Shown here piece by piece: positions 1-64,000 of a stretch of 64,000 bases of DNA (positions are counted from its first letter, which is position 1; each line of letters begins with the position of its first letter). The notes under the pieces are model-generated. The model did not search any database. It worked only from the letters and a program-made list of their open reading frames with translations, and was not told the DNA's origin. The stretch is from Aromatoleum toluclasticum ATCC 700605. GTDB taxonomy: Bacteria > Pseudomonadota > Gammaproteobacteria > Burkholderiales > Rhodocyclaceae. The stretch lies in NCBI RefSeq assembly GCF_000378245.1, contig NZ_KB899507.1, forward strand, positions 62,001 to 126,000. The letters run 5' to 3'. A program made the translations under genes and the position numbers.

Positions 1-1619
1 CCGAGCGGCCGGTCCTCCAGTTCGTGGTCGAGCAGGTGCTGGCCGAACAGCTGCGCCGAGATCAGGAAGGCGCGGGTCTTGTTGAGGAAGGGGATGAAGG
101 TCGGGCGATCCCAGCCGACCACGTAGCGGAACACGCGCGACTCGGAGAACAGGCGCTTGCGCAGGCCGTTCGGGAACTCCTCGCCCTCGGTCAGCGCGGC
201 CTCGAGCCGGAATACCGACTTGATCGCATCGACCTGCAGGTCCATCGAGCCGCCGATCAGGTTCACGCGCGGGAAATGCACGTCGAACGCGATCAGGTAG
301 GGATACGGATGCGGCTGCGGCTGCGTGTCGACGGCGCCGACGGGATCGAAGGGATTGCGTGCCGGGATGCCGCCGCGCAGCGAAGGCAACTGGGAGCGGT
401 AGGTCAGCGCGTTGAGCGAGAAGCCGACGCCGCTCTTCTGGCCTTCGAGCTTGACGCCCAGTTGCGTGTTCGACAACGACCAGCTCGGCAGGTGCGCCTT
501 GCGGATGCCGATCTGGTTCGGGCCGAAGTCGGTCGCCGCAAGGCCCGGCATGCCCAGGTTGGCGAAGTTCGCCACGGTGCCGCCGTTGTCCCACAGGTTC
601 TTCATGCCGCGAATGAAGCAGCCCGCGTCGAGGATCACGTTCGGGCTGCCGCACTGACCGATGTTGTGCGGCCGGAATTTGTCGAAGTTCCACACGACGG
701 CGAAGTTCAGGTCGTCGAAAGTCTCGGTCGCCCCGGCGCGGTACTCCGCCTGCATGATCCACATCGGGATGCGGATGTCCTGAAGCTCGTCGTAGATGTT
801 GTTGCGCGAGTAGTCGACCGGGTTGATGACGTCGAGCACGCGGAAGAGGTCGGTGCGCCCCCACACCACCTGCTGCTTGCCGACCTTCATGAACACGCTC
901 GAACCGTCGTCGAAGGGCACGGAGCCGGTCACGTAGGCCTCGCGGATGAAGTCCCAGCGGTCGTTGAACTCGGGCGACTCCAGTTCCTGCCGGCTGGCGT
1001 CGAGATAGTCCTTGATGCAGCCGCGCGAATCCTTGTCGCACGGGCGCACCGGCACCGCGAACGCGACACCGCCGTCGGTGCGGTGCAGGTGTTCGCCTAG
1101 CACTACGAGTCCCTCGTTGGGGTTGTAGCGCGGCGCCGACGGGTCCGTCGAGTTGAAACCGAACGCGCCGCCGCCGGGCAGTCCCGCGAGGCCTGCCGTG
1201 AGCGGATTCGTCGGGCTGCCGAGGCCGCCGCCGTGCGGCACGCTCGGCGCGGGGATGCCCACCGTATTTTCCAGCTGGATTGCGCCCCCGGCCTTGTTGC
1301 CGTAGGTGTCTTCGTTGAGGCGATAGACGCCGTCGAACGTGCCGCGCAGCTTCAGGTTCACGCCTATGTCGTCGAACGCGCCGCGCCGGCCGAGCTTGCG
1401 GTCGATGTCGATCTTCAGCGTGTTGCGGAACTTCGACAGCCCGACGTCGCGGCGCGCGAACGTCGCGTTCTCATAGACCACGTCGACGCGCGCCTCCTCG
1501 TTCGGAATGTCGCCGGCCCTGGCCGCGCCCGTGTGTACAACGCCGACGGCGAGCGTCAGCATACCGGCCGCAAGCGGTGCGTTGCGGCGATCCTTTGTTG
1601 CGGATTTTCTCACCTTCAT
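1..1619 (-). CDS. DUF1302 family outer-membrane-type protein (C-terminus cut by window edge)
   Basis: About 539 codons are visible from an ATG at 1619, preceded by a strong GGGGAGG site; the frame is open to the left edge, so the C-terminus is missing. The N-terminus is a basic stretch, then a hydrophobic segment ending in ARA, which looks like a Sec signal peptide. Family signatures seen are VGKQQVVWGRTD, DVINPVDYSRNN and PMWIMQAEY, typical of DUF1302. The family is predicted to be an outer-membrane beta-barrel-like protein and commonly sits with DUF1329, Ycf48-like and RND genes in bacteria that metabolise steroids and other hydrophobic compounds; its exact role is not known. It is the third gene of a minus-strand operon and starts 37 bases after the RND gene stop. 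A DUF1329 gene would be expected just outside the window. Confidence 0.88.
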   Translation of the reverse strand, partial: MKVRKSATKDRRNAPLAAGMLTLAVGVVHTGAARAGDIPNEEARVDVVYENATFARRDVGLSKFRNTLKIDIDRKLGRRGAFDDIGVNLKLRGTFDGVYRLNEDTYGNKAGGAIQLENTVGIPAPSVPHGGGLGSPTNPLTAGLAGLPGGGAFGFNSTDPSAPRYNPNEGLVVLGEHLHRTDGGVAFAVPVRPCDKDSRGCIKDYLDASRQELESPEFNDRWDFIREAYVTGSVPFDDGSSVFMKVGKQQVVWGRTDLFRVLDVINPVDYSRNNIYDELQDIRIPMWIMQAEYRAGATETFDDLNFAVVWNFDKFRPHNIGQCGSPNVILDAGCFIRGMKNLWDNGGTVANFANLGMPGLAATDFGPNQIGIRKAHLPSWSLSNTQLGVKLEGQKSGVGFSLNALTYRSQLPSLRGGIPARNPFDPVGAVDTQPQPHPYPYLIAFDVHFPRVNLIGGSMDLQVDAIKSVFRLEAALTEGEEFPNGLRKRLFSESRVFRYVVGWDRPTFIPFLNKTRAFLISAQLFGQHLLDHELEDRPL

Positions 1620-1656
1620 CCTCCCCTCGTTGTCGTCGGCGGCCGAGCGTTCGCGC

Positions 1657-4032
1657 TCACGCCACCTGCAGCACACCGTCTTCGTCGAGCCTCGCCTGCG
1701 TGATGAAGGCCGGCCTGAAAATCACGACCCATGCCGGCATCAGCAGCAGCGCGGCGAGCGCGTTGAGCACCAGCATCAGCGTCAGCAGCAGCGCGGAATC
1801 CGCCTGAAAGCGCAGATCGGACAGGAGGACCCACATGATCACGCCCGCGATCAGCGTCACCGCGGTGAACGCCACTGCGAAGCCCGTCGTGCCCGCAGCG
1901 GTGCGCACCGCCCGGCCGAGGTCGCCGCTCGCGGCCACCTCCTCGCGAATGCGGTTCATGATGTAGATCGCGTAGTCGATGCCGACGCCGATGCCGACCG
2001 CGATGACCGGCACCGTATTGACGTTGATGCCGATGCCCCGGGCGCCCATGTACGCATAGGTCATGATCGTGGCGAACAGCATGGGCAGCACCATCAGCCA
2101 GCCGGCGTGGAGCGAGCCGTAGGACAGGGTGACGAACACGAAGGCAAGGGCGAGCACGAGCGGCACGATGAGGCGGTTGTCGTCATTGACCGCATCGTTG
2201 ATCGCGGCATTGACGCCGATCGCGCCACCGCCCAGGCGCAGCTCGAAACCGTCCACCGCGCCGACCTTCGCGATCCCCTCCTCCGCCACATGCACGGCGC
2301 GCCGGATCGTGTCGGCCTGCTTGTCCTTGTAGTAGAAGACGAGGTTGGCATCGCGCTCGTCGGCGTCGAGGAACTCGGCGAGCGCGCCGGGAATCGGGCT
2401 CGCCGCCATGTACGCGAAGAGCAGCCCGCCGATTGCGGAGGCCGACTCCGGGATCTGGTTCCAGCGCGGGTCGGTATTGTGGATCAGGCCGTTCACCGCG
2501 CGCACGAGGCCGGGCAGCGCCTTCGTGCCACCAAGCGCCGGGTCGAGCAGCATGTAGTTCTGGAAGCGCTCGATCGCGCGCAGCACCTCGGGCCGCTTCA
2601 GCCCGCCCTTCTCCTCCGTGCGGGCGACGATGTAGAGCTCCTCGGAGCCGGGAAAGCGCGCGTTGATCGCGCGCGACGAGACGTTGTAGTCGTGGTCCGG
2701 GTACAACAGCGGCGAACCGGCCTCGGCCTCGCCGATCCTGACCCGCGCGGCGAGCGTGCCGCCGACGACGAACAACACCGCGGCCACCGCCAGCACGGAG
2801 GCCGCCGCGCGACGCCCGGCCACCGCGCCGAACACCCGCTCGACCGCCGCATGCGCCCAGCCGCGGGGGTTCTCGGTATTCCGCGGTGCGGGCAGCAGCC
2901 ACAGCAGCAGCGGCACAACCAGCAGCACCGTGAAGAACACCGAGAACGCCCAGAAACCGGCGTAATAACCGAGTTTCGTGTTGATTGGCGCCGCACCGAG
3001 CGCGAGCACAGCAATGCCTATGGCATCGACGGTGATCGCCAGCGCGCCCGGCCGGAACAAGTCCTCGAACGCCGCACGCGCCGCAACGCGGCCGTCCCGA
3101 CTCGTCGCGAGCTCGGCGTAGTAGCGCTCGACGAGCTGGATGCTGTGCGACATCGCACGCGCCGCGATCAGGAACGGGATCACCAGCGACAGCGGATCGA
3201 GATTCCAGCCCATCTTCGACACGAAGCCCAGGCCCCAGATCGACGACAGCGCGATGCCCACGAGCGGCAACGCGACCCCGTAGAAGCGGCGGAAGTACGC
3301 GACCAGCAGCCCCACCATCAGCAGCAGCGTGTACAGGAAGATTTGCAGGATCTGTGGCAGGTAGGTATAGACCCAGCCGATCAGCACCGGCTGGCCGGTG
3401 GCGTGGATCTGCGTGCCGCTGGCCTGCTCCTTCGCGCGCACCGCCTGCAGCTCGCCGAAGATCTTCTCGTAGTCGATCGCGCCGGCTTCGTTCATCTGCG
3501 CCTTCACGAGCGCCGCCTTCGCATCGGGTGACACGAGCAGGCCGTAGATGCGCGGATTGGCGCGGACCTCCTTGCCGAGCGCCTCGAGCTCGTCGGCCGA
3601 CAGCGCCGGGCGCTGCGGGTCGTAATACGGCTGCGAACGCATCTCGCCATCCTCGGTGAGCCAGATCTTGCGCGACGTGCGGTGCGTCAGGCTGGAGACC
3701 AAGTTGTGATTCACGCCCGACAGGCTGTCGACGGCCTGGGTGACGCGGTGGATCAGCGCGAGCGTGTCGTTCGTGAAGATCGTGCCGTCCTCGACCTCGA
3801 CCGCGACGACGATCTGGTTCGCGCCGCCGAAGGTATCGCGGATCTCGTTGTGCAGGCGGATGAAGGCGTGGCCCTGCGGGAGCAGGTCGGCGAACTCGGT
3901 GTGCATCTTCAGCGCCGGGATCTGCAGCGCGAAATACGCCGTGACCGCCAGGATCGCGGCGAGCACGAGGCGCGGGAACGCGAAGATCTTCAGTTCGAGT
4001 TGATGCAGCGCATGGGTGAATTGATGTCGCAC
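1657..4032 (-). CDS. RND/MMPL-family transporter
   Basis: 791 residues starting at a GTG with an AAGGAGAGG site. It has the hydrophobic layout of a compact RND (MMPL/HpnN type) protein: one N-terminal membrane helix (about 18-38), a large periplasmic domain, a block of five or six helices (about 225-400), a second helix (about 410-430), a second periplasmic domain and a C-terminal helix block (about 630-785). The second block carries a GIGVGIDYAIYIMNR stretch, typical of the proton-relay helix of MMPL proteins. Such proteins move hydrophobic molecules across the envelope; next to DUF1302 and Ycf48-like genes it probably handles a lipid-like growth substrate, in an unknown direction. Its start lies 9 bases after the upstream gene's stop, so the two are translationally close. 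Confidence 0.9.
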   Translation of the reverse strand: MRHQFTHALHQLELKIFAFPRLVLAAILAVTAYFALQIPALKMHTEFADLLPQGHAFIRLHNEIRDTFGGANQIVVAVEVEDGTIFTNDTLALIHRVTQAVDSLSGVNHNLVSSLTHRTSRKIWLTEDGEMRSQPYYDPQRPALSADELEALGKEVRANPRIYGLLVSPDAKAALVKAQMNEAGAIDYEKIFGELQAVRAKEQASGTQIHATGQPVLIGWVYTYLPQILQIFLYTLLLMVGLLVAYFRRFYGVALPLVGIALSSIWGLGFVSKMGWNLDPLSLVIPFLIAARAMSHSIQLVERYYAELATSRDGRVAARAAFEDLFRPGALAITVDAIGIAVLALGAAPINTKLGYYAGFWAFSVFFTVLLVVPLLLWLLPAPRNTENPRGWAHAAVERVFGAVAGRRAAASVLAVAAVLFVVGGTLAARVRIGEAEAGSPLLYPDHDYNVSSRAINARFPGSEELYIVARTEEKGGLKRPEVLRAIERFQNYMLLDPALGGTKALPGLVRAVNGLIHNTDPRWNQIPESASAIGGLLFAYMAASPIPGALAEFLDADERDANLVFYYKDKQADTIRRAVHVAEEGIAKVGAVDGFELRLGGGAIGVNAAINDAVNDDNRLIVPLVLALAFVFVTLSYGSLHAGWLMVLPMLFATIMTYAYMGARGIGINVNTVPVIAVGIGVGIDYAIYIMNRIREEVAASGDLGRAVRTAAGTTGFAVAFTAVTLIAGVIMWVLLSDLRFQADSALLLTLMLVLNALAALLLMPAWVVIFRPAFITQARLDEDGVLQVA

Positions 4033-4041
4033 GGCCTCTCC

Positions 4042-5016
4042 TTACTTCGGCGCGGTGGGCGTCGTGGGGGTCAGGGAAACGATGTCGAGCGTGCCGGCGC
4101 CGCCCGCGACGAGGAGCCCGCGCCCTGCGAGCGAGAAGCCGCTGCGCAGGTAGGGCGCCGGACGCCCCTCGACCGGGCTCCACTGCCCGTCGGCTAGCGC
4201 GAGCACCAGCCCGTTCGCGCCAAGCGCATAAACGCGCTCGTCGTGGCGGGCCAGCCCGTACATCGGTGCGCCGGTCGGATTCGGCTGCTTCTGCCAGCTC
4301 GCGCCGCCGTCGGTGGTGTGCAGGATCGTGCCGGCGAGGCCGCTGACCCAGCCGGTCTGTGCATCGGTAAACAGCGCGCCGTACGGATAGAAATCGTTCG
4401 GGATCGGCGCGCCCGCCTGCCAGCTTGCACCGCCGTCCTGCGTCGTCAGGAAGCTGCCGAATTCGCCCGTGATGACACCGTGCCGCTCGTCGACGAACTG
4501 TACCGTCGTGAACATCTGGTCCTGGCCGAGCGAGGCGTCGCGCCACGTCGTGCCCCGATCCGCGCTCGACAGGATCGCGCTCTCGCTACCGACGACCCAC
4601 ACCTGCCCGTTCGGGTCGCACGCGACCGCGAGCGGTGTCGCCTCGCTCGTGATCGCACGTGCCGTCCAGCTGCTCGCGGCGGCGTCGCCGATCCACACGC
4701 GGCGGCCGAAATCGAGGGCGACGAAGCCGCCATCCGGGCACACCGCGACACCGATCAGCGATGCGCCGGCATCGACGACCTGGCGCCGCCAGCTCTTGCC
4801 GCCGTCGGCCGACGACACGACGACGCCGTTCGCGCCGACCGCGACGAGCACGCCCGGATTCGCGACGGCGGCCTGGAACTGGTCGGAACGCAGCACCGGC
4901 GCGGACTGCATCGCGGTAACATCAGCGAGGTTCGCCGATGCGCTGCAGCCGAGCAGTCCGGCTTGCACAAGCGCACACGGCAGGAGCCAGCTACGGATTC
5001 GGTCAATCCCGGTCAT
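4042..5016 (-). CDS. Ycf48/HCF136-like beta-propeller lipoprotein
   Basis: 324 residues from the ATG at 5016, chosen because AAGGGGA lies just upstream and because it yields a clean lipoprotein signal: a short basic N-terminus, a hydrophobic core and the lipobox LLGC, lipidated at about Cys 23. A longer in-frame extension to 5139 would bury that signal and is rejected. The body repeats the BNR/Ycf48-like pattern of SxDGGxSW (for example SSADGGKSW, TTQDGGASW, HTTDGGASW) at about 60-70 residue spacing, as in a seven-bladed propeller. In plants and cyanobacteria Ycf48 assists photosystem II assembly; the bacterial relatives beside RND/DUF1302 genes have no proven role and may help assemble the envelope complex. 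First gene of the envelope operon. Confidence 0.85.
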   Translation of the reverse strand: MTGIDRIRSWLLPCALVQAGLLGCSASANLADVTAMQSAPVLRSDQFQAAVANPGVLVAVGANGVVVSSADGGKSWRRQVVDAGASLIGVAVCPDGGFVALDFGRRVWIGDAAASSWTARAITSEATPLAVACDPNGQVWVVGSESAILSSADRGTTWRDASLGQDQMFTTVQFVDERHGVITGEFGSFLTTQDGGASWQAGAPIPNDFYPYGALFTDAQTGWVSGLAGTILHTTDGGASWQKQPNPTGAPMYGLARHDERVYALGANGLVLALADGQWSPVEGRPAPYLRSGFSLAGRGLLVAGGAGTLDIVSLTPTTPTAPK

Positions 5017-5186
5017 GAAGTCCCCTTGCGAACTGCAATGGCGCCTCCCTGTGTGGAGGCAGCGAACTCTCGGGCTGGGGTGGGATGTGCGATCCGTGCG
5101 GCTGGCCGATTGCGGATCCGGCTCTGTGATCGGGATCAAGAGTCCCGAGCGCGCGCAACGTTATTAAGGCGGCAAATTAAATACAA

Positions 5187-5247
5187 CCGTTCGCCCTGAG
5201 CCTGTCGAAGGGCATTGGCAGGGCTTCGACAAGCTCAGCCCGAACGG
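5187..5247. repeat. REP-like imperfect inverted repeat
   Basis: Two arms of about 24-27 bases face each other across a short spacer: the left arm 5187-5210 contains CCCTGAGCCTGTCGAAG and the right arm 5224-5247 contains CTTCGACAAGCTCAGCCC. The outer ends CCGTTCG and CGAACGG are exact complements; a few internal positions differ. This CTGAGC(C/T)TGTCGAAG core is a widespread extragenic palindrome in high-GC proteobacteria. It lies in the leader region of the envelope operon. It could fold as a long hairpin in RNA, but there is no T-run on either side. Confidence 0.8.
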
Positions 5248-5298
5248 TTTTTGCTTGCCGGGTTAATAGAAAGATACGGATTCCGGGGGGACTGCCGC

Positions 5299-5333
5299 TA
5301 TCCGGTGAATGCGGCGCTTATCCGCGGACTACG
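5299..5333 (-). promoter_or_regulatory. Shared direct-repeat operator candidate, copy A
   Basis: TATCC occurs at 5299-5303 and again at 5319-5323 (20-base period). A 27-base stretch from 5297 to 5323 matches the stretch at 9302-9328 at 22 of 27 positions. Each TATCC is followed six bases later by TGCG or TACG; read on the minus strand this is CGnA-N6-GGATA, similar to the TGCA-N6-GGNTA half-sites of XylS/BenR-type AraC regulators. A TATC element sits 22 bases further downstream on the minus strand (5273-5276). It is upstream of the Ycf48-RND-DUF1302 operon. Confidence 0.5.
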
Positions 5334-5389
5334 GATCGTTGCAAGTGTGTATCGGCGGCGGATCGCCTCCGCGCGCCGCACAAACGCCA

Positions 5390-5409
5390 CGACCGCCCGA
5401 AGGCGGCCG
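5390..5409 (-). terminator. Candidate terminator of molybdenum hydroxylase operon 1
   Basis: On the minus strand this reads as an 8-base stem (CGGCCGCC / GGCGGTCG, one G-T pair) closed by a TTCG tetraloop, 21 bases after the large-subunit stop. The run after it (TGGCGTTTG) is only weakly T-rich, so termination efficiency is uncertain. Confidence 0.45.
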
Positions 5410-5430
5410 TGCACGGGCAGGACGACGCCT

Positions 5431-7809
5431 TCAGCTGCGGCGGATGGCCGCGTAATTCCGCACTCCCTTCTCCAGGATGCCCTTCAACACCTTCTCCGGG
5501 GTGATCGGCGCCTCGGTGAACTGGATCCCGATGGCGTGGAAGATGGCGTTCGCCACCGCGCCGATCGGACTCACCAGCCCCGACTCGCCGACGCTCTTCG
5601 CGCCGAAGGGGCCGACCGGATCGGCGTCCTCGACGAGGATCGTCGTGATCTTCGGCATGTCCTCGGGGCCGAACATCTTGTAGTCGGTGAAGCTGTTGTT
5701 CTGCACCCGCCCTTTGGCGTCGTAGTCCATCTCCTCGCTCAGCACAAAGCCGAGCCCCTGCTGGATGCCCCCTTCGAGCTGCCCTTCGACCGCGGCCGGG
5801 TTGATCGCGCGACCGATGTCATGGGCATTGACGAGCTCGATCACGCGCACCTCGCCGGTCTCGGTGTCGACTTCGACCTCGGCGAACGACGCTCCGAAGG
5901 GCGGCGAGTTGTGCGGCGCGAAGAAGCTGACGTAGCCCTGGATCTGCCCCGGCACCCCGCCCGGTTCGCCGGTCATGGGGTCGACGAAGTGATACACGCC
6001 CGCGCGCGTGATCGCCTCGGCCTGGATGCCGCGCGCCGGGTCCGCCTTGACGAAGATGCGCTTGTCGCGGATGTCGAGCTCGTCGGCGGGAACGCCCAGC
6101 TGCAGCGACGCACGCTCGAAGAGTTGGCGCTTCGCCTCCTCGCAGGCCTTCTTGACTGCCGCACCCCCGACGTAGATCGTACGGCTCGCATGCGCGCCGA
6201 TGTCGAAGCCGGCGACGTCCGATGTGCCACTCGACAACTGCACATGCTCGAACGGGAAGCCGAGCGTCTCGGCGGCGATCTGCTTCAGTGCCGTGTGCGA
6301 GCCCTGCCCCATGTCCGAGCACGCGAACAGGACCTCGGCGGTCGCGTCCTCGTTGAGCTTCACGGTGCAGGCGGTGTGCTCCAGCAGCATCGGCATCGCA
6401 CCGCTGGTGTGATTCATCACCGCGACGCCCACGCCGCGCCGGATCGTCCCTTCCTGCTTCGCGTACTTGCGCCGCTTCTCGGTCCAGCCGATCGCCGCCG
6501 CACCGCGGTCGAGGCATTCGTCCAGCGCGCACGACGGATAGGTCACGCCCGGGCACCAGCCGTCGTCACCGACGCCCTTGTGCCATTTCTTGCGCCATTC
6601 GACCGGATCGGCGCCGAGCTCGGCGCAGCCGCGGTCGATGAGCTGTTCGAGCACGAAGTTCGTCTGCGGATTGCCGTAGCCGCGGTACGCGCCGGTCAGC
6701 CCCTGGTTCGTGAAGTAGGACTCGCCGCGGTAGCGCAGCGCCGGGAAGCGGTACATGCCGCCGAGCCAGGCGCCGGCCGTGAAGGCCGTGCCGGAGGCGT
6801 CGAGGTAGTAGCCGCCCTTGTAGTTCTCGAAGCGCGCATCGCACGCGACCGGCGATCCATCGCGCTTGAAGCCTATCCTCATCCAGTACTTGCCCGGGTG
6901 TCGGCTCGGCGAGATCACCCAGTCCTCCTCGCGCAGCGTCTGCAGCTTCACCGGATGGCCGGGCACCGCCAGCGCCATCGCGCAGGCCTGCGGCTCCGAG
7001 ATCATGCCCAGGCGCGTGCCGAAGCCGCCGCCGATCACGGTCGGGACGATCTTCATGAGATTCATCGGCAGGTCGAAGAGCTTCGCGAGCTTGCGCTGCA
7101 CGAGCTTGGGCATCTGCGACGAGGTCCAGCACGTGAGCCGCCCGCCGCTGTCGACCTTCGCGACGTACGCGTGCGGCTCCATCTGGCATTGCTTCTGTTT
7201 CGGGACGTAGAACGCGTCCTCGACGACGATGTCCGCGTCCCGCATCGCCCCCTCGACATCGCCGCCGCCGAGCGCGTGGTTCGGGAACATCGCCTCGGGC
7301 AGCTGGAACGCCAGGTTGCCCGGTTTTTCCGGTGTGAACTGCACCGCCCCGGGCGCCCGCGACGCCTCCGCGGTCAGGTACACCGGCAGCGGCTCGTATT
7401 CGACGACGATCTTCGCGGCGGCGCGCTCGGCTGCCTCTTCGGACCGCGCGATGATTCCGCAGATCGCATCGCCCTGGAATTTCACGTGCTCGGTGAAGAT
7501 GGGCTGGTCGTCGATGTCGCCGAGCATGTCGTGCATCGACTCGGACACCATCAGGTCCAGCACCGACGAGTTGTAGCGCTTCGCCGTGACGTCCTTCGGC
7601 CCGATCACGCGCACGACGCCCGGCGAAGCCGCCGCGGCCGAGAGATCCAGCCGCTTCACGCGTGCGTGGGCATGTTCCCAGCAGCGCACCACCTTGCCGT
7701 ACAGCATGCCCGGCAGCTGGATGTCGGCTGCGTATTGCGCCTGCCCGGTCGCCTTGTCGCGCACGTCCACGCGCGGCGCGTTGGTGCCAACGATGGTTTC
7801 CTCGCTCAT
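5431..7809 (-). CDS. Molybdenum hydroxylase large subunit (xanthine dehydrogenase family), trimer 1
   Basis: 792 residues from the ATG at 7809, which overlaps the small-subunit stop as ATGA; an upstream in-frame extension to 8457 only shadows that subunit and is rejected. The protein has the aldehyde oxidase/xanthine dehydrogenase hammerhead domain (about 12-140) and the molybdopterin-binding domain. Visible cofactor motifs are GGGFG (260-264), AYRGYGNPQ (374-382) and the C-terminal GESG whose Glu742 matches the catalytic glutamate of the family. It should bind Mo-molybdopterin and use water to hydroxylate, hydrate or dehydrogenate a ring carbon. The substrate cannot be read from sequence; candidates are an alicyclic/steroid ketone (as for AtcABC) or an aromatic or CoA-linked compound. 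Cotranscribed after the FAD and FeS subunits. Confidence 0.9.
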   Translation of the reverse strand: MSEETIVGTNAPRVDVRDKATGQAQYAADIQLPGMLYGKVVRCWEHAHARVKRLDLSAAAASPGVVRVIGPKDVTAKRYNSSVLDLMVSESMHDMLGDIDDQPIFTEHVKFQGDAICGIIARSEEAAERAAAKIVVEYEPLPVYLTAEASRAPGAVQFTPEKPGNLAFQLPEAMFPNHALGGGDVEGAMRDADIVVEDAFYVPKQKQCQMEPHAYVAKVDSGGRLTCWTSSQMPKLVQRKLAKLFDLPMNLMKIVPTVIGGGFGTRLGMISEPQACAMALAVPGHPVKLQTLREEDWVISPSRHPGKYWMRIGFKRDGSPVACDARFENYKGGYYLDASGTAFTAGAWLGGMYRFPALRYRGESYFTNQGLTGAYRGYGNPQTNFVLEQLIDRGCAELGADPVEWRKKWHKGVGDDGWCPGVTYPSCALDECLDRGAAAIGWTEKRRKYAKQEGTIRRGVGVAVMNHTSGAMPMLLEHTACTVKLNEDATAEVLFACSDMGQGSHTALKQIAAETLGFPFEHVQLSSGTSDVAGFDIGAHASRTIYVGGAAVKKACEEAKRQLFERASLQLGVPADELDIRDKRIFVKADPARGIQAEAITRAGVYHFVDPMTGEPGGVPGQIQGYVSFFAPHNSPPFGASFAEVEVDTETGEVRVIELVNAHDIGRAINPAAVEGQLEGGIQQGLGFVLSEEMDYDAKGRVQNNSFTDYKMFGPEDMPKITTILVEDADPVGPFGAKSVGESGLVSPIGAVANAIFHAIGIQFTEAPITPEKVLKGILEKGVRNYAAIRRS

Positions 7810-8318
7810 TGCACGACCTCCTTGCACCGTTCGACCGCCGTTGCGCGGCCCGGCATCGTCTGCGCCGCCTTCTTCACCGCCTTCACGATCTTCTCGTAAC
7901 CCGTGCAGCGGCAGATGTTGCCCTCCAGCGCGTGGCGGATCTCGGCCTCGCTCGGGTCGGGATTCTTCGCGAGCAGGCTGGCGGTCTTCATCACCATGCC
8001 AGGCGTGCAATAGCCGCACTGGATCGCGGCTTCGTCGACGAAGGCCTGCTGGATGTGGTCGAGCCGGCCGAAGTCCGACAGCCCGGCTGCGGTGGTGATG
8101 CGCTTGCCGTCCATCGTCGCGGCGAGCGTCAGGCAGGAATTGATGGCCTTGCCCTCGACGAGCACGGTACACGCCCCGCATTCGCCCGTGCCGCAGCCGT
8201 ATTTCGTCTCCGTCATGCCCAGCTCGTCGCGCAGCACGTCGAGCAAGGTGCGATTCACGGCGACGTTCAGGCTGTACTGCTCGCCATTGATGTGAAGAGT
8301 GATATCCCGGTTCTTCAT
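7806..8318 (-). CDS. Molybdenum hydroxylase small [2Fe-2S] subunit, trimer 1
   Basis: 170 residues with two [2Fe-2S] domains. The plant-ferredoxin-like N-terminal cluster is held by Cys42, Cys47, Cys50 and Cys62 (CGTGECGAC and SCL), and the alpha-helical C-terminal cluster by Cys101, Cys104, Cys136 and Cys138 (CGYC and CRC). It passes electrons between the Mo site and the FAD subunit. Length and spacing are normal for CoxS/HcrC-type subunits; a tail of about 15 residues after the last helix is slightly longer than usual. Middle gene of a FAD-FeS-Mo operon, 30 bases after the FAD subunit and overlapping the large subunit by 4 bases. Confidence 0.93.
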
Positions 8319-8348
8319 TCTGGTCTCCTCGTCTTCTTCCGCGCGGGC

Positions 8349-9230
8349 TCAGGCGACCCCGCAGGCTTCCTGGATCGCGCGCTTGAGCAGCACCCCCGAC
8401 ACCTGCTTCCGGTATTCGGCAGTCGAGCGCTTGTCGTCGATCGGGCTGATCTCCCACGGCACCGACGCGGCAACGCGTTGCAGCACCTCCGGCGTGAGTT
8501 CGTGGCCCCTCAGCAGCGTCTCGGTCTTCGTCAGCCGCAGCGGCGTGGGCGCGACACAGCCCATCGCAAGGCGTGCATCGACACAGGTGTTGCCCGACAT
8601 CTCGAGCCGGACGGCGACATTGAGCTTCGCGAGATCCTCGCTCATGCGGGTCATGCGCTTGAACGCGGAGCGGGATCCGGCAGCGGGCGGCGGCAAGGTC
8701 AGTTCGACGGCGAGCTCGTCGGGCTGGCGCGCGGTGACCCCGTATGACAACCAGAAGTCGTCGATGTCGACGTCACGGGAACCGTGCGGTCCGTGCAGCA
8801 CGACGACCCCGCCGAGCGCGTACACCGCGCAGCTGCAATCGCCTGCGGGAGACGCGCGCAGCAGGTTGCCCAGCACCGTGGCGGTGTTGCGCACCTGCGC
8901 GGTCGCGAAGGTCTGCGCCGCATGCCACAGGGCACGGTAATGCTGCTTCACTTCCGGCGGCGCGAGCAGTTCGGCGACCGTCGCCTTGGCGCCGATGCGC
9001 AGGCCCTTTTCCGGGTCGAACAGCACGTAGCCCAGACCCGGGACGTTCTCCAGGCTCATCACGAACTCAGGCAACTTCGCGGCCGATTGCGCGAACTTCA
9101 TCGCAACCATGACGTCGGTGCCACCAGCCATCACGGTGATCCGGTCGCGATGCGTCGACAACAGCTCGACCGCCTCGGCGACGCTTTGCGGCAGCAACAG
9201 GTTAAAGTCCGGCAATATTCGACTGCTCAT
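8349..9230 (-). CDS. Molybdenum hydroxylase medium (FAD) subunit, trimer 1
   Basis: 293 residues of the CoxM/FAD-binding family. The FAD pyrophosphate-binding loop is seen as MAGGTDVM (about 34-41) and the second flavin motif as VRNTATVLGNLL (about 107-118), followed by the C-terminal CO-dehydrogenase flavoprotein domain. It lacks the roughly 40-residue cysteine-rich insertion that carries the extra [4Fe-4S] cluster in 4-hydroxybenzoyl-CoA reductase beta subunits, so this is not a typical HcrB. First gene of the operon, with a direct-repeat operator candidate about 75-110 bases upstream of the start. Confidence 0.9.
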   Translation of the reverse strand: MSSRILPDFNLLLPQSVAEAVELLSTHRDRITVMAGGTDVMVAMKFAQSAAKLPEFVMSLENVPGLGYVLFDPEKGLRIGAKATVAELLAPPEVKQHYRALWHAAQTFATAQVRNTATVLGNLLRASPAGDCSCAVYALGGVVVLHGPHGSRDVDIDDFWLSYGVTARQPDELAVELTLPPPAAGSRSAFKRMTRMSEDLAKLNVAVRLEMSGNTCVDARLAMGCVAPTPLRLTKTETLLRGHELTPEVLQRVAASVPWEISPIDDKRSTAEYRKQVSGVLLKRAIQEACGVA

Positions 9231-9303
9231 GGAGTCACTCCTTCGCGAGACGCAGGTAGGGGGGCGAACTCCCGTATTGATACGGCGACGGCGCGGGGAC
9301 GGC

Positions 9304-9338
9304 TATCCGGGTGCTGCGGCGCCTATCCCCATAGTTCG
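9304..9338 (-). promoter_or_regulatory. Shared direct-repeat operator candidate, copy B
   Basis: TATCC at 9304-9308 and 9324-9328 repeats the layout found at 5299-5323 with the same 20-base period, and the 27-base core is 22/27 identical. A minus-strand TATC element (9279-9282) lies 21 bases downstream, almost the same distance as in copy A, and the FAD-subunit start is about 50 bases beyond that. The sharing of motif, spacing and orientation suggests one regulator for both minus-strand operons. Confidence 0.5.
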
Positions 9339-9444
9339 AAAAGTTCGCTGCGGTGGCTAGTACGAGACGGCGCGAGCTAGCCCCTACCGCGTGGGGGGGA
9401 CGGCGACGGCGACGGATGGCTATAGTCCGCTCACGTTCCACCGC

Positions 9445-9461
9445 ATCGACGCTGCGTCGAT
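9445..9461. promoter_or_regulatory. Perfect 8-1-8 inverted repeat before the small ORF
   Basis: ATCGACGC-T-GCGTCGAT is a perfect 17-base palindrome with one central base, ending 19 bases before the ATG at 9481 and just ahead of the GAGGAGA ribosome site. It could be a repressor operator or an RNA hairpin affecting translation of the 68-residue protein and SufS. Confidence 0.5.
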
Positions 9462-9480
9462 TCACACGAGGAGAAACGCC

Positions 9481-9687
9481 ATGGCTTCCCGATTCGATCC
9501 GATGGTCGCGCTGATGGATTCCGAGAGTGACGCTACCGATGTGGCCGGCATTCCGTTTCCCGCCTCGGGCTGTGCGGAGACACTCGACTTCCCGGCCATG
9601 CCGGACGGCGACTCCTTCCTCGGCGAAGTTCTGGCGTTCATCCGTAGCACGGCCGAGCGGGCCGGGGGCGCCCCGGCGAGCCGATGA
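9481..9687 (+). CDS. 68-residue protein of unknown function upstream of sufS
   Basis: Starts at an ATG with a strong GAGGAGA site and ends 31 bases before the cysteine desulfurase start, so the two are probably cotranscribed. The product is acidic, has one cysteine (in SGCAE) and a predicted C-terminal helix ([16 protein letters not shown]). No membrane segment or known domain is recognised. Its position suggests a role linked to the desulfurase, for example as a small partner or regulator; this is inference only. A longer in-frame start at 9391 has no ribosome site and is rejected. Confidence 0.6.
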
Positions 9688-9718
9688 CTACAAGGACCGC
9701 ATACAGGAAGGACGGGCG

Positions 9719-11014
9719 ATGACGAAGGTCGCGACGGACACCCGCGAAACCGTTCCCGGCGCCGCCCGCCGCGATCTGGCCCAGGCGCGCGCCGATTTCC
9801 CCATCCTGCGCACGTGCGTGAATGGGCACCCCCTGACCTACCTCGACAATGCGGCGACCACGCAGAAACCGGACGCTGTCATCGATGCCGAGGCCGATTT
9901 CTACCGCAACAACAATGCGAACGTGCACCGCGGCGTGCACGCACTGAGCCAGCGCGCGACCGATGCCCACGAGGCCGCGCGTCACAAGGTCCGTTCATTC
10001 ATCAATGCACACGCCGATGCCGAAATCATCTTCGTGCGCGGCACGACGGAGGCGATCAACCTCGTCGCGCAAGGCTTTGCAGAGCCGCGCCTGAGGGCCG
10101 GCGACGAAATCGTCGTCAGCGCGATGGAGCACCATTCCAACATCGTGCCGTGGCAAATGGCATGCCGGCGCACCGGCGCCGTGCTGCGCGTGGTGCCCGT
10201 CGACGATGCCGGCGAATTCGATGTGGATGCGTATGCCGCGCTGCTGAACGCGCGCACCCGTATCGTGGCCGTGACGCACCTGTCGAACGCGCTGGGTACG
10301 ATTACCCCGGTTCGACGCATCATCGACCTCGCCCACGCCCGCGGCGTGCCGGTGCTGCTCGACGGCGCGCAGGCGATCTCGCATCTGCCGGTCGATGTGC
10401 GAGCGCTCGACTGCGATTTCTATGCGTTCTCCGCACACAAGCTGTACGGGCCGACCGGCATCGGCGTGCTCTACGGCAAGACGGAGCACCTGCAGGCGAT
10501 GACGCCATGCCAGGGCGGCGGCGACATGATCCGTTCGGTGAGCTTCGACGCGACCGAGTACAACGAGCTTCCCTACCGGCTCGAAGCCGGCACGCCCCAC
10601 ATCGCGGGCGTCGTCGCACTGGGCGCCGCGCTCGACTACGTGAGCGCCATCGGCATCGAACGCATCGCCGCGCACGAACGCGCGCTGCTGCACGACGCCA
10701 CACTACAGCTGAACCGCATCCCCGGCCTGCGCATCATCGGGACCGCCACGGAAAAGGCCGGCGTCCTGTCCTTCACGCTCGACGACATCCATCCCCACGA
10801 CATTGGCACGATGCTCGACGACCGCGGCATCGCCATCCGCGCCGGCCACCACTGCGCGATGCCGCTGATGCAGCGCCTCGGCCTCACCGGCACCGCTCGC
10901 GCATCCTTCGCGCTGTACAACACGCATGACGATGTGGACCGGCTCGTCGCCGGCATCCGGCGAGTGTGCGACACGCTCGGCGAGGGCGCGGGCTTTTGCG
11001 AGCCGGCGGATTAG
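9719..11014 (+). CDS. sufS: SufS-type cysteine desulfurase
   Basis: 431 residues from the ATG at 9719, chosen for CAGGAAGGA upstream; residues about 20-425 are the class V aminotransferase fold. The PLP-binding lysine is Lys241 in [10 protein letters not shown], the PLP-contact motif EHHSNIVPW is at about 137-145, and the persulfide-forming Cys379 lies in [10 protein letters not shown], the SufS-type (group II) short loop. It removes sulfur from cysteine as an enzyme-bound persulfide. No other suf gene is near, so it is not part of a standard suf operon. It is divergent from a molybdenum hydroxylase operon, whose enzyme class needs a terminal sulfido ligand on Mo; supplying that sulfur is a plausible but unproven role. 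Confidence 0.92.
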
Positions 11015-11299
11015 CCCCCGACCCGGGGCGACTCCGGCAAATGCCGCCGAACCTCACCTCATACAATGATCCCCACGGCCGCCCTGTCCCGGGTCACCTT
11101 CCAGCGTCAGAAGATCGAGGTGTCGGCGCTCAGGATGCGAAAATACCCAACCCACACGCACACCCGACCGATGACGGTGCATCGGGACAAGAGAAAGTCG
11201 GTGGGCCAACGAACCGACCAACTTCCTCCACAATCTCTGTGGGCGAGCCTGTGGACAGGATGCGGGCAACCGAGGGAAGGCGCGCTGCCTCGAGCGCCT
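11015..11299. other. Convergent intergenic region without recognised gene
   Basis: 285 bases between the converging sufS and FeS-oxidoreductase genes. A short GC hairpin (GCCCC / GGGGC) directly follows the sufS stop without a T-run. An open frame at 11066-11326 has no ribosome site and an unlikely composition, and it runs into the neighbouring gene; it is not called. Confidence 0.5.
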
Positions 11300-13273
11300 T
11301 CAGACGGTTTCTGCCGATGCCGGTAGTGCCGCCGCCACCAACTCCGCCACATCGAACACCCGCCTCTCCTCCCCGTGCTTCGAAGCGCTGGACGTCAGCA
11401 TCAGCAAGCAGAACGAACACGAGGTCGCGACCTTGCCGGCGCCGGTGTCTATGGCTTCCTGCATGCGCACGTCGTTGACGCGGGCAGTGCCACCTTTTCC
11501 GCCCCAGTAGTTACCGCCACCGGCGCCACAACAAAAGCTTTCCTTGCGATTACGCGGCATCTCGATGACTTGGGCGACGGCACCGAGCACACGGCGCGGT
11601 TCGGCGACGATGTCGTTGTGGCGCGCGAGGTAGCAGGGATCGTGGAACGTGATCTTTTCCGCGTCGTTGCGGACGACGTTCAGGCGGCCGTCGCCGATCA
11701 GCTGGTCGATTAGGACTGAGTGGGGGATGGTCTGCCAGTCGGCGCCGAGTTCAGGGTAGTAGCGGTCGAAGCTGTTGAAGCAGTGCGCGCACATCGTGAT
11801 GACTTTCTGGATCTTGCGCTCGCGGAAGTCCTCGATGTTGGCCTGCGCGATCTCGACGAACTGCATCTCGTCGCCGGCCATCTTCGCGGGGTCGCCCGTG
11901 CAGCGCGACTCTTCGAGGATTCCGTAGGACACCTCGGCGGTCTCGAGGATGCGCACCATGGCACGTGCGACTTCCTGGGCGCGGGGCTCGAAAGCGACGG
12001 AGCAGCCGATCCAGAGCAGGTATTCGGTCTTGCCGGCCTCGAAGAGGGGCACATCCAGCCCTTTGCGCCAGTCGTCGGGGTTCGCCGCGGTGCCGACAAA
12101 GGGGTGGCCGCGGGATTCGAGGTTGCGGTTGGCGAGCGCCAGCGTATCGGGCATTTCCGAACGGTCCATGACGAAATGGCGGCGGAACTCGAGGATGGTC
12201 TCGGCAGGACTGTTGCTCGCGGGACACTCCTCGACGCAGGCTGCACAGGTGGTGCAGTCGAACACTGCCTGCAGGCCGATCTCGTCGATCAGCGCGGCGT
12301 CGTCGAAGCGCCCGTTCTCCAGGTAAGTGGCACAGGTGGTCATGACCTTCTTCGGCGACAGTGCCTTGCCTGTCTGGGCCGCAGGGCACACCTCGTGGCA
12401 GCGCCCGCACCACAGGCACGCGGAGAAATCGAGCAGCTTCTTGCGATCGAGGTCTGCGAGCTTCGCTGCACCGAAGGAGAACTCCTCCCCTTCCGGCGGC
12501 TCGGCGTCGAAATCGATTGGGGCGAGCGTGATCCCTGAGCGGCGGCGGGCGAGCGCGGCGTTCGCGGGCGCGAGCAGCATGTGTGACAGGGGTGTGTGGG
12601 CGATCAGGCCGATGAAGGCGACGCCCAACAGGGCGTGCAGCCACCAGGCGAGGTGCATGCCGAGGGGGTCGGCACCAAGACCACTGTCGCGCAGCGCGCC
12701 CGCGAGCGCGAGTCCGAAGAATTCGCCTCGGCTCGCCGCTGCGGGGGCCACCAGGCGGAGCGCCTCGGCCGCGAAACCCGCGGCGATAGTGATGAGGAAC
12801 AACACTTCCATGGCGACGAAGCCGCGGCGGAAGCCCCCCGTGTCGAGGCGTTCGAGGCGCACGAGGCGCCGCACCAGGAAGAAGGCGACGCCTGCGAACA
12901 TCAGCAGGCCGGCGAGCTCGCGCCCGAGTTCCATTATGAGAAAGCCGAACCGCCCTTCGTACACCGGAACACCGACAAAACTGAGCACGAAGGCGGCGTG
13001 GCCGAGGATGGCGACGAGCGCGCCGCCGAACATCACGCCGTGCGCAAGCCCCGCGACGGGACGCTTCTTGAGGCGCGACGTCAGCAGGCCGCGGGAGGCG
13101 AACGCCCCGAGGTTCAGACGCTCACGCCATGGCCGCGTTCCAACGGGCCCCGCGAGGACCTTGCCCGCCGCGATCAGCGAGGCGCGCCGTTTCAGGCCGA
13201 GAAACACGCTCGCCAGGGCGCCTCCCAGCAGGATCGCGAGGATCGTGTAGTCGAGTGCGGAGATCGCGGACAT
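11300..13273 (-). CDS. Membrane FeS/heme oxidoreductase of the ETF:quinone (EMO) type
   Basis: 657 residues. The N-terminal third is a NarI-like membrane domain with about six helices and histidines suited to heme b (for example His78, His92, His207, His213, His226). Next come two [4Fe-4S] motifs, Cys286/289/292/296 (CLWCGRCHEVCP) and Cys340/343/346/350 (CTTCAACVEECP). The C-terminus has two CCG (HdrB/HdrD-type) repeats with MCAHC (495-498), HDPC (547), CCG (581-582) and SCSFC (619-622). This layout matches the membrane enzymes that move electrons from ETF to (mena)quinone in bacteria using many acyl-CoA dehydrogenases. An ETF alpha gene lies three genes upstream in the same direction, which fits. 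It converges on sufS. Confidence 0.88.
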   Translation of the reverse strand: MSAISALDYTILAILLGGALASVFLGLKRRASLIAAGKVLAGPVGTRPWRERLNLGAFASRGLLTSRLKKRPVAGLAHGVMFGGALVAILGHAAFVLSFVGVPVYEGRFGFLIMELGRELAGLLMFAGVAFFLVRRLVRLERLDTGGFRRGFVAMEVLFLITIAAGFAAEALRLVAPAAASRGEFFGLALAGALRDSGLGADPLGMHLAWWLHALLGVAFIGLIAHTPLSHMLLAPANAALARRRSGITLAPIDFDAEPPEGEEFSFGAAKLADLDRKKLLDFSACLWCGRCHEVCPAAQTGKALSPKKVMTTCATYLENGRFDDAALIDEIGLQAVFDCTTCAACVEECPASNSPAETILEFRRHFVMDRSEMPDTLALANRNLESRGHPFVGTAANPDDWRKGLDVPLFEAGKTEYLLWIGCSVAFEPRAQEVARAMVRILETAEVSYGILEESRCTGDPAKMAGDEMQFVEIAQANIEDFRERKIQKVITMCAHCFNSFDRYYPELGADWQTIPHSVLIDQLIGDGRLNVVRNDAEKITFHDPCYLARHNDIVAEPRRVLGAVAQVIEMPRNRKESFCCGAGGGNYWGGKGGTARVNDVRMQEAIDTGAGKVATSCSFCLLMLTSSASKHGEERRVFDVAELVAAALPASAETV

Positions 13274-13297
13274 GGTCGGGGCCCCGATGGATGTGGG

Positions 13298-14491
13298 TCA
13301 GCGTTTCAGGATGGCGGCGGTCGCATTTCCGCCGAGGCCGTTGGTCTGGGCGAGGCCGACCTTCGCGTCCGGCACCTGTCGTCCCCCCGCCTGACCGCGC
13401 AATTGCCAGGTGAGCTCGGCGATCTGGAAGACCCCCATCGCGGTGGTGGCCTCGCCGAAGGATACGAAGCCGCCTGAGGGGTTGATCGGCATCCTGCCAG
13501 TGGGGGCGGTCTCGCCCGCCTCGAGCAGACGCTCGGCCTCGCCGGGTTCGCACAGCCCCCATTCCTCGGGAAAGGCGAGCTCGTAGTAGCAGGTGTTGTC
13601 CTGCAGCTCGGTGAAGCTGATCTCGCGCGGGCCGATGCCGGAGCGCTCGAACGCCTTCATGACGGCGGACTTCGCCTCGGTATGGAAGCTCGGGCCAGAG
13701 GGAACCGGCCCGGCGAGGCTCCGCGGCAAGGCGTCATCGAAGCCGATGGTGGCGACGGTGCTGGTGGCGACCGTGACCGGTTTCGACGTGAAGCGACGCG
13801 CCATGGCTTTCGAGCAGATCACCGCGGCGGCGGCACCGTTCGACACGGGGCAGATCTCGAACAGCCGAAGGGGATTGCTGACATAGGGCGATGCGAGCAC
13901 CTCGTCGAGCGACACAGCCTTCTGGAAACGCGCGAACGGATTGCTCTCGGAGCACTTGCGTGCCTTCACGGTGACCTTTGCCATCTGCGTCTCGGTAGTG
14001 CCGTAGTCGAACATGCGACGACGCGCGAGGGTCGCCCAGAAGGCCGGCCCAGGCATGCCGACACAGCGCTGGCGCAGGTATTCGGGGTCGTTCGCGTCCT
14101 CTACGCCGGAAGTCTGGATCATGCCCTTCGGCATCACCTCGCCGCCAACCACGAGCACGATGTCATGGATGCCGCCGGCAACCAGCGAATAGCCGATGTT
14201 GAAGGCGTTGCCCCCGGCGGCGCAGCCAGCCGAGAGGTTGTAGACCGGGATGCCGGTGCAACCGAGGTCCTCGACGATGTCGTTGCCATTGAGGCCCCAG
14301 CCCTTGCCCCCGGAAAAGCGCGAGCTTGCCGCCGACACGGCCTGCACCTGCTTCCACGAGATCCCCGCATCCTTCATGGCCATATCGACTGCGTGGCGGC
14401 ACAGCTCGGTGACGGACTTCTCTCCCACGATGGCATCGCCGGTCTTGCCGAAGCGATGCATCCCTACTCCCAGAACGACTACTTCCTGCAT
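13298..14491 (-). CDS. SCP-x-type thiolase / acetyl-CoA acetyltransferase-like protein
   Basis: 397 residues from the ATG at 14491 (GGCGGGGAAA upstream; a GTG at 14521 would add ten residues and is possible). The nucleophilic cysteine of thiolases is present at Cys90 in NLSAGCAAGG. The C-terminal region has NPSGGFVSFGEATTAMG in place of the usual GHPxGxSG motif and AQTNGLGG where biosynthetic thiolases have a second cysteine, as expected of the lipid-transfer/SCP-x subclass. Such enzymes cleave beta-ketoacyl-CoA thiolytically, often on bulky or branched substrates, and usually need a DUF35 partner. That partner is encoded directly upstream in the operon. Confidence 0.87.
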   Translation of the reverse strand: MQEVVVLGVGMHRFGKTGDAIVGEKSVTELCRHAVDMAMKDAGISWKQVQAVSAASSRFSGGKGWGLNGNDIVEDLGCTGIPVYNLSAGCAAGGNAFNIGYSLVAGGIHDIVLVVGGEVMPKGMIQTSGVEDANDPEYLRQRCVGMPGPAFWATLARRRMFDYGTTETQMAKVTVKARKCSESNPFARFQKAVSLDEVLASPYVSNPLRLFEICPVSNGAAAAVICSKAMARRFTSKPVTVATSTVATIGFDDALPRSLAGPVPSGPSFHTEAKSAVMKAFERSGIGPREISFTELQDNTCYYELAFPEEWGLCEPGEAERLLEAGETAPTGRMPINPSGGFVSFGEATTAMGVFQIAELTWQLRGQAGGRQVPDAKVGLAQTNGLGGNATAAILKR

Positions 14492-14564
14492 GTTTTCCCC
14501 GCCTATTAAACCGGTGCTCACCCCCTACGCTCCTGTTCGAGGGGAGGGAGTGACCGCGCAGCGC

Positions 14565-15020
14565 TCACCGGTCAAGCAATTTGAATTTCCACGACGTGAA
14601 GGTCCGGCCGTCTTCGTGGTGGATGGGCTCGATCACGAGCCGGACACGCGAGCCGACTTGCATGAACTCGACCGCGTCCACCATCTGCCCGACCACCCGC
14701 AACCCACTGTCCAGGTCGACCACTCCAATCGCGTACGGCATGAAGGGCTTGTCGTAGCGGTGCGGCGGCGGCGGCGGAAAATCGGCGACCGAATAGCTCC
14801 ACAACCGTCCCTCACCGCCAAAGGTGCAGGGCACGATCCTCGACTCGTCGCAGCCGGGATTGCGGCACGCGGCCACCCGCGGGAAGTACGGGGTGTCGCA
14901 GCAGGTGCAGCGGGCGCCGTGCAGGCTGGGCTCGCCCTCTTCCGAAAAGAGCCCCGGGACACAGGGCTCGCGCAGCGACGCCTTATTGGTAGAGTCATCC
15001 ATTGCATACCACTCCGTCAT
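14565..15020 (-). CDS. DUF35 Zn-ribbon/OB-fold protein, partner of the adjacent thiolase
   Basis: 151 residues from an ATG that overlaps the ETF alpha stop as ATGA. A rubredoxin-like zinc ribbon is seen near residues 37-55 (CTCC, CRNPGC), followed by an OB-fold with [20 protein letters not shown] and a basic C-terminus. DUF35 proteins bind SCP-x-type thiolases and aldolases and help with acyl-CoA binding. Located between etfA and the thiolase, it is predicted to form a complex with the thiolase at 13298-14491. Confidence 0.88.
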
Positions 15021-15973
15021 GCCTTCGCGGCCTTGATGAGTTCGGGGAGGATCTCCAGGCAGTCGCCCACCACGCCGTAATGCGCGTAGCGGAAGATCGA
15101 CGCGTCTGCATCCTTGTTGATTGCGACGATGGTCTTCGCAGCGGAGCAGCCGGCCATATGCTGACTGGCGCCGGAGATGCCTACCGCGACGTACAGCGAC
15201 GGGCGGGTGATCTTGCCGGTGAGGCCGACCTGGTGCGATGAGTCGATCCAACCGTCGTCGACAATCGCCCGCGAACCTCCCCACATGCCTCCGAGCGCCG
15301 CGGCCATGTCCTTGACCATCTCGAAGTTCTCCTTGCTGCCCAGACCCCGACCACCCGACACAATGATCGGGGCATCTTCGAGGCGCGCTTCGGCGACCTG
15401 CGGCGCGGAGATCACCTCGAAGCGCTCGGCGATAGCGCCCGCGTCGAGCGCGACCGCGTGCTGGACGACGGTCGTGGGCGCGGCGGCGGGCGCCGCGACG
15501 ATAGAGGTGGTCGTCACCGACAGCACCGCGACCGCCGCCGTCACCTCATAGACGGCATGCGTATCGCCACCGAAAGCCGTTGCCGTCACGTGCAGGCTGC
15601 TGCCGGCCGGCTCCGCGTCGAACACGTTGGCGACCACGGGCACGCCGAGACGGCCTGCGAGGCGCGCCGCAATGACGCGCGATTCGGCACCCTGGTTGAA
15701 CAGCACGGCGCGCGGCGTGGTGCTGCCGCAGTAGGCGGCGAGGGTTGCGACCAGCGCATCCGGCCCGGAAGCCGAAGCGGCGGCTCCCTCGATGCGGTCG
15801 ATGCGGTTCACGCCGTAACGGGCGGCCACTTCGGCCGCCGCGCGCGCGGCATCGCCGAGCACCAGCCAGCGAAATTCCACCCCGGTCGAGCCAGCCAGCT
15901 TGCGTGCGAGGGTCAGCGCCTCTTCGGTACCACCGTCGATGGCATCACCCCAGGAACACAGCACAACGGCCAT
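15017..15973 (-). CDS. etfA: Electron transfer flavoprotein alpha subunit
   Basis: 318 residues from the ATG at 15973 (AAGGAGT upstream). The C-terminal FAD domain is canonical: [47 protein letters not shown], and a final VAINKD. The N-terminal half is a normal ETF alpha/beta-type fold. ETF alpha works as a heterodimer with ETF beta to carry electrons from acyl-CoA dehydrogenases to a quinone reductase. No beta subunit gene is present on either side; upstream is a non-coding divergent promoter region. It probably pairs with a beta subunit encoded elsewhere. First gene of the minus-strand operon that ends with the EMO-type oxidoreductase. Confidence 0.92.
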
Positions 15974-16395
15974 AGCGAGTACTCCTTGTTCAGTGCGACG
16001 AATTGAACTAGCGGGCATCCGGCAGAGCCGACGTATTTACGTGCGGACGCTTATGGCGTTTTCTCGGCACAGCCCCGGATCCCGATACCTGAATCCAGTC
16101 TAATTGCCCATACTTTTTCGCACTGCGCCGCCTCGAATCAGAAGGGGACTTTGCCAATTCATTTCCGGCCAGCCAAAAACCCTTGTCCAGCAAGGCATTG
16201 GCCGACACAAGAATGGGCTTCTGCGTTACTGCTGGCGCGGACATGGCCTTATCTGACATTCCTGCGGCCACTTCGGAACTGCCGCCGGACAACACCGCGG
16301 AAGATCGGAATCTAGAATCGGCTCAACGATTCGCGGCATGGCGGCAATTGCCGATTTGCCAACCGTCTTGATTAATTCCTGATGCGGGGACAGAC
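15974..16395. other. Divergent promoter region between etfA operon and catabolic operon
   Basis: 422 bases, lower in GC than the flanks, with no convincing gene (a frame at 16183-16371 lacks a ribosome site). On the plus strand TTGCCG (16348-16353) and ATTAAT (16371-16376) are spaced 17 bases apart and could be a weak sigma-70 promoter about 20 bases before the acyl-CoA dehydrogenase start. A small inverted repeat ACGTA-TT-TACGT lies at 16031-16042, about 60 bases upstream of etfA, and could be an operator. Both assignments are tentative. Confidence 0.4.
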
Positions 16396-17577
16396 ATGGA
16401 TTTTGAGTTTTCCGAAAATGAATGCGAATTCCTGCGTGAAGTCGATCAATTCCTGAAGGAAAACCATGACCCGAAAGTCATGGACGTCACCCGCGAAAAC
16501 ATGGCGCAGGTGTGCGATACGCCGGAGCGCCGCGCCTTCATGAAGAAGGTCGCCGAAAAGGGCTGGCTCGGCATCACCTGGCCGAAGGAATATGGCGGCC
16601 AGGAAGGCGCCGGTTTCTACGAGTACCTGCTCAACGAAAAACTTTCTTCGGTGGGCGCGCCGCAGATCGGCAAGGGCGTGGGCATCATCGGCAAGACGCT
16701 CATTAATGTCGGCTCGGAAAAGCTCAAGCGCGAATTCCTGCCGCAGATCCTCGACGCGAAGATCGAATTCGCCGTCGGCTATTCGGAACCGTCGGCCGGC
16801 TCGGACGCCGCGGCGATGCGCCTGAAGGCCGAGCGCAAAGGCGACGGCTGGCTGCTCAACGGGCAGAAGGTGTTCACCACCTCCGCGCACTTCGCCGACT
16901 GGTACTGGGTCGGCGCGCGGACCGATCCGGACGCGCCCAAGCACCACGGGATCAGCCTCTTCCTCGTGCGCATGGACGACCCGGGCCTGACCATCCACCC
17001 GATGTACACGATGGGCAACGAGCGCACCAACGCGGTGTTCTTCGACAACGTGTTCGTGCATGACGACTATCGCGTCGGCGAGCTCAACAAGGGCTTCCAG
17101 TACATCGCCGAGGCGCTCGACATCGAACGATTCAGCATGTTCACCTTCGCGCCGATCCGCGGGCGGATGCAGGTTTTGGCCGACTACGTGAAGACGGCGA
17201 AGCGGGACGGCAGGCCGCTGAAAGACGACGCGGTGGTGCGCCACAAGATCGCCGAATTGGCCACCGAGTGCGAGGTTGCACGCGTGCTCGGCGTGAAGTT
17301 CGTCGATGCCGCGATCAACAGCAACAAGACGCCGACTGTCGAGGCCTCGGAATACAAGCTGTACGCGACCGAACTGTCGCGGCGCCTCGCCGATGCGACG
17401 ATGGATATCGTCGGGCCTGGCGGCCAGCTCGCGCTGCACACCGAGGACGCGCCACTCAGGGGCCGCGGCGAGAGCTGCTACACGTACACGGTGATCGATA
17501 CCATCGGCGGCGGCTCCTCGCAAGTGCAGCGCAACATCATCGCCAAGCGCAAGCTCGACCTGCCCAAGAACTTCTGA
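16396..17577 (+). CDS. Acyl-CoA dehydrogenase (FadE26/FadE29-like class)
   Basis: 393 residues with the three-domain acyl-CoA dehydrogenase fold. Visible are the FAD motif YSEPSAGSDAA (129-139), KVFTTSAH (158-165) and the C-terminal GGGSSQVQRNIIAKR. The MCAD-type catalytic glutamate near the C-terminus is replaced by glycine, but Glu244 in ALDIERF aligns with the isovaleryl-CoA dehydrogenase base, so activity is likely. Relatives act on bulky or branched acyl-CoAs and often as heterotetramers with a second type of subunit. A second dehydrogenase of the complementary kind is encoded four genes downstream (19822-20985). First gene of a 15-kb plus-strand operon. Confidence 0.9.
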   Translation: MDFEFSENECEFLREVDQFLKENHDPKVMDVTRENMAQVCDTPERRAFMKKVAEKGWLGITWPKEYGGQEGAGFYEYLLNEKLSSVGAPQIGKGVGIIGKTLINVGSEKLKREFLPQILDAKIEFAVGYSEPSAGSDAAAMRLKAERKGDGWLLNGQKVFTTSAHFADWYWVGARTDPDAPKHHGISLFLVRMDDPGLTIHPMYTMGNERTNAVFFDNVFVHDDYRVGELNKGFQYIAEALDIERFSMFTFAPIRGRMQVLADYVKTAKRDGRPLKDDAVVRHKIAELATECEVARVLGVKFVDAAINSNKTPTVEASEYKLYATELSRRLADATMDIVGPGGQLALHTEDAPLRGRGESCYTYTVIDTIGGGSSQVQRNIIAKRKLDLPKNF

Positions 17578-17590
17578 CGGGGCCCCGGCG

Positions 17591-18751
17591 ATGAATTTCC
17601 TCGACGGCTACACCGTTCTCGATCTGGCGAGCGTCGGCCCGGCAGCGCGTGCGTCGCGCATCCTGGCGGACTTCGGCACGCGCATCATCAAGGTCGCGCC
17701 GGTTGCGGCCAAGGGCGCGAAGCAGGTCGAGCCCGTCTTCCATGCGTACGGCGCGGGGCGCGGCACGCAAAAGATCCGCCTCGACCTCAAGTCCGATGCC
17801 GGACGGGACACCTTGCTGCGTCTGGCCGAGCGGGCGGACGTCGTGATCGAAAGCTACCGCCCCGGCGTCGCGGCCAGGCTCGGCGTGGGTTATGCCGAGA
17901 TCGCCGCGCGCAATCCGAAGATCATCTACTGTTCGACCAGCGGCTACGGCCAGGACGGCCCCTGTGCGCAATGGGTCGGCCACGACATCAACTATCTCGC
18001 GATGTCCGGCTTCCTCGCCTGCAGCGGCCGCGACGCGGAAGGCCGCCCTGCCCTGCCCGGCGCAACGCTCGCCGACGGCGCGGGCGGCGGCATGCACGCC
18101 GCCCAGTCCATCCTTGCGGCGCTGCTGCGCCGGGAGCGTACCGGCGAAGGCGCCTGTCTCGACGTGGCGATCACCGACGGCGTGCTGAACCTGATGTCGC
18201 TGTACCTCGACCAGTATCTCGCCACGGGTGAAGACACCAGCCCCGGATCGGGCGTACTGACCGGAAAATATGCCTGGTACGGCGTGTATACCGCGGGCGA
18301 CGGGCGGCACATCGCCGTCGGCGCGATCGAAGGGCATTTCTTCCGCAACCTGTGCCGGCTGCTGGAGCTCGAAGCCTTCGCCGACCACCAGTACGACGAC
18401 GCGCAGCAGGACGCGATGCGCGCGGCCTTCGCGGCGCGCTTCCTGACGCGCAGCCGGGACGAATGGGTCGCGCTGCTGGCCGGGGCAGACACTTGCGTCG
18501 CGCCGGTGCTGGCGATCCCGGAGGTGGCCGCGCATCAGCAGTTCCGCGAGCGCCAGGCCTTCATGACGGCGGAGCATCCGCGCCGCGGCGCCTTCGAACA
18601 GCTCGCGCCGGTGTTCGCGGGCGGCGACCGCAAGCAGCCGGTTCATCACGTCGCACCCGCCGGCCATACCGACACCGACGCGATTCTCGCCGAAGCGGGC
18701 TTCCCCGCCAGCCAGATCGCCGAGCTGCGCGCAGCGGGGTGCATTGAATGA
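17591..18751 (+). CDS. Alpha-methylacyl-CoA racemase (class III CoA-transferase fold)
   Basis: 386 residues of the CaiB/BaiF family. It is called a racemase because of the AMACR hallmarks: GHDINYLAMSG containing His131, and LADGAGGG containing Asp162, matching the His126/Asp156 catalytic pair of the Mycobacterium tuberculosis enzyme. Racemases of this type epimerise 2-methyl-branched acyl-CoAs so that only one stereoisomer enters beta-oxidation, as in sterol and isoprenoid side-chain breakdown. It starts 13 bases after the dehydrogenase stop and overlaps the next gene as ATGA. A plain CoA-transferase role is the alternative, less likely given both catalytic residues. Confidence 0.83.
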   Translation: MNFLDGYTVLDLASVGPAARASRILADFGTRIIKVAPVAAKGAKQVEPVFHAYGAGRGTQKIRLDLKSDAGRDTLLRLAERADVVIESYRPGVAARLGVGYAEIAARNPKIIYCSTSGYGQDGPCAQWVGHDINYLAMSGFLACSGRDAEGRPALPGATLADGAGGGMHAAQSILAALLRRERTGEGACLDVAITDGVLNLMSLYLDQYLATGEDTSPGSGVLTGKYAWYGVYTAGDGRHIAVGAIEGHFFRNLCRLLELEAFADHQYDDAQQDAMRAAFAARFLTRSRDEWVALLAGADTCVAPVLAIPEVAAHQQFRERQAFMTAEHPRRGAFEQLAPVFAGGDRKQPVHHVAPAGHTDTDAILAEAGFPASQIAELRAAGCIE

Positions 18752-19293
18752 GCGCGCGCGACTCACAAACCGGTAGCAATGCCACCGACCTGCCCATCGA
18801 AGCACAGCGGATGATCGACACGCCGCTCTACGAAGAGCCCGGAGAGTTCCCGATCGAACTGGGCTACGTCTACAACACCTGCGCGGCGGTGCAGAACGGC
18901 AATCCGATCTTCTGGGATCCGGCCGTCGCCGAGGCGATCACCGGGGGCGCGATCGCGCCGCCGACGATGATGTCCGTGTGGTTCCGCCCGCATTACTGGG
19001 CGCCGGGAGCCACGGGCGAGCGCAAGGCGCTGCAGACCCATTTCGACCTCAAGCAGATCCTCGACCTGCCCGAAGCGGTCGTCGCCAGCAACGAAGCGGT
19101 GTTCGGCGAGCCTGTCCGCCCGGGCGATCGGCTGACGACGCGCCAGATCGTGCGCAGCATCGGACCACTCAAACAGACGAAGCTGGGCACCGGCCGATTC
19201 TGGACAATCGACGTCGAAACCACCAACCAGCACGGTGAATGGGTCGGCACCGAGATCTACACCATGCTGGGCTACCGGAGGCCGGAGCAATGA
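18748..19293 (+). CDS. FAS1-type MaoC-like dehydratase half-subunit
   Basis: 181 residues with a single hot-dog fold related to the N-terminal region of fungal FAS1 dehydratases and to the MaoC-like part of ChsH2. Motifs are NGNPIFWDP (about 51-59) followed by AIAPPTMMSVWF. It most likely forms a heteromeric enoyl-CoA hydratase with the next gene product, which holds a catalytic Asp/His pair; in ChsH1-ChsH2 complexes one subunit is catalytic and the other shapes the acyl pocket. Overlaps the racemase gene and the next gene by 4 bases each, consistent with a fixed stoichiometry. Unlike ChsH2 it has no C-terminal DUF35 domain. Confidence 0.82.
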   Translation: MSARDSQTGSNATDLPIEAQRMIDTPLYEEPGEFPIELGYVYNTCAAVQNGNPIFWDPAVAEAITGGAIAPPTMMSVWFRPHYWAPGATGERKALQTHFDLKQILDLPEAVVASNEAVFGEPVRPGDRLTTRQIVRSIGPLKQTKLGTGRFWTIDVETTNQHGEWVGTEIYTMLGYRRPEQ

Positions 19294-19778
19294 GCGCGAC
19301 CGACGTGAGCGGCATCACTGCTGCGGACATCGCCGAAGGCCAGGAACTGCCCGCACTGCGCCATCCCGTGAGCGCCACGACGATCGTGCTCGGCGCGCTG
19401 GCGAGCCGCGACTGGCGGCCGATGCACCATGACAAGGACTTCGCGGTCGAGCGCAACGGCGTGAAGAACATCTTCATCAACACACCCAACAACGCCGCCT
19501 GGTTCGAACGCTACATCACCGACTGGACCGGCCCCAAAGGCCGCCTCGGGCGCCTGCGCTTCGAGATGAAGAAATCCGTCTTCCCCGGCGACGAGATGTG
19601 CTTTTCCGGGGTCGTGCGCAAGCTGGCCCGCGATTCCGCGGGCTGCGACTGGGCCGACCTTGAGCTGACGATTTCGGTCGACGGCGAAGTGCGCACCACC
19701 GGCCGCGCGCGCGTTGCCATCCCCGCCGACCCCGCCGACAACCCCTGGACCCGCAAGGGCGAGCGCTGGCTGCCTTGA
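19290..19778 (+). CDS. MaoC-like enoyl-CoA hydratase subunit
   Basis: 162 residues, hot-dog fold. The hydratase-2 motif appears as SRDWRPMHHDKDFA, keeping the Asp-x4-His catalytic spacing of R-specific hydratases although the usual GDxNP is changed to RDWRP. The start at 19290 overlaps the preceding stop as ATGA; an earlier start at 19239 lies inside the neighbour and is rejected. It is predicted to be the catalytic half of a hydratase with the 18748-19293 product, adding water to a branched or cyclic 2-enoyl-CoA. Confidence 0.82.
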   Translation: MSATDVSGITAADIAEGQELPALRHPVSATTIVLGALASRDWRPMHHDKDFAVERNGVKNIFINTPNNAAWFERYITDWTGPKGRLGRLRFEMKKSVFPGDEMCFSGVVRKLARDSAGCDWADLELTISVDGEVRTTGRARVAIPADPADNPWTRKGERWLP

Positions 19779-19821
19779 GGCACCTGCGCGCAATGCCCGC
19801 CACCCTTTCGAGAGGCTGCCA

Positions 19822-20985
19822 ATGGACCTGAAATTCACCGACGAGCAGAACATGCTCCGCGACATGACCCGCAACCTGTGCGCCGACTTCAGCGGCACGG
19901 ATGTGGTGCGCAAGATGGAAAACGACCCGCTCGGCGTCCCCGCCGACCTGTGGCAGCAGATGCGCGAGACGGGTCTGCTCGGCATGGCGATCCGGGAGGA
20001 GGACGGCGGAATGGGCCTGAACATGCTCGACTGCGCGGTGATCTACGAGCAGCTCGGGCGCCACCTCGCGCCCGGACCCTACTTCCCCAGCACTGTGATG
20101 GTGGCCGGGGCGCTGCGTCACGCGGGCGAGGCCGCCGACCGGCGCACGCTGCTCGGCGCGATCGCGGCCGGCGACACGGTCGTGGTGCCGGCGTGGCTGG
20201 AACCGGACGGCGGCTTCGGCCCTGCCGGGGTGCAGCTGCGCGCCACGCGGCGCGGCGACGACTATGTCCTCTCCGGCACCAAGCGGCACGTCTTTCACGC
20301 CGCCGCTGCGCAACAGCTCCTCGTGCTGGCGCGCACGGGCGAAGCCGCCGACGCGATCGACCTCTTCCTCGTCGATACGAAGGCGCCCGGCGTCACGCTG
20401 ACGCAGCAGCATTCGATGGCCTCCGACACCCAGTACCGCGTTGATTTCGACAATGTCCGCGTGAGCGCGGACAGGCACGTCGGCGCCGAAGGGCGCGGCT
20501 GGCAGGCGTGGGAAGCCGCGATGTACGAGGGAATCATCCTGCTCGCGGCGTGGGCTGCAGGCGGCGCCGAGCGCGCGCTCGAAATCACCGTCCAGTATTC
20601 CAAGGAACGCGAGCAGTTCGGCAAGCCGATCGGCGCCTTCCAGTCGCTCGCGCACTACATGGCCGACGCGAGCGCAGTGGTCGACGGCGCGAAGATGCTG
20701 GTGCTGGAAGCCGCCTGGGCGCACGCCGCGGGCAAGGACGTGAAGCGCCTCGCGGCGATGGCCAAGCTCTTCGCCTGCCGCGCGTTCCGCGAGGTCACGC
20801 ACATGGCGCAGCAGGTGCACGGCGGCATGGGCTTCACGCTCGACTACGACATCCAGCTCTTCTACCGGCGCGCCAAGCAGCTGCAGATGAACTGGTGGGA
20901 CTCGTCCTACCTCGAGGAACTGATCGCGGCGGACATCCTCGACGGCGACGCCGGACGGACCATCCCCGATCCCTTCACCGCCTGA
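19822..20985 (+). CDS. Acyl-CoA dehydrogenase (FadE27/FadE28-like class)
   Basis: 387 residues from the ATG at 19822 (AGAGGCT upstream; an extension to 19714 lies inside the preceding gene). It has the acyl-CoA dehydrogenase N-terminal helices, a beta domain and the C-terminal motifs REQFGKPIGAFQSLAHYMAD and QVHGGMGFT. The C-terminal part is shortened relative to MCAD, and there is no QIYEGT-type base; Glu236 in MYEGII is at the isovaleryl-CoA-dehydrogenase-type position. It differs clearly from the 16396-17577 enzyme and is the complementary class found in alpha2beta2 dehydrogenases of steroid catabolism, so the two may form one heteromer. Confidence 0.87.
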   Translation: MDLKFTDEQNMLRDMTRNLCADFSGTDVVRKMENDPLGVPADLWQQMRETGLLGMAIREEDGGMGLNMLDCAVIYEQLGRHLAPGPYFPSTVMVAGALRHAGEAADRRTLLGAIAAGDTVVVPAWLEPDGGFGPAGVQLRATRRGDDYVLSGTKRHVFHAAAAQQLLVLARTGEAADAIDLFLVDTKAPGVTLTQQHSMASDTQYRVDFDNVRVSADRHVGAEGRGWQAWEAAMYEGIILLAAWAAGGAERALEITVQYSKEREQFGKPIGAFQSLAHYMADASAVVDGAKMLVLEAAWAHAAGKDVKRLAAMAKLFACRAFREVTHMAQQVHGGMGFTLDYDIQLFYRRAKQLQMNWWDSSYLEELIAADILDGDAGRTIPDPFTA

Positions 20986-21021
20986 TCCGCTTACGACCGC
21001 CCGCCCGACCGAGGAATCCTC

Positions 21022-21795
21022 ATGGCACGCCCGAATCCGCATTACGGAACCGGCACCTTCCGCCGTCGCCTCCGCGTAAGCGCTGCACCGCGCGAGGTCG
21101 CCGTCGAGCTGGAGGACTGCAACCACGGCTTCCGTCTGCGCCTGTGGCACGACGGCGAGCGCGTCACGACCGTCGAGGTGCAGCCGATGCGCATCCCGTT
21201 CAACACCTGCGCCGAGGCGGTCCGCCCCTTGCAGCGCGCCATCGGCCATCGCCTGGACGAGGACGAAGCGACGTTGCGCAGCCGCCTCGTCCCGGGCGAC
21301 AACTGCACGCACATGCACGACATGACGATCCTCGCCGTCGCGCATGCCGCGGCACACCGCGGCGAGGAACGCACGACGCGGCTGTACGACATGGCGGTGG
21401 ACGACGAGCACGACGGCATCACCCGGGCGCGCATCGCCTGCGACGGCGTCCCGGTTCATGAATGGGACATCGCCACTCCGCTCTCGCACACCCTCACGGC
21501 GCCGGCCGAATTTGCAGGCAAACCGGTGATGCGCGGCTTCCACGCATGGGCGTCGCAGGCCTTCGAAGGCATGCCGCGCGAGGCGGCCATTGCACTGCAG
21601 CGCGCCTATTTCGTCGCTCAGGCGCGGCGCCACAGTTTCGAGCCGATTGCCCAGCATCCGGGCATCTCCGACGGCATGCCGCAAGGCGCCTGCTACTCGT
21701 ACAACACGGGTGCCGTCGAACGGGCGCTCCGCAGTCCGGGCACGGTGCGCGACTTCACGCACACGCCGGAACGCCTGCTGAAGTTCCTGCCCTGA
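21022..21795 (+). CDS. DUF2889 family protein
   Basis: 257 residues with a GAGGAAT ribosome site. The sequence has the DUF2889 signature CTHMHDM (about 94-100), a His/Cys/Asp-rich cluster after a beta-rich N-terminal half, and a second conserved region with HEWDI and GACYSYN. The family is often found in catabolic operons for steroid and aromatic compounds, but no activity has been established. No signal peptide or membrane segment, so it should be cytoplasmic. It lies between the dehydrogenase/hydratase group and the CoA-transferases of the operon. Confidence 0.75.
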   Translation: MARPNPHYGTGTFRRRLRVSAAPREVAVELEDCNHGFRLRLWHDGERVTTVEVQPMRIPFNTCAEAVRPLQRAIGHRLDEDEATLRSRLVPGDNCTHMHDMTILAVAHAAAHRGEERTTRLYDMAVDDEHDGITRARIACDGVPVHEWDIATPLSHTLTAPAEFAGKPVMRGFHAWASQAFEGMPREAAIALQRAYFVAQARRHSFEPIAQHPGISDGMPQGACYSYNTGAVERALRSPGTVRDFTHTPERLLKFLP

Positions 21796-21811
21796 ACCTC
21801 GTGGAGCCGCA

Positions 21812-23044
21812 ATGACCCCCACTATTTCGGCCGCTCCGCGCGGCGCACTGGCAGGAATCCGCGTCATCGACTTCGGTCAGATGGTCTCTGCGCCCTACTG
21901 TGCGAAGCTCTTCAGCGATTACGGGGCCGACGTCATCAAGGTCGAGCTGCCCGAGGGGGATGCCGCGCGTGCTGCCGGGCCGTTCCCGCGCGACGTGCCG
22001 CACCCGGAGAAGAGCGGGCTGTACTTCTTCCACAACACCAACAAGCGCGGCATCACCTGCGACGTCGCACACCCCGAAGGCCGTCGCCTGTTCCTCCGCC
22101 TCCTTGAGCGCAGCGACGTGCTGATCGAGAACAACCTGCCGCAGCGCATGCGCGCGTGGGGGCTCGATTACGCGACGCTTGCAGAGATCAACCCTGACCT
22201 GGTGGTGATCTCCATCACCCCCTTCGGGCAGACCGGCCCTTACAGCGGCTGGAACGGCTACGACCTGAACGCCTTCCACCTGTCGGGCGCGAGTTCGCGC
22301 TATTGCGGCCGTCCGGGCGAAACGCCGCTCGAACACGGCACCTTCGCCGCGGACTACTTCGGTGCGGTCACGGCCGCCGCGTGGGGACTGGCAGCCGTAT
22401 ATGGGCGCGAGCTCGCCGGCGGCGGCCAGCAGGTCGACGTGTCCTGCGCCGAGGCGATCGCCGCGGCCTTCGTCGGCGGACAGAACATCGGCTGCTACGC
22501 GCAGGAAGGCCGCTTCGACAAGCGCACCGGTGTCGGCATGCCGCTCGGCGCACCGGCCACGATCCTGCCCTGTCGCGACGGCCACGTCTGGATGCTGGCG
22601 CTCGAACCCGGCCAGTGGAACGGCTTGCGCAAAGTCATGGACGACCCGGACTGGGCCAGCCTGGAGATGTTCCAGGACATGTACTCGCGCGCGCAGAACG
22701 CCGACGTCATCTACGGGTTCATCCGCGAGTGGACGATGCAGCACGGCAAGATGGAAATCATGGAGAAGTGCCAGGCCGCGGGCTGCCCGGTGACAGCCGT
22801 GTTCACCATCGCCGAGGCGGCCGCGCAGCCGCACCTGCAAGCGCGCGAATACTTCGTCGACATGGAACATCCGCAACTCGGCCGGCTGAAGAACCTGGGT
22901 GCCCCCTTCAAGCTGCCGGCCTGCCCCGGGGGACCCGAACGTCCCGCCCCCCTGCTCGGCCAGCACAACGCCGAGGTGTACCGCGAACTGCTGGACCTGA
23001 GCGCGGCGGACGTGCGCCGGCTCGCGCAATGCAACGTGATCTGA
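21812..23044 (+). CDS. Class III (CaiB/BaiF) CoA-transferase
   Basis: 410 residues. The Rossmann-like N-terminus is typical (GIRVIDFGQMVSAPYCAKLF, then YGADVIKVE). The catalytic aspartate is kept in FAADYFGAVTAAAWG, and GQQVDVS follows as usual. It lacks the GHDINY racemase signature, so it is read as a true CoA-transferase that moves CoA between carboxylates without forming free acyl-AMP. Substrates are unknown. It starts 16 bases after the DUF2889 gene and is followed 14 bases later by a second, divergent paralogue; such pairs sometimes form heteromeric transferases. Confidence 0.88.
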   Translation: MTPTISAAPRGALAGIRVIDFGQMVSAPYCAKLFSDYGADVIKVELPEGDAARAAGPFPRDVPHPEKSGLYFFHNTNKRGITCDVAHPEGRRLFLRLLERSDVLIENNLPQRMRAWGLDYATLAEINPDLVVISITPFGQTGPYSGWNGYDLNAFHLSGASSRYCGRPGETPLEHGTFAADYFGAVTAAAWGLAAVYGRELAGGGQQVDVSCAEAIAAAFVGGQNIGCYAQEGRFDKRTGVGMPLGAPATILPCRDGHVWMLALEPGQWNGLRKVMDDPDWASLEMFQDMYSRAQNADVIYGFIREWTMQHGKMEIMEKCQAAGCPVTAVFTIAEAAAQPHLQAREYFVDMEHPQLGRLKNLGAPFKLPACPGGPERPAPLLGQHNAEVYRELLDLSAADVRRLAQCNVI

Positions 23045-23058
23045 AGGGGGAATTGCGC

Positions 23059-24279
23059 ATGGCCAACCAACTGCCGTTGAAGGGTGTCCGGGTCGTCAAT
23101 TTCGGCTGGGTGTGGGCGGGGCCGGTGGTGGGGCAGACGCTCGGTTTTCTCGGCGCCGAAGTGCTGAAGATCGAATCCGCAGCGCGCGTCGACATGACCC
23201 GTAACCTGCCGCCCTTCGCCGACGGCATCCCCGGCCCCGACCGCAGCCTGTCGAATCACGCCTGCTGGGCCGGCAATGGCTCGGTGTCGCTCAACCTCAA
23301 GGAGCCCGAAGCGCTGGAACTGGCGCTGCGGCTGATCGCGACCGCCGATGTGGTGGTCGAGAATTTCGGCCCTGGCGTCATGGAGCGCCTCGGGCTCGGT
23401 TACGAACGCCTGCGCGAGGTGAAGGAGGACATCATCCTGTTCTCGATGCCCGCGGCGGGGCTCTACGGTCCGCTCGAGCATGTCCGCACCTACGGCCTGA
23501 GCCTCACCTCGCTGACGGGCCTCGACAGCCTCGTCGGCTACAAGGGCGGCGAACCGGTTCCGGTGGAGAACGCCTTCTCCGACCCCTACGCCGGCATCTT
23601 CGGCGCCTTCGCCGTGCTCGCCGCGCTCAACCACCGCCGCAACACCGGCATCGGCCAGCACGTCGACTTCTCGCAGCAGGAGGCGGTGATGCAGATGGTG
23701 GCGCCGGCGTGGATGGACTACGCGCTGAACGGGCGCAGCGGCGGGCCGAAGAGCAACGAACACCCTACCGCCGCCGCGGCGCCGCATGGCGTCTTCCCCT
23801 GCCGCGGCGACGACCGCTGGATCAGTATCGCCGTCTGTCGGGACGAGGAGTGGCAAGGCCTTGTCGCCGCGATGGACAACCCGGACTGGGCCGCGACGCC
23901 CGCCTTCGCGACGCTCCCGGCGCGGGTGGCCGCGATCGACCAGCTGCATGAACACATCGCGCAGTGGACGCACGAGTTCGACGACCGCGAGCTCGCTGCG
24001 CGCCTGCAGGAGCACGGCGTCGCCGCTGCGCCCGTACTGAACGTCGGCGACCTGCTGCATGACCCTCACTACTGCGCCCGCGACACCTTCGTCGAGGTCA
24101 CCCACCCGCTGGGCTTCCGCGAAACGATCTACGGCGCCTACGTGAAGACCAGCCGCACCCGTCCCGACATCCGCCCCGGCCCCGTCGTCGGACAGGACAA
24201 CGAGCGGGTGTTCAGGACGCTCCTTGGCATTCCGGAAGCGGAATACGAGCGCCTGAAGCGCGACCGGATCATCTACTGA
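23059..24279 (+). CDS. Class III CoA-transferase, second of a tandem pair
   Basis: 406 residues from the ATG at 23059 with AAGGGGGAA upstream; a longer frame to 22303 overlaps the previous gene and is rejected. N-terminal GVRVVNFGWVWAGP and FLGAEVLKIE are family motifs. The catalytic aspartate is retained in NAFSDPYAGIFGAFA. The segment that normally reads GxxGP is altered (AAGLYGPLEH), so its substrate pocket probably differs from the upstream paralogue. Tandem class III genes can encode one heteromer (as in benzylsuccinate CoA-transferase BbsEF), which is possible here. Confidence 0.87.
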   Translation: MANQLPLKGVRVVNFGWVWAGPVVGQTLGFLGAEVLKIESAARVDMTRNLPPFADGIPGPDRSLSNHACWAGNGSVSLNLKEPEALELALRLIATADVVVENFGPGVMERLGLGYERLREVKEDIILFSMPAAGLYGPLEHVRTYGLSLTSLTGLDSLVGYKGGEPVPVENAFSDPYAGIFGAFAVLAALNHRRNTGIGQHVDFSQQEAVMQMVAPAWMDYALNGRSGGPKSNEHPTAAAAPHGVFPCRGDDRWISIAVCRDEEWQGLVAAMDNPDWAATPAFATLPARVAAIDQLHEHIAQWTHEFDDRELAARLQEHGVAAAPVLNVGDLLHDPHYCARDTFVEVTHPLGFRETIYGAYVKTSRTRPDIRPGPVVGQDNERVFRTLLGIPEAEYERLKRDRIIY

Positions 24280-24332
24280 CAAACACCGGCCCGCAGGCAC
24301 CCGCCGCCCGGCCCATACATCGGAGACATGTC

Positions 24333-25256
24333 ATGAAGTTCGCCCTCGCAACGCCTGCGCTGAACAACTACCCCGCCGCCATGGCCCCGTGGGAGCCGCG
24401 TGCCGGCGGGCCCGAAATCCTGCGCTACGCGCGGAAGGCCGACTCCCTGAGCTGGGACTGGCTGACGATTCCCGAGCACATCGTGATGCCCACCGACATG
24501 AAGGAGGTGATGGGTTCGCGCTTCGCCGAGGGCATCGCCGCCTCCGCCGTGCTGATGGGCGCGACCGAGCGCATCCACATGCTGACCTACATCCTGGCGC
24601 TGCCCTACCGCCATCCGTTGGTGCTCGCCAAGCAGATCGGCACGATGGAATTCCTTGCGGGAGGGCGCTTCACGCTCGGCACCGCGGTCGGCCATCTGGA
24701 ACGCGAGTTCGAGACGCTGGGCATCCCCTTCGAGCAGCGCGGGCCGATGACCGACGAATACCTCAAGGCCCTCAAGGAAGCGTGGACCTCGGAGCACCCG
24801 AAATTCCACGGCGATTTCGTCAAGTTCGACAACATCCTCGTCGAACCCAAGCCCGTGCAGAAACCGCACCCGCCGATTTTCGTCGGCGGCAATTCGCCGG
24901 CCGCGATGCGCCGCGCCGCCGTGCACGGCGACGGCTGGATTCCCTGGCTCGTCACGGCCGAAGACCTCCCGGGCTGCATCGCCTACATGAAGAGCTTGCC
25001 GGCCTACGAAGAGAAGGCCGACCGCTTCGAGATCCTCGTCACCACCACTGCTTACAAGGTCGAGGACTTCTCGCACGCAGAGAAAGGCGAGACGGAGGTT
25101 TCCAGCGACCGCGACAGCGTGCTGCGCGACCTCGAGGCGCTGCAGAAGGCCGGTGCCACCTCCGTCCAGGTCATGCCGCCGAAGCTCGAAACCTTCGAGC
25201 AGTGCCTTGACTGGATCGAGTGGTACGACCAGGAAATCATCCCGCAATTCCGTTGA
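24333..25256 (+). CDS. Luciferase-like (LLM class) flavin-dependent oxidoreductase
   Basis: 307 residues forming a TIM-barrel bacterial-luciferase-like domain. Family motifs are LTIPEHIVMP near residue 44, LPYRHPLVLAKQIGTMEFLAGGRFTLGTAVGH (in part, about 91-120) and PPIFVGGNSPAAMRRA near 185. Members use either FMNH2 with oxygen as monooxygenases or F420 as reductases or dehydrogenases; sequence alone does not settle this. In this CoA-thioester operon it may oxidise or reduce a ring intermediate. It is preceded by GGAGAC and followed closely by a crotonase gene. Confidence 0.85.
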   Translation: MKFALATPALNNYPAAMAPWEPRAGGPEILRYARKADSLSWDWLTIPEHIVMPTDMKEVMGSRFAEGIAASAVLMGATERIHMLTYILALPYRHPLVLAKQIGTMEFLAGGRFTLGTAVGHLEREFETLGIPFEQRGPMTDEYLKALKEAWTSEHPKFHGDFVKFDNILVEPKPVQKPHPPIFVGGNSPAAMRRAAVHGDGWIPWLVTAEDLPGCIAYMKSLPAYEEKADRFEILVTTTAYKVEDFSHAEKGETEVSSDRDSVLRDLEALQKAGATSVQVMPPKLETFEQCLDWIEWYDQEIIPQFR

Positions 25257-25283
25257 TCCGCCCCCTCCACACGGAGACTGCCC

Positions 25284-26114
25284 ATGCAGGACACCTACCG
25301 CTTCCTGACGACCCGTATTGAAGAAAATGTCGGGATCATCACTCTCAACCGCCCCGAGAAGCTCAACGCGCTGAGCTGGGAACTGGCCGAGGAACTGGCC
25401 ACCGTCTTCTACCGCTGGCGCAACGTCGATGAAGTCCGCGCCATCGTGCTGACCGGCGCCGGCCGCGCCTTCTGCGCCGGGGGTGATATCGACTGGATCT
25501 CCGGCGACAGCGACCGGCCGATGCCGGGCACCTCCGACGTGTCGCGCCCGATTCCGCGCTCGCAGCGCAAGACGCCCGGCGGACCCTTCATGGACGCGAC
25601 CCGGCAGATGATCGCCGTCGACAAACCCATCGTCGCCGCCCTGCATGGGCACGCAGTCGGCGCCGGGCTCGCCTACGCCATGGTGTGCGACCGGCGCTTC
25701 GCGGACACGACACTCAAGATGTCGGCGATCTTCACCAACGTGGGTGTCGCACCGGACTGCGGCCTGTCGTGGTTCCTGCCGCGCGTCGTCGGCCTGCCCA
25801 CCGCGTTGATGATGGTCGAGACCGGACGCGTCTTCCGCGCCGACGATTGCAAGGCCATGGGTCTGGTCGACGAACTGGTGCCGGAAGGCGAAAGCTTCGC
25901 GGCCGCCTTCGAATATGCCAAGACCCTGGCCCAGCGCGCGAGTGTCGCCGTCGACATGGCCCGCCGCATGATCTACATGGGCCAGACCGCCACGCTCGAA
26001 CAGATGCTCGACTACGAAGGTATCGCTGGCGTCATCGTCGCCTCGTCGCTCGACGCAAAGGAAGGCACCCAGTCCTTCCTGGAGAAGCGCAAGCCCGTGT
26101 ACCACGGAATCTGA
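25284..26114 (+). CDS. Enoyl-CoA hydratase/isomerase (crotonase) family protein
   Basis: 276 residues. The crotonase fold is clear from VGIITLNRPEKLNALS, FCAGGDIDW and the oxyanion-hole region HGHAVGAGLAYAMVCD. The position of the first hydratase glutamate (Glu144 in rat enzyme) is not acidic here, while APDCG carries an aspartate at the second region, the pattern of delta-isomerases and PaaG/FadB1x-type proteins. It is therefore more likely an enoyl-CoA isomerase or another crotonase reaction than a standard hydratase. Last soluble enzyme before the exported protein gene. Confidence 0.85.
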   Translation: MQDTYRFLTTRIEENVGIITLNRPEKLNALSWELAEELATVFYRWRNVDEVRAIVLTGAGRAFCAGGDIDWISGDSDRPMPGTSDVSRPIPRSQRKTPGGPFMDATRQMIAVDKPIVAALHGHAVGAGLAYAMVCDRRFADTTLKMSAIFTNVGVAPDCGLSWFLPRVVGLPTALMMVETGRVFRADDCKAMGLVDELVPEGESFAAAFEYAKTLAQRASVAVDMARRMIYMGQTATLEQMLDYEGIAGVIVASSLDAKEGTQSFLEKRKPVYHGI

Positions 26115-26235
26115 CGCACTCGGCCGAGCGCGGCAAAGACCGCGCCGCGCCCCTCTCATCGCCAACCCCGGCAAGGAAGCGCCTGCGCACCGGCACGCAG
26201 TGGTGTGTCGGTGCGCCCCATGACATGGAGTTGAG

Positions 26236-26928
26236 ATGAGCCGATTCACCTTTGCGGCGGTCGCCGCGCTGATCGTGTCGTCCGCCGCCTTCGCCGCGGC
26301 CCCGTCCCGCGTCGACAGCACCGCCGAGCAGCTCAAGGCCCTTCAGGCAGAAGTGCGAGCGCTGAAGGACATCGAGGAAATCCGCCTGCTCAAGCACGCC
26401 TATTTCCGCGGCATCGACAGCGCCGACCTCGATCTGCTGCGCAGCATCATGCACCCCGATGTCACCGTGCATTTCATCGGCGGCGGCTACGAATGGAAGC
26501 TCGCCGGCCGCGAGCAGTACCTCGAGGCGATCGGCAACAACTTCAACAGCGAAGTCATCGCGCAGCACAACGGCCACCACCCCGAAATCCGCCTGCTCAG
26601 CCCGACCGAAGCCGAAGGCACCTGGTACCTGCACGACAACTTCTACAACCTGCGCGAGCGCCTCTACACCACCGGCACCGCCTTCTACCACGACCGTTAC
26701 GTGAAGGTTGACGGCAAGTGGCTGCTGCGCAGCACCCAATACAAGCGCCACTACGAGATCGTCGAGAAGCTCGACACGCTGCCCAACATCACCGTCGACT
26801 ACCTCGCCGAGCACGGCCGCAAGGTCGAGCGCCACTGCCACGGCGACGGCCTGTGCCGCGGCGGACAGGAGACACCGGTCAGCTCCGCGGCCGCCGGCAC
26901 GCCCACCGCCGCGTCCGCTGCGCAATAA
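26236..26928 (+). CDS. Exported SnoaL/NTF2-like protein
   Basis: 230 residues with a clear signal peptide (hydrophobic core ending AAFA, predicted cut near residue 21-22). Residues about 45-190 form a SnoaL_4/NTF2-like cone fold, the fold of steroid delta-isomerase, scytalone dehydratase and bile-acid dehydratase BaiE. A short coiled segment (TAEQLKALQAEVRALKDIEE) precedes the domain, and a His/Cys-containing, Ala/Pro-rich tail follows it. A periplasmic member of this family inside an acyl-CoA operon is unusual, because CoA esters are cytoplasmic; it would have to act on a free acid or ketone before uptake. Function not proven. Confidence 0.75.
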   Translation: MSRFTFAAVAALIVSSAAFAAAPSRVDSTAEQLKALQAEVRALKDIEEIRLLKHAYFRGIDSADLDLLRSIMHPDVTVHFIGGGYEWKLAGREQYLEAIGNNFNSEVIAQHNGHHPEIRLLSPTEAEGTWYLHDNFYNLRERLYTTGTAFYHDRYVKVDGKWLLRSTQYKRHYEIVEKLDTLPNITVDYLAEHGRKVERHCHGDGLCRGGQETPVSSAAAGTPTAASAAQ

Positions 26929-27009
26929 CCCGTCTTGGTGATGCGGGCATTGTCCCGCGCGCTTAGATTCGTCTCCACCGACTCCCCAGCCCCCACCGAG
27001 GTCCGCGCC

Positions 27010-27885
27010 ATGAAACCGGCCGCGTTCGAATACCACGCTCCCACCACGCTCGCAGAAGCGGTGGGACTCCTCGCGCGCCTTGAAGACGAAGGCTGCGACG
27101 CCAAGATCCTGGCCGGCGGCCAGAGTCTGATGCCTATGCTGGCGATGCGCGTGGCCCGTCCCGACGCCCTCGTCGACCTCGGTCGCGTGCCCGGTCTCGC
27201 CGGCATCCGCCTGCACGACGGCCACATCGCGATCGGCGCCATGGCGAGCAAACGCGCGGCCGAATTGTCCGAGCTCGTACGCGACAAGCAACCTCTCTTC
27301 CATGCCGCCACGCGTCTCGTCGGCCATCAGCAGATCCGCAATCGCGGCTCGGTGGGAGGTTCGTTCGCCCACGCCGATCCGGCCTCCGAGTACCCCGCCG
27401 TCGCACTGGTGCTCGACATGGAGATGGTGGCTACCGGCCCGGACGGAGAACGCGTGATCCCCGCCGCGGAGTTTTTCGTCACCTACATGACTACCGCACT
27501 CGAACCGGGCGAGATCCTCACCGAGCTGCGGATGCCCGTCCTGCCTGCCCGCGCCGGCTGGGCAATCCGCGAAGTCTCCCGTCGCAGCGGCGACCTCGCA
27601 CTGGCGGGCGTCGCGCTGACGCTGCGCCTCGACGCGGGCCGGTGTACCGACGTGCGCATCGCCGCGTTCGGCGTCGGCGCCACCGCCATACGCCTGACGG
27701 CGGCCGAGGACGCCCTGAACGGGGCCGCCCCGAGCGCCGACAGATTCGCCCGCGCGGGAGCCATCGCTGCCGCTTCGCTTGCCGAGCCGATGAGTTGCAT
27801 CCACGCGACCGCGGACTACCGACGCCACCTTGTCCGCACCCTGCTCGAACGCTCGCTTGCCGATGCGGCCGCGCGCGCGGGCTGA
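27010..27885 (+). CDS. Molybdenum hydroxylase medium (FAD) subunit, trimer 2
   Basis: 291 residues from the ATG at 27010; the frame extends to 26935 but has no ribosome site there. FAD motifs are ILAGGQSLMPMLAMR (about 35-49) and QQIRNRGSVGGSFAHADPASEYPA (in part, about 108-128), closer to the CoxM/carbon monoxide dehydrogenase-like group than the trimer 1 subunit. It starts the FAD-FeS-Mo set that closes the long plus-strand operon and would hand electrons to an unknown acceptor. Confidence 0.9.
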   Translation: MKPAAFEYHAPTTLAEAVGLLARLEDEGCDAKILAGGQSLMPMLAMRVARPDALVDLGRVPGLAGIRLHDGHIAIGAMASKRAAELSELVRDKQPLFHAATRLVGHQQIRNRGSVGGSFAHADPASEYPAVALVLDMEMVATGPDGERVIPAAEFFVTYMTTALEPGEILTELRMPVLPARAGWAIREVSRRSGDLALAGVALTLRLDAGRCTDVRIAAFGVGATAIRLTAAEDALNGAAPSADRFARAGAIAAASLAEPMSCIHATADYRRHLVRTLLERSLADAAARAG

Positions 27886-27914
27886 CGCACCCTCAACCCC
27901 CGCACGAGGTTCGC

Positions 27915-28409
27915 ATGAGCAACCGCAAAACCATCCGCCTCACCGTCAATGGCAGGCACTACGAGCGCGAGGTCGAAGCCCGTCTCACCCTCGCCGACTT
28001 CATCCGCCACGAGTTGCATCTGGGCGGCACCCACGTCGGCTGTGAGCACGGTATCTGTGGGGCCTGCACGATCCTCATCGACGGCAGTTCCGCGCGCGCC
28101 TGTCTGACTCTTGCCGTGCAGGCCGATGGCGCCAACATCACCACCGTCGAAGGGCTGCGCAACCGCGAAACCGGGCAACTGCATCCGATCCAGCAAGCCT
28201 TCGTCGATGCCCACGGTCTGCAGTGCGGCTTCTGCACCCCTGGCTTCATCATGACCACCCTCGAACTACTCGGCGAGAACCCCGACCCGACCGACGAGGA
28301 GATCAAGGAAGCCTTGGGCGGCAACCTGTGCCGCTGCACCGGCTACCAGAGCATCCTGGACTCGGTGCGTCTTGCCGCCAGCCGGATCAACACCGCCACT
28401 GCCGCCTGA
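27915..28409 (+). CDS. Molybdenum hydroxylase small [2Fe-2S] subunit, trimer 2
   Basis: 164 residues from the ATG at 27915 (CGAGGTT upstream). The N-terminal cluster uses Cys43, Cys48, Cys51 and Cys63 (CEHGICGAC), the C-terminal one Cys104, Cys107, Cys139 and Cys141 (CGFC, CRC). All eight ligands are present. It is a normal CoxS-type electron-transfer subunit between the Mo and FAD subunits encoded on either side. Confidence 0.93.
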   Translation: MSNRKTIRLTVNGRHYEREVEARLTLADFIRHELHLGGTHVGCEHGICGACTILIDGSSARACLTLAVQADGANITTVEGLRNRETGQLHPIQQAFVDAHGLQCGFCTPGFIMTTLELLGENPDPTDEEIKEALGGNLCRCTGYQSILDSVRLAASRINTATAA

Positions 28410-28431
28410 AGCGGCTCACGAACCTCCCCTC

Positions 28432-30840
28432 ATGGCGATCGACATCCCCACCCGCACCGATCAGCTGCCGACCAGCGCCACGCGTTTCATCGGCAAGGCC
28501 GTCAACCGCATCGAAGACCCCGCACTCGTCTCCGGCACCGTCGAGTTCATCGACAACCTGTCCCTGCCCGGGATGCTGCACTGCGCGATCCTGCGCAGCC
28601 CGCATCCGCACGCCCGCATTACCGGCATCGACGTCAGCGCTGCGCTCGCACTCCCCGGCGTCGAGGCGGTGCTGACCGGCGAGGACGTCGAGCGCTGGTG
28701 CGACCCCTGTTTCACGGCTCCGGAAGGATGGGGCAACTATTGCCTCGCTGTTGGCAAGGTCCGATTCGTCGGCGAACCGGTCGTCGCCGTCGCCGCCACC
28801 AGCCGCTACATCGCGGAAGATGCGCTCGAACTGGTCCAGGTCGAGTACGATTTGCTCGACCCCGTCTGCAATCCCGACGAGGCGATGGCGCCCGGCGCGC
28901 CCCTCGTGTTCGAGAATCGCGCCACCAACGTCATCCAGAGCCGCACCTACACTTGGGGCGAGGTTGATCGCGTTTTTGCCGAAGCCGACCGCATCGTCAG
29001 CCGGCAATTCCGCTGGAACCGCGTCGGCGCCAACCCCACCGAGACCTTCGGCTGCATCTGCCAGTGGGACCTCGCGGACAACAGCCTCACCTGTCGCGGC
29101 GCCTATCAGACCCCGCGCTTCATGGGCATCGGCCGCGCCGCCTCGCTGCGCCTGCCGGCGAACAAGGTCAAGATCATCAGCCATGCCCAAGGCGGGGGCT
29201 TCGGCGGCAAGGGCGGGCCGCGCGGCACCGACATCGCGGCATTGCTGTCGCGCAAGACCGACGGGCGCCCGGTCAAGTACATCGAAGACCGCATGGAATA
29301 CCTGCTCGCCGGTGGGGGGCAGTCCTGGGACCGTTACTACGACGCCGCGATCGCGCTGAAGGCCGACGGCACCGTGACCGGCTTCAAGGTGCGCCTCGTC
29401 GACGATCAGGGCGCGGGCGCCGAAGGCTACGGCACCATCTCGGCCGCCAAGCCGCTCGCCGCCTTCACGGGCAACTACCGCATCGAGGCAGCCTTCTACG
29501 ACCTCACCCTCGTCGCAACCAATCGCGCGCCCACCTACCCCTACCGCGGCTACGGTCCTCCGCCGCACAACCTGGTCCTCGAATCGCTGATGGACGTCGC
29601 CGCGCGCGAACTCGCGCTCGACCCGGCGGAACTGCGCCGCCGCAACTACATCGGGCCCGAGCAGTTTCCCTATACGGTCCCGAGCGGCAACGAATACGAC
29701 AGCGGCAACTACGCGGGGGTGCTCGACCGCGTCCTCGAACTCGCGGACTACAAATCGCTGCGCCAATCCCAGGCGAAGGCCCGCACCGAGGGCCGTCTGG
29801 TCGGCATCGGGGTGGTGAGCACCGTCGAACCGGGCGTGTTCGACTGGAACGCCTACGCAACAGTGGGCGTACCGGGGGTCGGCGTCCCGGAGGGCGTCAA
29901 GGTCGGCATCGATGTCTTCGGCGGCGTCACCGTCGCCGTCGGCTTCAATCTCCAGGGTCAGGGACAATTCACCGTCGCCGCCCAGGTCGTCGCCGACTAC
30001 CTCGGCGTGGAGATGAACACGGTCAAAGTCACCACCGCCTCCACCGACGTCGCCCTGCCCCACTTCGGCCAGGGCGGCAGTCGCCTCGGCGTCGCGGTGA
30101 CCGGCGCGATCCTCGGTGCCTGCGAAAAGCTCCGCGGAATTTTCTGCCGCGTCGTCGCCCATGTCATGCAGACCGACCCCGAGCAGATCGAACTCCTCAA
30201 CGGCCGCCTGCAAATGAAGGGGGCTCCGGCGCACGGCATGTCCATCGCCGAAGTAGCGGGCCTGATGCTTTCGCGCAGCGACCTTCTACCCCCCGGTGTC
30301 GAGCCCTGTCCGGAAGCGAGCTTCGTGTGGGTATCGCCGAACCGCAACCTGCCGGACGACCAGGGCCGCTGCCGCAGCTATCTCACCGCCGCCGCCGCAA
30401 CCCACGTCGTCCAGGTCGAGATCGACCGGGACACCGGGCAGGTCGCGATCCTCGGCTACTACATCGTCGACGACTGCGGCACCCGCCTCAATCCCGCTTC
30501 CGTGGAAGGCCAGCTGCAAGGCGGCGTCGCGCAAGGCGTCGGGGCCGCCCTCTACGAGGAATACGTCTACGACGCCCAATGCCAACCGCTCGTGAGCACC
30601 TTCGTCGACTACCTCGTGCCCTCGATCCATGAAGTGCCGATGACGGTAAAGGATCACCTCGTCACCCCCTCCCCGATTGCTCCGCTCGGTGCCAAGGGAT
30701 GCGGCGAAGGCGCGATCCACACCACCCCCGCCGCGCTGCTGTGCGCAATCAACGACGCCCTCGCCCCACTGGGCCTCGAATGCCGGGAAACCCCCGCCTC
30801 GCCGCGCCGGCTGTGGCAACTGCTGCACGATAAAGCCTGA
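28432..30840 (+). CDS. Molybdenum hydroxylase large subunit, trimer 2
   Basis: 802 residues from the ATG at 28432. Molybdopterin motifs are GGGFGGK (254-260) and YPYRGYGPPPHN (369-380); the catalytic glutamate is Glu759 in GCGEGA. There is no CoxL AYRCSFR active-site loop, so it is not a CO dehydrogenase. Between 370 and 480 the sequence departs from trimer 1, implying a different substrate. Since it lies among racemase, CoA-transferases and acyl-CoA dehydrogenases, its substrate may be a CoA thioester or a free acid feeding that pathway. The next gene starts 16 bases later. Confidence 0.9.
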   Translation: MAIDIPTRTDQLPTSATRFIGKAVNRIEDPALVSGTVEFIDNLSLPGMLHCAILRSPHPHARITGIDVSAALALPGVEAVLTGEDVERWCDPCFTAPEGWGNYCLAVGKVRFVGEPVVAVAATSRYIAEDALELVQVEYDLLDPVCNPDEAMAPGAPLVFENRATNVIQSRTYTWGEVDRVFAEADRIVSRQFRWNRVGANPTETFGCICQWDLADNSLTCRGAYQTPRFMGIGRAASLRLPANKVKIISHAQGGGFGGKGGPRGTDIAALLSRKTDGRPVKYIEDRMEYLLAGGGQSWDRYYDAAIALKADGTVTGFKVRLVDDQGAGAEGYGTISAAKPLAAFTGNYRIEAAFYDLTLVATNRAPTYPYRGYGPPPHNLVLESLMDVAARELALDPAELRRRNYIGPEQFPYTVPSGNEYDSGNYAGVLDRVLELADYKSLRQSQAKARTEGRLVGIGVVSTVEPGVFDWNAYATVGVPGVGVPEGVKVGIDVFGGVTVAVGFNLQGQGQFTVAAQVVADYLGVEMNTVKVTTASTDVALPHFGQGGSRLGVAVTGAILGACEKLRGIFCRVVAHVMQTDPEQIELLNGRLQMKGAPAHGMSIAEVAGLMLSRSDLLPPGVEPCPEASFVWVSPNRNLPDDQGRCRSYLTAAAATHVVQVEIDRDTGQVAILGYYIVDDCGTRLNPASVEGQLQGGVAQGVGAALYEEYVYDAQCQPLVSTFVDYLVPSIHEVPMTVKDHLVTPSPIAPLGAKGCGEGAIHTTPAALLCAINDALAPLGLECRETPASPRRLWQLLHDKA

Positions 30841-30856
30841 CAGGAAACCCTCCAGA

Positions 30857-32110
30857 ATGTCCCGACCCGACCTTAGCCAGGGCCCCCTCGCCGGCCTGCG
30901 CGTCCTCGACCTCTCGACCATGCTCGCGGGCCCCTACGCGGCGACGCTGCTCGGCGACCTCGGGGCCGACGTCATCAAGATCGAATCCCACTACGGCGAC
31001 GAAAGCCGCCACCTCGGCCCGAAGCGCGGCGAGGAGCGCGGCCCCTACCTGAGCCTCAATCGCAGCAAGCGCGACCTGGTGCTCGACCTGCAGCGCGAAG
31101 AGGCTCAGGCAATCTTCGCCCGCATCGCGGCCAGCGCCGACATCCTCGTCACCAACATCCGCGAGCCGGCCCTGTCGAAGCTCGGCCTCGACTACGAGCA
31201 GGTGAAGAAGCACAAACCGGACATCATCTGGATCCGCGTCACCGCCTTCGGCGCCGACGGCCCCTACGCCGGCCGCCCCGGCATCGACTTCCTCGCGCAA
31301 GGCTACACCGGGGTTCTCACGCTCAACGGCGACCCGCAGGGGGAGCCCGTGCGCACCGGCTTCCCCGCAGTGGACGTCATGACCTCGCTGCTTGTCAGCA
31401 ATGCGGCGCTCGCCGCCCTGCGCGCGCGCGAACTCACTGGCGAAGGCCAACGCATCGAGGTGTCGCTGCTCGACGCGCTGATGCACGCGCAGGCCAGCTC
31501 CATCGGCACCTGGCTCACCACTGGCGACCGCCCCAAGCGCACCGGCAACCGCAGCCTGTATTTCGCCCCCTCCGGCGTCTATCCGACGAAGGACGGCAAG
31601 CACGTGGTCATCACCACGCCGGGCGAAAAGTTCTTCGCCAAGGTCTGCCGCGCGCTCGGCACCGACTGGGACACCGACCCGCGCTTCCACGACATCCACG
31701 CCCGCCTCGCCAACGAAGACGAACTCGACCGCGTCATGGCCGAGCGCACGTGCCAGTTCGACCGCGCCGAACTCGTCGACAAACTCATCGCCGCCGACGT
31801 CCTCACCGCCCCGATCAACGAGGTCGAAGACGTCGTCAAGGATCCGCAGATCCTGCACAACCGCATGATCGTCCCGGTCGAGCACCCCGTGCTCGGCCGC
31901 CTCGACCTCACCGGCGTCCCGATCCGCTTCTACGGCACCCCCTGCGAAATCACCCGCCACCCGCCCATGCAGGGCGAACACACGCGCGAGATACTCGGGG
32001 AACTGGGTTATGCGAAGGGCGACGTTGACGCCCTGATCGGCGAAGGCCTGGTCGCGGACGTCGCCGACATGACCCGCCGGCGCGAAGCGCGCCGCAAACG
32101 CGTCCGATGA
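30857..32110 (+). CDS. Class III CoA-transferase
   Basis: 417 residues from the ATG at 30857; the frame continues upstream inside the large subunit and that part is rejected. Motifs: GLRVLDLSTMLAGPYAATLLGDLGADVIKIE (family N-terminus, in part), FGADGPYAGRPGIDFLAQ, catalytic aspartate in PAVDVMTSLLVSN, and GQRIEVSLLDALM. Most similar in pattern to formyl-CoA/succinyl-CoA-type transferases. The C-terminus ends in a basic RRREARRKRVR stretch. Last gene of the plus-strand operon, converging on the signalling island; no strong terminator is visible in the 56-base gap. Confidence 0.88.
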   Translation: MSRPDLSQGPLAGLRVLDLSTMLAGPYAATLLGDLGADVIKIESHYGDESRHLGPKRGEERGPYLSLNRSKRDLVLDLQREEAQAIFARIAASADILVTNIREPALSKLGLDYEQVKKHKPDIIWIRVTAFGADGPYAGRPGIDFLAQGYTGVLTLNGDPQGEPVRTGFPAVDVMTSLLVSNAALAALRARELTGEGQRIEVSLLDALMHAQASSIGTWLTTGDRPKRTGNRSLYFAPSGVYPTKDGKHVVITTPGEKFFAKVCRALGTDWDTDPRFHDIHARLANEDELDRVMAERTCQFDRAELVDKLIAADVLTAPINEVEDVVKDPQILHNRMIVPVEHPVLGRLDLTGVPIRFYGTPCEITRHPPMQGEHTREILGELGYAKGDVDALIGEGLVADVADMTRRREARRKRVR

Positions 32111-32166
32111 ACAAAGGCGAATGCACCGAATTCGCGGCGGCGGCGGGAGTGCCTGCCACCGGTCGA

Positions 32167-33414
32167 TCAGGGGCGCGCCGGCGATAGAGCTGAGGTCGGG
32201 CTCAAGCTGCCAGCACGGACACCCGCTGCCTCCCGTTTCGCCAACCAGTCTCGCAAGGCATCCGCCGCCAGCGGACGCGCCACGAAATATCCCTGGACTT
32301 CGTCGCAGCCGACGTCGGCCACGGCATTCCAGTCGGATTGCGTCTCGACGCCTTCGGCCACCACGTTCATCTCGAGCGTGGCGCCGAGGTTGGCGCTCGA
32401 CTTCAGGATCGCCCGGGCGGCTGGGTCGGCGTCTGCGCCATTGACGAAAGCGCGATCGATCTTGAGTTCGCTGAACGGCAACTGCTTGAGCACCTCCATG
32501 CTCGAAAAACCGGTGCCGAAGTCGTCGATCGACAGGCCGAACCCCATGAGGCGCAGCCGGATCAGCACTTCCAGGCTCAATCTGAGATCGGACACCAGCC
32601 GGCTTTCCGTCAATTCCAGCACGATGCCCTGCGGCGAAACGCCGGCCGCCTCCGTCATCGCCAACAGGATCTCGGGGAGATCCACGCGCAGCAGGTTGTT
32701 CATCGACAGGTTGACGCTGACTTTCAGCGAGATGCCCAGATCCAGCCAGACGCGCTGCTGGGCGACCGCCAGCCGGAACACCTCGACGGTGAACGCATCG
32801 ATCAGATGGTTCTGCTCGATCGTTTCGACGAACGCGGACGGCGGCAGCAGGCCATGCACCGCATGGCGCCAGCGGGCCAGGCATTCCGCACCCGCTACCT
32901 GGCCGGTGCGCAGGCTTACCTTGGGTTGATAATGGAGCTCGACACAGCCATTGCCGATCCCGTCGCGCAATTCCAGCACGCTCAAAGCCGGCAGGTCGGC
33001 CCGTGCGGCCCGCCGCTTACCGCCCCGACGACCGCGGGACAGTACCTCGGCCAATCGATCGAGTTCGACGGGCTTCTCCATCACGCCAAGCACGTCGAGG
33101 TCATGGGCGGCCGCGAGCCGCTCGGCCGCCTTGAGCACCCCGGCCGTAACCCCCGAGAGCAGCACCACGTCGCCGCGATACCTGCGCGCCGCGACATGGC
33201 GCAGAAATTCGATGCCGTCCATCCCAGGCATCGTGAGATCGCAGATCAGGATGTTCGGCGGGGGCAATGCGGCATCCAGCAGTTGCAGCCCCTCACGGCC
33301 ATCCGCCGCGGTGACGATGCTCGCCACGCCGAGTTCTTCCAGCATCGCCGCGGTCATGTCGCGCACGGTCGGATCGTCGTCGAGCACCAGGACTTGAAGT
33401 TCTGTCATTGTCAT
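32167..33414 (-). CDS. Response regulator with EAL c-di-GMP phosphodiesterase domain
   Basis: 415 residues: receiver domain (about 7-125) with phospho-acceptor Asp59 in [10 protein letters not shown], then an EAL domain (about 150-395). In the EAL domain the name-giving motif reads ECL, while NLSMNN, ELTES, DDFGTG, LKID and EGVET are intact, so metal and substrate ligands are mostly present and activity is likely. It would lower cyclic di-GMP when phosphorylated. Its start overlaps the stop of the hybrid kinase as ATGA, so that kinase is the probable partner. Confidence 0.9.
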
Positions 33415-36400
33415 GAGAATGCCCCCGAATTTTCGTTTTGGTTCGGCCTCAGGCGTGGGTCGTTCTCGATCAGGGCCGCAATTCCATTGAGCATCGGGCC
33501 GATCTGGCCGACGATCTCCGCAGCCCGCCTGAAGCCCCCCTCGTCGCGACAGTGTTCGAGTTCGGCATACAGCGCACCAAGCCCCAACATGCCCAGGCTG
33601 GCCGCCGCGGATTTCAGCTGATGGCCGAGAGATTGGAGCGTGGTCCAGTCGTCTTCGGCCAGGGCGCTCTCCAGCCGCGGCAATTCGCGACGCGCCGAGG
33701 CAAGGAAAAGGTCCATCAGCTGGCGAACCTTTTCTGCGTTGTTGCGCAGGTTCCGCAGCGGAACGGCGAAGTCGACCTCGGCTGCAGGCACGCCATCATC
33801 ATCATCCCGTGGGCGGCAGACTTCTTCGACCGGTTCAGCGCGCGGCGCATCGGGCTCCGGCTGGCCGACTAGACAGCGCGCAACGCCGGCTGCGCACGCT
33901 TCTCCGCCGCAAGCCGCCTTGTCATCCGCCGCGCACAGCCAACGCAGCAGGATGTCGTAGAGCAGCTCCGGCTCCACCGGCTTTGCGATGAAGTCGTTCA
34001 TGCCCGCGGCCAGGCAGGCGCTGCGATCCTCGGCGAAGGCGTTGGCAGTCATGGCCAGAATCGGCGTGGACACGTACCCCGGGAACTCGCGAATGGCGCG
34101 AGCAGCCGTCAGGCCGTCCATCTCGGGCATCTGCACGTCCATCAGGATGGCTGCAAAGTCCTCGTGCGCCGCCATCTCCACCGCCTGGCGTCCATTTTCC
34201 GCGACGGCGATGCGCAGGCCGCTTTCCGCCAGCAGGGCTTGTGCGATGTCCTGGTTCACCGGGTCGTCTTCTGCCAGAAGGACGGCTTTGCCGGAATGGC
34301 GCCGCCGCAGTTCCTGTTCGGCGTCGCAGGCAACCCGGTGCGCCATAGGACTGGGGCTTCCGCGCTCCAGCCAGGCGGTGAACCAGAAGGTGCTGCCCCT
34401 GCCCGGCACGCTGTCGACGCCGGCGTCACCCTTCATCAGTTTGGCGAGATGCCGCGTGATCGCGAGGCCGAGGCCGGTGCCCCCGTAACGGCGCGTCGTC
34501 GACACGTCGATCTGTGCGAAGGCCTTGAAGAGCGACGCCTGCTTGTCGGCAGGTATGCCGATGCCGGTATCGGTGACCTCGAAGCGAATCAAGACCTGTG
34601 TGCCCTCCCCACGCAGCAGGCGGACGCGCATGACGATCTTGCCGCGTTCGGTGAATTTCACCGCATTGCTGGCGAAATTGAGCACGGCCTGGCGCAAGCG
34701 GGTCGGATCGCCGCGCAGCCAGGTTGGCATGTTGTCGCAATCGATCTCGATCGCGAGTCCTTTCGCTCCAGCTTGTTCGCCGATGAGGGAGCGTACGGCA
34801 TCGAGGAGGGCCTGGACGGGGAAATCGATGCACTCGAGGATCAGCTTGCCGGATTCGATCTTGGACAGATCGAGAATGTCATCGATGATTTCCCGCAGGT
34901 GGGCACCCGCAGCGCCGAGCCGCTCCACCCGCACGCGCTGTTCATCGCTCAGCGGAGAGTGAAGGAGCAGGTGTGCGTAGCCGAGGATCGCATTCATGGG
35001 GGTGCGGATCTCATGGCTCATGTTGGCGAGGAATACGCTCTTGGCCTTCGTGGCTGCTTCGGCCTGCTCTTTGGCCATGGCGAGCTTTAGTTCATGTTCT
35101 TTGAGGAATGTAACGTCGTTCTTGAGGGCCACAAACCCCTTGACCTTGCCGTCGACCACGTCAGGCAGGTAGTGGCCCAAGAGGTGTCCGATCTTCCCGT
35201 CAGGTTTGACGATTGTCCGCTCGAAGGTCTGTGCCTCGCCGCGAAGGGCGCCAAGGATGCAGGGCTCGTTCTTCTCGAATACTTTGTCGCCCAAGGCCTC
35301 TTGGATGCTCAACCCGAGCATTTCTTCTTCGGAGCGACCAAACCAGTCGAAGTAGGCCTTGTTTGCGAAGCGGCAATGCAATGTGTCGTCCCAGTAGCCC
35401 ACCATGCCGGGAATATTGTCCACCACGCTGCGGACGAAGCGCGTTTGAGCCTCCAGTTCGCTGGTGCGCTGTCTGACCAAATCCTCGAGATTCTGTCGAT
35501 GCGCCTCCAGTTCCTGCTCGTTCCGGCGCAGCGCGGTGATGTCCCGGCCGATGCCCAGCACGCCGATGGGCTTGCCTGAGTCGTCGTAAACCGGCGTCTT
35601 GATCGTTTGCCACAGTTTGCGATGGCCGTCGCTGGCGAAGCGGATTTCTTCCTCATTCATGGTCGGTTTTCCGGCTGCCAAGGCCGCCAGATCCTTGCTC
35701 CGGAAGAACGCCGCCTCGTCCGCCGGGACGAAATCGGCGTCGGTCCGCCCGAGAATATTCTCGGCTTGGGCGCCGTACAGCTGTTCGAATCGACGGTTAC
35801 AGGCGAGGAAGACGCCGTTGGCATCCTTCAGCCAGACGGGGTCGGGGATCGTATCGAACAAGGTGCGCAATTCGGCCTCGCTGTTGCGCAGCGAAAGTTC
35901 TGTCTGCTTTTGCTCCGTCAGGTCACGATTGATGCCCACGAAGCGGACCGGATTGCCGGCTGCATCCCTTTCGATGAGCGCAGCCGCCTGCAAGTAACGT
36001 ACCGTACCGCAGGGCAGCACGATGCGGAACTCGGTGTCGAATGCCGTTCCTCCGTCCCTGGCGATGGCCAAGGCCAGTTCCATTGCGGCGAGATCGTCCG
36101 GATGGCAACGCGAACGCCAGAATTCGTAGTCGATGCCGGTTTCGGCAAGCTCCTGCGGAACCTGGTAGAGGTCGAGCATGCGTCGATCCCAAGTCAGCGC
36201 ATTGCTCGCGAAGTCCCAAACCCAAATGCCGATATCCGCTGCCCTGGTGGCGAGTTCCAGGCGATTGAGCAGCGAGCGCCGCGATTCTTCGACCTCCTTG
36301 GATGCGGTGATGTCGACCACGATGCCGATATAGCCCGTCAAGCGATCGGCTTCATCGAAAATCGGCTTGCCGCGTTCCAGCAGCCAGCGCTGTCGATCGG

Positions 36401-37667
36401 AATCGGAGCGCCGCACACGCCAGGTCGCCTCGAAACCGCCGCGCGACATCATCGCGTCGGACCGGGCCTTTTCAGCGGCGGGTAGATCCCGCGGGTCGAT
36501 GCAGGCGCGCCAAAGCTCGACGCTGCCGGGCCTGTGTTCCTTATCCATGCCGTAAAGCCGCCAGACTTCCTCGGACCACACGCTCTCGTCGGTGTCGACA
36601 TTCCAGAACCAGGTGCCGGCGCCGGCGGACTGCAGGGCCATGTGCAGTTGCTCCTGGCTGGTGATCAGGCGTTCCTCGCTGCGCAGCAGGGCTTGCCGCC
36701 GCTCCTCCAGAATTGCATTGGCCTGTCGAAGCTCCGCGGTTCGGGCGGACACCTGCCGCCTCAGCATGGCGACCCAGATGATCACGGCCGCAGCGCCGCC
36801 CGCCAGCGCCAGGAGGATCGTGACGAGTTGCTCCGTGTCGACGAGGCTGGCCTCCGGCACCGGCTGGCCGAACCATTTTTCGGCGAGCTGTTGCTGTTCC
36901 GATTCACTGATCAGGGCCATGCCCCGTCCCACCAGGGCCAGCGTCGCCAGATTCCCCTTGGGAACGGCGCGCCGGAATTGGCCGGTATACAGCGTGAAAG
37001 AGCGACGAAACTCCTTCTCCAACCCGAGCTTGTTCAGGTAGAAATTGGCCGGGTACTGGTCAAGGCAGAAGAGCTTGACCGCCGCCTGCTGCGCGGCGGC
37101 AAGCAGCGCGGCATAGTCGCGGTAGCGGGCCTGTTGAGTCAAACCCGCCCGAGAAAGGAATTCCGCGCAGGCATCGCCCTCCTGGACTCCGATAAGGAAG
37201 CCCTTGAGGGAGTCAGTATCGGCAATCCCGGAGATTGAACGGTGACTGTAGATATTGACCGGCAGATCGGCGTACGGCGGCGAAAAGTCGTAGAGAGGTT
37301 CACGCGCGGGCGTCCGGAAGATCATGTCGATCACGTCAGCCTCCCCCGCGAGCACCTTCCGTTGCGCTTCACTCCACCGCGTCGCGGTCAGCGCCACGGG
37401 TACGCCCGTCTTGCTTTCCCAGAGTTTCCAGTAATCAACGAGATAGCCGGTGACCGTTCCATCTTCCTTGCGGAACAGGTAGGGTGGGTAATTGTCATCG
37501 GTGATGACGCGCAGCTTCGCTGGAGTGGCCGTATCGGCGCTTGCGGCGAGCGAAACCGCCAGCCCGATCGCCAAGGCCGCGAGCCATCGCACCACCCGCT
37601 GGAAAGCACGCACTTCGACGGCGGGGCGGGTGTCGGCCAAAGGGATGAAGTTTGTACTGATGTTCAT
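33411..37667 (-). CDS. Hybrid sensor histidine kinase, BvgS/EvgS-like, with periplasmic solute-binding domain
   Basis: 1418 residues. Order of domains: signal/first membrane segment (about 25-45), periplasmic family 3 solute-binding domain (about 50-270), membrane helix (281-303), four PAS domains (about 340-455, 465-590, 595-715, 740-860), HisKA with His885 in SHEIRTP, HATPase (about 985-1102), receiver with Asp1177 in [10 protein letters not shown], and a C-terminal HPt domain with His1349 in [13 protein letters not shown]. It can sense both a periplasmic ligand and cytoplasmic PAS signals and run a four-step phosphorelay. Neighbouring single receiver (37698-38108) and receiver-EAL (32167-33414) proteins are likely output targets. 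Confidence 0.92.
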
Positions 37668-37697
37668 CGGTTTTCGTCAGGATCAATCGGGCTGCGC

Positions 37698-38108
37698 TCA
37701 GGAGCCGTCCTGAGGCAGCGGTGCAGGCCCGCCTCTTGCGAGGATTTCCAGGACGGCCGGCAATAATGCGCGCGTGATATCCATCTTGTTGATATAGGCA
37801 TCCGCACCGGCTTTGGCGGCGCGCCGCGGATACTCGGGCCCGGCGTAGCTCGACACAACAACGATCGCGGTGGCGGGCAGCATCCTCTTGATTTCGGCGG
37901 TGAGGGTAATGCCGTCGATGTCCGGCAAGCCGATATCCATCAGCACGATCTGGGGAGCCACTTCGCGGCACCGCGCCAGCGCTTCCGAACCCGAGGCCGC
38001 CTCACGAATCACGCGGTCCGGGAACTCCGCCTGGAGATATTCCCGCAGCTTTTGCCGCATGGTCTCCTGGTCCTCTACGATCAACATGCCCATGCTCTCG
38101 GTTGCCAT
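37698..38108 (-). CDS. Single-domain response regulator
   Basis: 136 residues consisting almost entirely of a receiver domain with phospho-acceptor Asp58 in LMDIGLPDIDG and VVVSSYAG at the switch threonine/serine position. No DNA-binding or enzymatic output domain follows. It is 30 bases upstream of the hybrid kinase gene on the same strand and may serve as a phosphate sink or shuttle in that relay. Start choice is uncertain; an ATG five codons later (38093) is equally possible. Confidence 0.82.
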   Translation of the reverse strand: MATESMGMLIVEDQETMRQKLREYLQAEFPDRVIREAASGSEALARCREVAPQIVLMDIGLPDIDGITLTAEIKRMLPATAIVVVSSYAGPEYPRRAAKAGADAYINKMDITRALLPAVLEILARGGPAPLPQDGS

Positions 38109-38346
38109 CGCGGTCGCACCGCGCCCGAAACCCAGCGGGTTCGGGTCATGATTGGAAGTGTCATGAGGTGAATCGTAGGCGGACGCCGGTGCGCCGTCTG
38201 TCAGGAGGTTTTGACAGTCGTGTCGTGGCGGCGCGCTTCACGTGCAGATGTGTCTGCGTGACCGTCCGGGACGATTAAACGCGCGTGCAGTGCTGCGCGT
38301 TTCAATCGCGCTGTGGTACCCACTGCCGGGCGGGGGGCGACCCGCG

Positions 38347-38982
38347 TCAGGCGGGCGGCGTCAGGCCGTGTTCAATCGCAAAGCGCACCAGCGCAGGAAG
38401 GTCTGCGATGCCGAGCTTCTTCATGAGCCGGCTCCGGTACGTTTCGACCGTCTTCGGCGAGAGATATATAAGGTGGCCGATCTCGGCACTCGATCGGCCT
38501 TCGACCACGAGTTGAAGCACTTCCCGTTCGCGTGCGCTCAAGCTGGCAAGGGGGCTGGTGCCCTGCGCCTTGTCGCCCAGCGAGAGCGCGAGGGCTTCGA
38601 TTTCGCGGCACAGATAGCGTCGCCCCGCGTAAGTGGTTCGCACTGCCGCCACGATTTCGTCGCTGGCCGACTCCTTGAGGAGGTACCCATCGGCGCCGGC
38701 CTCGAAGGCGCGGAAGACATGTTCGCTGCTGCAATGCATCGACAGAATGACGACGCGAACCCCGCTCTGCTTTTGCCGCAGCAGGCGTGTGGCTTCGATC
38801 CCGTTCAACTCTGGCATCGCGATGTCGAGGATGGCGACAGCGGGGCTGCACTCCGAAATCAGGCGCACGGCCTCCCGTCCGTTGGCTGCCGAGCCGACCA
38901 CGTCGAAATACGGTTCGAGCAGCGCCCGCAGGCCGTCTCGAATCACGGCGTGATCATCGGCGATGAATACGCGAATCTTCAT
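38347..38982 (-). CDS. NarL/FixJ-type response regulator
   Basis: 211 residues: receiver domain with Asp53 in ILDIAMPELNG and a C-terminal LuxR-type helix-turn-helix (LSAREREVLQLVVEGRSSAE start, SPKTVETYRSRLMKKL recognition region). It should act as a DNA-binding transcriptional regulator. The start overlaps the cognate kinase stop as ATGA, so the two form a classical two-component pair. Targets are unknown. Confidence 0.93.
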   Translation of the reverse strand: MKIRVFIADDHAVIRDGLRALLEPYFDVVGSAANGREAVRLISECSPAVAILDIAMPELNGIEATRLLRQKQSGVRVVILSMHCSSEHVFRAFEAGADGYLLKESASDEIVAAVRTTYAGRRYLCREIEALALSLGDKAQGTSPLASLSAREREVLQLVVEGRSSAEIGHLIYLSPKTVETYRSRLMKKLGIADLPALVRFAIEHGLTPPA

Positions 38983-41456
38983 TCCGGATTTCGCCTCGTG
39001 CTGGCCACGACCTGGGTGCCGCGCCCCGGAGCCGAGTCGATCCTGAGGTCGGCATCAATCGCCTGGGCGCGTTCCCGCATCGTTTTCAGGCCCCACCCGC
39101 CGCCCTGCGGTTTCCCGGAGTCCGCATCGAACCCGCGGCCGTCGTCCGCGATAGTCAGCGTTATCGTGTCCGTTCCCGCGACGATGTCGATGAGGATGCG
39201 ATCGGCGCCGGAGTACTTCGCCGCATTGGTCAGCGCTTCCTGAGCAATCCGGAAAAGCGTGGTTTCCACAACACTCGACGGACGCGGTTCGATGTCCGGT
39301 CCATTCACTTCGACGGGAATGCCCATCCGTTCAGAGAGAAGCTGTGCGTAGTTACGCAGGGCAGCGGGCAGGCCGAAATCGTCGAGGGCAGAGGGGCGCA
39401 GGTCGTTCATCACGTTGCGGATCTGCGTCATCGTATCGCGGAGCAATTGGCGGGCGTCCTGGAGGCGTTTTCCGGCCTTTTCCCGCTCCGACTCCGGAAG
39501 CGCGCTCCGGATAAGTTCGAGCTCGATTTGAAGCGCCGCCATGTTGGCCCCGACCTGATCGTGCAGTTCGCGGTGCAAAGCCTGCCTCTCTCTCTCTTCG
39601 ACCTGCGTCAGTTCAAGCGAAAGGCGGCGCATCGCATTCGCGTACCCCCGTATCGCAGTCTCCGCGCGCTTGCGGTCGGAGATGTCGTGGATGATAGAGA
39701 TATAGCGCCCGGGCGGCTCGCCCGGGCCCCACAGTGCTACAACGTAGAGGCTGGCCCAGACTGTGGCGCCGTCCTTGCGCAGATAGCGCTTTTCAATCAT
39801 GAATCCGAGGCTCTTTCCGGTGGCGAGTTGCTCCAGGTGATCCAGCGTGAGCGCGAGGTCGTCGGGATGTGTGATCTGCCGGATATCCAGATTGAGCAGC
39901 TCCGCTTCGCGGTAGCCCAATAAATCACAGAAAGTCTGGTTGACGCGTAGCAACTGACCGGTCGCCACATCTGTTTCCTTGACGCCGAAGATCCGCTGTT
40001 CAAAGAATACTTGATAGCGCCGCGCGCTCCCTCGCACCGCGGCCTCGGCACGCCTTTGCTCGGTGATGTCTTCCAGCATCCCGATGATGAATTTCGGTCG
40101 GGAATCGGCTGTCTGCACGAGGGTGAGTGTCAGCCACCCGATGCGTTCGCGGCCATCTTTTCGAAGGTAGGGCGTCTCCGTCGTAAACCCCGAATGCTCT
40201 CCGGCCATGAGTTGGTGCCAAGGATCGTCGTGCCGCTCGTCAGCCCGGGGGGCACTGACATCCTTGATCCCGAGAAGCGACAGTTGCTCGAGCGGGTAAC
40301 CAAGCATGTCGGCAAGTGCCTGATTCGCCTGAAGGATCCGGCCGTCGGAGGGATCAAAGACGGCCATTCCGATCCCTGCCCGTTCGAAAATGGTCTGAAA
40401 CCGCAGTTCGGCCTGTTCACGCGCATCGAGGGCCTCATTGAATGCCTGCGCGAACTCGTCGAATTCGCGCGGCCCCGTTGCTGGCAGCCGAGTGTGCCGG
40501 TTGCCGTGAGCAATCTCATGGAGCCCGCTGGCGATCACGCGCAGGGGTTGGACGATGCGCCGCAACAGGACTACCGTCCCCAGGCCAAGAACAAGCACAA
40601 CCAGCCCTGCGATTGCGCTTTGCAGTCGGATCTCTGCGTCGGTCTCCGAGAACAGGGTCTCGGCGGGGATTCCCGCGAATGCGCGCCAGCCCTGGTCATT
40701 AATCTGTACGACCCCATATCCCCGCTGGTTCCCGTCCGGCCCCGTCGTGACGATGGTATCGCCTTGCGCGGAAAGGCGCGCCTGCCACAAGGGATGGTTT
40801 CCGATCTGCTTTCCGATCCAGGACTCACCATATCTGGAATGGGCGACCACCCTGCCATGCTCGTCGGTAATGAATACGACGGCGTTCGGCGGAGCCGTTG
40901 ATGGGACGACAAACCGGGGAAAAACCGACAGATCGATCGAAATCGTCAGAACGGCTGCGACGCCCCCATTCATGTCGCGTACCGGCACCGCTGCGCCAAT
41001 AATCCAGCGTTTGCTAAGTTCGTCGATTATCGGTTCGCTGAATGAACTTTCGCCCTTGAGTGCACGATCGAATGCCGAATGCCGCTGCGGTTGCGGCGCA
41101 CCTTGAGGGATGGTGCGTGCCGAACAAACAAAAAGCCCTTGCCTATCGATCACTGACAGATTGACGACCTTCGGAAGCAGTATCAGAAGATCGCCGAGTA
41201 TCGGATCGCATCCGTCCGGGTCGATCGCAAGCACTTGCGGACGACCCGCGATCGTCGTGGCGAGATCAAGGGTCTCCTGGAGAAAAATGTGCACGCGCGA
41301 GGCTGAATCGCGCGCGATATCCAGAGCAAGTCTCCGCGCAGCATCGTGTCGAGACTCTGCGATCTGGAAGAAACTATAGATTGTGGACGTGAGCAGGGGG
41401 ATGGCGATCGTCGCGATCAGCAAAAAGACGAAGCGGTGGAACGGCCAATTCTTCAC
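38979..41456 (-). CDS. Membrane sensor histidine kinase (HisKA_3 / NarX-DegS class) with PAS domains
   Basis: 825 residues from a GTG start. Layout: membrane helix 8-30, periplasmic dCache-like sensor domain (about 35-275), membrane helix 278-299, HAMP (about 300-350), two PAS/PAC domains (about 350-470 and 478-595), HisKA_3 dimerisation domain with His632 in RELHDQVGANM, and a HATPase domain with DDGRGFD and GGGWGLKTMRERA. It senses an extracytoplasmic small molecule of unknown identity. It is followed by its NarL-type regulator with a 4-base overlap. Confidence 0.92.
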   Translation of the reverse strand: MKNWPFHRFVFLLIATIAIPLLTSTIYSFFQIAESRHDAARRLALDIARDSASRVHIFLQETLDLATTIAGRPQVLAIDPDGCDPILGDLLILLPKVVNLSVIDRQGLFVCSARTIPQGAPQPQRHSAFDRALKGESSFSEPIIDELSKRWIIGAAVPVRDMNGGVAAVLTISIDLSVFPRFVVPSTAPPNAVVFITDEHGRVVAHSRYGESWIGKQIGNHPLWQARLSAQGDTIVTTGPDGNQRGYGVVQINDQGWRAFAGIPAETLFSETDAEIRLQSAIAGLVVLVLGLGTVVLLRRIVQPLRVIASGLHEIAHGNRHTRLPATGPREFDEFAQAFNEALDAREQAELRFQTIFERAGIGMAVFDPSDGRILQANQALADMLGYPLEQLSLLGIKDVSAPRADERHDDPWHQLMAGEHSGFTTETPYLRKDGRERIGWLTLTLVQTADSRPKFIIGMLEDITEQRRAEAAVRGSARRYQVFFEQRIFGVKETDVATGQLLRVNQTFCDLLGYREAELLNLDIRQITHPDDLALTLDHLEQLATGKSLGFMIEKRYLRKDGATVWASLYVVALWGPGEPPGRYISIIHDISDRKRAETAIRGYANAMRRLSLELTQVEERERQALHRELHDQVGANMAALQIELELIRSALPESEREKAGKRLQDARQLLRDTMTQIRNVMNDLRPSALDDFGLPAALRNYAQLLSERMGIPVEVNGPDIEPRPSSVVETTLFRIAQEALTNAAKYSGADRILIDIVAGTDTITLTIADDGRGFDADSGKPQGGGWGLKTMRERAQAIDADLRIDSAPGRGTQVVASTRRNPE

Positions 41457-41704
41457 CCTTGCCTCTTGATTTGCCTGCAGTGTGGGCCTGATCGGATCTG
41501 TCGGATCGCACCCCGGGTCTCCACGTTAGCATATTCAAACCAGCCCCCTGTCGTGTCGATAAGACAGTGCACTACGTGAAAAAATTCATATTCGATGCGC
41601 GCATTACCGAGCTGATCGCGGTTAGGCGAGGGCTATGTCATGAATCACAATCCGTTTGGTGCAAGTCGATTGCCCGCCCGAGATCCGGATGAGCGGTCTC
41701 GGAC

Positions 41705-43228
41705 TCAAGGCGCCCCGATGCCGTAGCGCTTGAGGCGCGCCGCGATCGCCGTGTGCGAGGTCCCGAGGCGTTTCGCGAGCCGGCGGGTCGAGGGGTACTC
41801 CCGGTACAGGCGTTCGAGCAGAGTGCGCTCGAAATCGGCAATGGCGGATTCGAGCGTGTCGACGCCGTCGGTCGCGGGCGCGTCCGCAGCACGCACGGAC
41901 TGCGCGAGCTCGAGGTCGTCGGCGGTGATGATGCTGCGTTCCGCCATGGTCACAGCGCGGAAAATGACGTTCTGCAATTGCCGGATGTTGCCCGCCCACG
42001 CGTTGGCGAGGAGCGCCGCGCAGGCGTCCTGGGCAAGCCGCATCGAAGGGCGCCCGGCCTGGGCGCAGGCGCGGGCGAGGAAGAGTTGCGCGAGGGGCAG
42101 GATGTCGCCCGGGCGTTCGCGTAGCGCCGGCATGTGCAGGTTCAGGACGTTGAGCCGGAAAAGCAGGTCCTGGCGGAAGTGGCCCGCGGCGACCATGTCT
42201 TCGAGTGGCCGGTGGGTGGCGCTGATGACGCGCACATTGACCTTCAGCTCGCGGTCGCCGCCCACACGACGAAAACTGCCGTCGTTGAGGAAGCGCAGCA
42301 GCTTGGCCTGCAGATAGGGAGACATCTCGCCCACCTCGTCAAGAAACACCGTGCCGCCGTCGGCCAGTTCGAGCAGACCGGGCTTGCCGCCGCGCAGGGC
42401 CCCCGTGAAGGCGCCCGGGGCGTAACCAAACAGTTCGCTCTCGGCGAGGCTCTCCGGCAGGGCGGCGCAATTGAGCGCGAAGAAGGGCTGGGAGCTGCGA
42501 TTGCTGCCGGCGTGGCAGGCATGTGCGAGCAGCTCCTTGCCGGTGCCGGTCTCGCCGGTGATCAGCAGGGGCGCGTCGACCAGCGCCATGCGGGCGGCAC
42601 GTTGCTTGAGCTGCTCGATCTGGGCCGAGGGGCCGACGATGGTGTCGAAGCCGCCTGCCCCGTAGTTCTGCAGGGCGCTCAGCCGTTCGCCCATGCGGCT
42701 CGGCGCGTGCAGCGTCAGCACCGCGCCGGCGGCCCGGCCGCTGCTCTCGTGCAGCGGGAGGGTTTCGAGCATGAAGGACTCGCCGTTGAGTTCGATCTCG
42801 CGCACCGGCAGATGGTAGCCCTCGACGACGAGGCGTTTCGCGAAGTCCGCGTCGCCGAGCAGTTCGGCCATCGACGTCCCGAGCAGGGCCAATTCGCTGA
42901 GGCCGCTGGCGGCGACCGCCGCGCCGTTGGCGATGACCACCGCCCCGACCGCGTCGATGGCGAAGACGGGATCGGCCTGGGACGCGAGCAAGGCTTCCAG
43001 ATAGAGGCGCCGCCGGGCGCCGGGGAGCATGTCGACGACCTCGACCGACCTCACCCCCTGCACGCGGCGCAGGCGCAAGAACGTCGCCTCGTCGAGCGTC
43101 GGTGCCTCGATGTAGATATGCGGCGGTTCGACTTCCACGGCCGTGACGTTGACGTCGCGACTCGACAGTACCGCGAGGAGTTCCTGTGCGATGCCGACCC
43201 GGTCATCGAAGAAGACGACGATGCGCAT
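41705..43228 (-). CDS. TyrR/PhhR-like sigma-54-dependent transcriptional regulator
   Basis: 507 residues from the ATG at 43228, chosen because TyrR-type proteins begin with MRxxVFxxDR as here; a GTG four codons earlier is possible and neither has a strong ribosome site. Domains: N-terminal ACT-like domain (1-70), PAS (about 75-190), AAA+ sigma-54 activation domain (about 195-430) with GETGTGKE Walker A and the GAFTGA loop needed for sigma-54 contact, and a C-terminal helix-turn-helix (STRRLAKRLGTSHTAIAARL). GAFTGA is missing in E. coli TyrR but present in Pseudomonas PhhR, so this one should be a true sigma-54 activator. Divergent from the amino-acid symporter, its likely target. Confidence 0.9.
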   Translation of the reverse strand: MRIVVFFDDRVGIAQELLAVLSSRDVNVTAVEVEPPHIYIEAPTLDEATFLRLRRVQGVRSVEVVDMLPGARRRLYLEALLASQADPVFAIDAVGAVVIANGAAVAASGLSELALLGTSMAELLGDADFAKRLVVEGYHLPVREIELNGESFMLETLPLHESSGRAAGAVLTLHAPSRMGERLSALQNYGAGGFDTIVGPSAQIEQLKQRAARMALVDAPLLITGETGTGKELLAHACHAGSNRSSQPFFALNCAALPESLAESELFGYAPGAFTGALRGGKPGLLELADGGTVFLDEVGEMSPYLQAKLLRFLNDGSFRRVGGDRELKVNVRVISATHRPLEDMVAAGHFRQDLLFRLNVLNLHMPALRERPGDILPLAQLFLARACAQAGRPSMRLAQDACAALLANAWAGNIRQLQNVIFRAVTMAERSIITADDLELAQSVRAADAPATDGVDTLESAIADFERTLLERLYREYPSTRRLAKRLGTSHTAIAARLKRYGIGAP

Positions 43229-43414
43229 GCGAAGTGTCACGAATATGAAACAGCGTTACGAAAACGATACACCCGCAGTTACGCCTTGTAAATCAAGCTT
43301 CAAGGCGATTTCTTGAAGGGCGCGAGTCGCGCTATGGAACGGAATCGTTACACTACCACATCCAGCCGAGCGAGCAATCCGGATAACCAATTGTTCCATA
43401 AACACTTTTTTTTC

Positions 43415-43430
43415 TGGCATCGCCCTTGCT
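43415..43430 (+). promoter_or_regulatory. Sigma-54 (-24/-12) promoter of the symporter gene
   Basis: TGGCAT-N5-TTGCT matches the sigma-54 consensus TGGCAC-N5-TTGCW with one mismatch and correct spacing. It ends 69 bases before the symporter ATG, leaving a leader of about 60 bases. The divergently encoded TyrR-like protein carries the GAFTGA sigma-54 contact loop. A possible TyrR half-site TGTAAA lies upstream near 43290. Confidence 0.8.
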
Positions 43431-43499
43431 AACTGGCGGGGGGCGGCCCGGTTCGCAGCGGCGACCGACCGGCGATCCACTCGCGAGGAGACCAAAACA

Positions 43500-45023
43500 A
43501 TGACTGAAATCATCAACACGCTTAACGGCTACATCTGGAGCCCGGCGCTGATCTATCTGTGCCTGGGCGTCGGCCTGTACTTCTCCATCCGCACACGCTT
43601 CATGCAGGTGCGCGGCTTCAAGGAAATGATCCGCCTGATGTTCGAGAGCAAAAGCTCCGACGCGGGGGTTTCGTCCTTCCAGGCCCTGACGATGTCGCTC
43701 TCGGGTCGGGTCGGCACCGGCAACATCGCAGGCGTCGCCACCGCGATCACCTTCGGCGGCCCCGGCGCGGTGTTCTGGATGTGGATGGTCGCCTTCCTCG
43801 GCGCCTCCACCGCCTATGTCGAATCGACGCTGGGTCAGATCTACAAGGAGAAGGATGACCAGGGCCAGTACCGCGGCGGCCCCGCCTATTACATCGAGAA
43901 GGCGATGGGGCAGAAGTGGTACGCGTGGATCTTTGCCGTCTCCACCATCATCGCGACCGGCCTGCTGCTGCCCGGCGTCCAGGCCAACAGCATCGCCGCG
44001 GGCCTGAACAACGCCTGGGGCATCGACACCGCGGTCAGCGCCACGGGCATCGCGATCCTGCTGGGCTTCATCATCTTCGGCGGCGTCAAGCGCATCGCGC
44101 AGTTCGCCGAGATCGTCGTTCCCTTCATGGCCCTCGCCTACATCCTGGTCGCGATGGTCATCGTCTTCCTGAACATCGACCAGCTGCCCTCGATGATCGC
44201 GCTGATCTTCAAGAGCGCCTTCGGCTTTGAAGCCGGCTTCGGCGCGGTGCTCGGCATGGCAGTGCAGTGGGGTGTGAAGCGCGGCGTGTATTCGAACGAA
44301 GCCGGCCAGGGCACGGGTCCGCATCCGGCCGCCGCAGCCGAAGTCTCGCACCCGGCCAAGCAAGGCTACGTGCAGGCGTTCTCGGTGTATATCGACACCC
44401 TGTTCGTGTGCTCGGCCACCGCCTTCATGCTGCTGTCGACGGGCATGTACAACGTCAAGGCGCCTGACGGCACGATGCTCGTGAATGGGCTGCCGGGCGT
44501 CGAAACCGGTCCCGCCTACACGCAGGCCGCCGTCGAGACCGTGATGCCCGGCTTCGGTGCGAGCTTCGTTGCGCTGGCGCTGTTCTTCTTCGCCTTCACG
44601 ACCATCGTGGCCTACTACTACATGGCCGAAACCAACATCGCCTACATCAACCGCAAGGTGCATCGTCCGTGGCTGTCGTTCGTCCTCAAGCTGGGCATCA
44701 TCGCCACCGTCAGCTACGGCTGCGTGAATGGCGCGGGCACGGCGTGGGACCTTGGCGACGTCGGCGTGGGCCTGATGGCGTGGCTGAACATCGTTGCGAT
44801 CCTGATCCTGCAGAAACCGGCTCTCGTCGCGCTCAAGGATTACGAGATGCAGAAGGCCGCCGGCCTGGACCCGGTCTTCGATCCGGAAAAGCTCGGGATC
44901 CGTAATGCGGACCACTGGAAGCGCCCCGCCGGCAACGTCGCCGATGTGCGCCGGCCGCACGCGCAACCCGCGGACCATGTGCCTGTGGGCCTCGAAGTGA
45001 GTCCCGCCGCGGCGCGCGACTGA
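43500..45023 (+). CDS. Alanine/glycine:cation symporter (AGCS family)
   Basis: 507 residues with about 11 membrane helices over residues 15-450 and the AGCS signatures SGRVGTGNIAGVATAI and GPGAVFWMW near residues 72-95, and SNEAGQGTGPHPAA near 262-275. It imports alanine or glycine with Na+ (or H+). A strong GAGGAGA ribosome site precedes the ATG, a sigma-54 promoter lies upstream and a Rho-independent terminator follows, so it is a monocistronic unit. The gene seems unrelated to the surrounding catabolic islands. Confidence 0.93.
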   Translation: MTEIINTLNGYIWSPALIYLCLGVGLYFSIRTRFMQVRGFKEMIRLMFESKSSDAGVSSFQALTMSLSGRVGTGNIAGVATAITFGGPGAVFWMWMVAFLGASTAYVESTLGQIYKEKDDQGQYRGGPAYYIEKAMGQKWYAWIFAVSTIIATGLLLPGVQANSIAAGLNNAWGIDTAVSATGIAILLGFIIFGGVKRIAQFAEIVVPFMALAYILVAMVIVFLNIDQLPSMIALIFKSAFGFEAGFGAVLGMAVQWGVKRGVYSNEAGQGTGPHPAAAAEVSHPAKQGYVQAFSVYIDTLFVCSATAFMLLSTGMYNVKAPDGTMLVNGLPGVETGPAYTQAAVETVMPGFGASFVALALFFFAFTTIVAYYYMAETNIAYINRKVHRPWLSFVLKLGIIATVSYGCVNGAGTAWDLGDVGVGLMAWLNIVAILILQKPALVALKDYEMQKAAGLDPVFDPEKLGIRNADHWKRPAGNVADVRRPHAQPADHVPVGLEVSPAAARD

Positions 45024-45074
45024 GCGTCCCGCCCTTTCGTTCTCTCAACCCGTCGCAAAAGCGGGTACTTCCCC

Positions 45075-45103
45075 GGGGCTGCCTTATGGCGGCCCCTTTT
45101 TTT
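45075..45103 (+). terminator. Rho-independent terminator after the symporter
   Basis: Stem GGGGCTGCC / GGCGGCCCC (nine pairs with one G-T) with a TTAT loop, followed directly by seven T residues; it begins 52 bases after the symporter stop. Confidence 0.92.
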
Positions 45104-45225
45104 GCCGTGCCAGGCAAGACCGTCAGCATCGCGTGCGGACGGGAAGCGGGAGGCGCAAACGCACGCGCAAACCCTCGCCGCGGTGGACAACGGATCGGCG
45201 CGTTCGAGCTTTCAGGAGCGAGGGA

Positions 45226-47223
45226 CTAGATCATCATCCCCACCGCCGCACCATGCCGTGTCGCCTCCGCGAGCCTGCGGGGCACCCATGCGCCGCCGGC
45301 GAGGAACACCTGGGGAATGCAGCCATCCGCCTTGAGGGCGTCGTAGAGAGCGGTTTGCTGCACGGACCCGTACATCAGCACCACGCTATCGAAGCCCGCC
45401 TCGCGGTAGATCCGGTCACCCCAACTCGAGACGAATTCCAGCGCGTCCGCGGAGATGCCGCGCAGGATCAGGTTGGGATGCACCTTCACGCCACAGCGTT
45501 CCATGCGCTTCAGCACCATCCCGATCGAGTAGCGCGCGACTTCGCTCGCGAGATGCACGGATTTGTGGAAGATCTCGACCTGCTTGCCCTGCTCGGCGAG
45601 GTATTCCGCGACGCAGGGGGTCTGGTAGTAGTCTTCCTGCGAGACGATCGCGACGCGCTGGCCCGTCTTCGCCCGCCCGCGCAGCACGTCCCAGCCCTGC
45701 ACGACGTGAGGCATGTCGATTCCAGGAACCTCGGTCGGCACGCGTGGCAGTGAGCCGGTGGCGATCACGACGGAATCCGGCTTGAGCGCCCTGATCGCGG
45801 CAAGGTCCGCCGTGGTCTCGAGGCGCACTTCGACACCGAGGCGCGCGAGGGCGTTTTCCTCGAAATAGACCTGATCCTCGAACGAGTCCCGCCCCGGCGC
45901 CTTCGCGGCGAGAAGGAGTTGGCCGCCGAGACGCTTGCCCTGCTCGAGCACAGTGACCTTGTGGCCGCGCAGCGCGGCGACCCGTGCCGCCTCGCAGCCT
46001 GCAGCACCGCCGCCCACGACCACGACGTGACCGGGCTTGTCTGCGGCGCGGAAGTCGGCCTCCCACTGAAGTTCGTTGCCGATCATCGGGTTGATCGAAC
46101 AGGTGGGCGTATAGGGGATATAGGCGGGCTCCGAGGCCTCGTCGATGCAGCGCGTGCAGCCGATGCAGCGGCGGATCTCCCCAAGCCGGCCTTCCTTCGC
46201 CTTGATCGCGAAGTCGGGATCGGCGATGCCGGCGCGCACCATGCCGACGAGGTCGCAGAAACCGCCCTTGATGAGCTCTTCGGCAAGCACGGGGTCGTTG
46301 ATGCGCCCGGTGAAGAGCACCGCGATTTTCGGGTCGAGGTCCGCCAGGTCCGCGCGCGCCGCCTTGCCGAACTCGCGGTACTCCGCATGCGGATGGTAGG
46401 ACGAAGGCACGTAGGACGGAGCGCCCCAGCAGTGGCCCACGTCGAGGTCCACGAAGTCGAGCAGGCCCGTCTCGCCGATGTGATACAGCATCTCCCGGAG
46501 CTGCATGTTGTCGTAACCGCCCTCGCGGGATTCCTGCCCATTCACGCGGATGCCGACGGCCATCGTGGAGCCGACGCGCTCGCGCACGCGCTTCAGTGCT
46601 TCCACAACGAAGCGGATGCGCTCGGCCGGCCCGCCGCCCCATTTGTCGGTGCGGCGATTCGTGACCGGGGACAGGAAACTGTAGCCGACAGTCTCGTGCG
46701 CGCAGTGGATCTCGACCGCGTCCGCCCCGCTCGCCTTCGCCGCCGCGGCAGCATCGGCATAGCCGTCGAGCAGGAATTCGATTTCGGCCTCGCCGAGCAC
46801 ATGCGGCGTATAGTCCTGCGCCCCCACGACCGGCACCGGGGACGGCGACCACAGTGCGTTGAGGTGCGTGAGCTGCACCACCACGACCGCACCCTGTCCA
46901 TGCACTTCATCGACGAACTTCTTCCAGCCTTCCAGGAAGGCCGGGTTCTGGTGCGCGGCGAAGCGGCAGCCGAAGCCTCCCTTCAGGGAGACCTCGTCGG
47001 GCGCACCCGGCGGCAGCGGAACGTTGAGCAGCCAGGTCTCGCTGCCGATCCACCCCGTGCCCCCCTTGGCCTTTGCGCCATGGTGGGCGATGAAGTGCTC
47101 GTCGATGAGGCCCGGCGCGCGCGAGGAATTGATCGTGTTGGTCGTCTCGCAGATGCGGTTCGGCACGCGCATCGGGCCGACCTGCAGCGGCGAGAAGAGG
47201 TGTTCGAAGTTCACGGTGCTCAT
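45226..47223 (-). CDS. OYE-type FMN/[4Fe-4S]/FAD oxidoreductase (2,4-dienoyl-CoA reductase / BaiCD-like)
   Basis: 665 residues from the ATG at 47223 (GGAGAC upstream). The N-terminal half is an old-yellow-enzyme barrel (about 8-350) with HCAHETVGYSFLSP near the active site. A [4Fe-4S] motif CIGCTRC plus a downstream cysteine in PTCSINP follows (about 350-380), then a two-dinucleotide-binding domain with VVVGGGAAGCEAARVAA for FAD. This is the architecture of 2,4-dienoyl-CoA reductase, trimethylamine dehydrogenase and the bile-acid enzymes BaiCD/BaiH, which reduce or oxidise C=C bonds conjugated to a ketone or thioester. The substrate is probably an enone or dienoyl-CoA. Last gene of the 18-kb minus-strand block. 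Confidence 0.88.
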   Translation of the reverse strand: MSTVNFEHLFSPLQVGPMRVPNRICETTNTINSSRAPGLIDEHFIAHHGAKAKGGTGWIGSETWLLNVPLPPGAPDEVSLKGGFGCRFAAHQNPAFLEGWKKFVDEVHGQGAVVVVQLTHLNALWSPSPVPVVGAQDYTPHVLGEAEIEFLLDGYADAAAAAKASGADAVEIHCAHETVGYSFLSPVTNRRTDKWGGGPAERIRFVVEALKRVRERVGSTMAVGIRVNGQESREGGYDNMQLREMLYHIGETGLLDFVDLDVGHCWGAPSYVPSSYHPHAEYREFGKAARADLADLDPKIAVLFTGRINDPVLAEELIKGGFCDLVGMVRAGIADPDFAIKAKEGRLGEIRRCIGCTRCIDEASEPAYIPYTPTCSINPMIGNELQWEADFRAADKPGHVVVVGGGAAGCEAARVAALRGHKVTVLEQGKRLGGQLLLAAKAPGRDSFEDQVYFEENALARLGVEVRLETTADLAAIRALKPDSVVIATGSLPRVPTEVPGIDMPHVVQGWDVLRGRAKTGQRVAIVSQEDYYQTPCVAEYLAEQGKQVEIFHKSVHLASEVARYSIGMVLKRMERCGVKVHPNLILRGISADALEFVSSWGDRIYREAGFDSVVLMYGSVQQTALYDALKADGCIPQVFLAGGAWVPRRLAEATRHGAAVGMMI

Positions 47224-47286
47224 GGCGAGCGTCTCCAATGGAAAGCGACAGCGCACGAAGCCGGCCGATGCTGCCGGCGAGACGCC

Positions 47287-47805
47287 TCAGGCAGCGCTGG
47301 TCGGCGAGATGATCACGACGCCGAAGGGACGGTCGGTCTGCTGCTGGAAGAAGCCCCAGGGCGGGAACAACGCAGTTAGGCGCGGCCACAGCGCCTTGCG
47401 CTCCTCGTCGGTGGCGTCGCGGGCCACGGCAACGGACTTGTTGCGGTCGAGCTGCACCCAGCAGTTGGGGTTGGCGGTGACGTTGAGGTACCAGGCCGGC
47501 GGCTCGTCATAGCCGGCGAGCGAGGCGACGACGACGACATCCTTGCCGTTCTGCAGGAACACCAACGGGGTGGTGCGCGGCTCGCCCGATTTGCGGCCGA
47601 GAACCGTGAGCAGCAGGGTCGGGAAACCCGACGGCGAGCCCTTGCCGGAAGCCCAACCGTCCGGGTTCGCGAGATAGCGGGCGACATCGGCCTTCGCATC
47701 GCCGCGGATGCGCTCGAGCGAGGCGGTAGCGTCCTTGATGGCCTGCCAATCTTCGTCGGACATGTAGTCCGGCTTCACCATGGTTTCGCGATTTTGCGTC
47801 GACAT
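47287..47805 (-). CDS. F420H2-dependent quinone reductase / deazaflavin-type nitroreductase family protein (Ddn-like)
   Basis: 172 residues with a split-barrel flavin-reductase fold typical of PF04075: FPTLLLTVLGRKSGEPRTTP, VVVVASLAGYDEPPAWYLN and NPNCWVQLDRN are the conserved blocks. In actinobacteria such proteins bind F420; in proteobacteria the cofactor is usually untested. It follows the MFS gene and precedes the OYE-type reductase on the same strand, suggesting a redox role in the same pathway. No other clue to substrate. Confidence 0.82.
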   Translation of the reverse strand: MSTQNRETMVKPDYMSDEDWQAIKDATASLERIRGDAKADVARYLANPDGWASGKGSPSGFPTLLLTVLGRKSGEPRTTPLVFLQNGKDVVVVASLAGYDEPPAWYLNVTANPNCWVQLDRNKSVAVARDATDEERKALWPRLTALFPPWGFFQQQTDRPFGVVIISPTSAA

Positions 47806-47928
47806 TGCTGGAATTCCTTCGGTAGACGATCCGCGGTCCAGTGTAGAGACGGACCGCGCCGCGCTTGCTGCGGTACGGCTTCGGATCCGGCCGATCGCGT
47901 CTCATTTGCGGACAGCGCGGGGCGAGCC

Positions 47929-49119
47929 TCACGCGTGGCGGGTCAGACGCCGCGCGAGCACGATGCCGGCGAGCGAAAGCACCGCCGCGACATTCCCGAC
48001 CATGCCGAATCCGACCAGGCTTCCATCCGGGCCGATTTGGATGACCGCCCCGCTGAACATCGCGCCAGCCCCCATGCCGAACTGGGTCGTGACGCCATTG
48101 AGCATCATGAAGGCGCCGCGTACCGGGCCCGGAGGCAGTTCGGCCAGGATCGCCACCGTCGGCGCCCAGCGCGCGTAGACGAAAACGAAGAACAGGCTGC
48201 TCACGCACAGGGCGCCGGCAAGCGGCAGCGCGGGCGCGTGCGTCGCGAGGACAATGCCTGCGGCGGAGAGGAGACCGGTCACCGCAAATACCGGAAAGCG
48301 GCCGTGGCGATCTGCAAGCCGTCCGGCGAGGGGCGTCGTGAAGAAGCTGATCCCGCCCGCGAGTAGGTAGATCCACGGCAGCCGCGTCTCGGCAATCCCG
48401 ACGTTCTTTACCCAGTACGGCGCGATATAGGCGATCACGGCGTAGCAGGAAGACGTCACGAGGAAGGTCAGCACGAATCCGCCCAGGGCACGACGGCTCA
48501 GGATGTAGCGGAAGGCCCCATGCGTCGGCGTCCCCGGCGCATCCGGAAGCGCGGAGCCGCGTCGTGGCGGCAAGGGTGGCAGGTGGCGCAGGAGGCCGAC
48601 GACAACCCAGAGCGACACGAAGACGACCGCCACGAAAGGCGCCTGCCACCCCGAGGCGGCAGCCAGCCATAGTCCCGCGGGCACCCCAATCACCGCCGAC
48701 AACGCGTGGCCGCTCATGACGCGCCCAATCGCACCCGCGCGCTGGCCGGGCGGCGCGACCTCGGACACGAGGGACTGGATCAGCGCTGAAAGCACCCCGC
48801 CGCTCATGCCCGCAAAAGCGCGTGCCCGGACCAGTTCATCGAGGCTTCCGGCACTCGCTGTCACGAGGAGGGAAATCAGGAAGGCGACGTACACGGCACA
48901 CAGCACGCGCCCGCGGTCGAAGCGGTCGATGAAGGTGCTGACGAGCACGCCCGCGACCGCCGCGCTTGCCGTGTAAGCGAACACCAAGCGCGCAAGGTCG
49001 GCCGGCGCGGCTCCAAAGGCGTCGAGGAAGTGCGCGCCGAGCGGCATCATGACCATGAAGTCGATCAGATGCGTCATGTGCGCGGCGCACAGGACTGCGA
49101 CGAGCCGGTCCTCCTTCAA
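47929..49119 (-). CDS. Major facilitator superfamily transporter
   Basis: About 396 residues with 12 predicted membrane helices and MFS-type loops (DRFDRGRVLC after helix 2, GRLADRHGRFPVF after helix 8). Likely uptake or export of a pathway compound. The start is uncertain: the TTG at 49119 lies only two or three bases after GGGGGAGG, while a second AAGGAGG lies just inside the frame and would favour a start further in; the first ATG is 14 codons later at 49077. It begins 10 bases after the EthD gene stop. Confidence 0.85.
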   Translation of the reverse strand: MKEDRLVAVLCAAHMTHLIDFMVMMPLGAHFLDAFGAAPADLARLVFAYTASAAVAGVLVSTFIDRFDRGRVLCAVYVAFLISLLVTASAGSLDELVRARAFAGMSGGVLSALIQSLVSEVAPPGQRAGAIGRVMSGHALSAVIGVPAGLWLAAASGWQAPFVAVVFVSLWVVVGLLRHLPPLPPRRGSALPDAPGTPTHGAFRYILSRRALGGFVLTFLVTSSCYAVIAYIAPYWVKNVGIAETRLPWIYLLAGGISFFTTPLAGRLADRHGRFPVFAVTGLLSAAGIVLATHAPALPLAGALCVSSLFFVFVYARWAPTVAILAELPPGPVRGAFMMLNGVTTQFGMGAGAMFSGAVIQIGPDGSLVGFGMVGNVAAVLSLAGIVLARRLTRHA

Positions 49120-49129
49120 ACCTCCCCCG

Positions 49130-49852
49130 CTACCCGATGCCGCCGCGCGGCGGCATCAGCACGTACTGGCTGGTCTGCACGACGTCGATCTTGTCCATGT
49201 CGATGAAGCGCGCGCAGCTCTCGCGCATCGCAACGACGTTGCGGCGGAATTTCTCCTCATCGCCCGCAGCGTCGTAGAAGGCGCGGATGTTTCCCGTCGC
49301 CTCCGGCGGGAAGCCCTCCTCGACGATCGCATCGTACGGCGGGGCACCGGCCGTGAGCGCACGCGTGACGACGTTCTGCACGTAGAGGAAGGTGTCCTGC
49401 GTATCGATGGCGATCTGGGTGTGCGAACCGAGCCACACGTCGAGCCAGGCTTCGCGCTCGATGCGTGGCGGACGGCGGAACAGCGCCACCTGCGCGAAGC
49501 CGGCCGTACGCTCGCCGCGCGAGGGGAGGAAACGCGTATTGCGCATCGGGCGCGACTCGGTCACGAGCCAGGCCGCGAAGCGCTCGCACACCGCCGCGAC
49601 AGCGTCATCGACCGGTTTGCGCTGGGCGGAGTTGGCGGAATCGACCCACACCGAGACGAATGCGTCCATCGGCACCGGTAGCGCCTGCACCGTTGGGGCC
49701 GCGCCCGCGGCGTGTTCGTCGGCGACGTTCAGCTGGGCGCCCAGAGCGCCGAGGGCGACGAGGCGCGGCGCGAGTTCGCTGTGCAGGCGCTCAGCGAAGG
49801 CCGCCTTGTCGGCGCCTTCGCCGCGCCAGAGCGCGTAGATGATCTTTTCCAT
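49130..49852 (-). CDS. EthD-domain (dimeric alpha/beta barrel) protein
   Basis: 240 residues that look like two ferredoxin-like alpha/beta units in tandem: the N-terminal MEKIIYALWRGEGADKAAFAERL and a second AQVALFRRPPRIEREAWLDVWLGSH. EthD-like proteins are found in catabolic operons and may act as small cofactor-free decarboxylases, isomerases or accessory proteins. No catalytic residue can be assigned safely. It sits between amidohydrolase and MFS genes with gaps of 3 and 10 bases. Confidence 0.72.
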   Translation of the reverse strand: MEKIIYALWRGEGADKAAFAERLHSELAPRLVALGALGAQLNVADEHAAGAAPTVQALPVPMDAFVSVWVDSANSAQRKPVDDAVAAVCERFAAWLVTESRPMRNTRFLPSRGERTAGFAQVALFRRPPRIEREAWLDVWLGSHTQIAIDTQDTFLYVQNVVTRALTAGAPPYDAIVEEGFPPEATGNIRAFYDAAGDEEKFRRNVVAMRESCARFIDMDKIDVVQTSQYVLMPPRGGIG

Positions 49853-49855
49853 GGA

Positions 49856-50830
49856 TCAGCGCAGCGGCGCTCGCTTGGTCGGCTCGATTCCGGTCAGGCG
49901 CGCGAGGTTCAGGCCCAGGATGTTGGCCTTGTCCTGCTCGGTGACCTGCGCGTAGCCCCACTTCTCCTGCAGCTCCTCCGGCATGTCGAGGTTCTTGATG
50001 TAGTCGGTGACGCGGCCCAGGTCGTCGAAGGGCAGGTCGAAGCCCAGCACGATCTTCTCGGACGTCATCCACTGCAGGGCCGTACCGATGGTGTGATAGC
50101 CGCGGTAGGGTGCGCGCTGGAACCAGCCGATGATGCCCGACAGGCTCAGGTAAAGGTTCTTGTGCTTGCCACACAGCCCGATCAGTTCCTCGGAATGCGG
50201 CCAGCCGGCGTGGTACGCGATGATCTTGAGATCCGGGAAGTCGAGCATCACGTCGTCGAGCTGGGACGGATGGCAGCGGTTGCTCGGCTGCGGGCACACG
50301 TAACTCATGCCCGTATGCACGGTCAGCGGCACCCCCAGCTCCACAGCCTTCTCGTAGAAGGGCCACAGCCGCTTGTCGTTAAGCGGGCCGTCGTCCTCGG
50401 GCGTGTACAGCTTGCACAGCTTCGCGCCGCGTTCCTTGACGAGGTATTCGAGTTCCCAGTTCGCGTGCTTGATGCCGCGCTTGATGACCGGGCCGACGTT
50501 GGCCTCCAGGTACATCCGGTCCGGATAGGGCTCGATCTGCTGCATCATGAAACCGTTGGTCGACATCGATACGGTGCCGCCCGTGATGTCCATCATCGGC
50601 TCGCGCAGGCAGAAGGCGACGTCGACGCTGGTCTGGTCCATGTACTTGATCAGTTCGCTCGCGATCGGCTGCGGCCATTCGCTGTCGAGGTCGCGGCCGG
50701 CCCACGCGCGCAGCACGCCGTTCACGCTGTCGTGGAAGTGCTTCATGCCGGGGTAATAGCCGATTTCACTCATGGTCTGCAGGTTCATGAAGTGAAACTC
50801 GGTCATTGCGACGAAGTAATCCTTGCTCAT
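49856..50830 (-). CDS. Amidohydrolase 2 family protein (ACMSD/gamma-resorcylate decarboxylase-like)
   Basis: 324 residues from the ATG at 50830 (AAGGAGA upstream). The TIM-barrel family is indicated by KLCKLYTPEDDGPLND, VPLTVHTGMSYVCPQ, IIAYHAGWPHSEELI and GFDLPFDD, which supply the His/Asp metal-site residues (His in VHTG and YHAG, Asp in GFDLPF). The usual N-terminal HxH pair appears weak: the first region has only TEFHFMN. Family members hydrolyse or decarboxylate cyclic acids; in this context ring-opening hydrolysis or decarboxylation is possible. Confidence 0.78.
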   Translation of the reverse strand: MSKDYFVAMTEFHFMNLQTMSEIGYYPGMKHFHDSVNGVLRAWAGRDLDSEWPQPIASELIKYMDQTSVDVAFCLREPMMDITGGTVSMSTNGFMMQQIEPYPDRMYLEANVGPVIKRGIKHANWELEYLVKERGAKLCKLYTPEDDGPLNDKRLWPFYEKAVELGVPLTVHTGMSYVCPQPSNRCHPSQLDDVMLDFPDLKIIAYHAGWPHSEELIGLCGKHKNLYLSLSGIIGWFQRAPYRGYHTIGTALQWMTSEKIVLGFDLPFDDLGRVTDYIKNLDMPEELQEKWGYAQVTEQDKANILGLNLARLTGIEPTKRAPLR

Positions 50831-50870
50831 GCTGCGGTCTCCTTCCCTGGTTCGTGGCGGTGTTGGTTTT

Positions 50871-51650
50871 TCAGCGACCGACGTATTCCGGCTTGCACTT
50901 GGCGGCGAAGGCGCGAGGACCTTCGCGCGCATCCTCCGACGCGAAGACGCGCGCGGACATGGTCTTTTCGAGCACGAAGGCGGGTTCGTTGTTGAGTGCC
51001 CGCAGCGCGATCTCCTTGGCAGTACGCACCGCCAGGGGGCCGTTCTCGCAGATGCGTTCGGCGTAGGCGAGGGCCTCGTCGAGCAGCCGCTCGGCGGGCA
51101 CGACCTTGTTGATGAGGCCGATGTCGTACGCCCGTTGCGCATCGATGGTGCTGCCGGTCAGGAGCATCTCCATCGCGATCGCCCACGGGATCTGCTGCGG
51201 CAGACGCACGTGCGAGCCGCCGGCCGGAACGACTGCCCAGCGCACTTCGGCGAGGCCGAACTTCGCGTGCTCCGCGGCAATACGGATGTCGGTGCCGAGC
51301 AGGAATTCCAGCCCCCCGGCCACACAGACGCCATTCACCGCTGTGACGATGGGTTTGTAGACGTTCTGGAACGGGCGCTTGGCCGGATCTTCGTAGCCCA
51401 GCGCGTCGCCCTCGTTGAGTGCCGGCAGCGCCACTTTCAGATCGAGTCCCGTGCAGAAGGCGCGGTCGCCGGTGGCGGTGAAGATCGCGCAGCGCAGATT
51501 CGGATCGTTGTTGTAGTCCTCGAAGGCGGCCTCCAGGCCGATCAGCATCTCCTTCGTCAGCGAATTCATCGCCTCCGGCCGGTTCATGGTGATGATCGCG
51601 ATACGGCCGCGTTTCTCGTAACTCAGGCTCGCGGGCAAGTTCAGGCCCAT
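50871..51650 (-). CDS. Enoyl-CoA hydratase (crotonase family)
   Basis: 259 residues preceded by AAGGGGA. Both hydratase glutamates appear to be kept: the first in VAGGLEFLLGTD and the second in FGLAEVRWAVVPAGGS. Other family motifs are RIAIITMNRPEAMNSL and FCTGLDLK. It should hydrate a 2-enoyl-CoA to the 3-hydroxyacyl-CoA, upstream of the aldolase- or thiolase-type cleavage encoded in the same operon. Confidence 0.88.
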   Translation of the reverse strand: MGLNLPASLSYEKRGRIAIITMNRPEAMNSLTKEMLIGLEAAFEDYNNDPNLRCAIFTATGDRAFCTGLDLKVALPALNEGDALGYEDPAKRPFQNVYKPIVTAVNGVCVAGGLEFLLGTDIRIAAEHAKFGLAEVRWAVVPAGGSHVRLPQQIPWAIAMEMLLTGSTIDAQRAYDIGLINKVVPAERLLDEALAYAERICENGPLAVRTAKEIALRALNNEPAFVLEKTMSARVFASEDAREGPRAFAAKCKPEYVGR

Positions 51651-51684
51651 GTTGGTGTCCCCTTGTGGATGTCCGGGTTGAGGT

Positions 51685-52116
51685 TCATGGCGCCACTGCG
51701 GCGCGACGGAATACGGGCAGCGTCAGTCCGTCACTGATCTGCTGGAAATCGACCTCGACGGGCATGCCGATCTGCAACGCGTCGGGGGGGCAATCGACGA
51801 CGCGCGACAGCAGTCGCACGCCCTCCTCCATCTCGACGACGACCGGCGCGTACGGCGTCGCAGCGCCGAAGGCCGGGTGCAGCGCGCGCACCACCTCCGT
51901 CCAGGTGAAGACCGTGCCGCGCCCGCTCGAACGGGACCATTCCCATTCCATCGAGCTGCAATGCGCACAGATCTCGCGCGGCACGTGCCGATGGCGGCCG
52001 CATCTGGTGCAGCGCTGAAAGCGCAGCTCGCGGTCGCGGCACCAGGCGTAGAACTGGCCATGCAGCCCCGTGAGGGCGGGCATGGGTTTATCGTTGGGAG
52101 TCGCTTGTTCGCTCAT
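51685..52116 (-). CDS. DUF35 Zn-ribbon/OB-fold protein, partner of the Ltp2-like thiolase
   Basis: 143 residues with a CTRC and CAHC zinc ribbon (residues about 36-55) and an OB-fold ending in a beta-rich tail (PVEVDFQQISDGLTLPVFR). It starts 20 bases after the thiolase-family gene stop and is the second thiolase/DUF35 pair in this window. In steroid side-chain catabolism the DUF35 domain of ChsH2 is required for the Ltp2 aldolase; the same role is proposed here. Confidence 0.88.
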   Translation of the reverse strand: MSEQATPNDKPMPALTGLHGQFYAWCRDRELRFQRCTRCGRHRHVPREICAHCSSMEWEWSRSSGRGTVFTWTEVVRALHPAFGAATPYAPVVVEMEEGVRLLSRVVDCPPDALQIGMPVEVDFQQISDGLTLPVFRRAAVAP

Positions 52117-52136
52117 GGCACTTCTCCAGGGATTCG

Positions 52137-53300
52137 TCAGCGCCGCAGCACGGCGATGCTGCCGTCGCCGAAATCGCCCCAGCCGGTCACGACGCCGATC
52201 TCGGCGTCCGCAACCTGCCGCGCGCCCGCCTCGCCGCGCAGTTGGCGGACCGCTTCGACGACGTGCGCGATGCCCAGCACGTGCGCCTGCGAGAGCAGCC
52301 CGCCGTGCGTATTCACTGGCAGGCGGCCGCCCAGCTCGATGCCGCCGTTCTCGACGAAGGCACCGCCTTCGCCGCGTTTGCAGAAGCCGGCTTCTTCGAG
52401 CTGCTGAATGACCTCGAAGGTGAAGCAGTCGTAGATCTGTGCGAAATCGGCGTCGGCCGGGGTCACGCCGGCTATCCGGAAGGCCTCCGGTGCGGCGTTG
52501 GTGAGACCGGTGCGATGGAAGTCCGCGCGGTTGGTGATCTCGTCGGCGGGATAGGGCTGCCCCGCCGCCGCGCCCATGATGTAGACGGGCTTCTGGCGCA
52601 GGTCGCGCGCGCGCTCGACGGTGGTGACGATGAAGGCCGCTGCGCCGTCGGTCTCGACGCAGCAGTCGAGCAGGCGGTAGGGCGAGGCGATCATCGGCGA
52701 GGCGAGATAGTCATCCATCGTCAGCGGCTTGCCGTGCATCAGGGCGGCCGGATTGAGCTGCGCGTGCTTGCGCATCGCCAGCGCGACCGCGCCGAACTGC
52801 TCCGCGGTGGTGCCGTATTCGTGCATGTGGCGGCGGGCCATCAGCGCGTACCACTGCGGCGGCGCGGTGAGGCCGAAGGGCATGTAGAAGTCGCGCGCGA
52901 TCTCGCCACCCGGAATCGAATTGACGTCGGTGGCCGCCGTCTCGCGCACCCGAGCGCCGGAGTAGCCGTTCCAGCCGCCCGGGACCATCACGTAATCCGC
53001 CGCGCCGCTCGTGACCGCCATCGCCGCCATGCGCAAGGAGCCGACCGGCGCCGCGCCCCCCATGTGCAGGGTGGCGGCGAAGCGCAGGTTCTCGCAGCCC
53101 AGGCTCGCGGCGAAGGCTTCGGCCTTGCCGACGTTCGGAAAGGGCAGGATTCCGTCGATCTGCGCCGCCTTGAGGCCGGCATCCTCCAGCGCGGCCACCG
53201 CCGCCTTGAGCTGGATGCCCATCTCGCTGAGCCCCGAACCGGGCTTGCGACAGAAGGGAGTTTCGCCAACGCCGACGATGCAGGCCTTGTCCTTGAACAT
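52137..53300 (-). CDS. Thiolase-fold protein lacking catalytic cysteines, Ltp2-like retro-aldolase candidate
   Basis: 387 residues of the SCP-x/lipid-transfer thiolase family. The loop that should hold the nucleophilic cysteine reads TLHMGGAAPVGS (about 78-89) with no cysteine, and the C-terminal cysteine motif is replaced by VTGWGDFGDG. A tyrosine in AQIYDCFTFEV (about residue 284) matches the YDCFT region of Ltp2-type aldolases, and NTHGGLLSQAH stands at the GHPxGxSG position. It therefore should not act as a thiolase; cleavage of a beta-hydroxyacyl-CoA by retro-aldol chemistry is the best hypothesis. Paired with the adjacent DUF35 protein. Confidence 0.85.
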   Translation of the reverse strand: MFKDKACIVGVGETPFCRKPGSGLSEMGIQLKAAVAALEDAGLKAAQIDGILPFPNVGKAEAFAASLGCENLRFAATLHMGGAAPVGSLRMAAMAVTSGAADYVMVPGGWNGYSGARVRETAATDVNSIPGGEIARDFYMPFGLTAPPQWYALMARRHMHEYGTTAEQFGAVALAMRKHAQLNPAALMHGKPLTMDDYLASPMIASPYRLLDCCVETDGAAAFIVTTVERARDLRQKPVYIMGAAAGQPYPADEITNRADFHRTGLTNAAPEAFRIAGVTPADADFAQIYDCFTFEVIQQLEEAGFCKRGEGGAFVENGGIELGGRLPVNTHGGLLSQAHVLGIAHVVEAVRQLRGEAGARQVADAEIGVVTGWGDFGDGSIAVLRR

Positions 53301-53312
53301 TCGCCAGCTCTC

Positions 53313-54233
53313 CTACTTGTCCGCGGGCGCGTGCTGCGCCTCGTAGTCCGCGATCAGGCCGCGCCGTGCTTCGGCCTCGCGCTGCCGGAGGTCCCAGAAG
53401 CGCGCCTTGCGCTTGGCGAGGAAGGCGGCCCCGCCCTCCTTGCCTTCGGGCATGTCGAACCAGTCCGGATACATGGCTGCCGAGGTCACGCAGGACTCCT
53501 TGTAGCCGTCCATCTCCTGGTCGAAGGAGGCCTTGAGCACTTCGAGGCAACCCGGGCTCACGGCGAGCAGCTCCTCGCACCAGCGATCGACCTCGCCCTC
53601 CAGATCATCGAGCGGCACCACCGTATTGACGAGGCCCATCTGCAGGGCTTCAGGCGCCTTGTACTTGCGGCACAGCATCCACATCTCGCGCGCCTTCTTG
53701 GCGCCGACGACCTTGGTCAGGTAGGGCACGAAGAAGCCATCCGCCGGGGACGAGACGCGCGGGCCGGCCTGACCGAAGATGGCGTTGTCGGCGGCGATCG
53801 TGAAATCGCAGCAATACGCCATGTGGTTGTGGCCGGCGATGCAGTAGCCCTGCACCTGGGCGATGATCGGCTTGCGTGACAGTCGCATCAGGCGGTTGTG
53901 CGGGTAGCGGTTGTAGAAGGCTTCGCGCAGCCCCCAGCGCTCCCACTCCACGTCGCCGCCGGCGCCGAAATGCTTGCCCTTGCCGGCGATCACGATCACG
54001 CCGATGGCCGGGTCGTGGTTCGCGTCGTAAAAAGCCCGGAACATCTCGTCGACGGTCGCGAGCGTCAGCGTGTTCATCTTGTCGGGCTTGTTGAGCGTGA
54101 TGCGGGCAATCCCGCCGCCCAGCTCGGTATGCATCTTCTTCTCGTAGAGGATCTCGGCGAAGTCGTTGAGCCCCTCGCCCTCCACGACACGCCAGCCGCT
54201 CCAGGGGGCGGTCGGCACGTTTTCATTCTTCAT
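53313..54233 (-). CDS. BadI/MenB-like crotonase, candidate ring-opening hydrolase
   Basis: 306 residues from the ATG at 54233 (GGAGAC upstream; a TTG one codon earlier is less likely). Residues about 30-260 resemble BadI (2-ketocyclohexanecarboxyl-CoA hydrolase) and MenB: RPD/KPDKMNTLTL, KPIIAQVQGYCIAGHNHMAYC, DNAIFGQAGPRVSSPADGFF, KKAREMWMLCRKY and MGLVNTVVPLDDL. The aspartate in SPADG lies near the MenB/BadI active-site aspartate. BadI opens a beta-keto alicyclic ring by reverse Dieckmann hydrolysis. An N-terminal extension (about 35 residues) and a C-terminal charged tail (about 30) are unusual. Function as ring hydrolase is inference. Confidence 0.8.
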   Translation of the reverse strand: MKNENVPTAPWSGWRVVEGEGLNDFAEILYEKKMHTELGGGIARITLNKPDKMNTLTLATVDEMFRAFYDANHDPAIGVIVIAGKGKHFGAGGDVEWERWGLREAFYNRYPHNRLMRLSRKPIIAQVQGYCIAGHNHMAYCCDFTIAADNAIFGQAGPRVSSPADGFFVPYLTKVVGAKKAREMWMLCRKYKAPEALQMGLVNTVVPLDDLEGEVDRWCEELLAVSPGCLEVLKASFDQEMDGYKESCVTSAAMYPDWFDMPEGKEGGAAFLAKRKARFWDLRQREAEARRGLIADYEAQHAPADK

Positions 54234-54261
54234 CAAGTCGTCTCCAGGTGCGGTGGCGTGC

Positions 54262-55470
54262 TCAGGGAATCGCGCGCCGGGTCTTCAGCGCCTCGATTTC
54301 GTCCCACTCGTAGCCGAGCAGGTCCATGAGCAGCAGTTCGGTGTCCTGCCCGAGTTGCGGGCCGAGGCAGTGGATCTCGCCGGGCGTCTTCGACAGCGTC
54401 ACCGGCAGGCCACGCACGTCGACCTCGCGCTGAACCTCCTCGCAGTACGCCTTCATGAAGTAGCCGTTGCGCCAGGCCTGCTCGTCGCGCACCACGTCGG
54501 CGAGGTTGTTGACCGGGGCGGCGACGACCCCCTCGGCAACGAAGGCCCTCATCAGCGCCTGATGGTCGTGCCTCAGCGTCAGCGCCTCGATCGCCGCGAT
54601 CAGCGCTTCGTTGTGCAGGGCCCGAAGGGCGCTCGTGGCGAAGCGCGGGTCGGCGTGCAGGGAAGGCGCGTCCAGCGCACGGCACAGCGCGGCAAAATTC
54701 GCGTCCTCGTTCGGTTCGCAGACGTAGACCCACTTCCCGCTGGTCGGATACAGGTTCCACAACGGGTTCTCGACCGCTTTGCGGGAATGCTGCAGGGCCG
54801 CGTCCTGATTGCCAGCGAGAAAGGATTGCAGGTACGGCGCCGCGAGAAAGAGCTGCGCGCCGTAAAGCGATGCATCGAGGTACTGGCCGCGCCCGGTGCG
54901 GCGGCGCTGGTAGAGCGCCAGCGCGATACCCAGCGCGGACATGATCCCGCCGTAGGCGTCGCCCGAGCCCATTCCCAGGTACACCGGCGGCTCGCCGGGC
55001 TCGCCGAGGCGGGCCATCGCGCCCGTGAGCGCCTGCACGGTCATGTCGAAGGACGGCTTCGACACTCCGCCGAAGCGCCCGTAACCCGTGTTGGTGGCAT
55101 AGACCAAGGCCGGGTTGATCGCGGACAGCTTCTCGTACGACAACCCCCAGCTCTCCAGCATTTCCGGAGCGAGGTTCGACAGGAACACGTCGGACTTCTC
55201 GACGAGCCGGTACAGGATCTCGCGCCCGCCCTCCGTCTTGAGGTCGATCGCCATGCTCTTCTTGTTGCGGTTGATGACCTGGAAGTACTGGTTCCAGTCG
55301 CCCACGGGCAAGGACTTGATCGAGCGCACTCCCCGCCCCTGGTCGCCGCCCTGCGGCCGTTCGACCTTGATGACCTCCGCGCCGAAATCGGCCAGGTACT
55401 GGGCCGACACCGGCCCCTGGAACCACACGGTGAGGTCGATGACCCGGATTCCTTCCAATGCTTTCGCCAC
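54262..55470 (-). CDS. Class III CoA-transferase
   Basis: 402 residues. N-terminal GIRVIDLTVWFQGPVSAQYL and FGAEVIKVERPQGGDQGRG are family motifs, and the catalytic Asp171 is kept in GSGDAYGGIMSALG. Its start lies 29 bases after the stop of another, aspartate-less family member, with which it could form a heteromer. The substrate acid is unknown; its place before the ring-hydrolase-like crotonase suggests a pathway intermediate. Confidence 0.88.
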   Translation of the reverse strand: MAKALEGIRVIDLTVWFQGPVSAQYLADFGAEVIKVERPQGGDQGRGVRSIKSLPVGDWNQYFQVINRNKKSMAIDLKTEGGREILYRLVEKSDVFLSNLAPEMLESWGLSYEKLSAINPALVYATNTGYGRFGGVSKPSFDMTVQALTGAMARLGEPGEPPVYLGMGSGDAYGGIMSALGIALALYQRRRTGRGQYLDASLYGAQLFLAAPYLQSFLAGNQDAALQHSRKAVENPLWNLYPTSGKWVYVCEPNEDANFAALCRALDAPSLHADPRFATSALRALHNEALIAAIEALTLRHDHQALMRAFVAEGVVAAPVNNLADVVRDEQAWRNGYFMKAYCEEVQREVDVRGLPVTLSKTPGEIHCLGPQLGQDTELLLMDLLGYEWDEIEALKTRRAIP

Positions 55471-55499
55471 GAGCGTTCTCCGTTCCCGTTTGCTATACG

Positions 55500-56681
55500 T
55501 CAGACGAGCACGCGATCCGCGCGCAATTGTTGGATGGCCTCTTGCGGGTAGCCGAGCAGGTCGGCGAGCACCTGGGGCCCGTGCTGGCCGACGCAGGGCG
55601 CAAGGCGGTCGAGGCGCGCCGGGCTGTCACTCATGAAAATCGGGAAGCCGAGGCTCTTCACCGGCCCGAAACTGGGGTGGTCGAGTTCGAGGATGTAGCG
55701 GTTGGCGAGCACCTGCGGATCGTTCGCCGGGTAATCGAAGCGCTCGATGACGTCCGCCGACATCTGCTTCTCCTGGAACACCTGACGCCAGTGGCCGCCG
55801 GGTTGCTTGCCGAAGGCGGCTTCGAGTTCGCGGATCAATTCGAGGCGGTTCGTCTCGGTGCGCTTGTCGTGCGTGTCGAAGCGCGGATCGTCGGCCGCGA
55901 TACTGACCGCCACCGAGAACGCCGGCCACCAGCGGTCGGTGTCTGGCATCGTGAGCGTCACCCAGCGACCGTCGGCGCTCGGATAGAGCGAGCCGGACAT
56001 GGGGTTGGAGACGTCCATGCGGGAGATCGGGTTAAGGAAGCGATCCCCTTCGCCGATCGCCAGGAAGGCCTGGATATCGAGCGCACCTGCGTACATGTTG
56101 GCGCCGAACAGCGACACATCCACCTCCTGGCCCTCGCCCGAGTCCTGCCGGTGCAGCAGCGCAGTGACAACGCCGAACGCCAGCATCACCGTCGCGTGCA
56201 TCGCGCCGGCGCCGGTGTAAATCGGCGGCTGGCCGGGCTGCGGCAGGATAGGCATCATCCCCGTGCGCGCCGCCGCGAGCTCGTCGATCGGCGGCAATTC
56301 GGCATCCGGCCCCTGCGGACCGAACCCGGAGATGCGCCCGAAGACGATGTCGGTGCGCAGCGCGGACGCTCCCGCGTAATCGATCCCAAGTGCTGCCAGT
56401 TCGTCCCGCTGCCAGTCCGTGACGATGACGTCCGCCTTGGCGACGAGCTGATGCAAGAGCGCCGCCCCCCGCGCGGAGGCCGGATCGATGGCAAGGCTCT
56501 CCTTGTTGCGATGGATGAGGTCAACCTCGTGGTTCCAGCGCCCGTCCGAAGAGGTACGTACGGGCGGCAGGTCGAGGCGGATCACACGCGCCCCGAAGTC
56601 GGCGAGGAAGGCGGCAGACAGCGAGGTGCAGAACTGCCGGGTCAGGTCGAGAACGACGACATCGTCGAGGGCGCGGCTCAT
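55500..56681 (-). CDS. Class III CoA-transferase-fold protein without the catalytic aspartate
   Basis: 393 residues with the CaiB/BaiF fold (LADFGARVIRLDLPP, GEGQEVDVSLFGANMY). At the position of the nucleophilic aspartate, where the neighbouring paralogue has GSGDAYG, this protein has GAGAMHA (157-163), so Ala160 replaces the aspartate. It also lacks the GHDINY racemase motif. It may be a non-catalytic or structural partner of the adjacent transferase, or use a different mechanism. The ATG overlaps the stop of the 79-residue gene upstream as ATGA. Confidence 0.85.
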   Translation of the reverse strand: MSRALDDVVVLDLTRQFCTSLSAAFLADFGARVIRLDLPPVRTSSDGRWNHEVDLIHRNKESLAIDPASARGAALLHQLVAKADVIVTDWQRDELAALGIDYAGASALRTDIVFGRISGFGPQGPDAELPPIDELAAARTGMMPILPQPGQPPIYTGAGAMHATVMLAFGVVTALLHRQDSGEGQEVDVSLFGANMYAGALDIQAFLAIGEGDRFLNPISRMDVSNPMSGSLYPSADGRWVTLTMPDTDRWWPAFSVAVSIAADDPRFDTHDKRTETNRLELIRELEAAFGKQPGGHWRQVFQEKQMSADVIERFDYPANDPQVLANRYILELDHPSFGPVKSLGFPIFMSDSPARLDRLAPCVGQHGPQVLADLLGYPQEAIQQLRADRVLV

Positions 56682-56917
56682 CGGGAGTCCTTGTGACGAG
56701 TTCGGATGTGCGGGGCGAACTTCACCCCATGTCGAATCGAGTTTATCGACCCGGCTTTCCTCGTCGGGGACGCCAGCGAGTCATTTCCGGCCGATGGCGG
56801 ATCAAATGCGGCCGGGGCCGAAAACGCCTCGCGGGGCGGGGTCTGCGGCAATGCAAAGAGGGCCCGCAGGCCCTCTTCGAACGCCGACTCCGGCATGACG
56901 GTAGCCGCCTTGCTCAT
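56678..56917 (-). CDS. 79-residue protein of unknown function, coupled at both ends
   Basis: The frame begins at an ATG that overlaps the MFS gene stop (ATGA at 56914-56917) and ends in a TGA overlapping the next CoA-transferase-fold gene start (56678-56681). Such overlaps on both sides indicate translational coupling and support a real gene. The product begins MSKAATVMPESAFEEGLRAL, continues with a Pro/Ala-rich middle and ends in a basic, His/Arg-rich tail. No domain or membrane segment is recognised. If it is not a protein, the region is a leader for the following gene. Confidence 0.5.
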   Translation of the reverse strand: MSKAATVMPESAFEEGLRALFALPQTPPREAFSAPAAFDPPSAGNDSLASPTRKAGSINSIRHGVKFAPHIRTRHKDSR

Positions 56918-58242
56918 GGGGTCGAACCCGACACCGCGAGACCGCTCCGTGGGTGCCCTGTCAGCAGGCCGCCCACCCGACGGATCGCCAACATCGCTAC
57001 AAGCGTCGTCGCGCACACGAACAGCAGCGCATAGCGGAGGGACTCCGCGCCGAACCGCGGCTGCAGCCCGTCACTGAACGCGCCGATCAGGAGGGGCCCC
57101 ACGCCGACCCCGAGCAAGGTCGTCAGGATCGTCAGGAAGGCGAGCGCGACCGCGCGCTGACCGGGCGCGACCAGGTGGGTGATGAAGCTGTACGAGGGCG
57201 CGACCCACCACACGGAAAAGAAACCGTTCAGCCCGCACCACAGCATCGCGGTCGGCACGGCGACCGAACCGGCCCGCAGCAGTGTCGCGTGCGGCCATAG
57301 CAGATAGGCGGCCAGCGAAACGACCGCAATGCTGTGCCCGATCAGCGGAATTCTGAGGTGCCAGCGCGGGCTGCGATGCGTCAGGCGGTCGGTCAGCCAC
57401 CCGCTGAAGAGCATGCCGACGCCGGCCGAGGTGCCGCCGACAAGGCCTGCGAGGAGGCCGGCGTTCTGCAGCGACAGGTCGTGGGAACGCACGAGGAAGG
57501 TCGGATTCCACATGCCGTAGGCGTTGGCGCCAAGCGTCGTCACCGCGCTGGCGAGAACGAGGTAACGATAGGGACGGCATGCCCAGAGCTCGCGCAGCGT
57601 GCCCCCCATTCCCGGGGAGGCCGTTGCGCCCGCATGGCCGCCATCCCAGACGCCGCGCCGCGGCTCGCGCACGGCAAACGCGAGCAGCGCGGCCACCGGC
57701 AGGACCGGCAGCGCCAGCACCATGAAGGCCGTGCGCCATCCCCATGCCCCGACCATCCACGCCCCCACACTGAGGGCGATGATCGCAGCGAAGGTCGGCG
57801 CGGCGGTGAAGCAGCTGATCGCGAACGAACGGCGCTGCGGAGGATAGAGATCCGCGATGATCGACAACGAGGCTGGCGTCGCCGGCGCCTCGGCCACCGC
57901 CACGGCCATGCGCGCAAGAACCAGCAGCCCGAAGCTGCCGGCGAGACCGCACAGCACCGTCGCCACGCACCACATCAGGCCCGACACCGCGAGCAAACGC
58001 ACGCGCGAGACCCGATCGGCGATGCGCCCGGCGGGCAGTCCCAGCAACGCATACACGCCGGCGAACGCGAGGCCGGAAATCAGCCCCATCGCCGTGTCGC
58101 TCGCGCCGAACTCGCGCTTGATCGGCTCGATCATCACCGCCATGATCTGCCGCCCGACGAAGTTGTCGGCATACATCAGCGACAGCAGCAGGAGCAGCGC
58201 GTGACTGCGCCAGCCGGTCGTCGGATTGGGCGTGGCGCTCAC
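56914..58242 (-). CDS. Major facilitator superfamily transporter
   Basis: 442 residues from a GTG with AAGGAGAG upstream. Twelve membrane helices are predicted, with the MFS loop motif GRIADRVSRVRLL between helices 2 and 3 and DRLTHRSPRWHLR between 8 and 9, and a Spinster/ACS-like N-terminus (YADNFVGRQIMAVMIEPIKREFG in part). Probably imports an organic acid or ring-derived substrate of this block. Follows the aldolase gene by 40 bases. Confidence 0.9.
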   Translation of the reverse strand: MSATPNPTTGWRSHALLLLLSLMYADNFVGRQIMAVMIEPIKREFGASDTAMGLISGLAFAGVYALLGLPAGRIADRVSRVRLLAVSGLMWCVATVLCGLAGSFGLLVLARMAVAVAEAPATPASLSIIADLYPPQRRSFAISCFTAAPTFAAIIALSVGAWMVGAWGWRTAFMVLALPVLPVAALLAFAVREPRRGVWDGGHAGATASPGMGGTLRELWACRPYRYLVLASAVTTLGANAYGMWNPTFLVRSHDLSLQNAGLLAGLVGGTSAGVGMLFSGWLTDRLTHRSPRWHLRIPLIGHSIAVVSLAAYLLWPHATLLRAGSVAVPTAMLWCGLNGFFSVWWVAPSYSFITHLVAPGQRAVALAFLTILTTLLGVGVGPLLIGAFSDGLQPRFGAESLRYALLFVCATTLVAMLAIRRVGGLLTGHPRSGLAVSGSTP

Positions 58243-58282
58243 TGGCTGCTCTCCTTCGTCACGGGGGCGCGCCCCCGGCCTC

Positions 58283-59311
58283 TCACGCGGCGGCCCGCGC
58301 CTTCGCCAAGGTCATCGCGGTGTCCTCGATCATGTCTTCCTGCCCGCCGACCATGCCGCGGCGCCCCATCTCGACGAGGATCTCGCGCGCCGGCACGCCG
58401 TACTTCTTCTCCGCGCGCTTCGCGAACAGCAGGAAGGAGCCGTACACCCCCGCGTAGCCCAGCGTGAGCGCGTCCCGGTCGATGCGGATCGGGAAGTCCA
58501 TGATGGGCACGACGAGGTCTTCGGCGACGTCCTGGATGCGGAACACATCGACGCCGGTGTCGATCCCCATGCGCGCGCACACCGCGACGAAGACCTCCAT
58601 CGGCGTGTTGCCCGCGCCAGCGCCGAGGCCCGCCGCCGCCGCATCGATGCGATTGGCCCCCGCCTCGATCGCCGCGATCGAGTTCGCGACACCCATCGCC
58701 AGGTTGTGATGGCCGTGGAAGCCCAACTCTGTCTCGGGCTTCAGCGCCGCGCGCACCGCGCCGATGCGGGCCCGCACGTCGTCCGGCAGCATGTAGCCCG
58801 CCGAATCGGTGATGTAGATGCAGTTCGCGCCGTAGCTTTCCATCAGCTTCGCCTGCGCGACGAGCCCTTCCGGGCTGTTCATGTGCGCCATCATCAGGAA
58901 GCCGACGGTGTCCAGGCCGAGCTTGCGGGCCATCCCGATATGCTGTTCGGAAACGTCCGCCTCCGTGCAGTGGGTCGCGACACGGATCGTCGACACGCCC
59001 AGCTCGTGCGCCATCTTCAGGTGATCGACCGTGCCGATTCCAGGCAGCAGCAGCGCCGACACGCGGGCACGCTTCATCAAGGGCACGACCGCGGCGAGGT
59101 ATTCCTCGTCGCTGTGCGCCGGGAAACCGTAATTCACCGACGAACCGCCGAGGCCGTCGCCATGCGTGACCTCGATCAGCGGCACGCCGGCCTCGTCCAG
59201 GCCGCAGGCGACGGTCTTCATCTGTTCGAGGGTCATCAGGTGACGCTTCGGATGCATCCCGTCACGCAGCGTCATGTCATGGACAGTAATCTTCTTGCCG
59301 TGCAGATCCAT
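58283..59311 (-). CDS. 4-hydroxy-2-oxovalerate aldolase
   Basis: 342 residues from the ATG at 59311 (GAGGAGAAC upstream); an earlier start at 59335 would overlap the preceding gene. The HMGL-like TIM barrel shows [13 protein letters not shown] with the base-holding Asp/Arg near the N-terminus, HGHHNLAMG (metal ligands) and the DmpG-type C-terminal communication domain ([12 protein letters not shown]). It splits 4-hydroxy-2-oxoacids to pyruvate and an aldehyde, which is channelled to the acylating dehydrogenase encoded next to it. Matches TesG/HsaF/MhpE/DmpG in function. Confidence 0.93.
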
Positions 59312-59321
59312 GGCGTTCTCC

Positions 59322-60248
59322 TCAGGCTGCGACACGTTGGGAGGCGACCGGCTGCAGCACCAGCTCGCCCTTTAGGATCTCCTCGGCGAACATCTCGGCG
59401 GTGCGCGCCGCGGCGGCGGTCATGATGTCGAGGTTGCCGGCGTACTTCGGCAGGTAGTCGCCGAGCCCTTCGACCTCGAGGAAGACCGACACGCGATTGC
59501 CATCGAAGACCGGCCCGTTCACGAGGCGATAGCCCGGCACGTACTTCTGCACCTCCGCGATCATCGCGTGGATGGATGCGGTGATCGCCGCCTGGTCGGG
59601 TTCGGCCTCGGTGAGGCAATGCACGGTGTCGCGCATCATCAGGGGCGGCTCGGCCGGGTTGATGACGACGATGGCCTTGCCCTTCTTCGCGCCACCGACG
59701 CGTTCGACCGCGGCCGCCGTGGTGCGCGTGAACTCGTCGATGTTCTTGCGCGTACCCGGACCGATCGACCGCGAAGACACCGTCGCGATGATTTCGCCGT
59801 AGGCCACCGGCTGCACCCGCGAAATTGCCGCCACCATCGGGATCGTCGCCTGCCCGCCGCAGGTCACCATGTTCACGTTCATCTCGCGCTTGCCCACATG
59901 CCCCGCCAGATTCACCGGCGGCACGCAGTAGGGGCCGATCGCCGCGGGCGTGAGATCGATCATCAGCACGCCCAGCTCGTTCAACTTGCGGCTGTTCTCG
60001 GCATGCACGTAGGCGCTGGTCGCGTCGAAGGCGATCTGGATGTTGTCCGCCACCACGTGGGGCAGCAGGCCATCGACGCCGTCGGCGGTTGTCTTCAGGC
60101 CCATTTCTCGTGCCCGCACCAGGCCATCCGAATCGGGGTCGATGCCGACCATCCACACCGGCTCCAGCACCGGGCTGCGTTGCAGCTTGTACAGCAGATC
60201 GGTGCCGATGTTGCCCGGCCCGATCAGTGCACATCGGATCTTTTTCAT
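59322..60248 (-). CDS. Acylating acetaldehyde/propanal dehydrogenase
   Basis: 308 residues from the ATG at 60248 with AAGGAC upstream. NAD-binding [10 protein letters not shown] (about 11-20) and the catalytic cysteine in [12 protein letters not shown] (about residue 132) are clear. It converts acetaldehyde or propanal plus CoA to acyl-CoA and forms a channeling complex with the aldolase (as in DmpFG, HsaG-HsaF). Its stop is 10 bases before the aldolase start. The hydratase-dehydrogenase-aldolase order equals that of meta-cleavage tails such as mhpDFE. Confidence 0.93.
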
Positions 60249-60348
60249 TATCTTGTCCTTATTGGATTCTCTGTTGGGGTGGCGCAGCGCACGCGGCGCG
60301 GAGGAGGAGAGCGATGGGTTTCGCGCCGCGTGACTGCAACCGGAAAAG

Positions 60349-61137
60349 CTATGCAAAAGAGATCGAGCAGCCGCCCAGCCCCTCGATCCGCATCGTGAAA
60401 CGGTCACCTGCGACAACCGGCACCAGCGGCGCGAGCGAACCCGACAGGATCAGCTCGCCCTTGCGGAAGGGGATGCCGAACTCGCCCAGCGTGTTCGCGA
60501 GCCACGCGACGGCCTCCGCAGGGTGGCCCTGCACCGCAGAACCGAAGCCGCTGCCCGCCGCCTCGCCGTTGCGGAACATTTCCATGTGCAGCGCGGCCAG
60601 ATCCAGCCCGCGCGGGTCGACGTGTTCCCGTCCGACGACGAACACGCCACAGGACGCGTTATCGGCGACGGTGTCCTGGATCCGGATCTTCCAGTCGTCG
60701 ATGCGCGAATCGACGATTTCGAAGCACGGTGCGACCCACTCGGTCGCCGCCAGCACGTCGTCCCGCGTCACGCCGGGTCCGCACAGATCGGACTTCAGCA
60801 TGAAGGCGATCTCGCCCTCGGCGCGCGGCTGGATCAATCCTGCTTGCGCGAGGCTCACGGTCGCGCCGTCGTCGAGTTGCATCGCGTCGGTCAGGAAACC
60901 GAAGTCCGGCTGATGCACGTCCAGCATGTCCTGCACGGGCTTGCTCGTGACGCCGATCTTCTTGCCGATCACGCGCTCGCCTTCGGCCTCGCGCCGCGCG
61001 AGTAGCCGCAGCGAGATGCGATACGCATCGGCGACGGACATGCTGTCATGGCGCGAGGTGAGCGGCGTCACGGTGCGCCGACTGCGCAGGGCGGCATGCA
61101 ATTCGTCGCCCAGGGCTTCGATCAGGTGTGCGTCCAT
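60349..61137 (-). CDS. 2-oxopent-4-enoate (2-hydroxypentadienoate) hydratase
   Basis: 262 residues from the ATG at 61137; upstream reading continues in the same frame but only as a shadow of the SDR gene. Fumarylacetoacetase-like fold with [22 protein letters not shown] (Glu-x-Glu metal site) and [17 protein letters not shown]. It adds water to 2-hydroxypenta-2,4-dienoate-type products of ring meta-cleavage, giving the 4-hydroxy-2-oxoacid for the aldolase. The ring-cleaving dioxygenase and hydrolase that would precede it are not in the window. Confidence 0.9.
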
Positions 61138-61181
61138 GCTTGTCGTTCTTTTTCGTCTCTGTCGGGATGGGGGTGTGGCGT

Positions 61182-61955
61182 TCAGCCGGGCCAGACGCTC
61201 GATTCGGCGCCGCCGTCGACCTCGATGACCTTGCCGGTCACCCAGCGCGACGCATCCGACGCGAGGTAGAGGGCCGCCGCGGCGATGTCCTCGGTCTCGC
61301 CCAGGCTCTGCAGCGGAGTGTTCTTGATCATTCCGTCGCGCATCTCTACGGGCAGCACGCGATTGAGCGCATCGGTGAGAATCGGTCCCGGCGCGATCGC
61401 GTTCACGCGCACCTGGGGCGCGAAATCCTGTGCGAGCAGCCGGGTCAGCTGCGTCAGCGCAGCCTTGGCGGTGCCATAAGCGCTGAAGTGCGGCTGCGCA
61501 TAGCGCGCGGCGCCGGAGGTAATGTTGATGATGTTTCCGCCACCAGCCTCGCGCATCAGCGGCACGCACAATTGGCTCAGCGCATAGGCCGAACTCACGT
61601 TGAAGCGGAACACGTCCTCGAACTGCTCGGGCGTCATCTTCAGCGGGTGGTTCGGTCCCGCGCCGCCCGCGTTATTCACGAGATGCGTCACGCGGCCGAA
61701 CGTCTCCTGCGCCGCGGCCACGAGGGCGGCCCGCCTTGAAGCGTCATTCACGTCGCAGGACACCGCGAGCGCCTGCCGCCCCATCGTGCGCACTTCGGCT
61801 GCAACAGCCTCGACGTCGACGAGCGTGCGCGCGGCGCACACCACGTCTGCCCCGCGCTCCGCGAAGGCCAGCGCGATCGCACGCCCAATGCCCCGTCCCG
61901 CGCCCGTCACCACTGCGACGCGGCCTTCCATGCTGAAGCGATCGATGATGCCCAT
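61182..61955 (-). CDS. Short-chain dehydrogenase/reductase
   Basis: 257 residues with the classical SDR motifs: TGAGRGIGRAIA (cofactor loop, about 17-28), NNAGG (about 92), and the catalytic Ser-Tyr-Lys with ITSGAAR, YGTAK (Tyr about 159). The residue after the second strand region (ARTLVD) favours NADP(H), though this is uncertain. It would interconvert a hydroxyl and a ketone in the same pathway; the substrate is unknown. ATG with GGGAGAT upstream. Confidence 0.9.
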   Translation of the reverse strand: MGIIDRFSMEGRVAVVTGAGRGIGRAIALAFAERGADVVCAARTLVDVEAVAAEVRTMGRQALAVSCDVNDASRRAALVAAAQETFGRVTHLVNNAGGAGPNHPLKMTPEQFEDVFRFNVSSAYALSQLCVPLMREAGGGNIINITSGAARYAQPHFSAYGTAKAALTQLTRLLAQDFAPQVRVNAIAPGPILTDALNRVLPVEMRDGMIKNTPLQSLGETEDIAAAALYLASDASRWVTGKVIEVDGGAESSVWPG

Positions 61956-61989
61956 GAAATCTCCCGTTGATTGGATCGAACGGGCCCGC

Positions 61990-62967
61990 TCAGCGCGGCG
62001 CCCACAAATCAGGCAGGCCCGGATCGGTCACAGCGACCAGGCGCTTGAGCATCAGCTTGAGCGCCATCACGTCGCCCACCCCCAGCTTGTCGGCAAGGTT
62101 GTCCTCCTGGGCCTTCGCCAGCGCAATCTGGCGTAGCGCAACCTCGCGCCCATCCGCGGTCAGCACGTAGCGGTTTTGCCGGCCGCGGCGCTCGCAGGCC
62201 ACGAAGCGCCGCTCCTCGAGCTGCGCCATCGTCTCGGCGTTCGCCTCGATGCCGGTATAGCTCACGAACGCGTTGAGCTCGTCGAGCGTCAGGTCGTCGC
62301 GGATGCACAGCACCGACAGCAGGAAGAAATTCCCCTCGTCCAGCGCGTCACCCGCAAGCATGCGGCGCAGCCCATACAACATCTGGTAATGCGCGCGCCC
62401 GAGCAGATAACCGAGCAGATCCTCGGTGTAGCTGCATTCGGGCGGCGGCGGCGCGGCGAGACGCAGTTCGCTGCGCGGCTTGCGCGCGGCCAGCGCGTAC
62501 TGCCCGGCCTGATACACCAGCGGCGGCTCCGGGCTGCGGTCGTAGGCGCGTACCTCGCCGACGAAGATCACGTGATCGCCGCCCTCGTAGCTGAACGCAG
62601 TGCGACACTGGAACCGCGCCGTGCAACCGGGCAACAGCGGCGCATCGCTGATCCCCTCGTCGAGCGCGATGCCACCGAACTTGTCCTCGCCCTGCGACGC
62701 GAAGCGGCCCGACAGGCCCTCCTGCGCCGCCGACAACACATGCACGTTCCAGTGCTCATTCGTCGAGAACGCCTCCAGGCTGCGCGCGTTCTTCGCGAGG
62801 CTCCACAGCACCAGCGGCGGATTGAGCGAAACCGAATTGAAGCTGTTGGCCGTGACACCCACCGGCGCCCCATCCGTGCCACGCGTCGTGATGATCGTGA
62901 CCCCGGTCGTGAAGGTGCCGAGCGCGGCACGGAACGCCTGCGGATCAAAGCTCGCTTGTGACGTCAT
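61990..62967 (-). CDS. Flavin reductase with C-terminal MarR-type domain (C1-HPAH-like)
   Basis: 325 residues from the ATG at 62967 (GGAGG eight bases upstream). Residues about 8-165 form a flavin-reductase split barrel (FRAALGTFTTGVTIITT, GVTANSFNSVSLNPPLVL). Residues about 190-320 look like a MarR winged helix (LDELNAFVSYTGIEAN, LEERRFVACERRGRQNRYVLT). The same two-domain layout is known in the reductase C1 of Acinetobacter baumannii p-hydroxyphenylacetate hydroxylase, where the MarR-like domain is autoinhibitory and relieved by substrate. It supplies reduced flavin to a two-component monooxygenase, whose oxygenase gene is not in view and may lie beyond the right edge. Confidence 0.86.
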   Translation of the reverse strand: MTSQASFDPQAFRAALGTFTTGVTIITTRGTDGAPVGVTANSFNSVSLNPPLVLWSLAKNARSLEAFSTNEHWNVHVLSAAQEGLSGRFASQGEDKFGGIALDEGISDAPLLPGCTARFQCRTAFSYEGGDHVIFVGEVRAYDRSPEPPLVYQAGQYALAARKPRSELRLAAPPPPECSYTEDLLGYLLGRAHYQMLYGLRRMLAGDALDEGNFFLLSVLCIRDDLTLDELNAFVSYTGIEANAETMAQLEERRFVACERRGRQNRYVLTADGREVALRQIALAKAQEDNLADKLGVGDVMALKLMLKRLVAVTDPGLPDLWAPR

Positions 62968-63129
62968 CGGGGGGCCTCCGGAAACAGGGAACATGGCCGA
63001 AGTATCAAAGTTGGCCAAGCCTGCAACATCGTCCCAACGGACTAACAGCGAAACCGCAGGATGCAAGCCCCTCCAACGGTGCGAATGCCGCGCCGCCGGT
63101 CGCGATGACAGAGAGAAAAGGAGGAAGCG

Positions 63130-64000
63130 TTAGCGCGGGGGATGCGCGTAATCGCCGGGCGCGAACACGTAGCCATCCATCAGCCGCCGCGCACTGCGGC
63201 TCATCGTGGCCCGCGCGACCCGCCACTCCCCCTCGACGCATGCGGCCGCAGCGCCCACCGTCAGACGCCCCGACGGATGGCCGACGCAAATTTCGCCGCG
63301 CGGCCCGTCAGCGCCGAACAAGCGCGACACCACCGTCCCCGGAATGGCTGCCGCAACGGCCAGGGCAATCGCGCCGGTGCCGGTCATCGCATGATGCAGT
63401 TTGCCCATCGACAGGATGCGCGCGCACAGGTCGATGGCTTCGGCCTCCACCCGCCGCCCGTTCGAAGCGGTGAAGGCTGATGCCGGCGCAACGAAGGCGA
63501 GTTTGGGCGTGTGCGGACGGCCTTCCGTCGCCTCGCCCGCGGTGCGGGCCAGACCCATCGCCACCGCCCCGAAAGCGCGCAAGGACTCGCAGCGCGCGAG
63601 CACCGCCGCGTCCTGGTTGATCTCGGGTTGAAGCTCCGTCCCGCGAAAGCCCAGCGCCGCCGCATCCACGAAAATGGTCGGATTGCCCGCATTGATCAAG
63701 GTCGCCTCGATCCGCCCCAGTCCCGGCACCTCGAGCACATCGATCGGACGCCCGGACGGAAACATGGCTCCGCCTTCGCTGCCCTCCTCCGCCGCGGGAT
63801 CGAGGAATTCGAGCCGGATCTCCGCCGCCGGGAAGCTCACGCCATCCAGCTCGAAGTCACCCATCTCCTGCACCTCGCCCCCCTGCATCGGCACGTGCGC
63901 GATGATCTTCTTGCCGATATTCGCCTGCCAGATCCGCACCACGGCCCGCCCCTCGGCGGGCGCATCGACCAGGCCGCGCGAAATGGCGAAGGGCGCGACG
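63130..64000 (-). CDS. PrpF-type methylaconitate/oxalomesaconate isomerase (N-terminus cut by window edge)
   Basis: About 289 residues are visible up to the right edge, with no start codon needed inside; the N-terminal part is missing. PrpF/DUF453 diaminopimelate-epimerase-like fold with DFELDGV, EGGAMFPSGRP, VPGLGRIEATLINAGNPTIFV and MGKLHHAMTGTGAIALAVAA. Family members isomerise C=C bonds in small polycarboxylates (methylaconitate in the 2-methylcitrate cycle, 4-oxalomesaconate in protocatechuate 4,5-cleavage). Near a meta-cleavage tail the second type is attractive. Upstream end of the minus-strand block, 162 bases before the flavin reductase gene. Confidence 0.85.
   Translation of the reverse strand, partial: VAPFAISRGLVDAPAEGRAVVRIWQANIGKKIIAHVPMQGGEVQEMGDFELDGVSFPAAEIRLEFLDPAAEEGSEGGAMFPSGRPIDVLEVPGLGRIEATLINAGNPTIFVDAAALGFRGTELQPEINQDAAVLARCESLRAFGAVAMGLARTAGEATEGRPHTPKLAFVAPASAFTASNGRRVEAEAIDLCARILSMGKLHHAMTGTGAIALAVAAAIPGTVVSRLFGADGPRGEICVGHPSGRLTVGAAAACVEGEWRVARATMSRSARRLMDGYVFAPGDYAHPPR

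Follow-up and report, generated by a model that had tools for sequence, protein, structure and literature searches.

The igr operon (ChsE1-ChsE2, ChsH1-ChsH2-Ltp2) combines paired acyl-CoA dehydrogenases and paired half-hydratases with a DUF35 domain, which is fused to the MaoC partner (ChsH2), and with a thiolase-fold partner; the motif of the igr aldolase is YDHF. Dehydrogenases and MaoC-type hydratases also belong to the estrogen 4,5-seco clusters (edc of Novosphingobium, aed of Prescottella/Rhodococcus), and according to a review the 4,5-seco pathway runs to HIP. For the oxygen-independent 2,3-seco degradation of androgens, the three subunits of AtcABC have been described together in Sterolibacterium acd3 and Thauera GDN1, with a sequence that is diagnostic for AtcA. 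Reviews name no identified enzymes for the activation of DSAO, the cleavage of the B-ring and the route to HIP; the CoA-activating enzyme and the A-ring hydrolase are likewise listed there without identification.

The window analysed here, i.e. the whole stretch of 64,000 nucleotides from Aromatoleum toluclasticum ATCC 700605, contains a divergent locus of 19 genes (11300-32110) with a five-gene module at the head of its plus-strand arm. The module consists of ACAD1 (16396-17577), a predicted catalytic acyl-CoA dehydrogenase subunit, RAC (17591-18751), an alpha-methylacyl-CoA racemase, HYDA (18748-19293), a FAS1/MaoC-type half-hydratase (Pfam FAS1_DH_region) and predicted inert substrate-binding partner, HYDB (19290-19778), a MaoC half-hydratase and predicted catalytic partner, and ACAD2 (19822-20985), an acyl-CoA dehydrogenase-like partner. 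Pfam ACAD domains are found in both dehydrogenases (in ACAD2 in the longer ORF), and the coordinates of the five genes rest on the chosen start codons. As the initial annotation had it, all five genes lie on the plus strand within 16396-20985, and the 4-base overlaps between RAC and HYDA and between HYDA and HYDB are exact. However, the unit extends past these borders: the plus-strand train runs on to 32110, the divergent train runs back to 11300, and a related second cluster lies at about 45.2-56.7 kb. Of the 80 loci retained after scanning other genomes, 26 have the five genes in identical order and strand, and synteny of the block holds for all seven other genus members from which regions were taken, some of these regions being cut by contig ends. 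The five-gene block is therefore conserved far beyond chance.

In each of the two pairs only one partner (ACAD1, HYDB) has the putative catalytic residues; ACAD2 and HYDA lack them. ACAD1 carries the isovaleryl-type base E244 exactly as first described, and it is kept in 26/26 alignment rows. The best PDB matches of ACAD1 are Tcur3483 of Thermomonospora (6wy8_B, 6wy9_A), followed by 4x28_A. We take 4x28 to be ChsE4-ChsE5, and 6wy8, in which Tcur3481 and Tcur3483 share one entry, presumably represents a heteromer of steroid catabolism. ACAD2 matches 4l1f_A first and 6wy8_A (Tcur3481) second; the Thermomonospora pair is distant in sequence. The second dehydrogenase had been assigned to the complementary catalytic class, but it has no catalytic Glu. 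Position 237, equivalent to E244 of ACAD1, is a glycine (G, A or S in 26/26 rows), and position 358, which we take to be the usual site of the C-terminal catalytic Glu (placed by eye from the known motif), is a tryptophan in 25 of 26 rows and W or Y in all of them. Because of W358 and G237, ACAD2 looks like an inert partner. Confinement of the catalytic Glu to one subunit (ACAD1) is as for a heteromeric dehydrogenase with one catalytic subunit.

D41 and H46 of HYDB are kept in 26/26 rows, and its match in 4w78/4wnb is the smaller chain (E 1.6e-13). HYDA matches the larger chain weakly (E 7e-5), has N50 in 26/26 rows and lacks an Asp/His pair, so that Asp/His is present in one half only, as in the ChsH1-ChsH2-type heteromeric MaoC hydratase. 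The model of HYDB (pLDDT 86) shows a helix of 16 residues (65-80); that of HYDA (pLDDT 82) has no long central helix, with only residues 76-79 helical there, in a stretch of low confidence. Both halves form a single ORF in P. equi and in four of the loci, three of which (L094, L096, L098) are near-identical to one another and the fourth of which is L097. By sequence, dehydrogenases and hydratases appear to be pairs of the heteromeric type, as initially annotated, and are relatives of ChsH from Mycobacterium and of Tcur3481/3483 from Thermomonospora.

In RAC the GHDINY motif with His131 and the Asp162 were found as described. H131 and D162 are kept in 25 of 26 rows and E247 in all 26; the three residues align with MCR and are presumably the catalytic ones of MCR-type racemases. 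The best PDB matches are MCR/AMACR (E 9e-59), ahead of CoA-transferases. The sequence points, in line with the initial annotation, to a racemase rather than a CoA-transferase.

The plus-strand arm continues with a DUF2889 protein (21022-21795; PF11136), which is found at the same site in the genus and in several other family genera, and with the tandem family III CoA-transferases CaiB1 and CaiB2 (21812-24279; CoA_transf_3), homologs of which (62-74%) are clustered with AtcA-like genes in four of the five out-of-family genomes whose clusters were taken. An LLM (F420-type) oxidoreductase (TIGR03619, 204.1 bits, cut-off 166.9), a crotonase (ECH_1) and a SnoaL-like protein (SnoaL_4) follow at 24333-26928, then the FAD, FeS and Mo subunits of a xanthine-oxidase-family enzyme (27010-30840; Pfam) and a further family III CoA-transferase, CaiB3 (30857-32110; Pfam). 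CaiB3 adjoins the AtcA-type gene also in other genera of the family (g530, g2, g548 and one g505 genome); it was not seen there in the short loci of the remaining other-genus genomes. The minus-strand arm comprises an EtfA-type electron-transfer flavoprotein (15017-15973; ETF, ETF_alpha), near which no EtfB was identified, a DUF35 protein (14565-15020), the thiolase-fold lipid-transfer-type protein LTP2 (13298-14461) and an Fe-S/CCG protein (11300-13273; CCG, Fer4), perhaps with a role in electron transfer from ETF to quinone. DUF35 is indeed split off: the gene encodes a stand-alone ChsH2 C-terminal OB fold (OB_ChsH2_C, 51.4 bits), and its zinc ribbon (zf-ChsH2) scores 19.6 bits, under the cut-off of 23.2. 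LTP2, identified by alignment and by PRK06059 (370.8 bits, under the cut-off of 424), has an atypical active site, QDNT rather than the Ltp2 or Sal motif.

The second cluster (45226-56681, minus strand; Pfam) encodes an old-yellow-enzyme-type oxidoreductase, an amidohydrolase, crotonases, DUF35b (51685-52116), LTPb (52137-53300), CaiB4 and CaiB5. The motif of LTPb is YDCF and thus differs from YDHF of the igr aldolase, as does QDNT of LTP2. In one genome of the genus (G004) this cluster directly follows the first one, and it does so too in two g530 genomes, there minus the old-yellow-enzyme gene; several of its genes sit with AtcA-like genes outside the family. The second cluster belongs to the same pathway as the first.

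The Mo-subunit gene (28432-30840) contains the sites of the two published atcA primers, at 28534-28556 and 29680-29706, each with 0 mismatches (0 expected); end to end they span 1173 bp, with about 1100-1200 bp reported. We therefore regard the triad as an AtcABC-type 1-testosterone hydratase/dehydrogenase and the cluster as one of the anaerobic 2,3-seco androgen type. A second AtcA-like gene, from a Steroidobacteraceae MAG, is only 60% identical and also has 0 primer mismatches; a primer match therefore marks the family and not a single ortholog. In the legend on the Sterolibacterium AtcABC genes a CoA-transferase and an ETF subunit stand nearby, as in the window; none of the genes is labelled there as a racemase or as part of a hydratase pair, and several are called unknown. 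The texts on the AtcABC cluster covered here do not name the five-gene module as a member.

ACAD1 (at least 84% identity) is present in 17 of 297 genomes of the family. An AtcA-like protein (at least 72%) occurs in all 17 of these and in one of the 280 ACAD1-negative genomes (Fisher 9e-27), where it is a truncated copy (G944); the counts stem from two draws of 297 family genomes with identical handles, taken as one set. In three genomes (G841, G896, G941) one contig carries both ACAD1 and the AtcA-like gene, with hundreds of kilobases between them. Within the genus, KshA_C was found in exactly those 8 of 17 genomes that have the module (p 4e-5). The own genome also carries homologs of FadD3, IpdAB, EchA20 and IpdC. 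From gene content, residues, AtcA-type identity, co-occurrence and synteny we conclude, with a probability of roughly three in four, that the module forms the core of beta-oxidation in a betaproteobacterial cluster for the oxygen-independent (2,3-seco) degradation of androgens. Its membership in the anaerobic androgen pathway is well supported, and the five genes are good candidates for pathway steps without named enzymes. The locus supplies a short, testable list of genes for the route by which denitrifiers reach HIP once the A-ring of testosterone has been cleaved.

The closest relatives of the module in studied pathways are the estrogen clusters, to which ACAD1 shows 51-52%, HYDA 36-37% and HYDB 36-37% identity. 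In P. equi the likeness extends to ACAD2 (41%), LTPb (48%) and DUF35b (39%), and a dehydrogenase, a two-part MaoC hydratase and a second dehydrogenase stand in a row as in the window; the hydratase halves are fused there but separate genes here. In ES2-1 the first three of these genes are adjacent and a 38% relative of ACAD2 lies in a divergent operon. A racemase, present in the window module, is missing from the estrogen clusters that Novosphingobium ES2-1 and Prescottella equi DSSKP-R-001 carry. The racemase-less type is also resembled by Mycobacteroides chelonae S00154, listed as an estrogen degrader in a review. EdcA (the ES2-1 P450) and EdcC have no homolog in the fetched stretches of the own genome, and an EdcB-type protein gives one match of 30% there, on contig C12. 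Judged by sequence, the window module is an edc/aed-type paralog inside an AtcABC-type cluster, i.e. one for oxygen-independent, 2,3-seco cleavage of the A-ring.

As to the exact step, which we infer together with heteromer assembly and substrate, ACAD1 (catalytic) and ACAD2 (inert) would form a heteromeric dehydrogenase, and HYDB (catalytic) and HYDA (inert, substrate-binding) a heteromeric hydratase. After opening of rings A and B and removal of C-2 giving the C-1 thioester, the substrate would bear CoA-C1(=O)-C10H(CH3, C-19) as C-9 substituent, with ring carbon C-9 as beta carbon. RAC would epimerise the alpha-methyl centre, so that the right isomer reaches the dehydrogenase, and dehydrogenation across C9-C10 with subsequent hydration would yield a tertiary C9 alcohol. 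Since oxidation stops at a tertiary alcohol, the module would end with an aldolase: a DUF35-dependent retro-aldolase, for which LTPb with DUF35b (YDCF motif) is the best candidate, may cleave it into the C9 ketone HIP and propionyl-CoA. We rate this sequence as the module's step at just short of an even bet. RAC would then serve the C-19 methyl, which estrogens lack, and a homologous module for estrogens would therefore need no racemase and release acetyl-CoA. Presence or absence of the racemase would thus be a rule linking gene content to the retention of C-19 in the substrate. Absence of RAC is not unique to estrogen clusters: in the ACAD1 tree the RAC-minus label falls on 14 rows, and the number of label changes is 7 for RAC-plus and 10 for RAC-minus. 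Extra RAC-less copies of ACAD1 (77%) occur in two g505 genomes.

The module could also act earlier in the same pathway, on DSAO-CoA, the activated A-ring cleavage product, through a C4-C5 double bond and a tertiary C5 alcohol, ahead of the retro-aldol release of acetyl-CoA that has been proposed to give 2,5-SDAT. Dehydrogenation, hydration and retro-aldol cleavage at C-5 have been proposed in the literature, where this step is also reported to be impaired by inhibitors of acyl-CoA dehydrogenases, and the AtcABC-type genes, acting shortly before, share the locus with the module. Yet DSAO has no alpha-methyl group and thus offers no evident role for a racemase, and the estrogen relatives have homologous dehydrogenase and hydratase genes although their described pathway lacks such an intermediate; we consider a function at DSAO-CoA unlikely, if conceivable.

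The initial annotation had compared the module to the igr side-chain genes. A bulky, branched steroid acyl-CoA still appears to be the likely class of substrate, but the igr assignment is not supported: a distinct set of igr type (ChsH2, ChsH1, Ltp2 with YDHF, dehydrogenases) lies on contig C12 of the own genome, and both igr-type rows split off in the ACAD1 tree (100/100) on a long branch. The window module further differs from igr by its separate DUF35 gene and the added racemase; the likeness lies in architecture and likely chemistry. A first side-chain cycle on a 2-methyl-branched C26 acyl-CoA, as for ChsE4-ChsE5, would account for 4x28_A among the best PDB matches of ACAD1 and for the racemase, which would resolve a 25R/25S mixture and is needed for this step in known sterol degraders. 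It fits poorly with the co-occurrence of module and AtcA-like gene over 297 genomes and with the estrogen ring-degradation clusters as closest studied relatives. Steroidobacter denitrificans and Thauera terpenica, reported carriers of atcABC, are moreover described in one paper as unable to grow on cholesterol. A role in the side chain is thus very improbable.

It is likewise improbable that the substrate is a polycyclic or isoprenoid acid outside the steroids and that the AtcABC-type genes are mere neighbours. Such a substrate would agree with the module in Embleya, Yinghuangia and Catenulispora, in the genomes of which no AtcA-like match at 60% was found (Yinghuangia has one at 38%), and with the lack of EchA20 (at E 1e-40) in G002, a genome in one contig that possesses module, AtcA-like gene and KshA_C. 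It is at odds with the 17/17 co-occurrence in the family, which holds even over hundreds of kilobases, and with KshA_C and the module occurring in exactly the same genomes of the genus. In G002 twelve steroid genes of C12 give only distant matches (42% at most) within 160 kb plus 25 kb around the locus, and G009 and G015 have EchA20 and no module. Judging from G002, module and HIP pathway can be uncoupled.

Outside the family, members of Actinomycetota and Myxococcota also have the five genes in this order, in most cases with no AtcA. In 35 genomes chosen for a relative of ACAD1, an AtcA-like protein (at least 60%) is present in six and absent from 29, so that the module by itself does not seem restricted to the 2,3-seco pathway. 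An ACAD1-ACAD2 locus in G834 (L105) showed no RAC, HYDA or HYDB. We tentatively propose, at somewhat less than even odds, that the five-gene unit is an oxygen-free C9-C10 cleavage system leading from opened A/B rings to HIP and propionyl-CoA, with RAC as an adaptation to C-19, and that genomes beyond Proteobacteria, of Acidimicrobiia and of the Myxococcota type, contain the module along with an oxygen-independent cluster for steroids made up of AtcABC-type genes, an amidohydrolase, DUF35 with its thiolase-fold partners and CoA-transferases. The locus also directs attention to members of other phyla as possible oxygen-free degraders of steroids. In five of the six genomes with an AtcA-like protein the module is absent from the AtcA-like cluster, as far as the clusters were taken. 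A 47% ACAD2-like gene in G818 is an exception within these module-less clusters.

The window carries two divergent gene trains, on the plus strand from 16396 to 32110 and on the minus strand from 15973 to 11300, as found by gene calling and Pfam/NCBIfam profiles. The plus strand train is headed by the five genes that the initial annotation had described as one module (16396-20985), and these exist as noted there: a first acyl-CoA dehydrogenase-type protein (ACAD1), a racemase (RAC), two half-hydratases (HYDA and HYDB) and a second dehydrogenase (ACAD2), in that order. They are followed on the same strand by a DUF2889 gene, a pair of CoA-transferase genes and genes for an LLM oxidoreductase, a crotonase and a SnoaL-like protein; the train ends with the three subunits (FAD, FeS and Mo) of a xanthine-oxidase-family enzyme and a third CoA-transferase (CaiB3, 30857-32110). 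Genes in this train are -4 to 121 bases apart, the value of -4 applying to both RAC/HYDA and HYDA/HYDB. The minus strand train encodes an EtfA-type protein (15017-15973), a stand-alone DUF35 protein (14565-15020), a thiolase-fold protein of the lipid-transfer type (LTP2, 13298-14461) and an Fe-S protein (11300-13273). The DUF35 protein has the ChsH2-type OB fold, with a zinc ribbon scoring under the Pfam cut-off. Although EtfA and the Fe-S protein are present, EtfB was not found among the nearby genes scanned, and the beta subunit must therefore be encoded elsewhere or be absent. A second cluster lies on the minus strand at 45226-56681. The LLM oxidoreductase of the first cluster is of the F420 type (24333-25256), and the second cluster encodes an F420H2-dependent quinone reductase-like protein (47287-47805). 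According to a review legend the Sterolibacterium steroid clusters include F420 biosynthesis genes; such genes were not found beside FadD3 among nine ORFs at 244-11042 of C12, another contig of the same genome.

The Mo subunit of the plus strand train resembles AtcA of AtcABC, the Mo enzyme of the 2,3-seco pathway. Both sites of the degenerate atcA primers from a study on estuarine testosterone degradation, where the product is given as about 1100 and as approximately 1200 bp (PMC5554518), are found inside this gene with 0 mismatches (28534-28556 and 29680-29706, spacing 1173 bp), and no matches occurred in shuffled sequences. The pair also matches homologs from g530 and g505, two genera of the same family, and from one g510 genome, at no more than one mismatch per primer. 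Other homologs tried from outside the genus have more mismatches, except L177, the second AtcA-like gene of a Steroidobacteraceae MAG, which has 0 mismatches at 60% identity to the window's gene, so that the primer match marks a family. The surroundings of L177 hold another amidohydrolase (40%), a dehydrogenase pair (36%) and a gene (41%) like LTPb, the lipid-transfer-type protein of the second cluster. Pairwise identity among 26 AtcA-like rows (25 distinct, as the window copy was entered twice, and some of them fragments) is at least 57.8%; none of these rows is more than 40.6% identical to the three paralogs compared, of which two came from the family search and one is encoded in the window (5431-7809). 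The latter belongs to a second three-subunit xanthine-oxidase-family enzyme at 5431-9215, with a Mo subunit 26% identical to the AtcA-type one.

Within the genus and the family, the distribution of the module follows that of AtcA. HYDA orthologs (at least 83% identity) occur in 8 of 17 genomes of the genus, and exactly the same eight carry KshA_C, the steroid 9-alpha-hydroxylase domain (Fisher 4e-5), as well as an AtcA-like protein (at least 87%). EchA20, a marker for the degradation of HIP, is found in 9/17, seven of which also carry the module (p 0.015); G002 has the module without EchA20, and G009 and G015 have EchA20 without the module. At the family level 17 of 297 genomes have an ACAD1 ortholog; all 17 also have an AtcA-like protein, which otherwise occurs only in G944, as a truncated copy; the two samples were taken as the same 297 genomes, as their handles agree. 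Three further family genomes hold only AtcA paralogs of 37-39%. This link is not just adjacency, because in three genomes (G841, G896, G941) ACAD1 and the AtcA-like gene lie hundreds of kilobases apart on the same contig. For Azoarcus and Aromatoleum, atcABC and kshAB are both described in a paper on gut androgen (PMC9980454). Sequence and co-occurrence give good support to the assignment of the module to the 2,3-seco cluster.

The initial annotation had read the five genes as an enzyme set for a side chain, on the model of the Mycobacterium igr operon. Its guess at the chemistry was good in view of the residues and structure matches; the pathway is oxygen-independent steroid ring degradation and not side-chain degradation. 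The module is not the igr operon of this organism, as a distinct igr-type set sits on C12, with homologs of the Novosphingobium ES2-1 ChsH2 (37%), ChsH1 (52%), Ltp2 (66%), two dehydrogenases (51% and 36%) and FadD3 (51%), together with the HIP genes IpdA (61%), IpdB (60%), EchA20 (68%) and IpdC (51%); the ES2-1 gene names are partly our own reading of its annotation. In a tree of dehydrogenases the two igr-type rows are also far from all others (100/100).

ACAD1 has its closest solved structures in Tcur3483 (6wy8_B, 6wy9_A), followed by 4x28_A, and ACAD2 has 4l1f_A as its best match, with the partner Tcur3481 (6wy8_A) next. The two half-hydratases match different chains of the ChsH1/ChsH2 complexes 4w78 and 4wnb (E 1.6e-13 for HYDB, E 7e-5 for HYDA), whose chains are named in opposite ways. 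Residues were counted in the window protein and 25 relatives, which represent 25 of 26 complete loci from the best 80 of 590 matched stretches (L098 was omitted as near-identical to L096). E244 of ACAD1 is conserved in 26/26 rows, as are D41 and H46 of HYDB. HYDA has N50 in 26/26 at the presumed Asp position, by our own placement, with F or Y at 55; in ACAD2 position 358 is W (25/26) or Y (1/26), and position 237 is G, A or S. This conservation over 26 rows suggests that in each pair only one member is built for catalysis. AlphaFold2 models give HYDB a helix at 65-80 (pLDDT 86) and HYDA one only at 76-79 (pLDDT 82 overall but low in that stretch); in the ChsH1/ChsH2 pattern the catalytic half has the long helix and the other half a short one (PMC11321319). 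HYDA and HYDB form a single ORF in three near-identical Acidimicrobiia loci (L094, L096, L098), in L097 from Myxococcales and in P. equi, a finding in favour of a physical pair. In RAC, H131 and D162 are each found in 25/26 and E247 in 26/26 rows. That RAC acts as a mere CoA-transferase was rejected in view of these MCR-type residues and of its best structure matches, which are alpha-methylacyl-CoA racemases (E 9e-59) with CoA-transferases ranking below.

The thiolase-fold proteins differ in their motifs. YDHF is described for Ltp2, YDCF for an SLP and YDCY for Sal (PMC12329534). In alignments the C12 Ltp2 carries YDHF, and LTPb has a Sal/SLP-like YDCF without the Cys of the CAAG found in LTP2. 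LTP2 itself keeps this Cys and has QDNT in place of HDCF/YDHF/YDCY; as LTP2 is 93-98% identical within the genus, its predicted active site is conserved and unusual. The reading of both DUF35 pairs as aldolases is thereby weakened, since the LTP2 motif differs and the Cys is retained.

The nearest described systems are estrogen clusters. ACAD1 shares 52% identity with a dehydrogenase from the Novosphingobium ES2-1 cluster and 51% with one from the plasmid-borne cluster in P. equi DSSKP-R-001; in both clusters HYDA and HYDB homologs come after the dehydrogenase, and P. equi also matches ACAD2 (41%), LTPb (48%) and DUF35b (39%), the DUF35 protein of the second cluster. RAC is present in the window module, whereas none was seen in those of ES2-1, P. 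equi and M. chelonae S00154 (L119). The edc genes of N. tardaugens are split between two divergent operons: a dehydrogenase and two MaoC hydratases are encoded in one, and a chsH2-like gene and the gene for a lipid-transfer protein lie in the other (PMC7793797). The tree comprises 64 dehydrogenases, 47 rows from 44 of the best 80 loci (of 590) and 17 further rows; incomplete ACAD1 matches and those below 45% identity were left out. Six rows including the estrogen clusters fall outside the main RAC-bearing group (82/31, weak support; midpoint root). Going by approximate labels, which a script assigned from matches lying within 2.5 kb, the presence of RAC is clustered (7 changes vs 18.4 in shuffles) and is not of single origin in this 64-row tree; rows without RAC are found within the RAC-bearing part too. 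Two g505 genomes have extra ACAD1 homologs (77%; L223, L228) near SDR genes and without a racemase.

After AtcABC the published scheme runs through A-ring hydrolysis to DSAO by a hydrolase described as unidentified, CoA activation of DSAO by an enzyme described likewise, a proposed retro-aldol loss of acetyl-CoA to 2,5-SDAT and a B-ring cleavage to HIP described as unknown, as far as the cited texts go (PMC6208644; PMC6678751; PMC8399759). The estrogen route likewise ends at HIP, and the thiolase-family gene aedK of an estrogen cluster was knocked out (PMC12507874); by gene order, the gene at 15542-16717 of locus L052 is probably aedK. A step shared by both routes would be the removal of the carbons on C-9, leaving the C-9 ketone of HIP. 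In androgens C-10, the neighbour of C-9, bears the C-19 methyl, and in estrogens it does not; this might explain why the androgen module has a racemase and the estrogen modules have none, and why propionyl-CoA rather than acetyl-CoA might be the product. Heteromer assembly, substrate and step of the module are proposals only. In the ten best matches of 26 papers found on seco or anaerobic steroid degradation an alpha-methylacyl-CoA racemase is not mentioned; a prior mention in primary papers or supplements is possible.

The module block is syntenic in 7/7 other genus genomes sampled, in some up to a contig end. In G004 the second cluster comes directly after CaiB3, a position held by its first gene in G002 and G003, and in two g530 genomes the cluster follows CaiB3 minus this first gene; in the window the two clusters are separated by about 13 kb of other genes. 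At E 1e-8 HYDA was found in only 2/368 other genomes of the class sample and 0/397 of the phylum sample, a sampling limit that a contig scan overcame. Among the best 80 of 590 matched stretches, at least 26 loci share the order and strand of the five genes. Carriers among these 80 include Acidimicrobiia, Embleya, Yinghuangia, Catenulispora and other Actinomycetota, Myxococcota/Deltaproteobacteria, a proteobacterial bin (L092) and a Steroidobacteraceae MAG (L116), which has most genes of both window clusters. An AtcA-like protein (at least 60%) is present in 6 of 35 genomes sampled from those and neighbouring loci; the other 29 have an ACAD1 relative and no AtcA-like protein at this identity. 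In five of the six (G810, G834, G803, G802, G818) the AtcA-like gene is clustered with varying subsets of first- and second-cluster homologs (amidohydrolase, LTPb, DUF35b, ECHb, CoA-transferases, LTP2, DUF35, EtfA), and the module or its ACAD1 lies away from it, in G818 on the same 3.0 Mb contig; at the ACAD1-ACAD2 locus of G834 (L105) no RAC, HYDA or HYDB was seen. As most of these genomes are MAGs, binning errors are possible. EchA20 occurs in 17/35 relatives' genomes (E 1e-30; mostly 36-55% identity, one 72%) and KshA_C above cut-off in 25/35, mostly scoring lower than in the window genome. On a plasmid of Azospirillum sp. B510 (L053, 8981-11025) a DUF2889 gene adjoins a HYDA/HYDB pair (HYDB 46%) to which no dehydrogenase or racemase is directly attached. 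At 58283-62967 the window holds a DmpG/DmpF-like aldolase and dehydrogenase, an FAA-hydrolase fold protein, an SDR and a flavin reductase, a set that looks like a meta-cleavage lower pathway.
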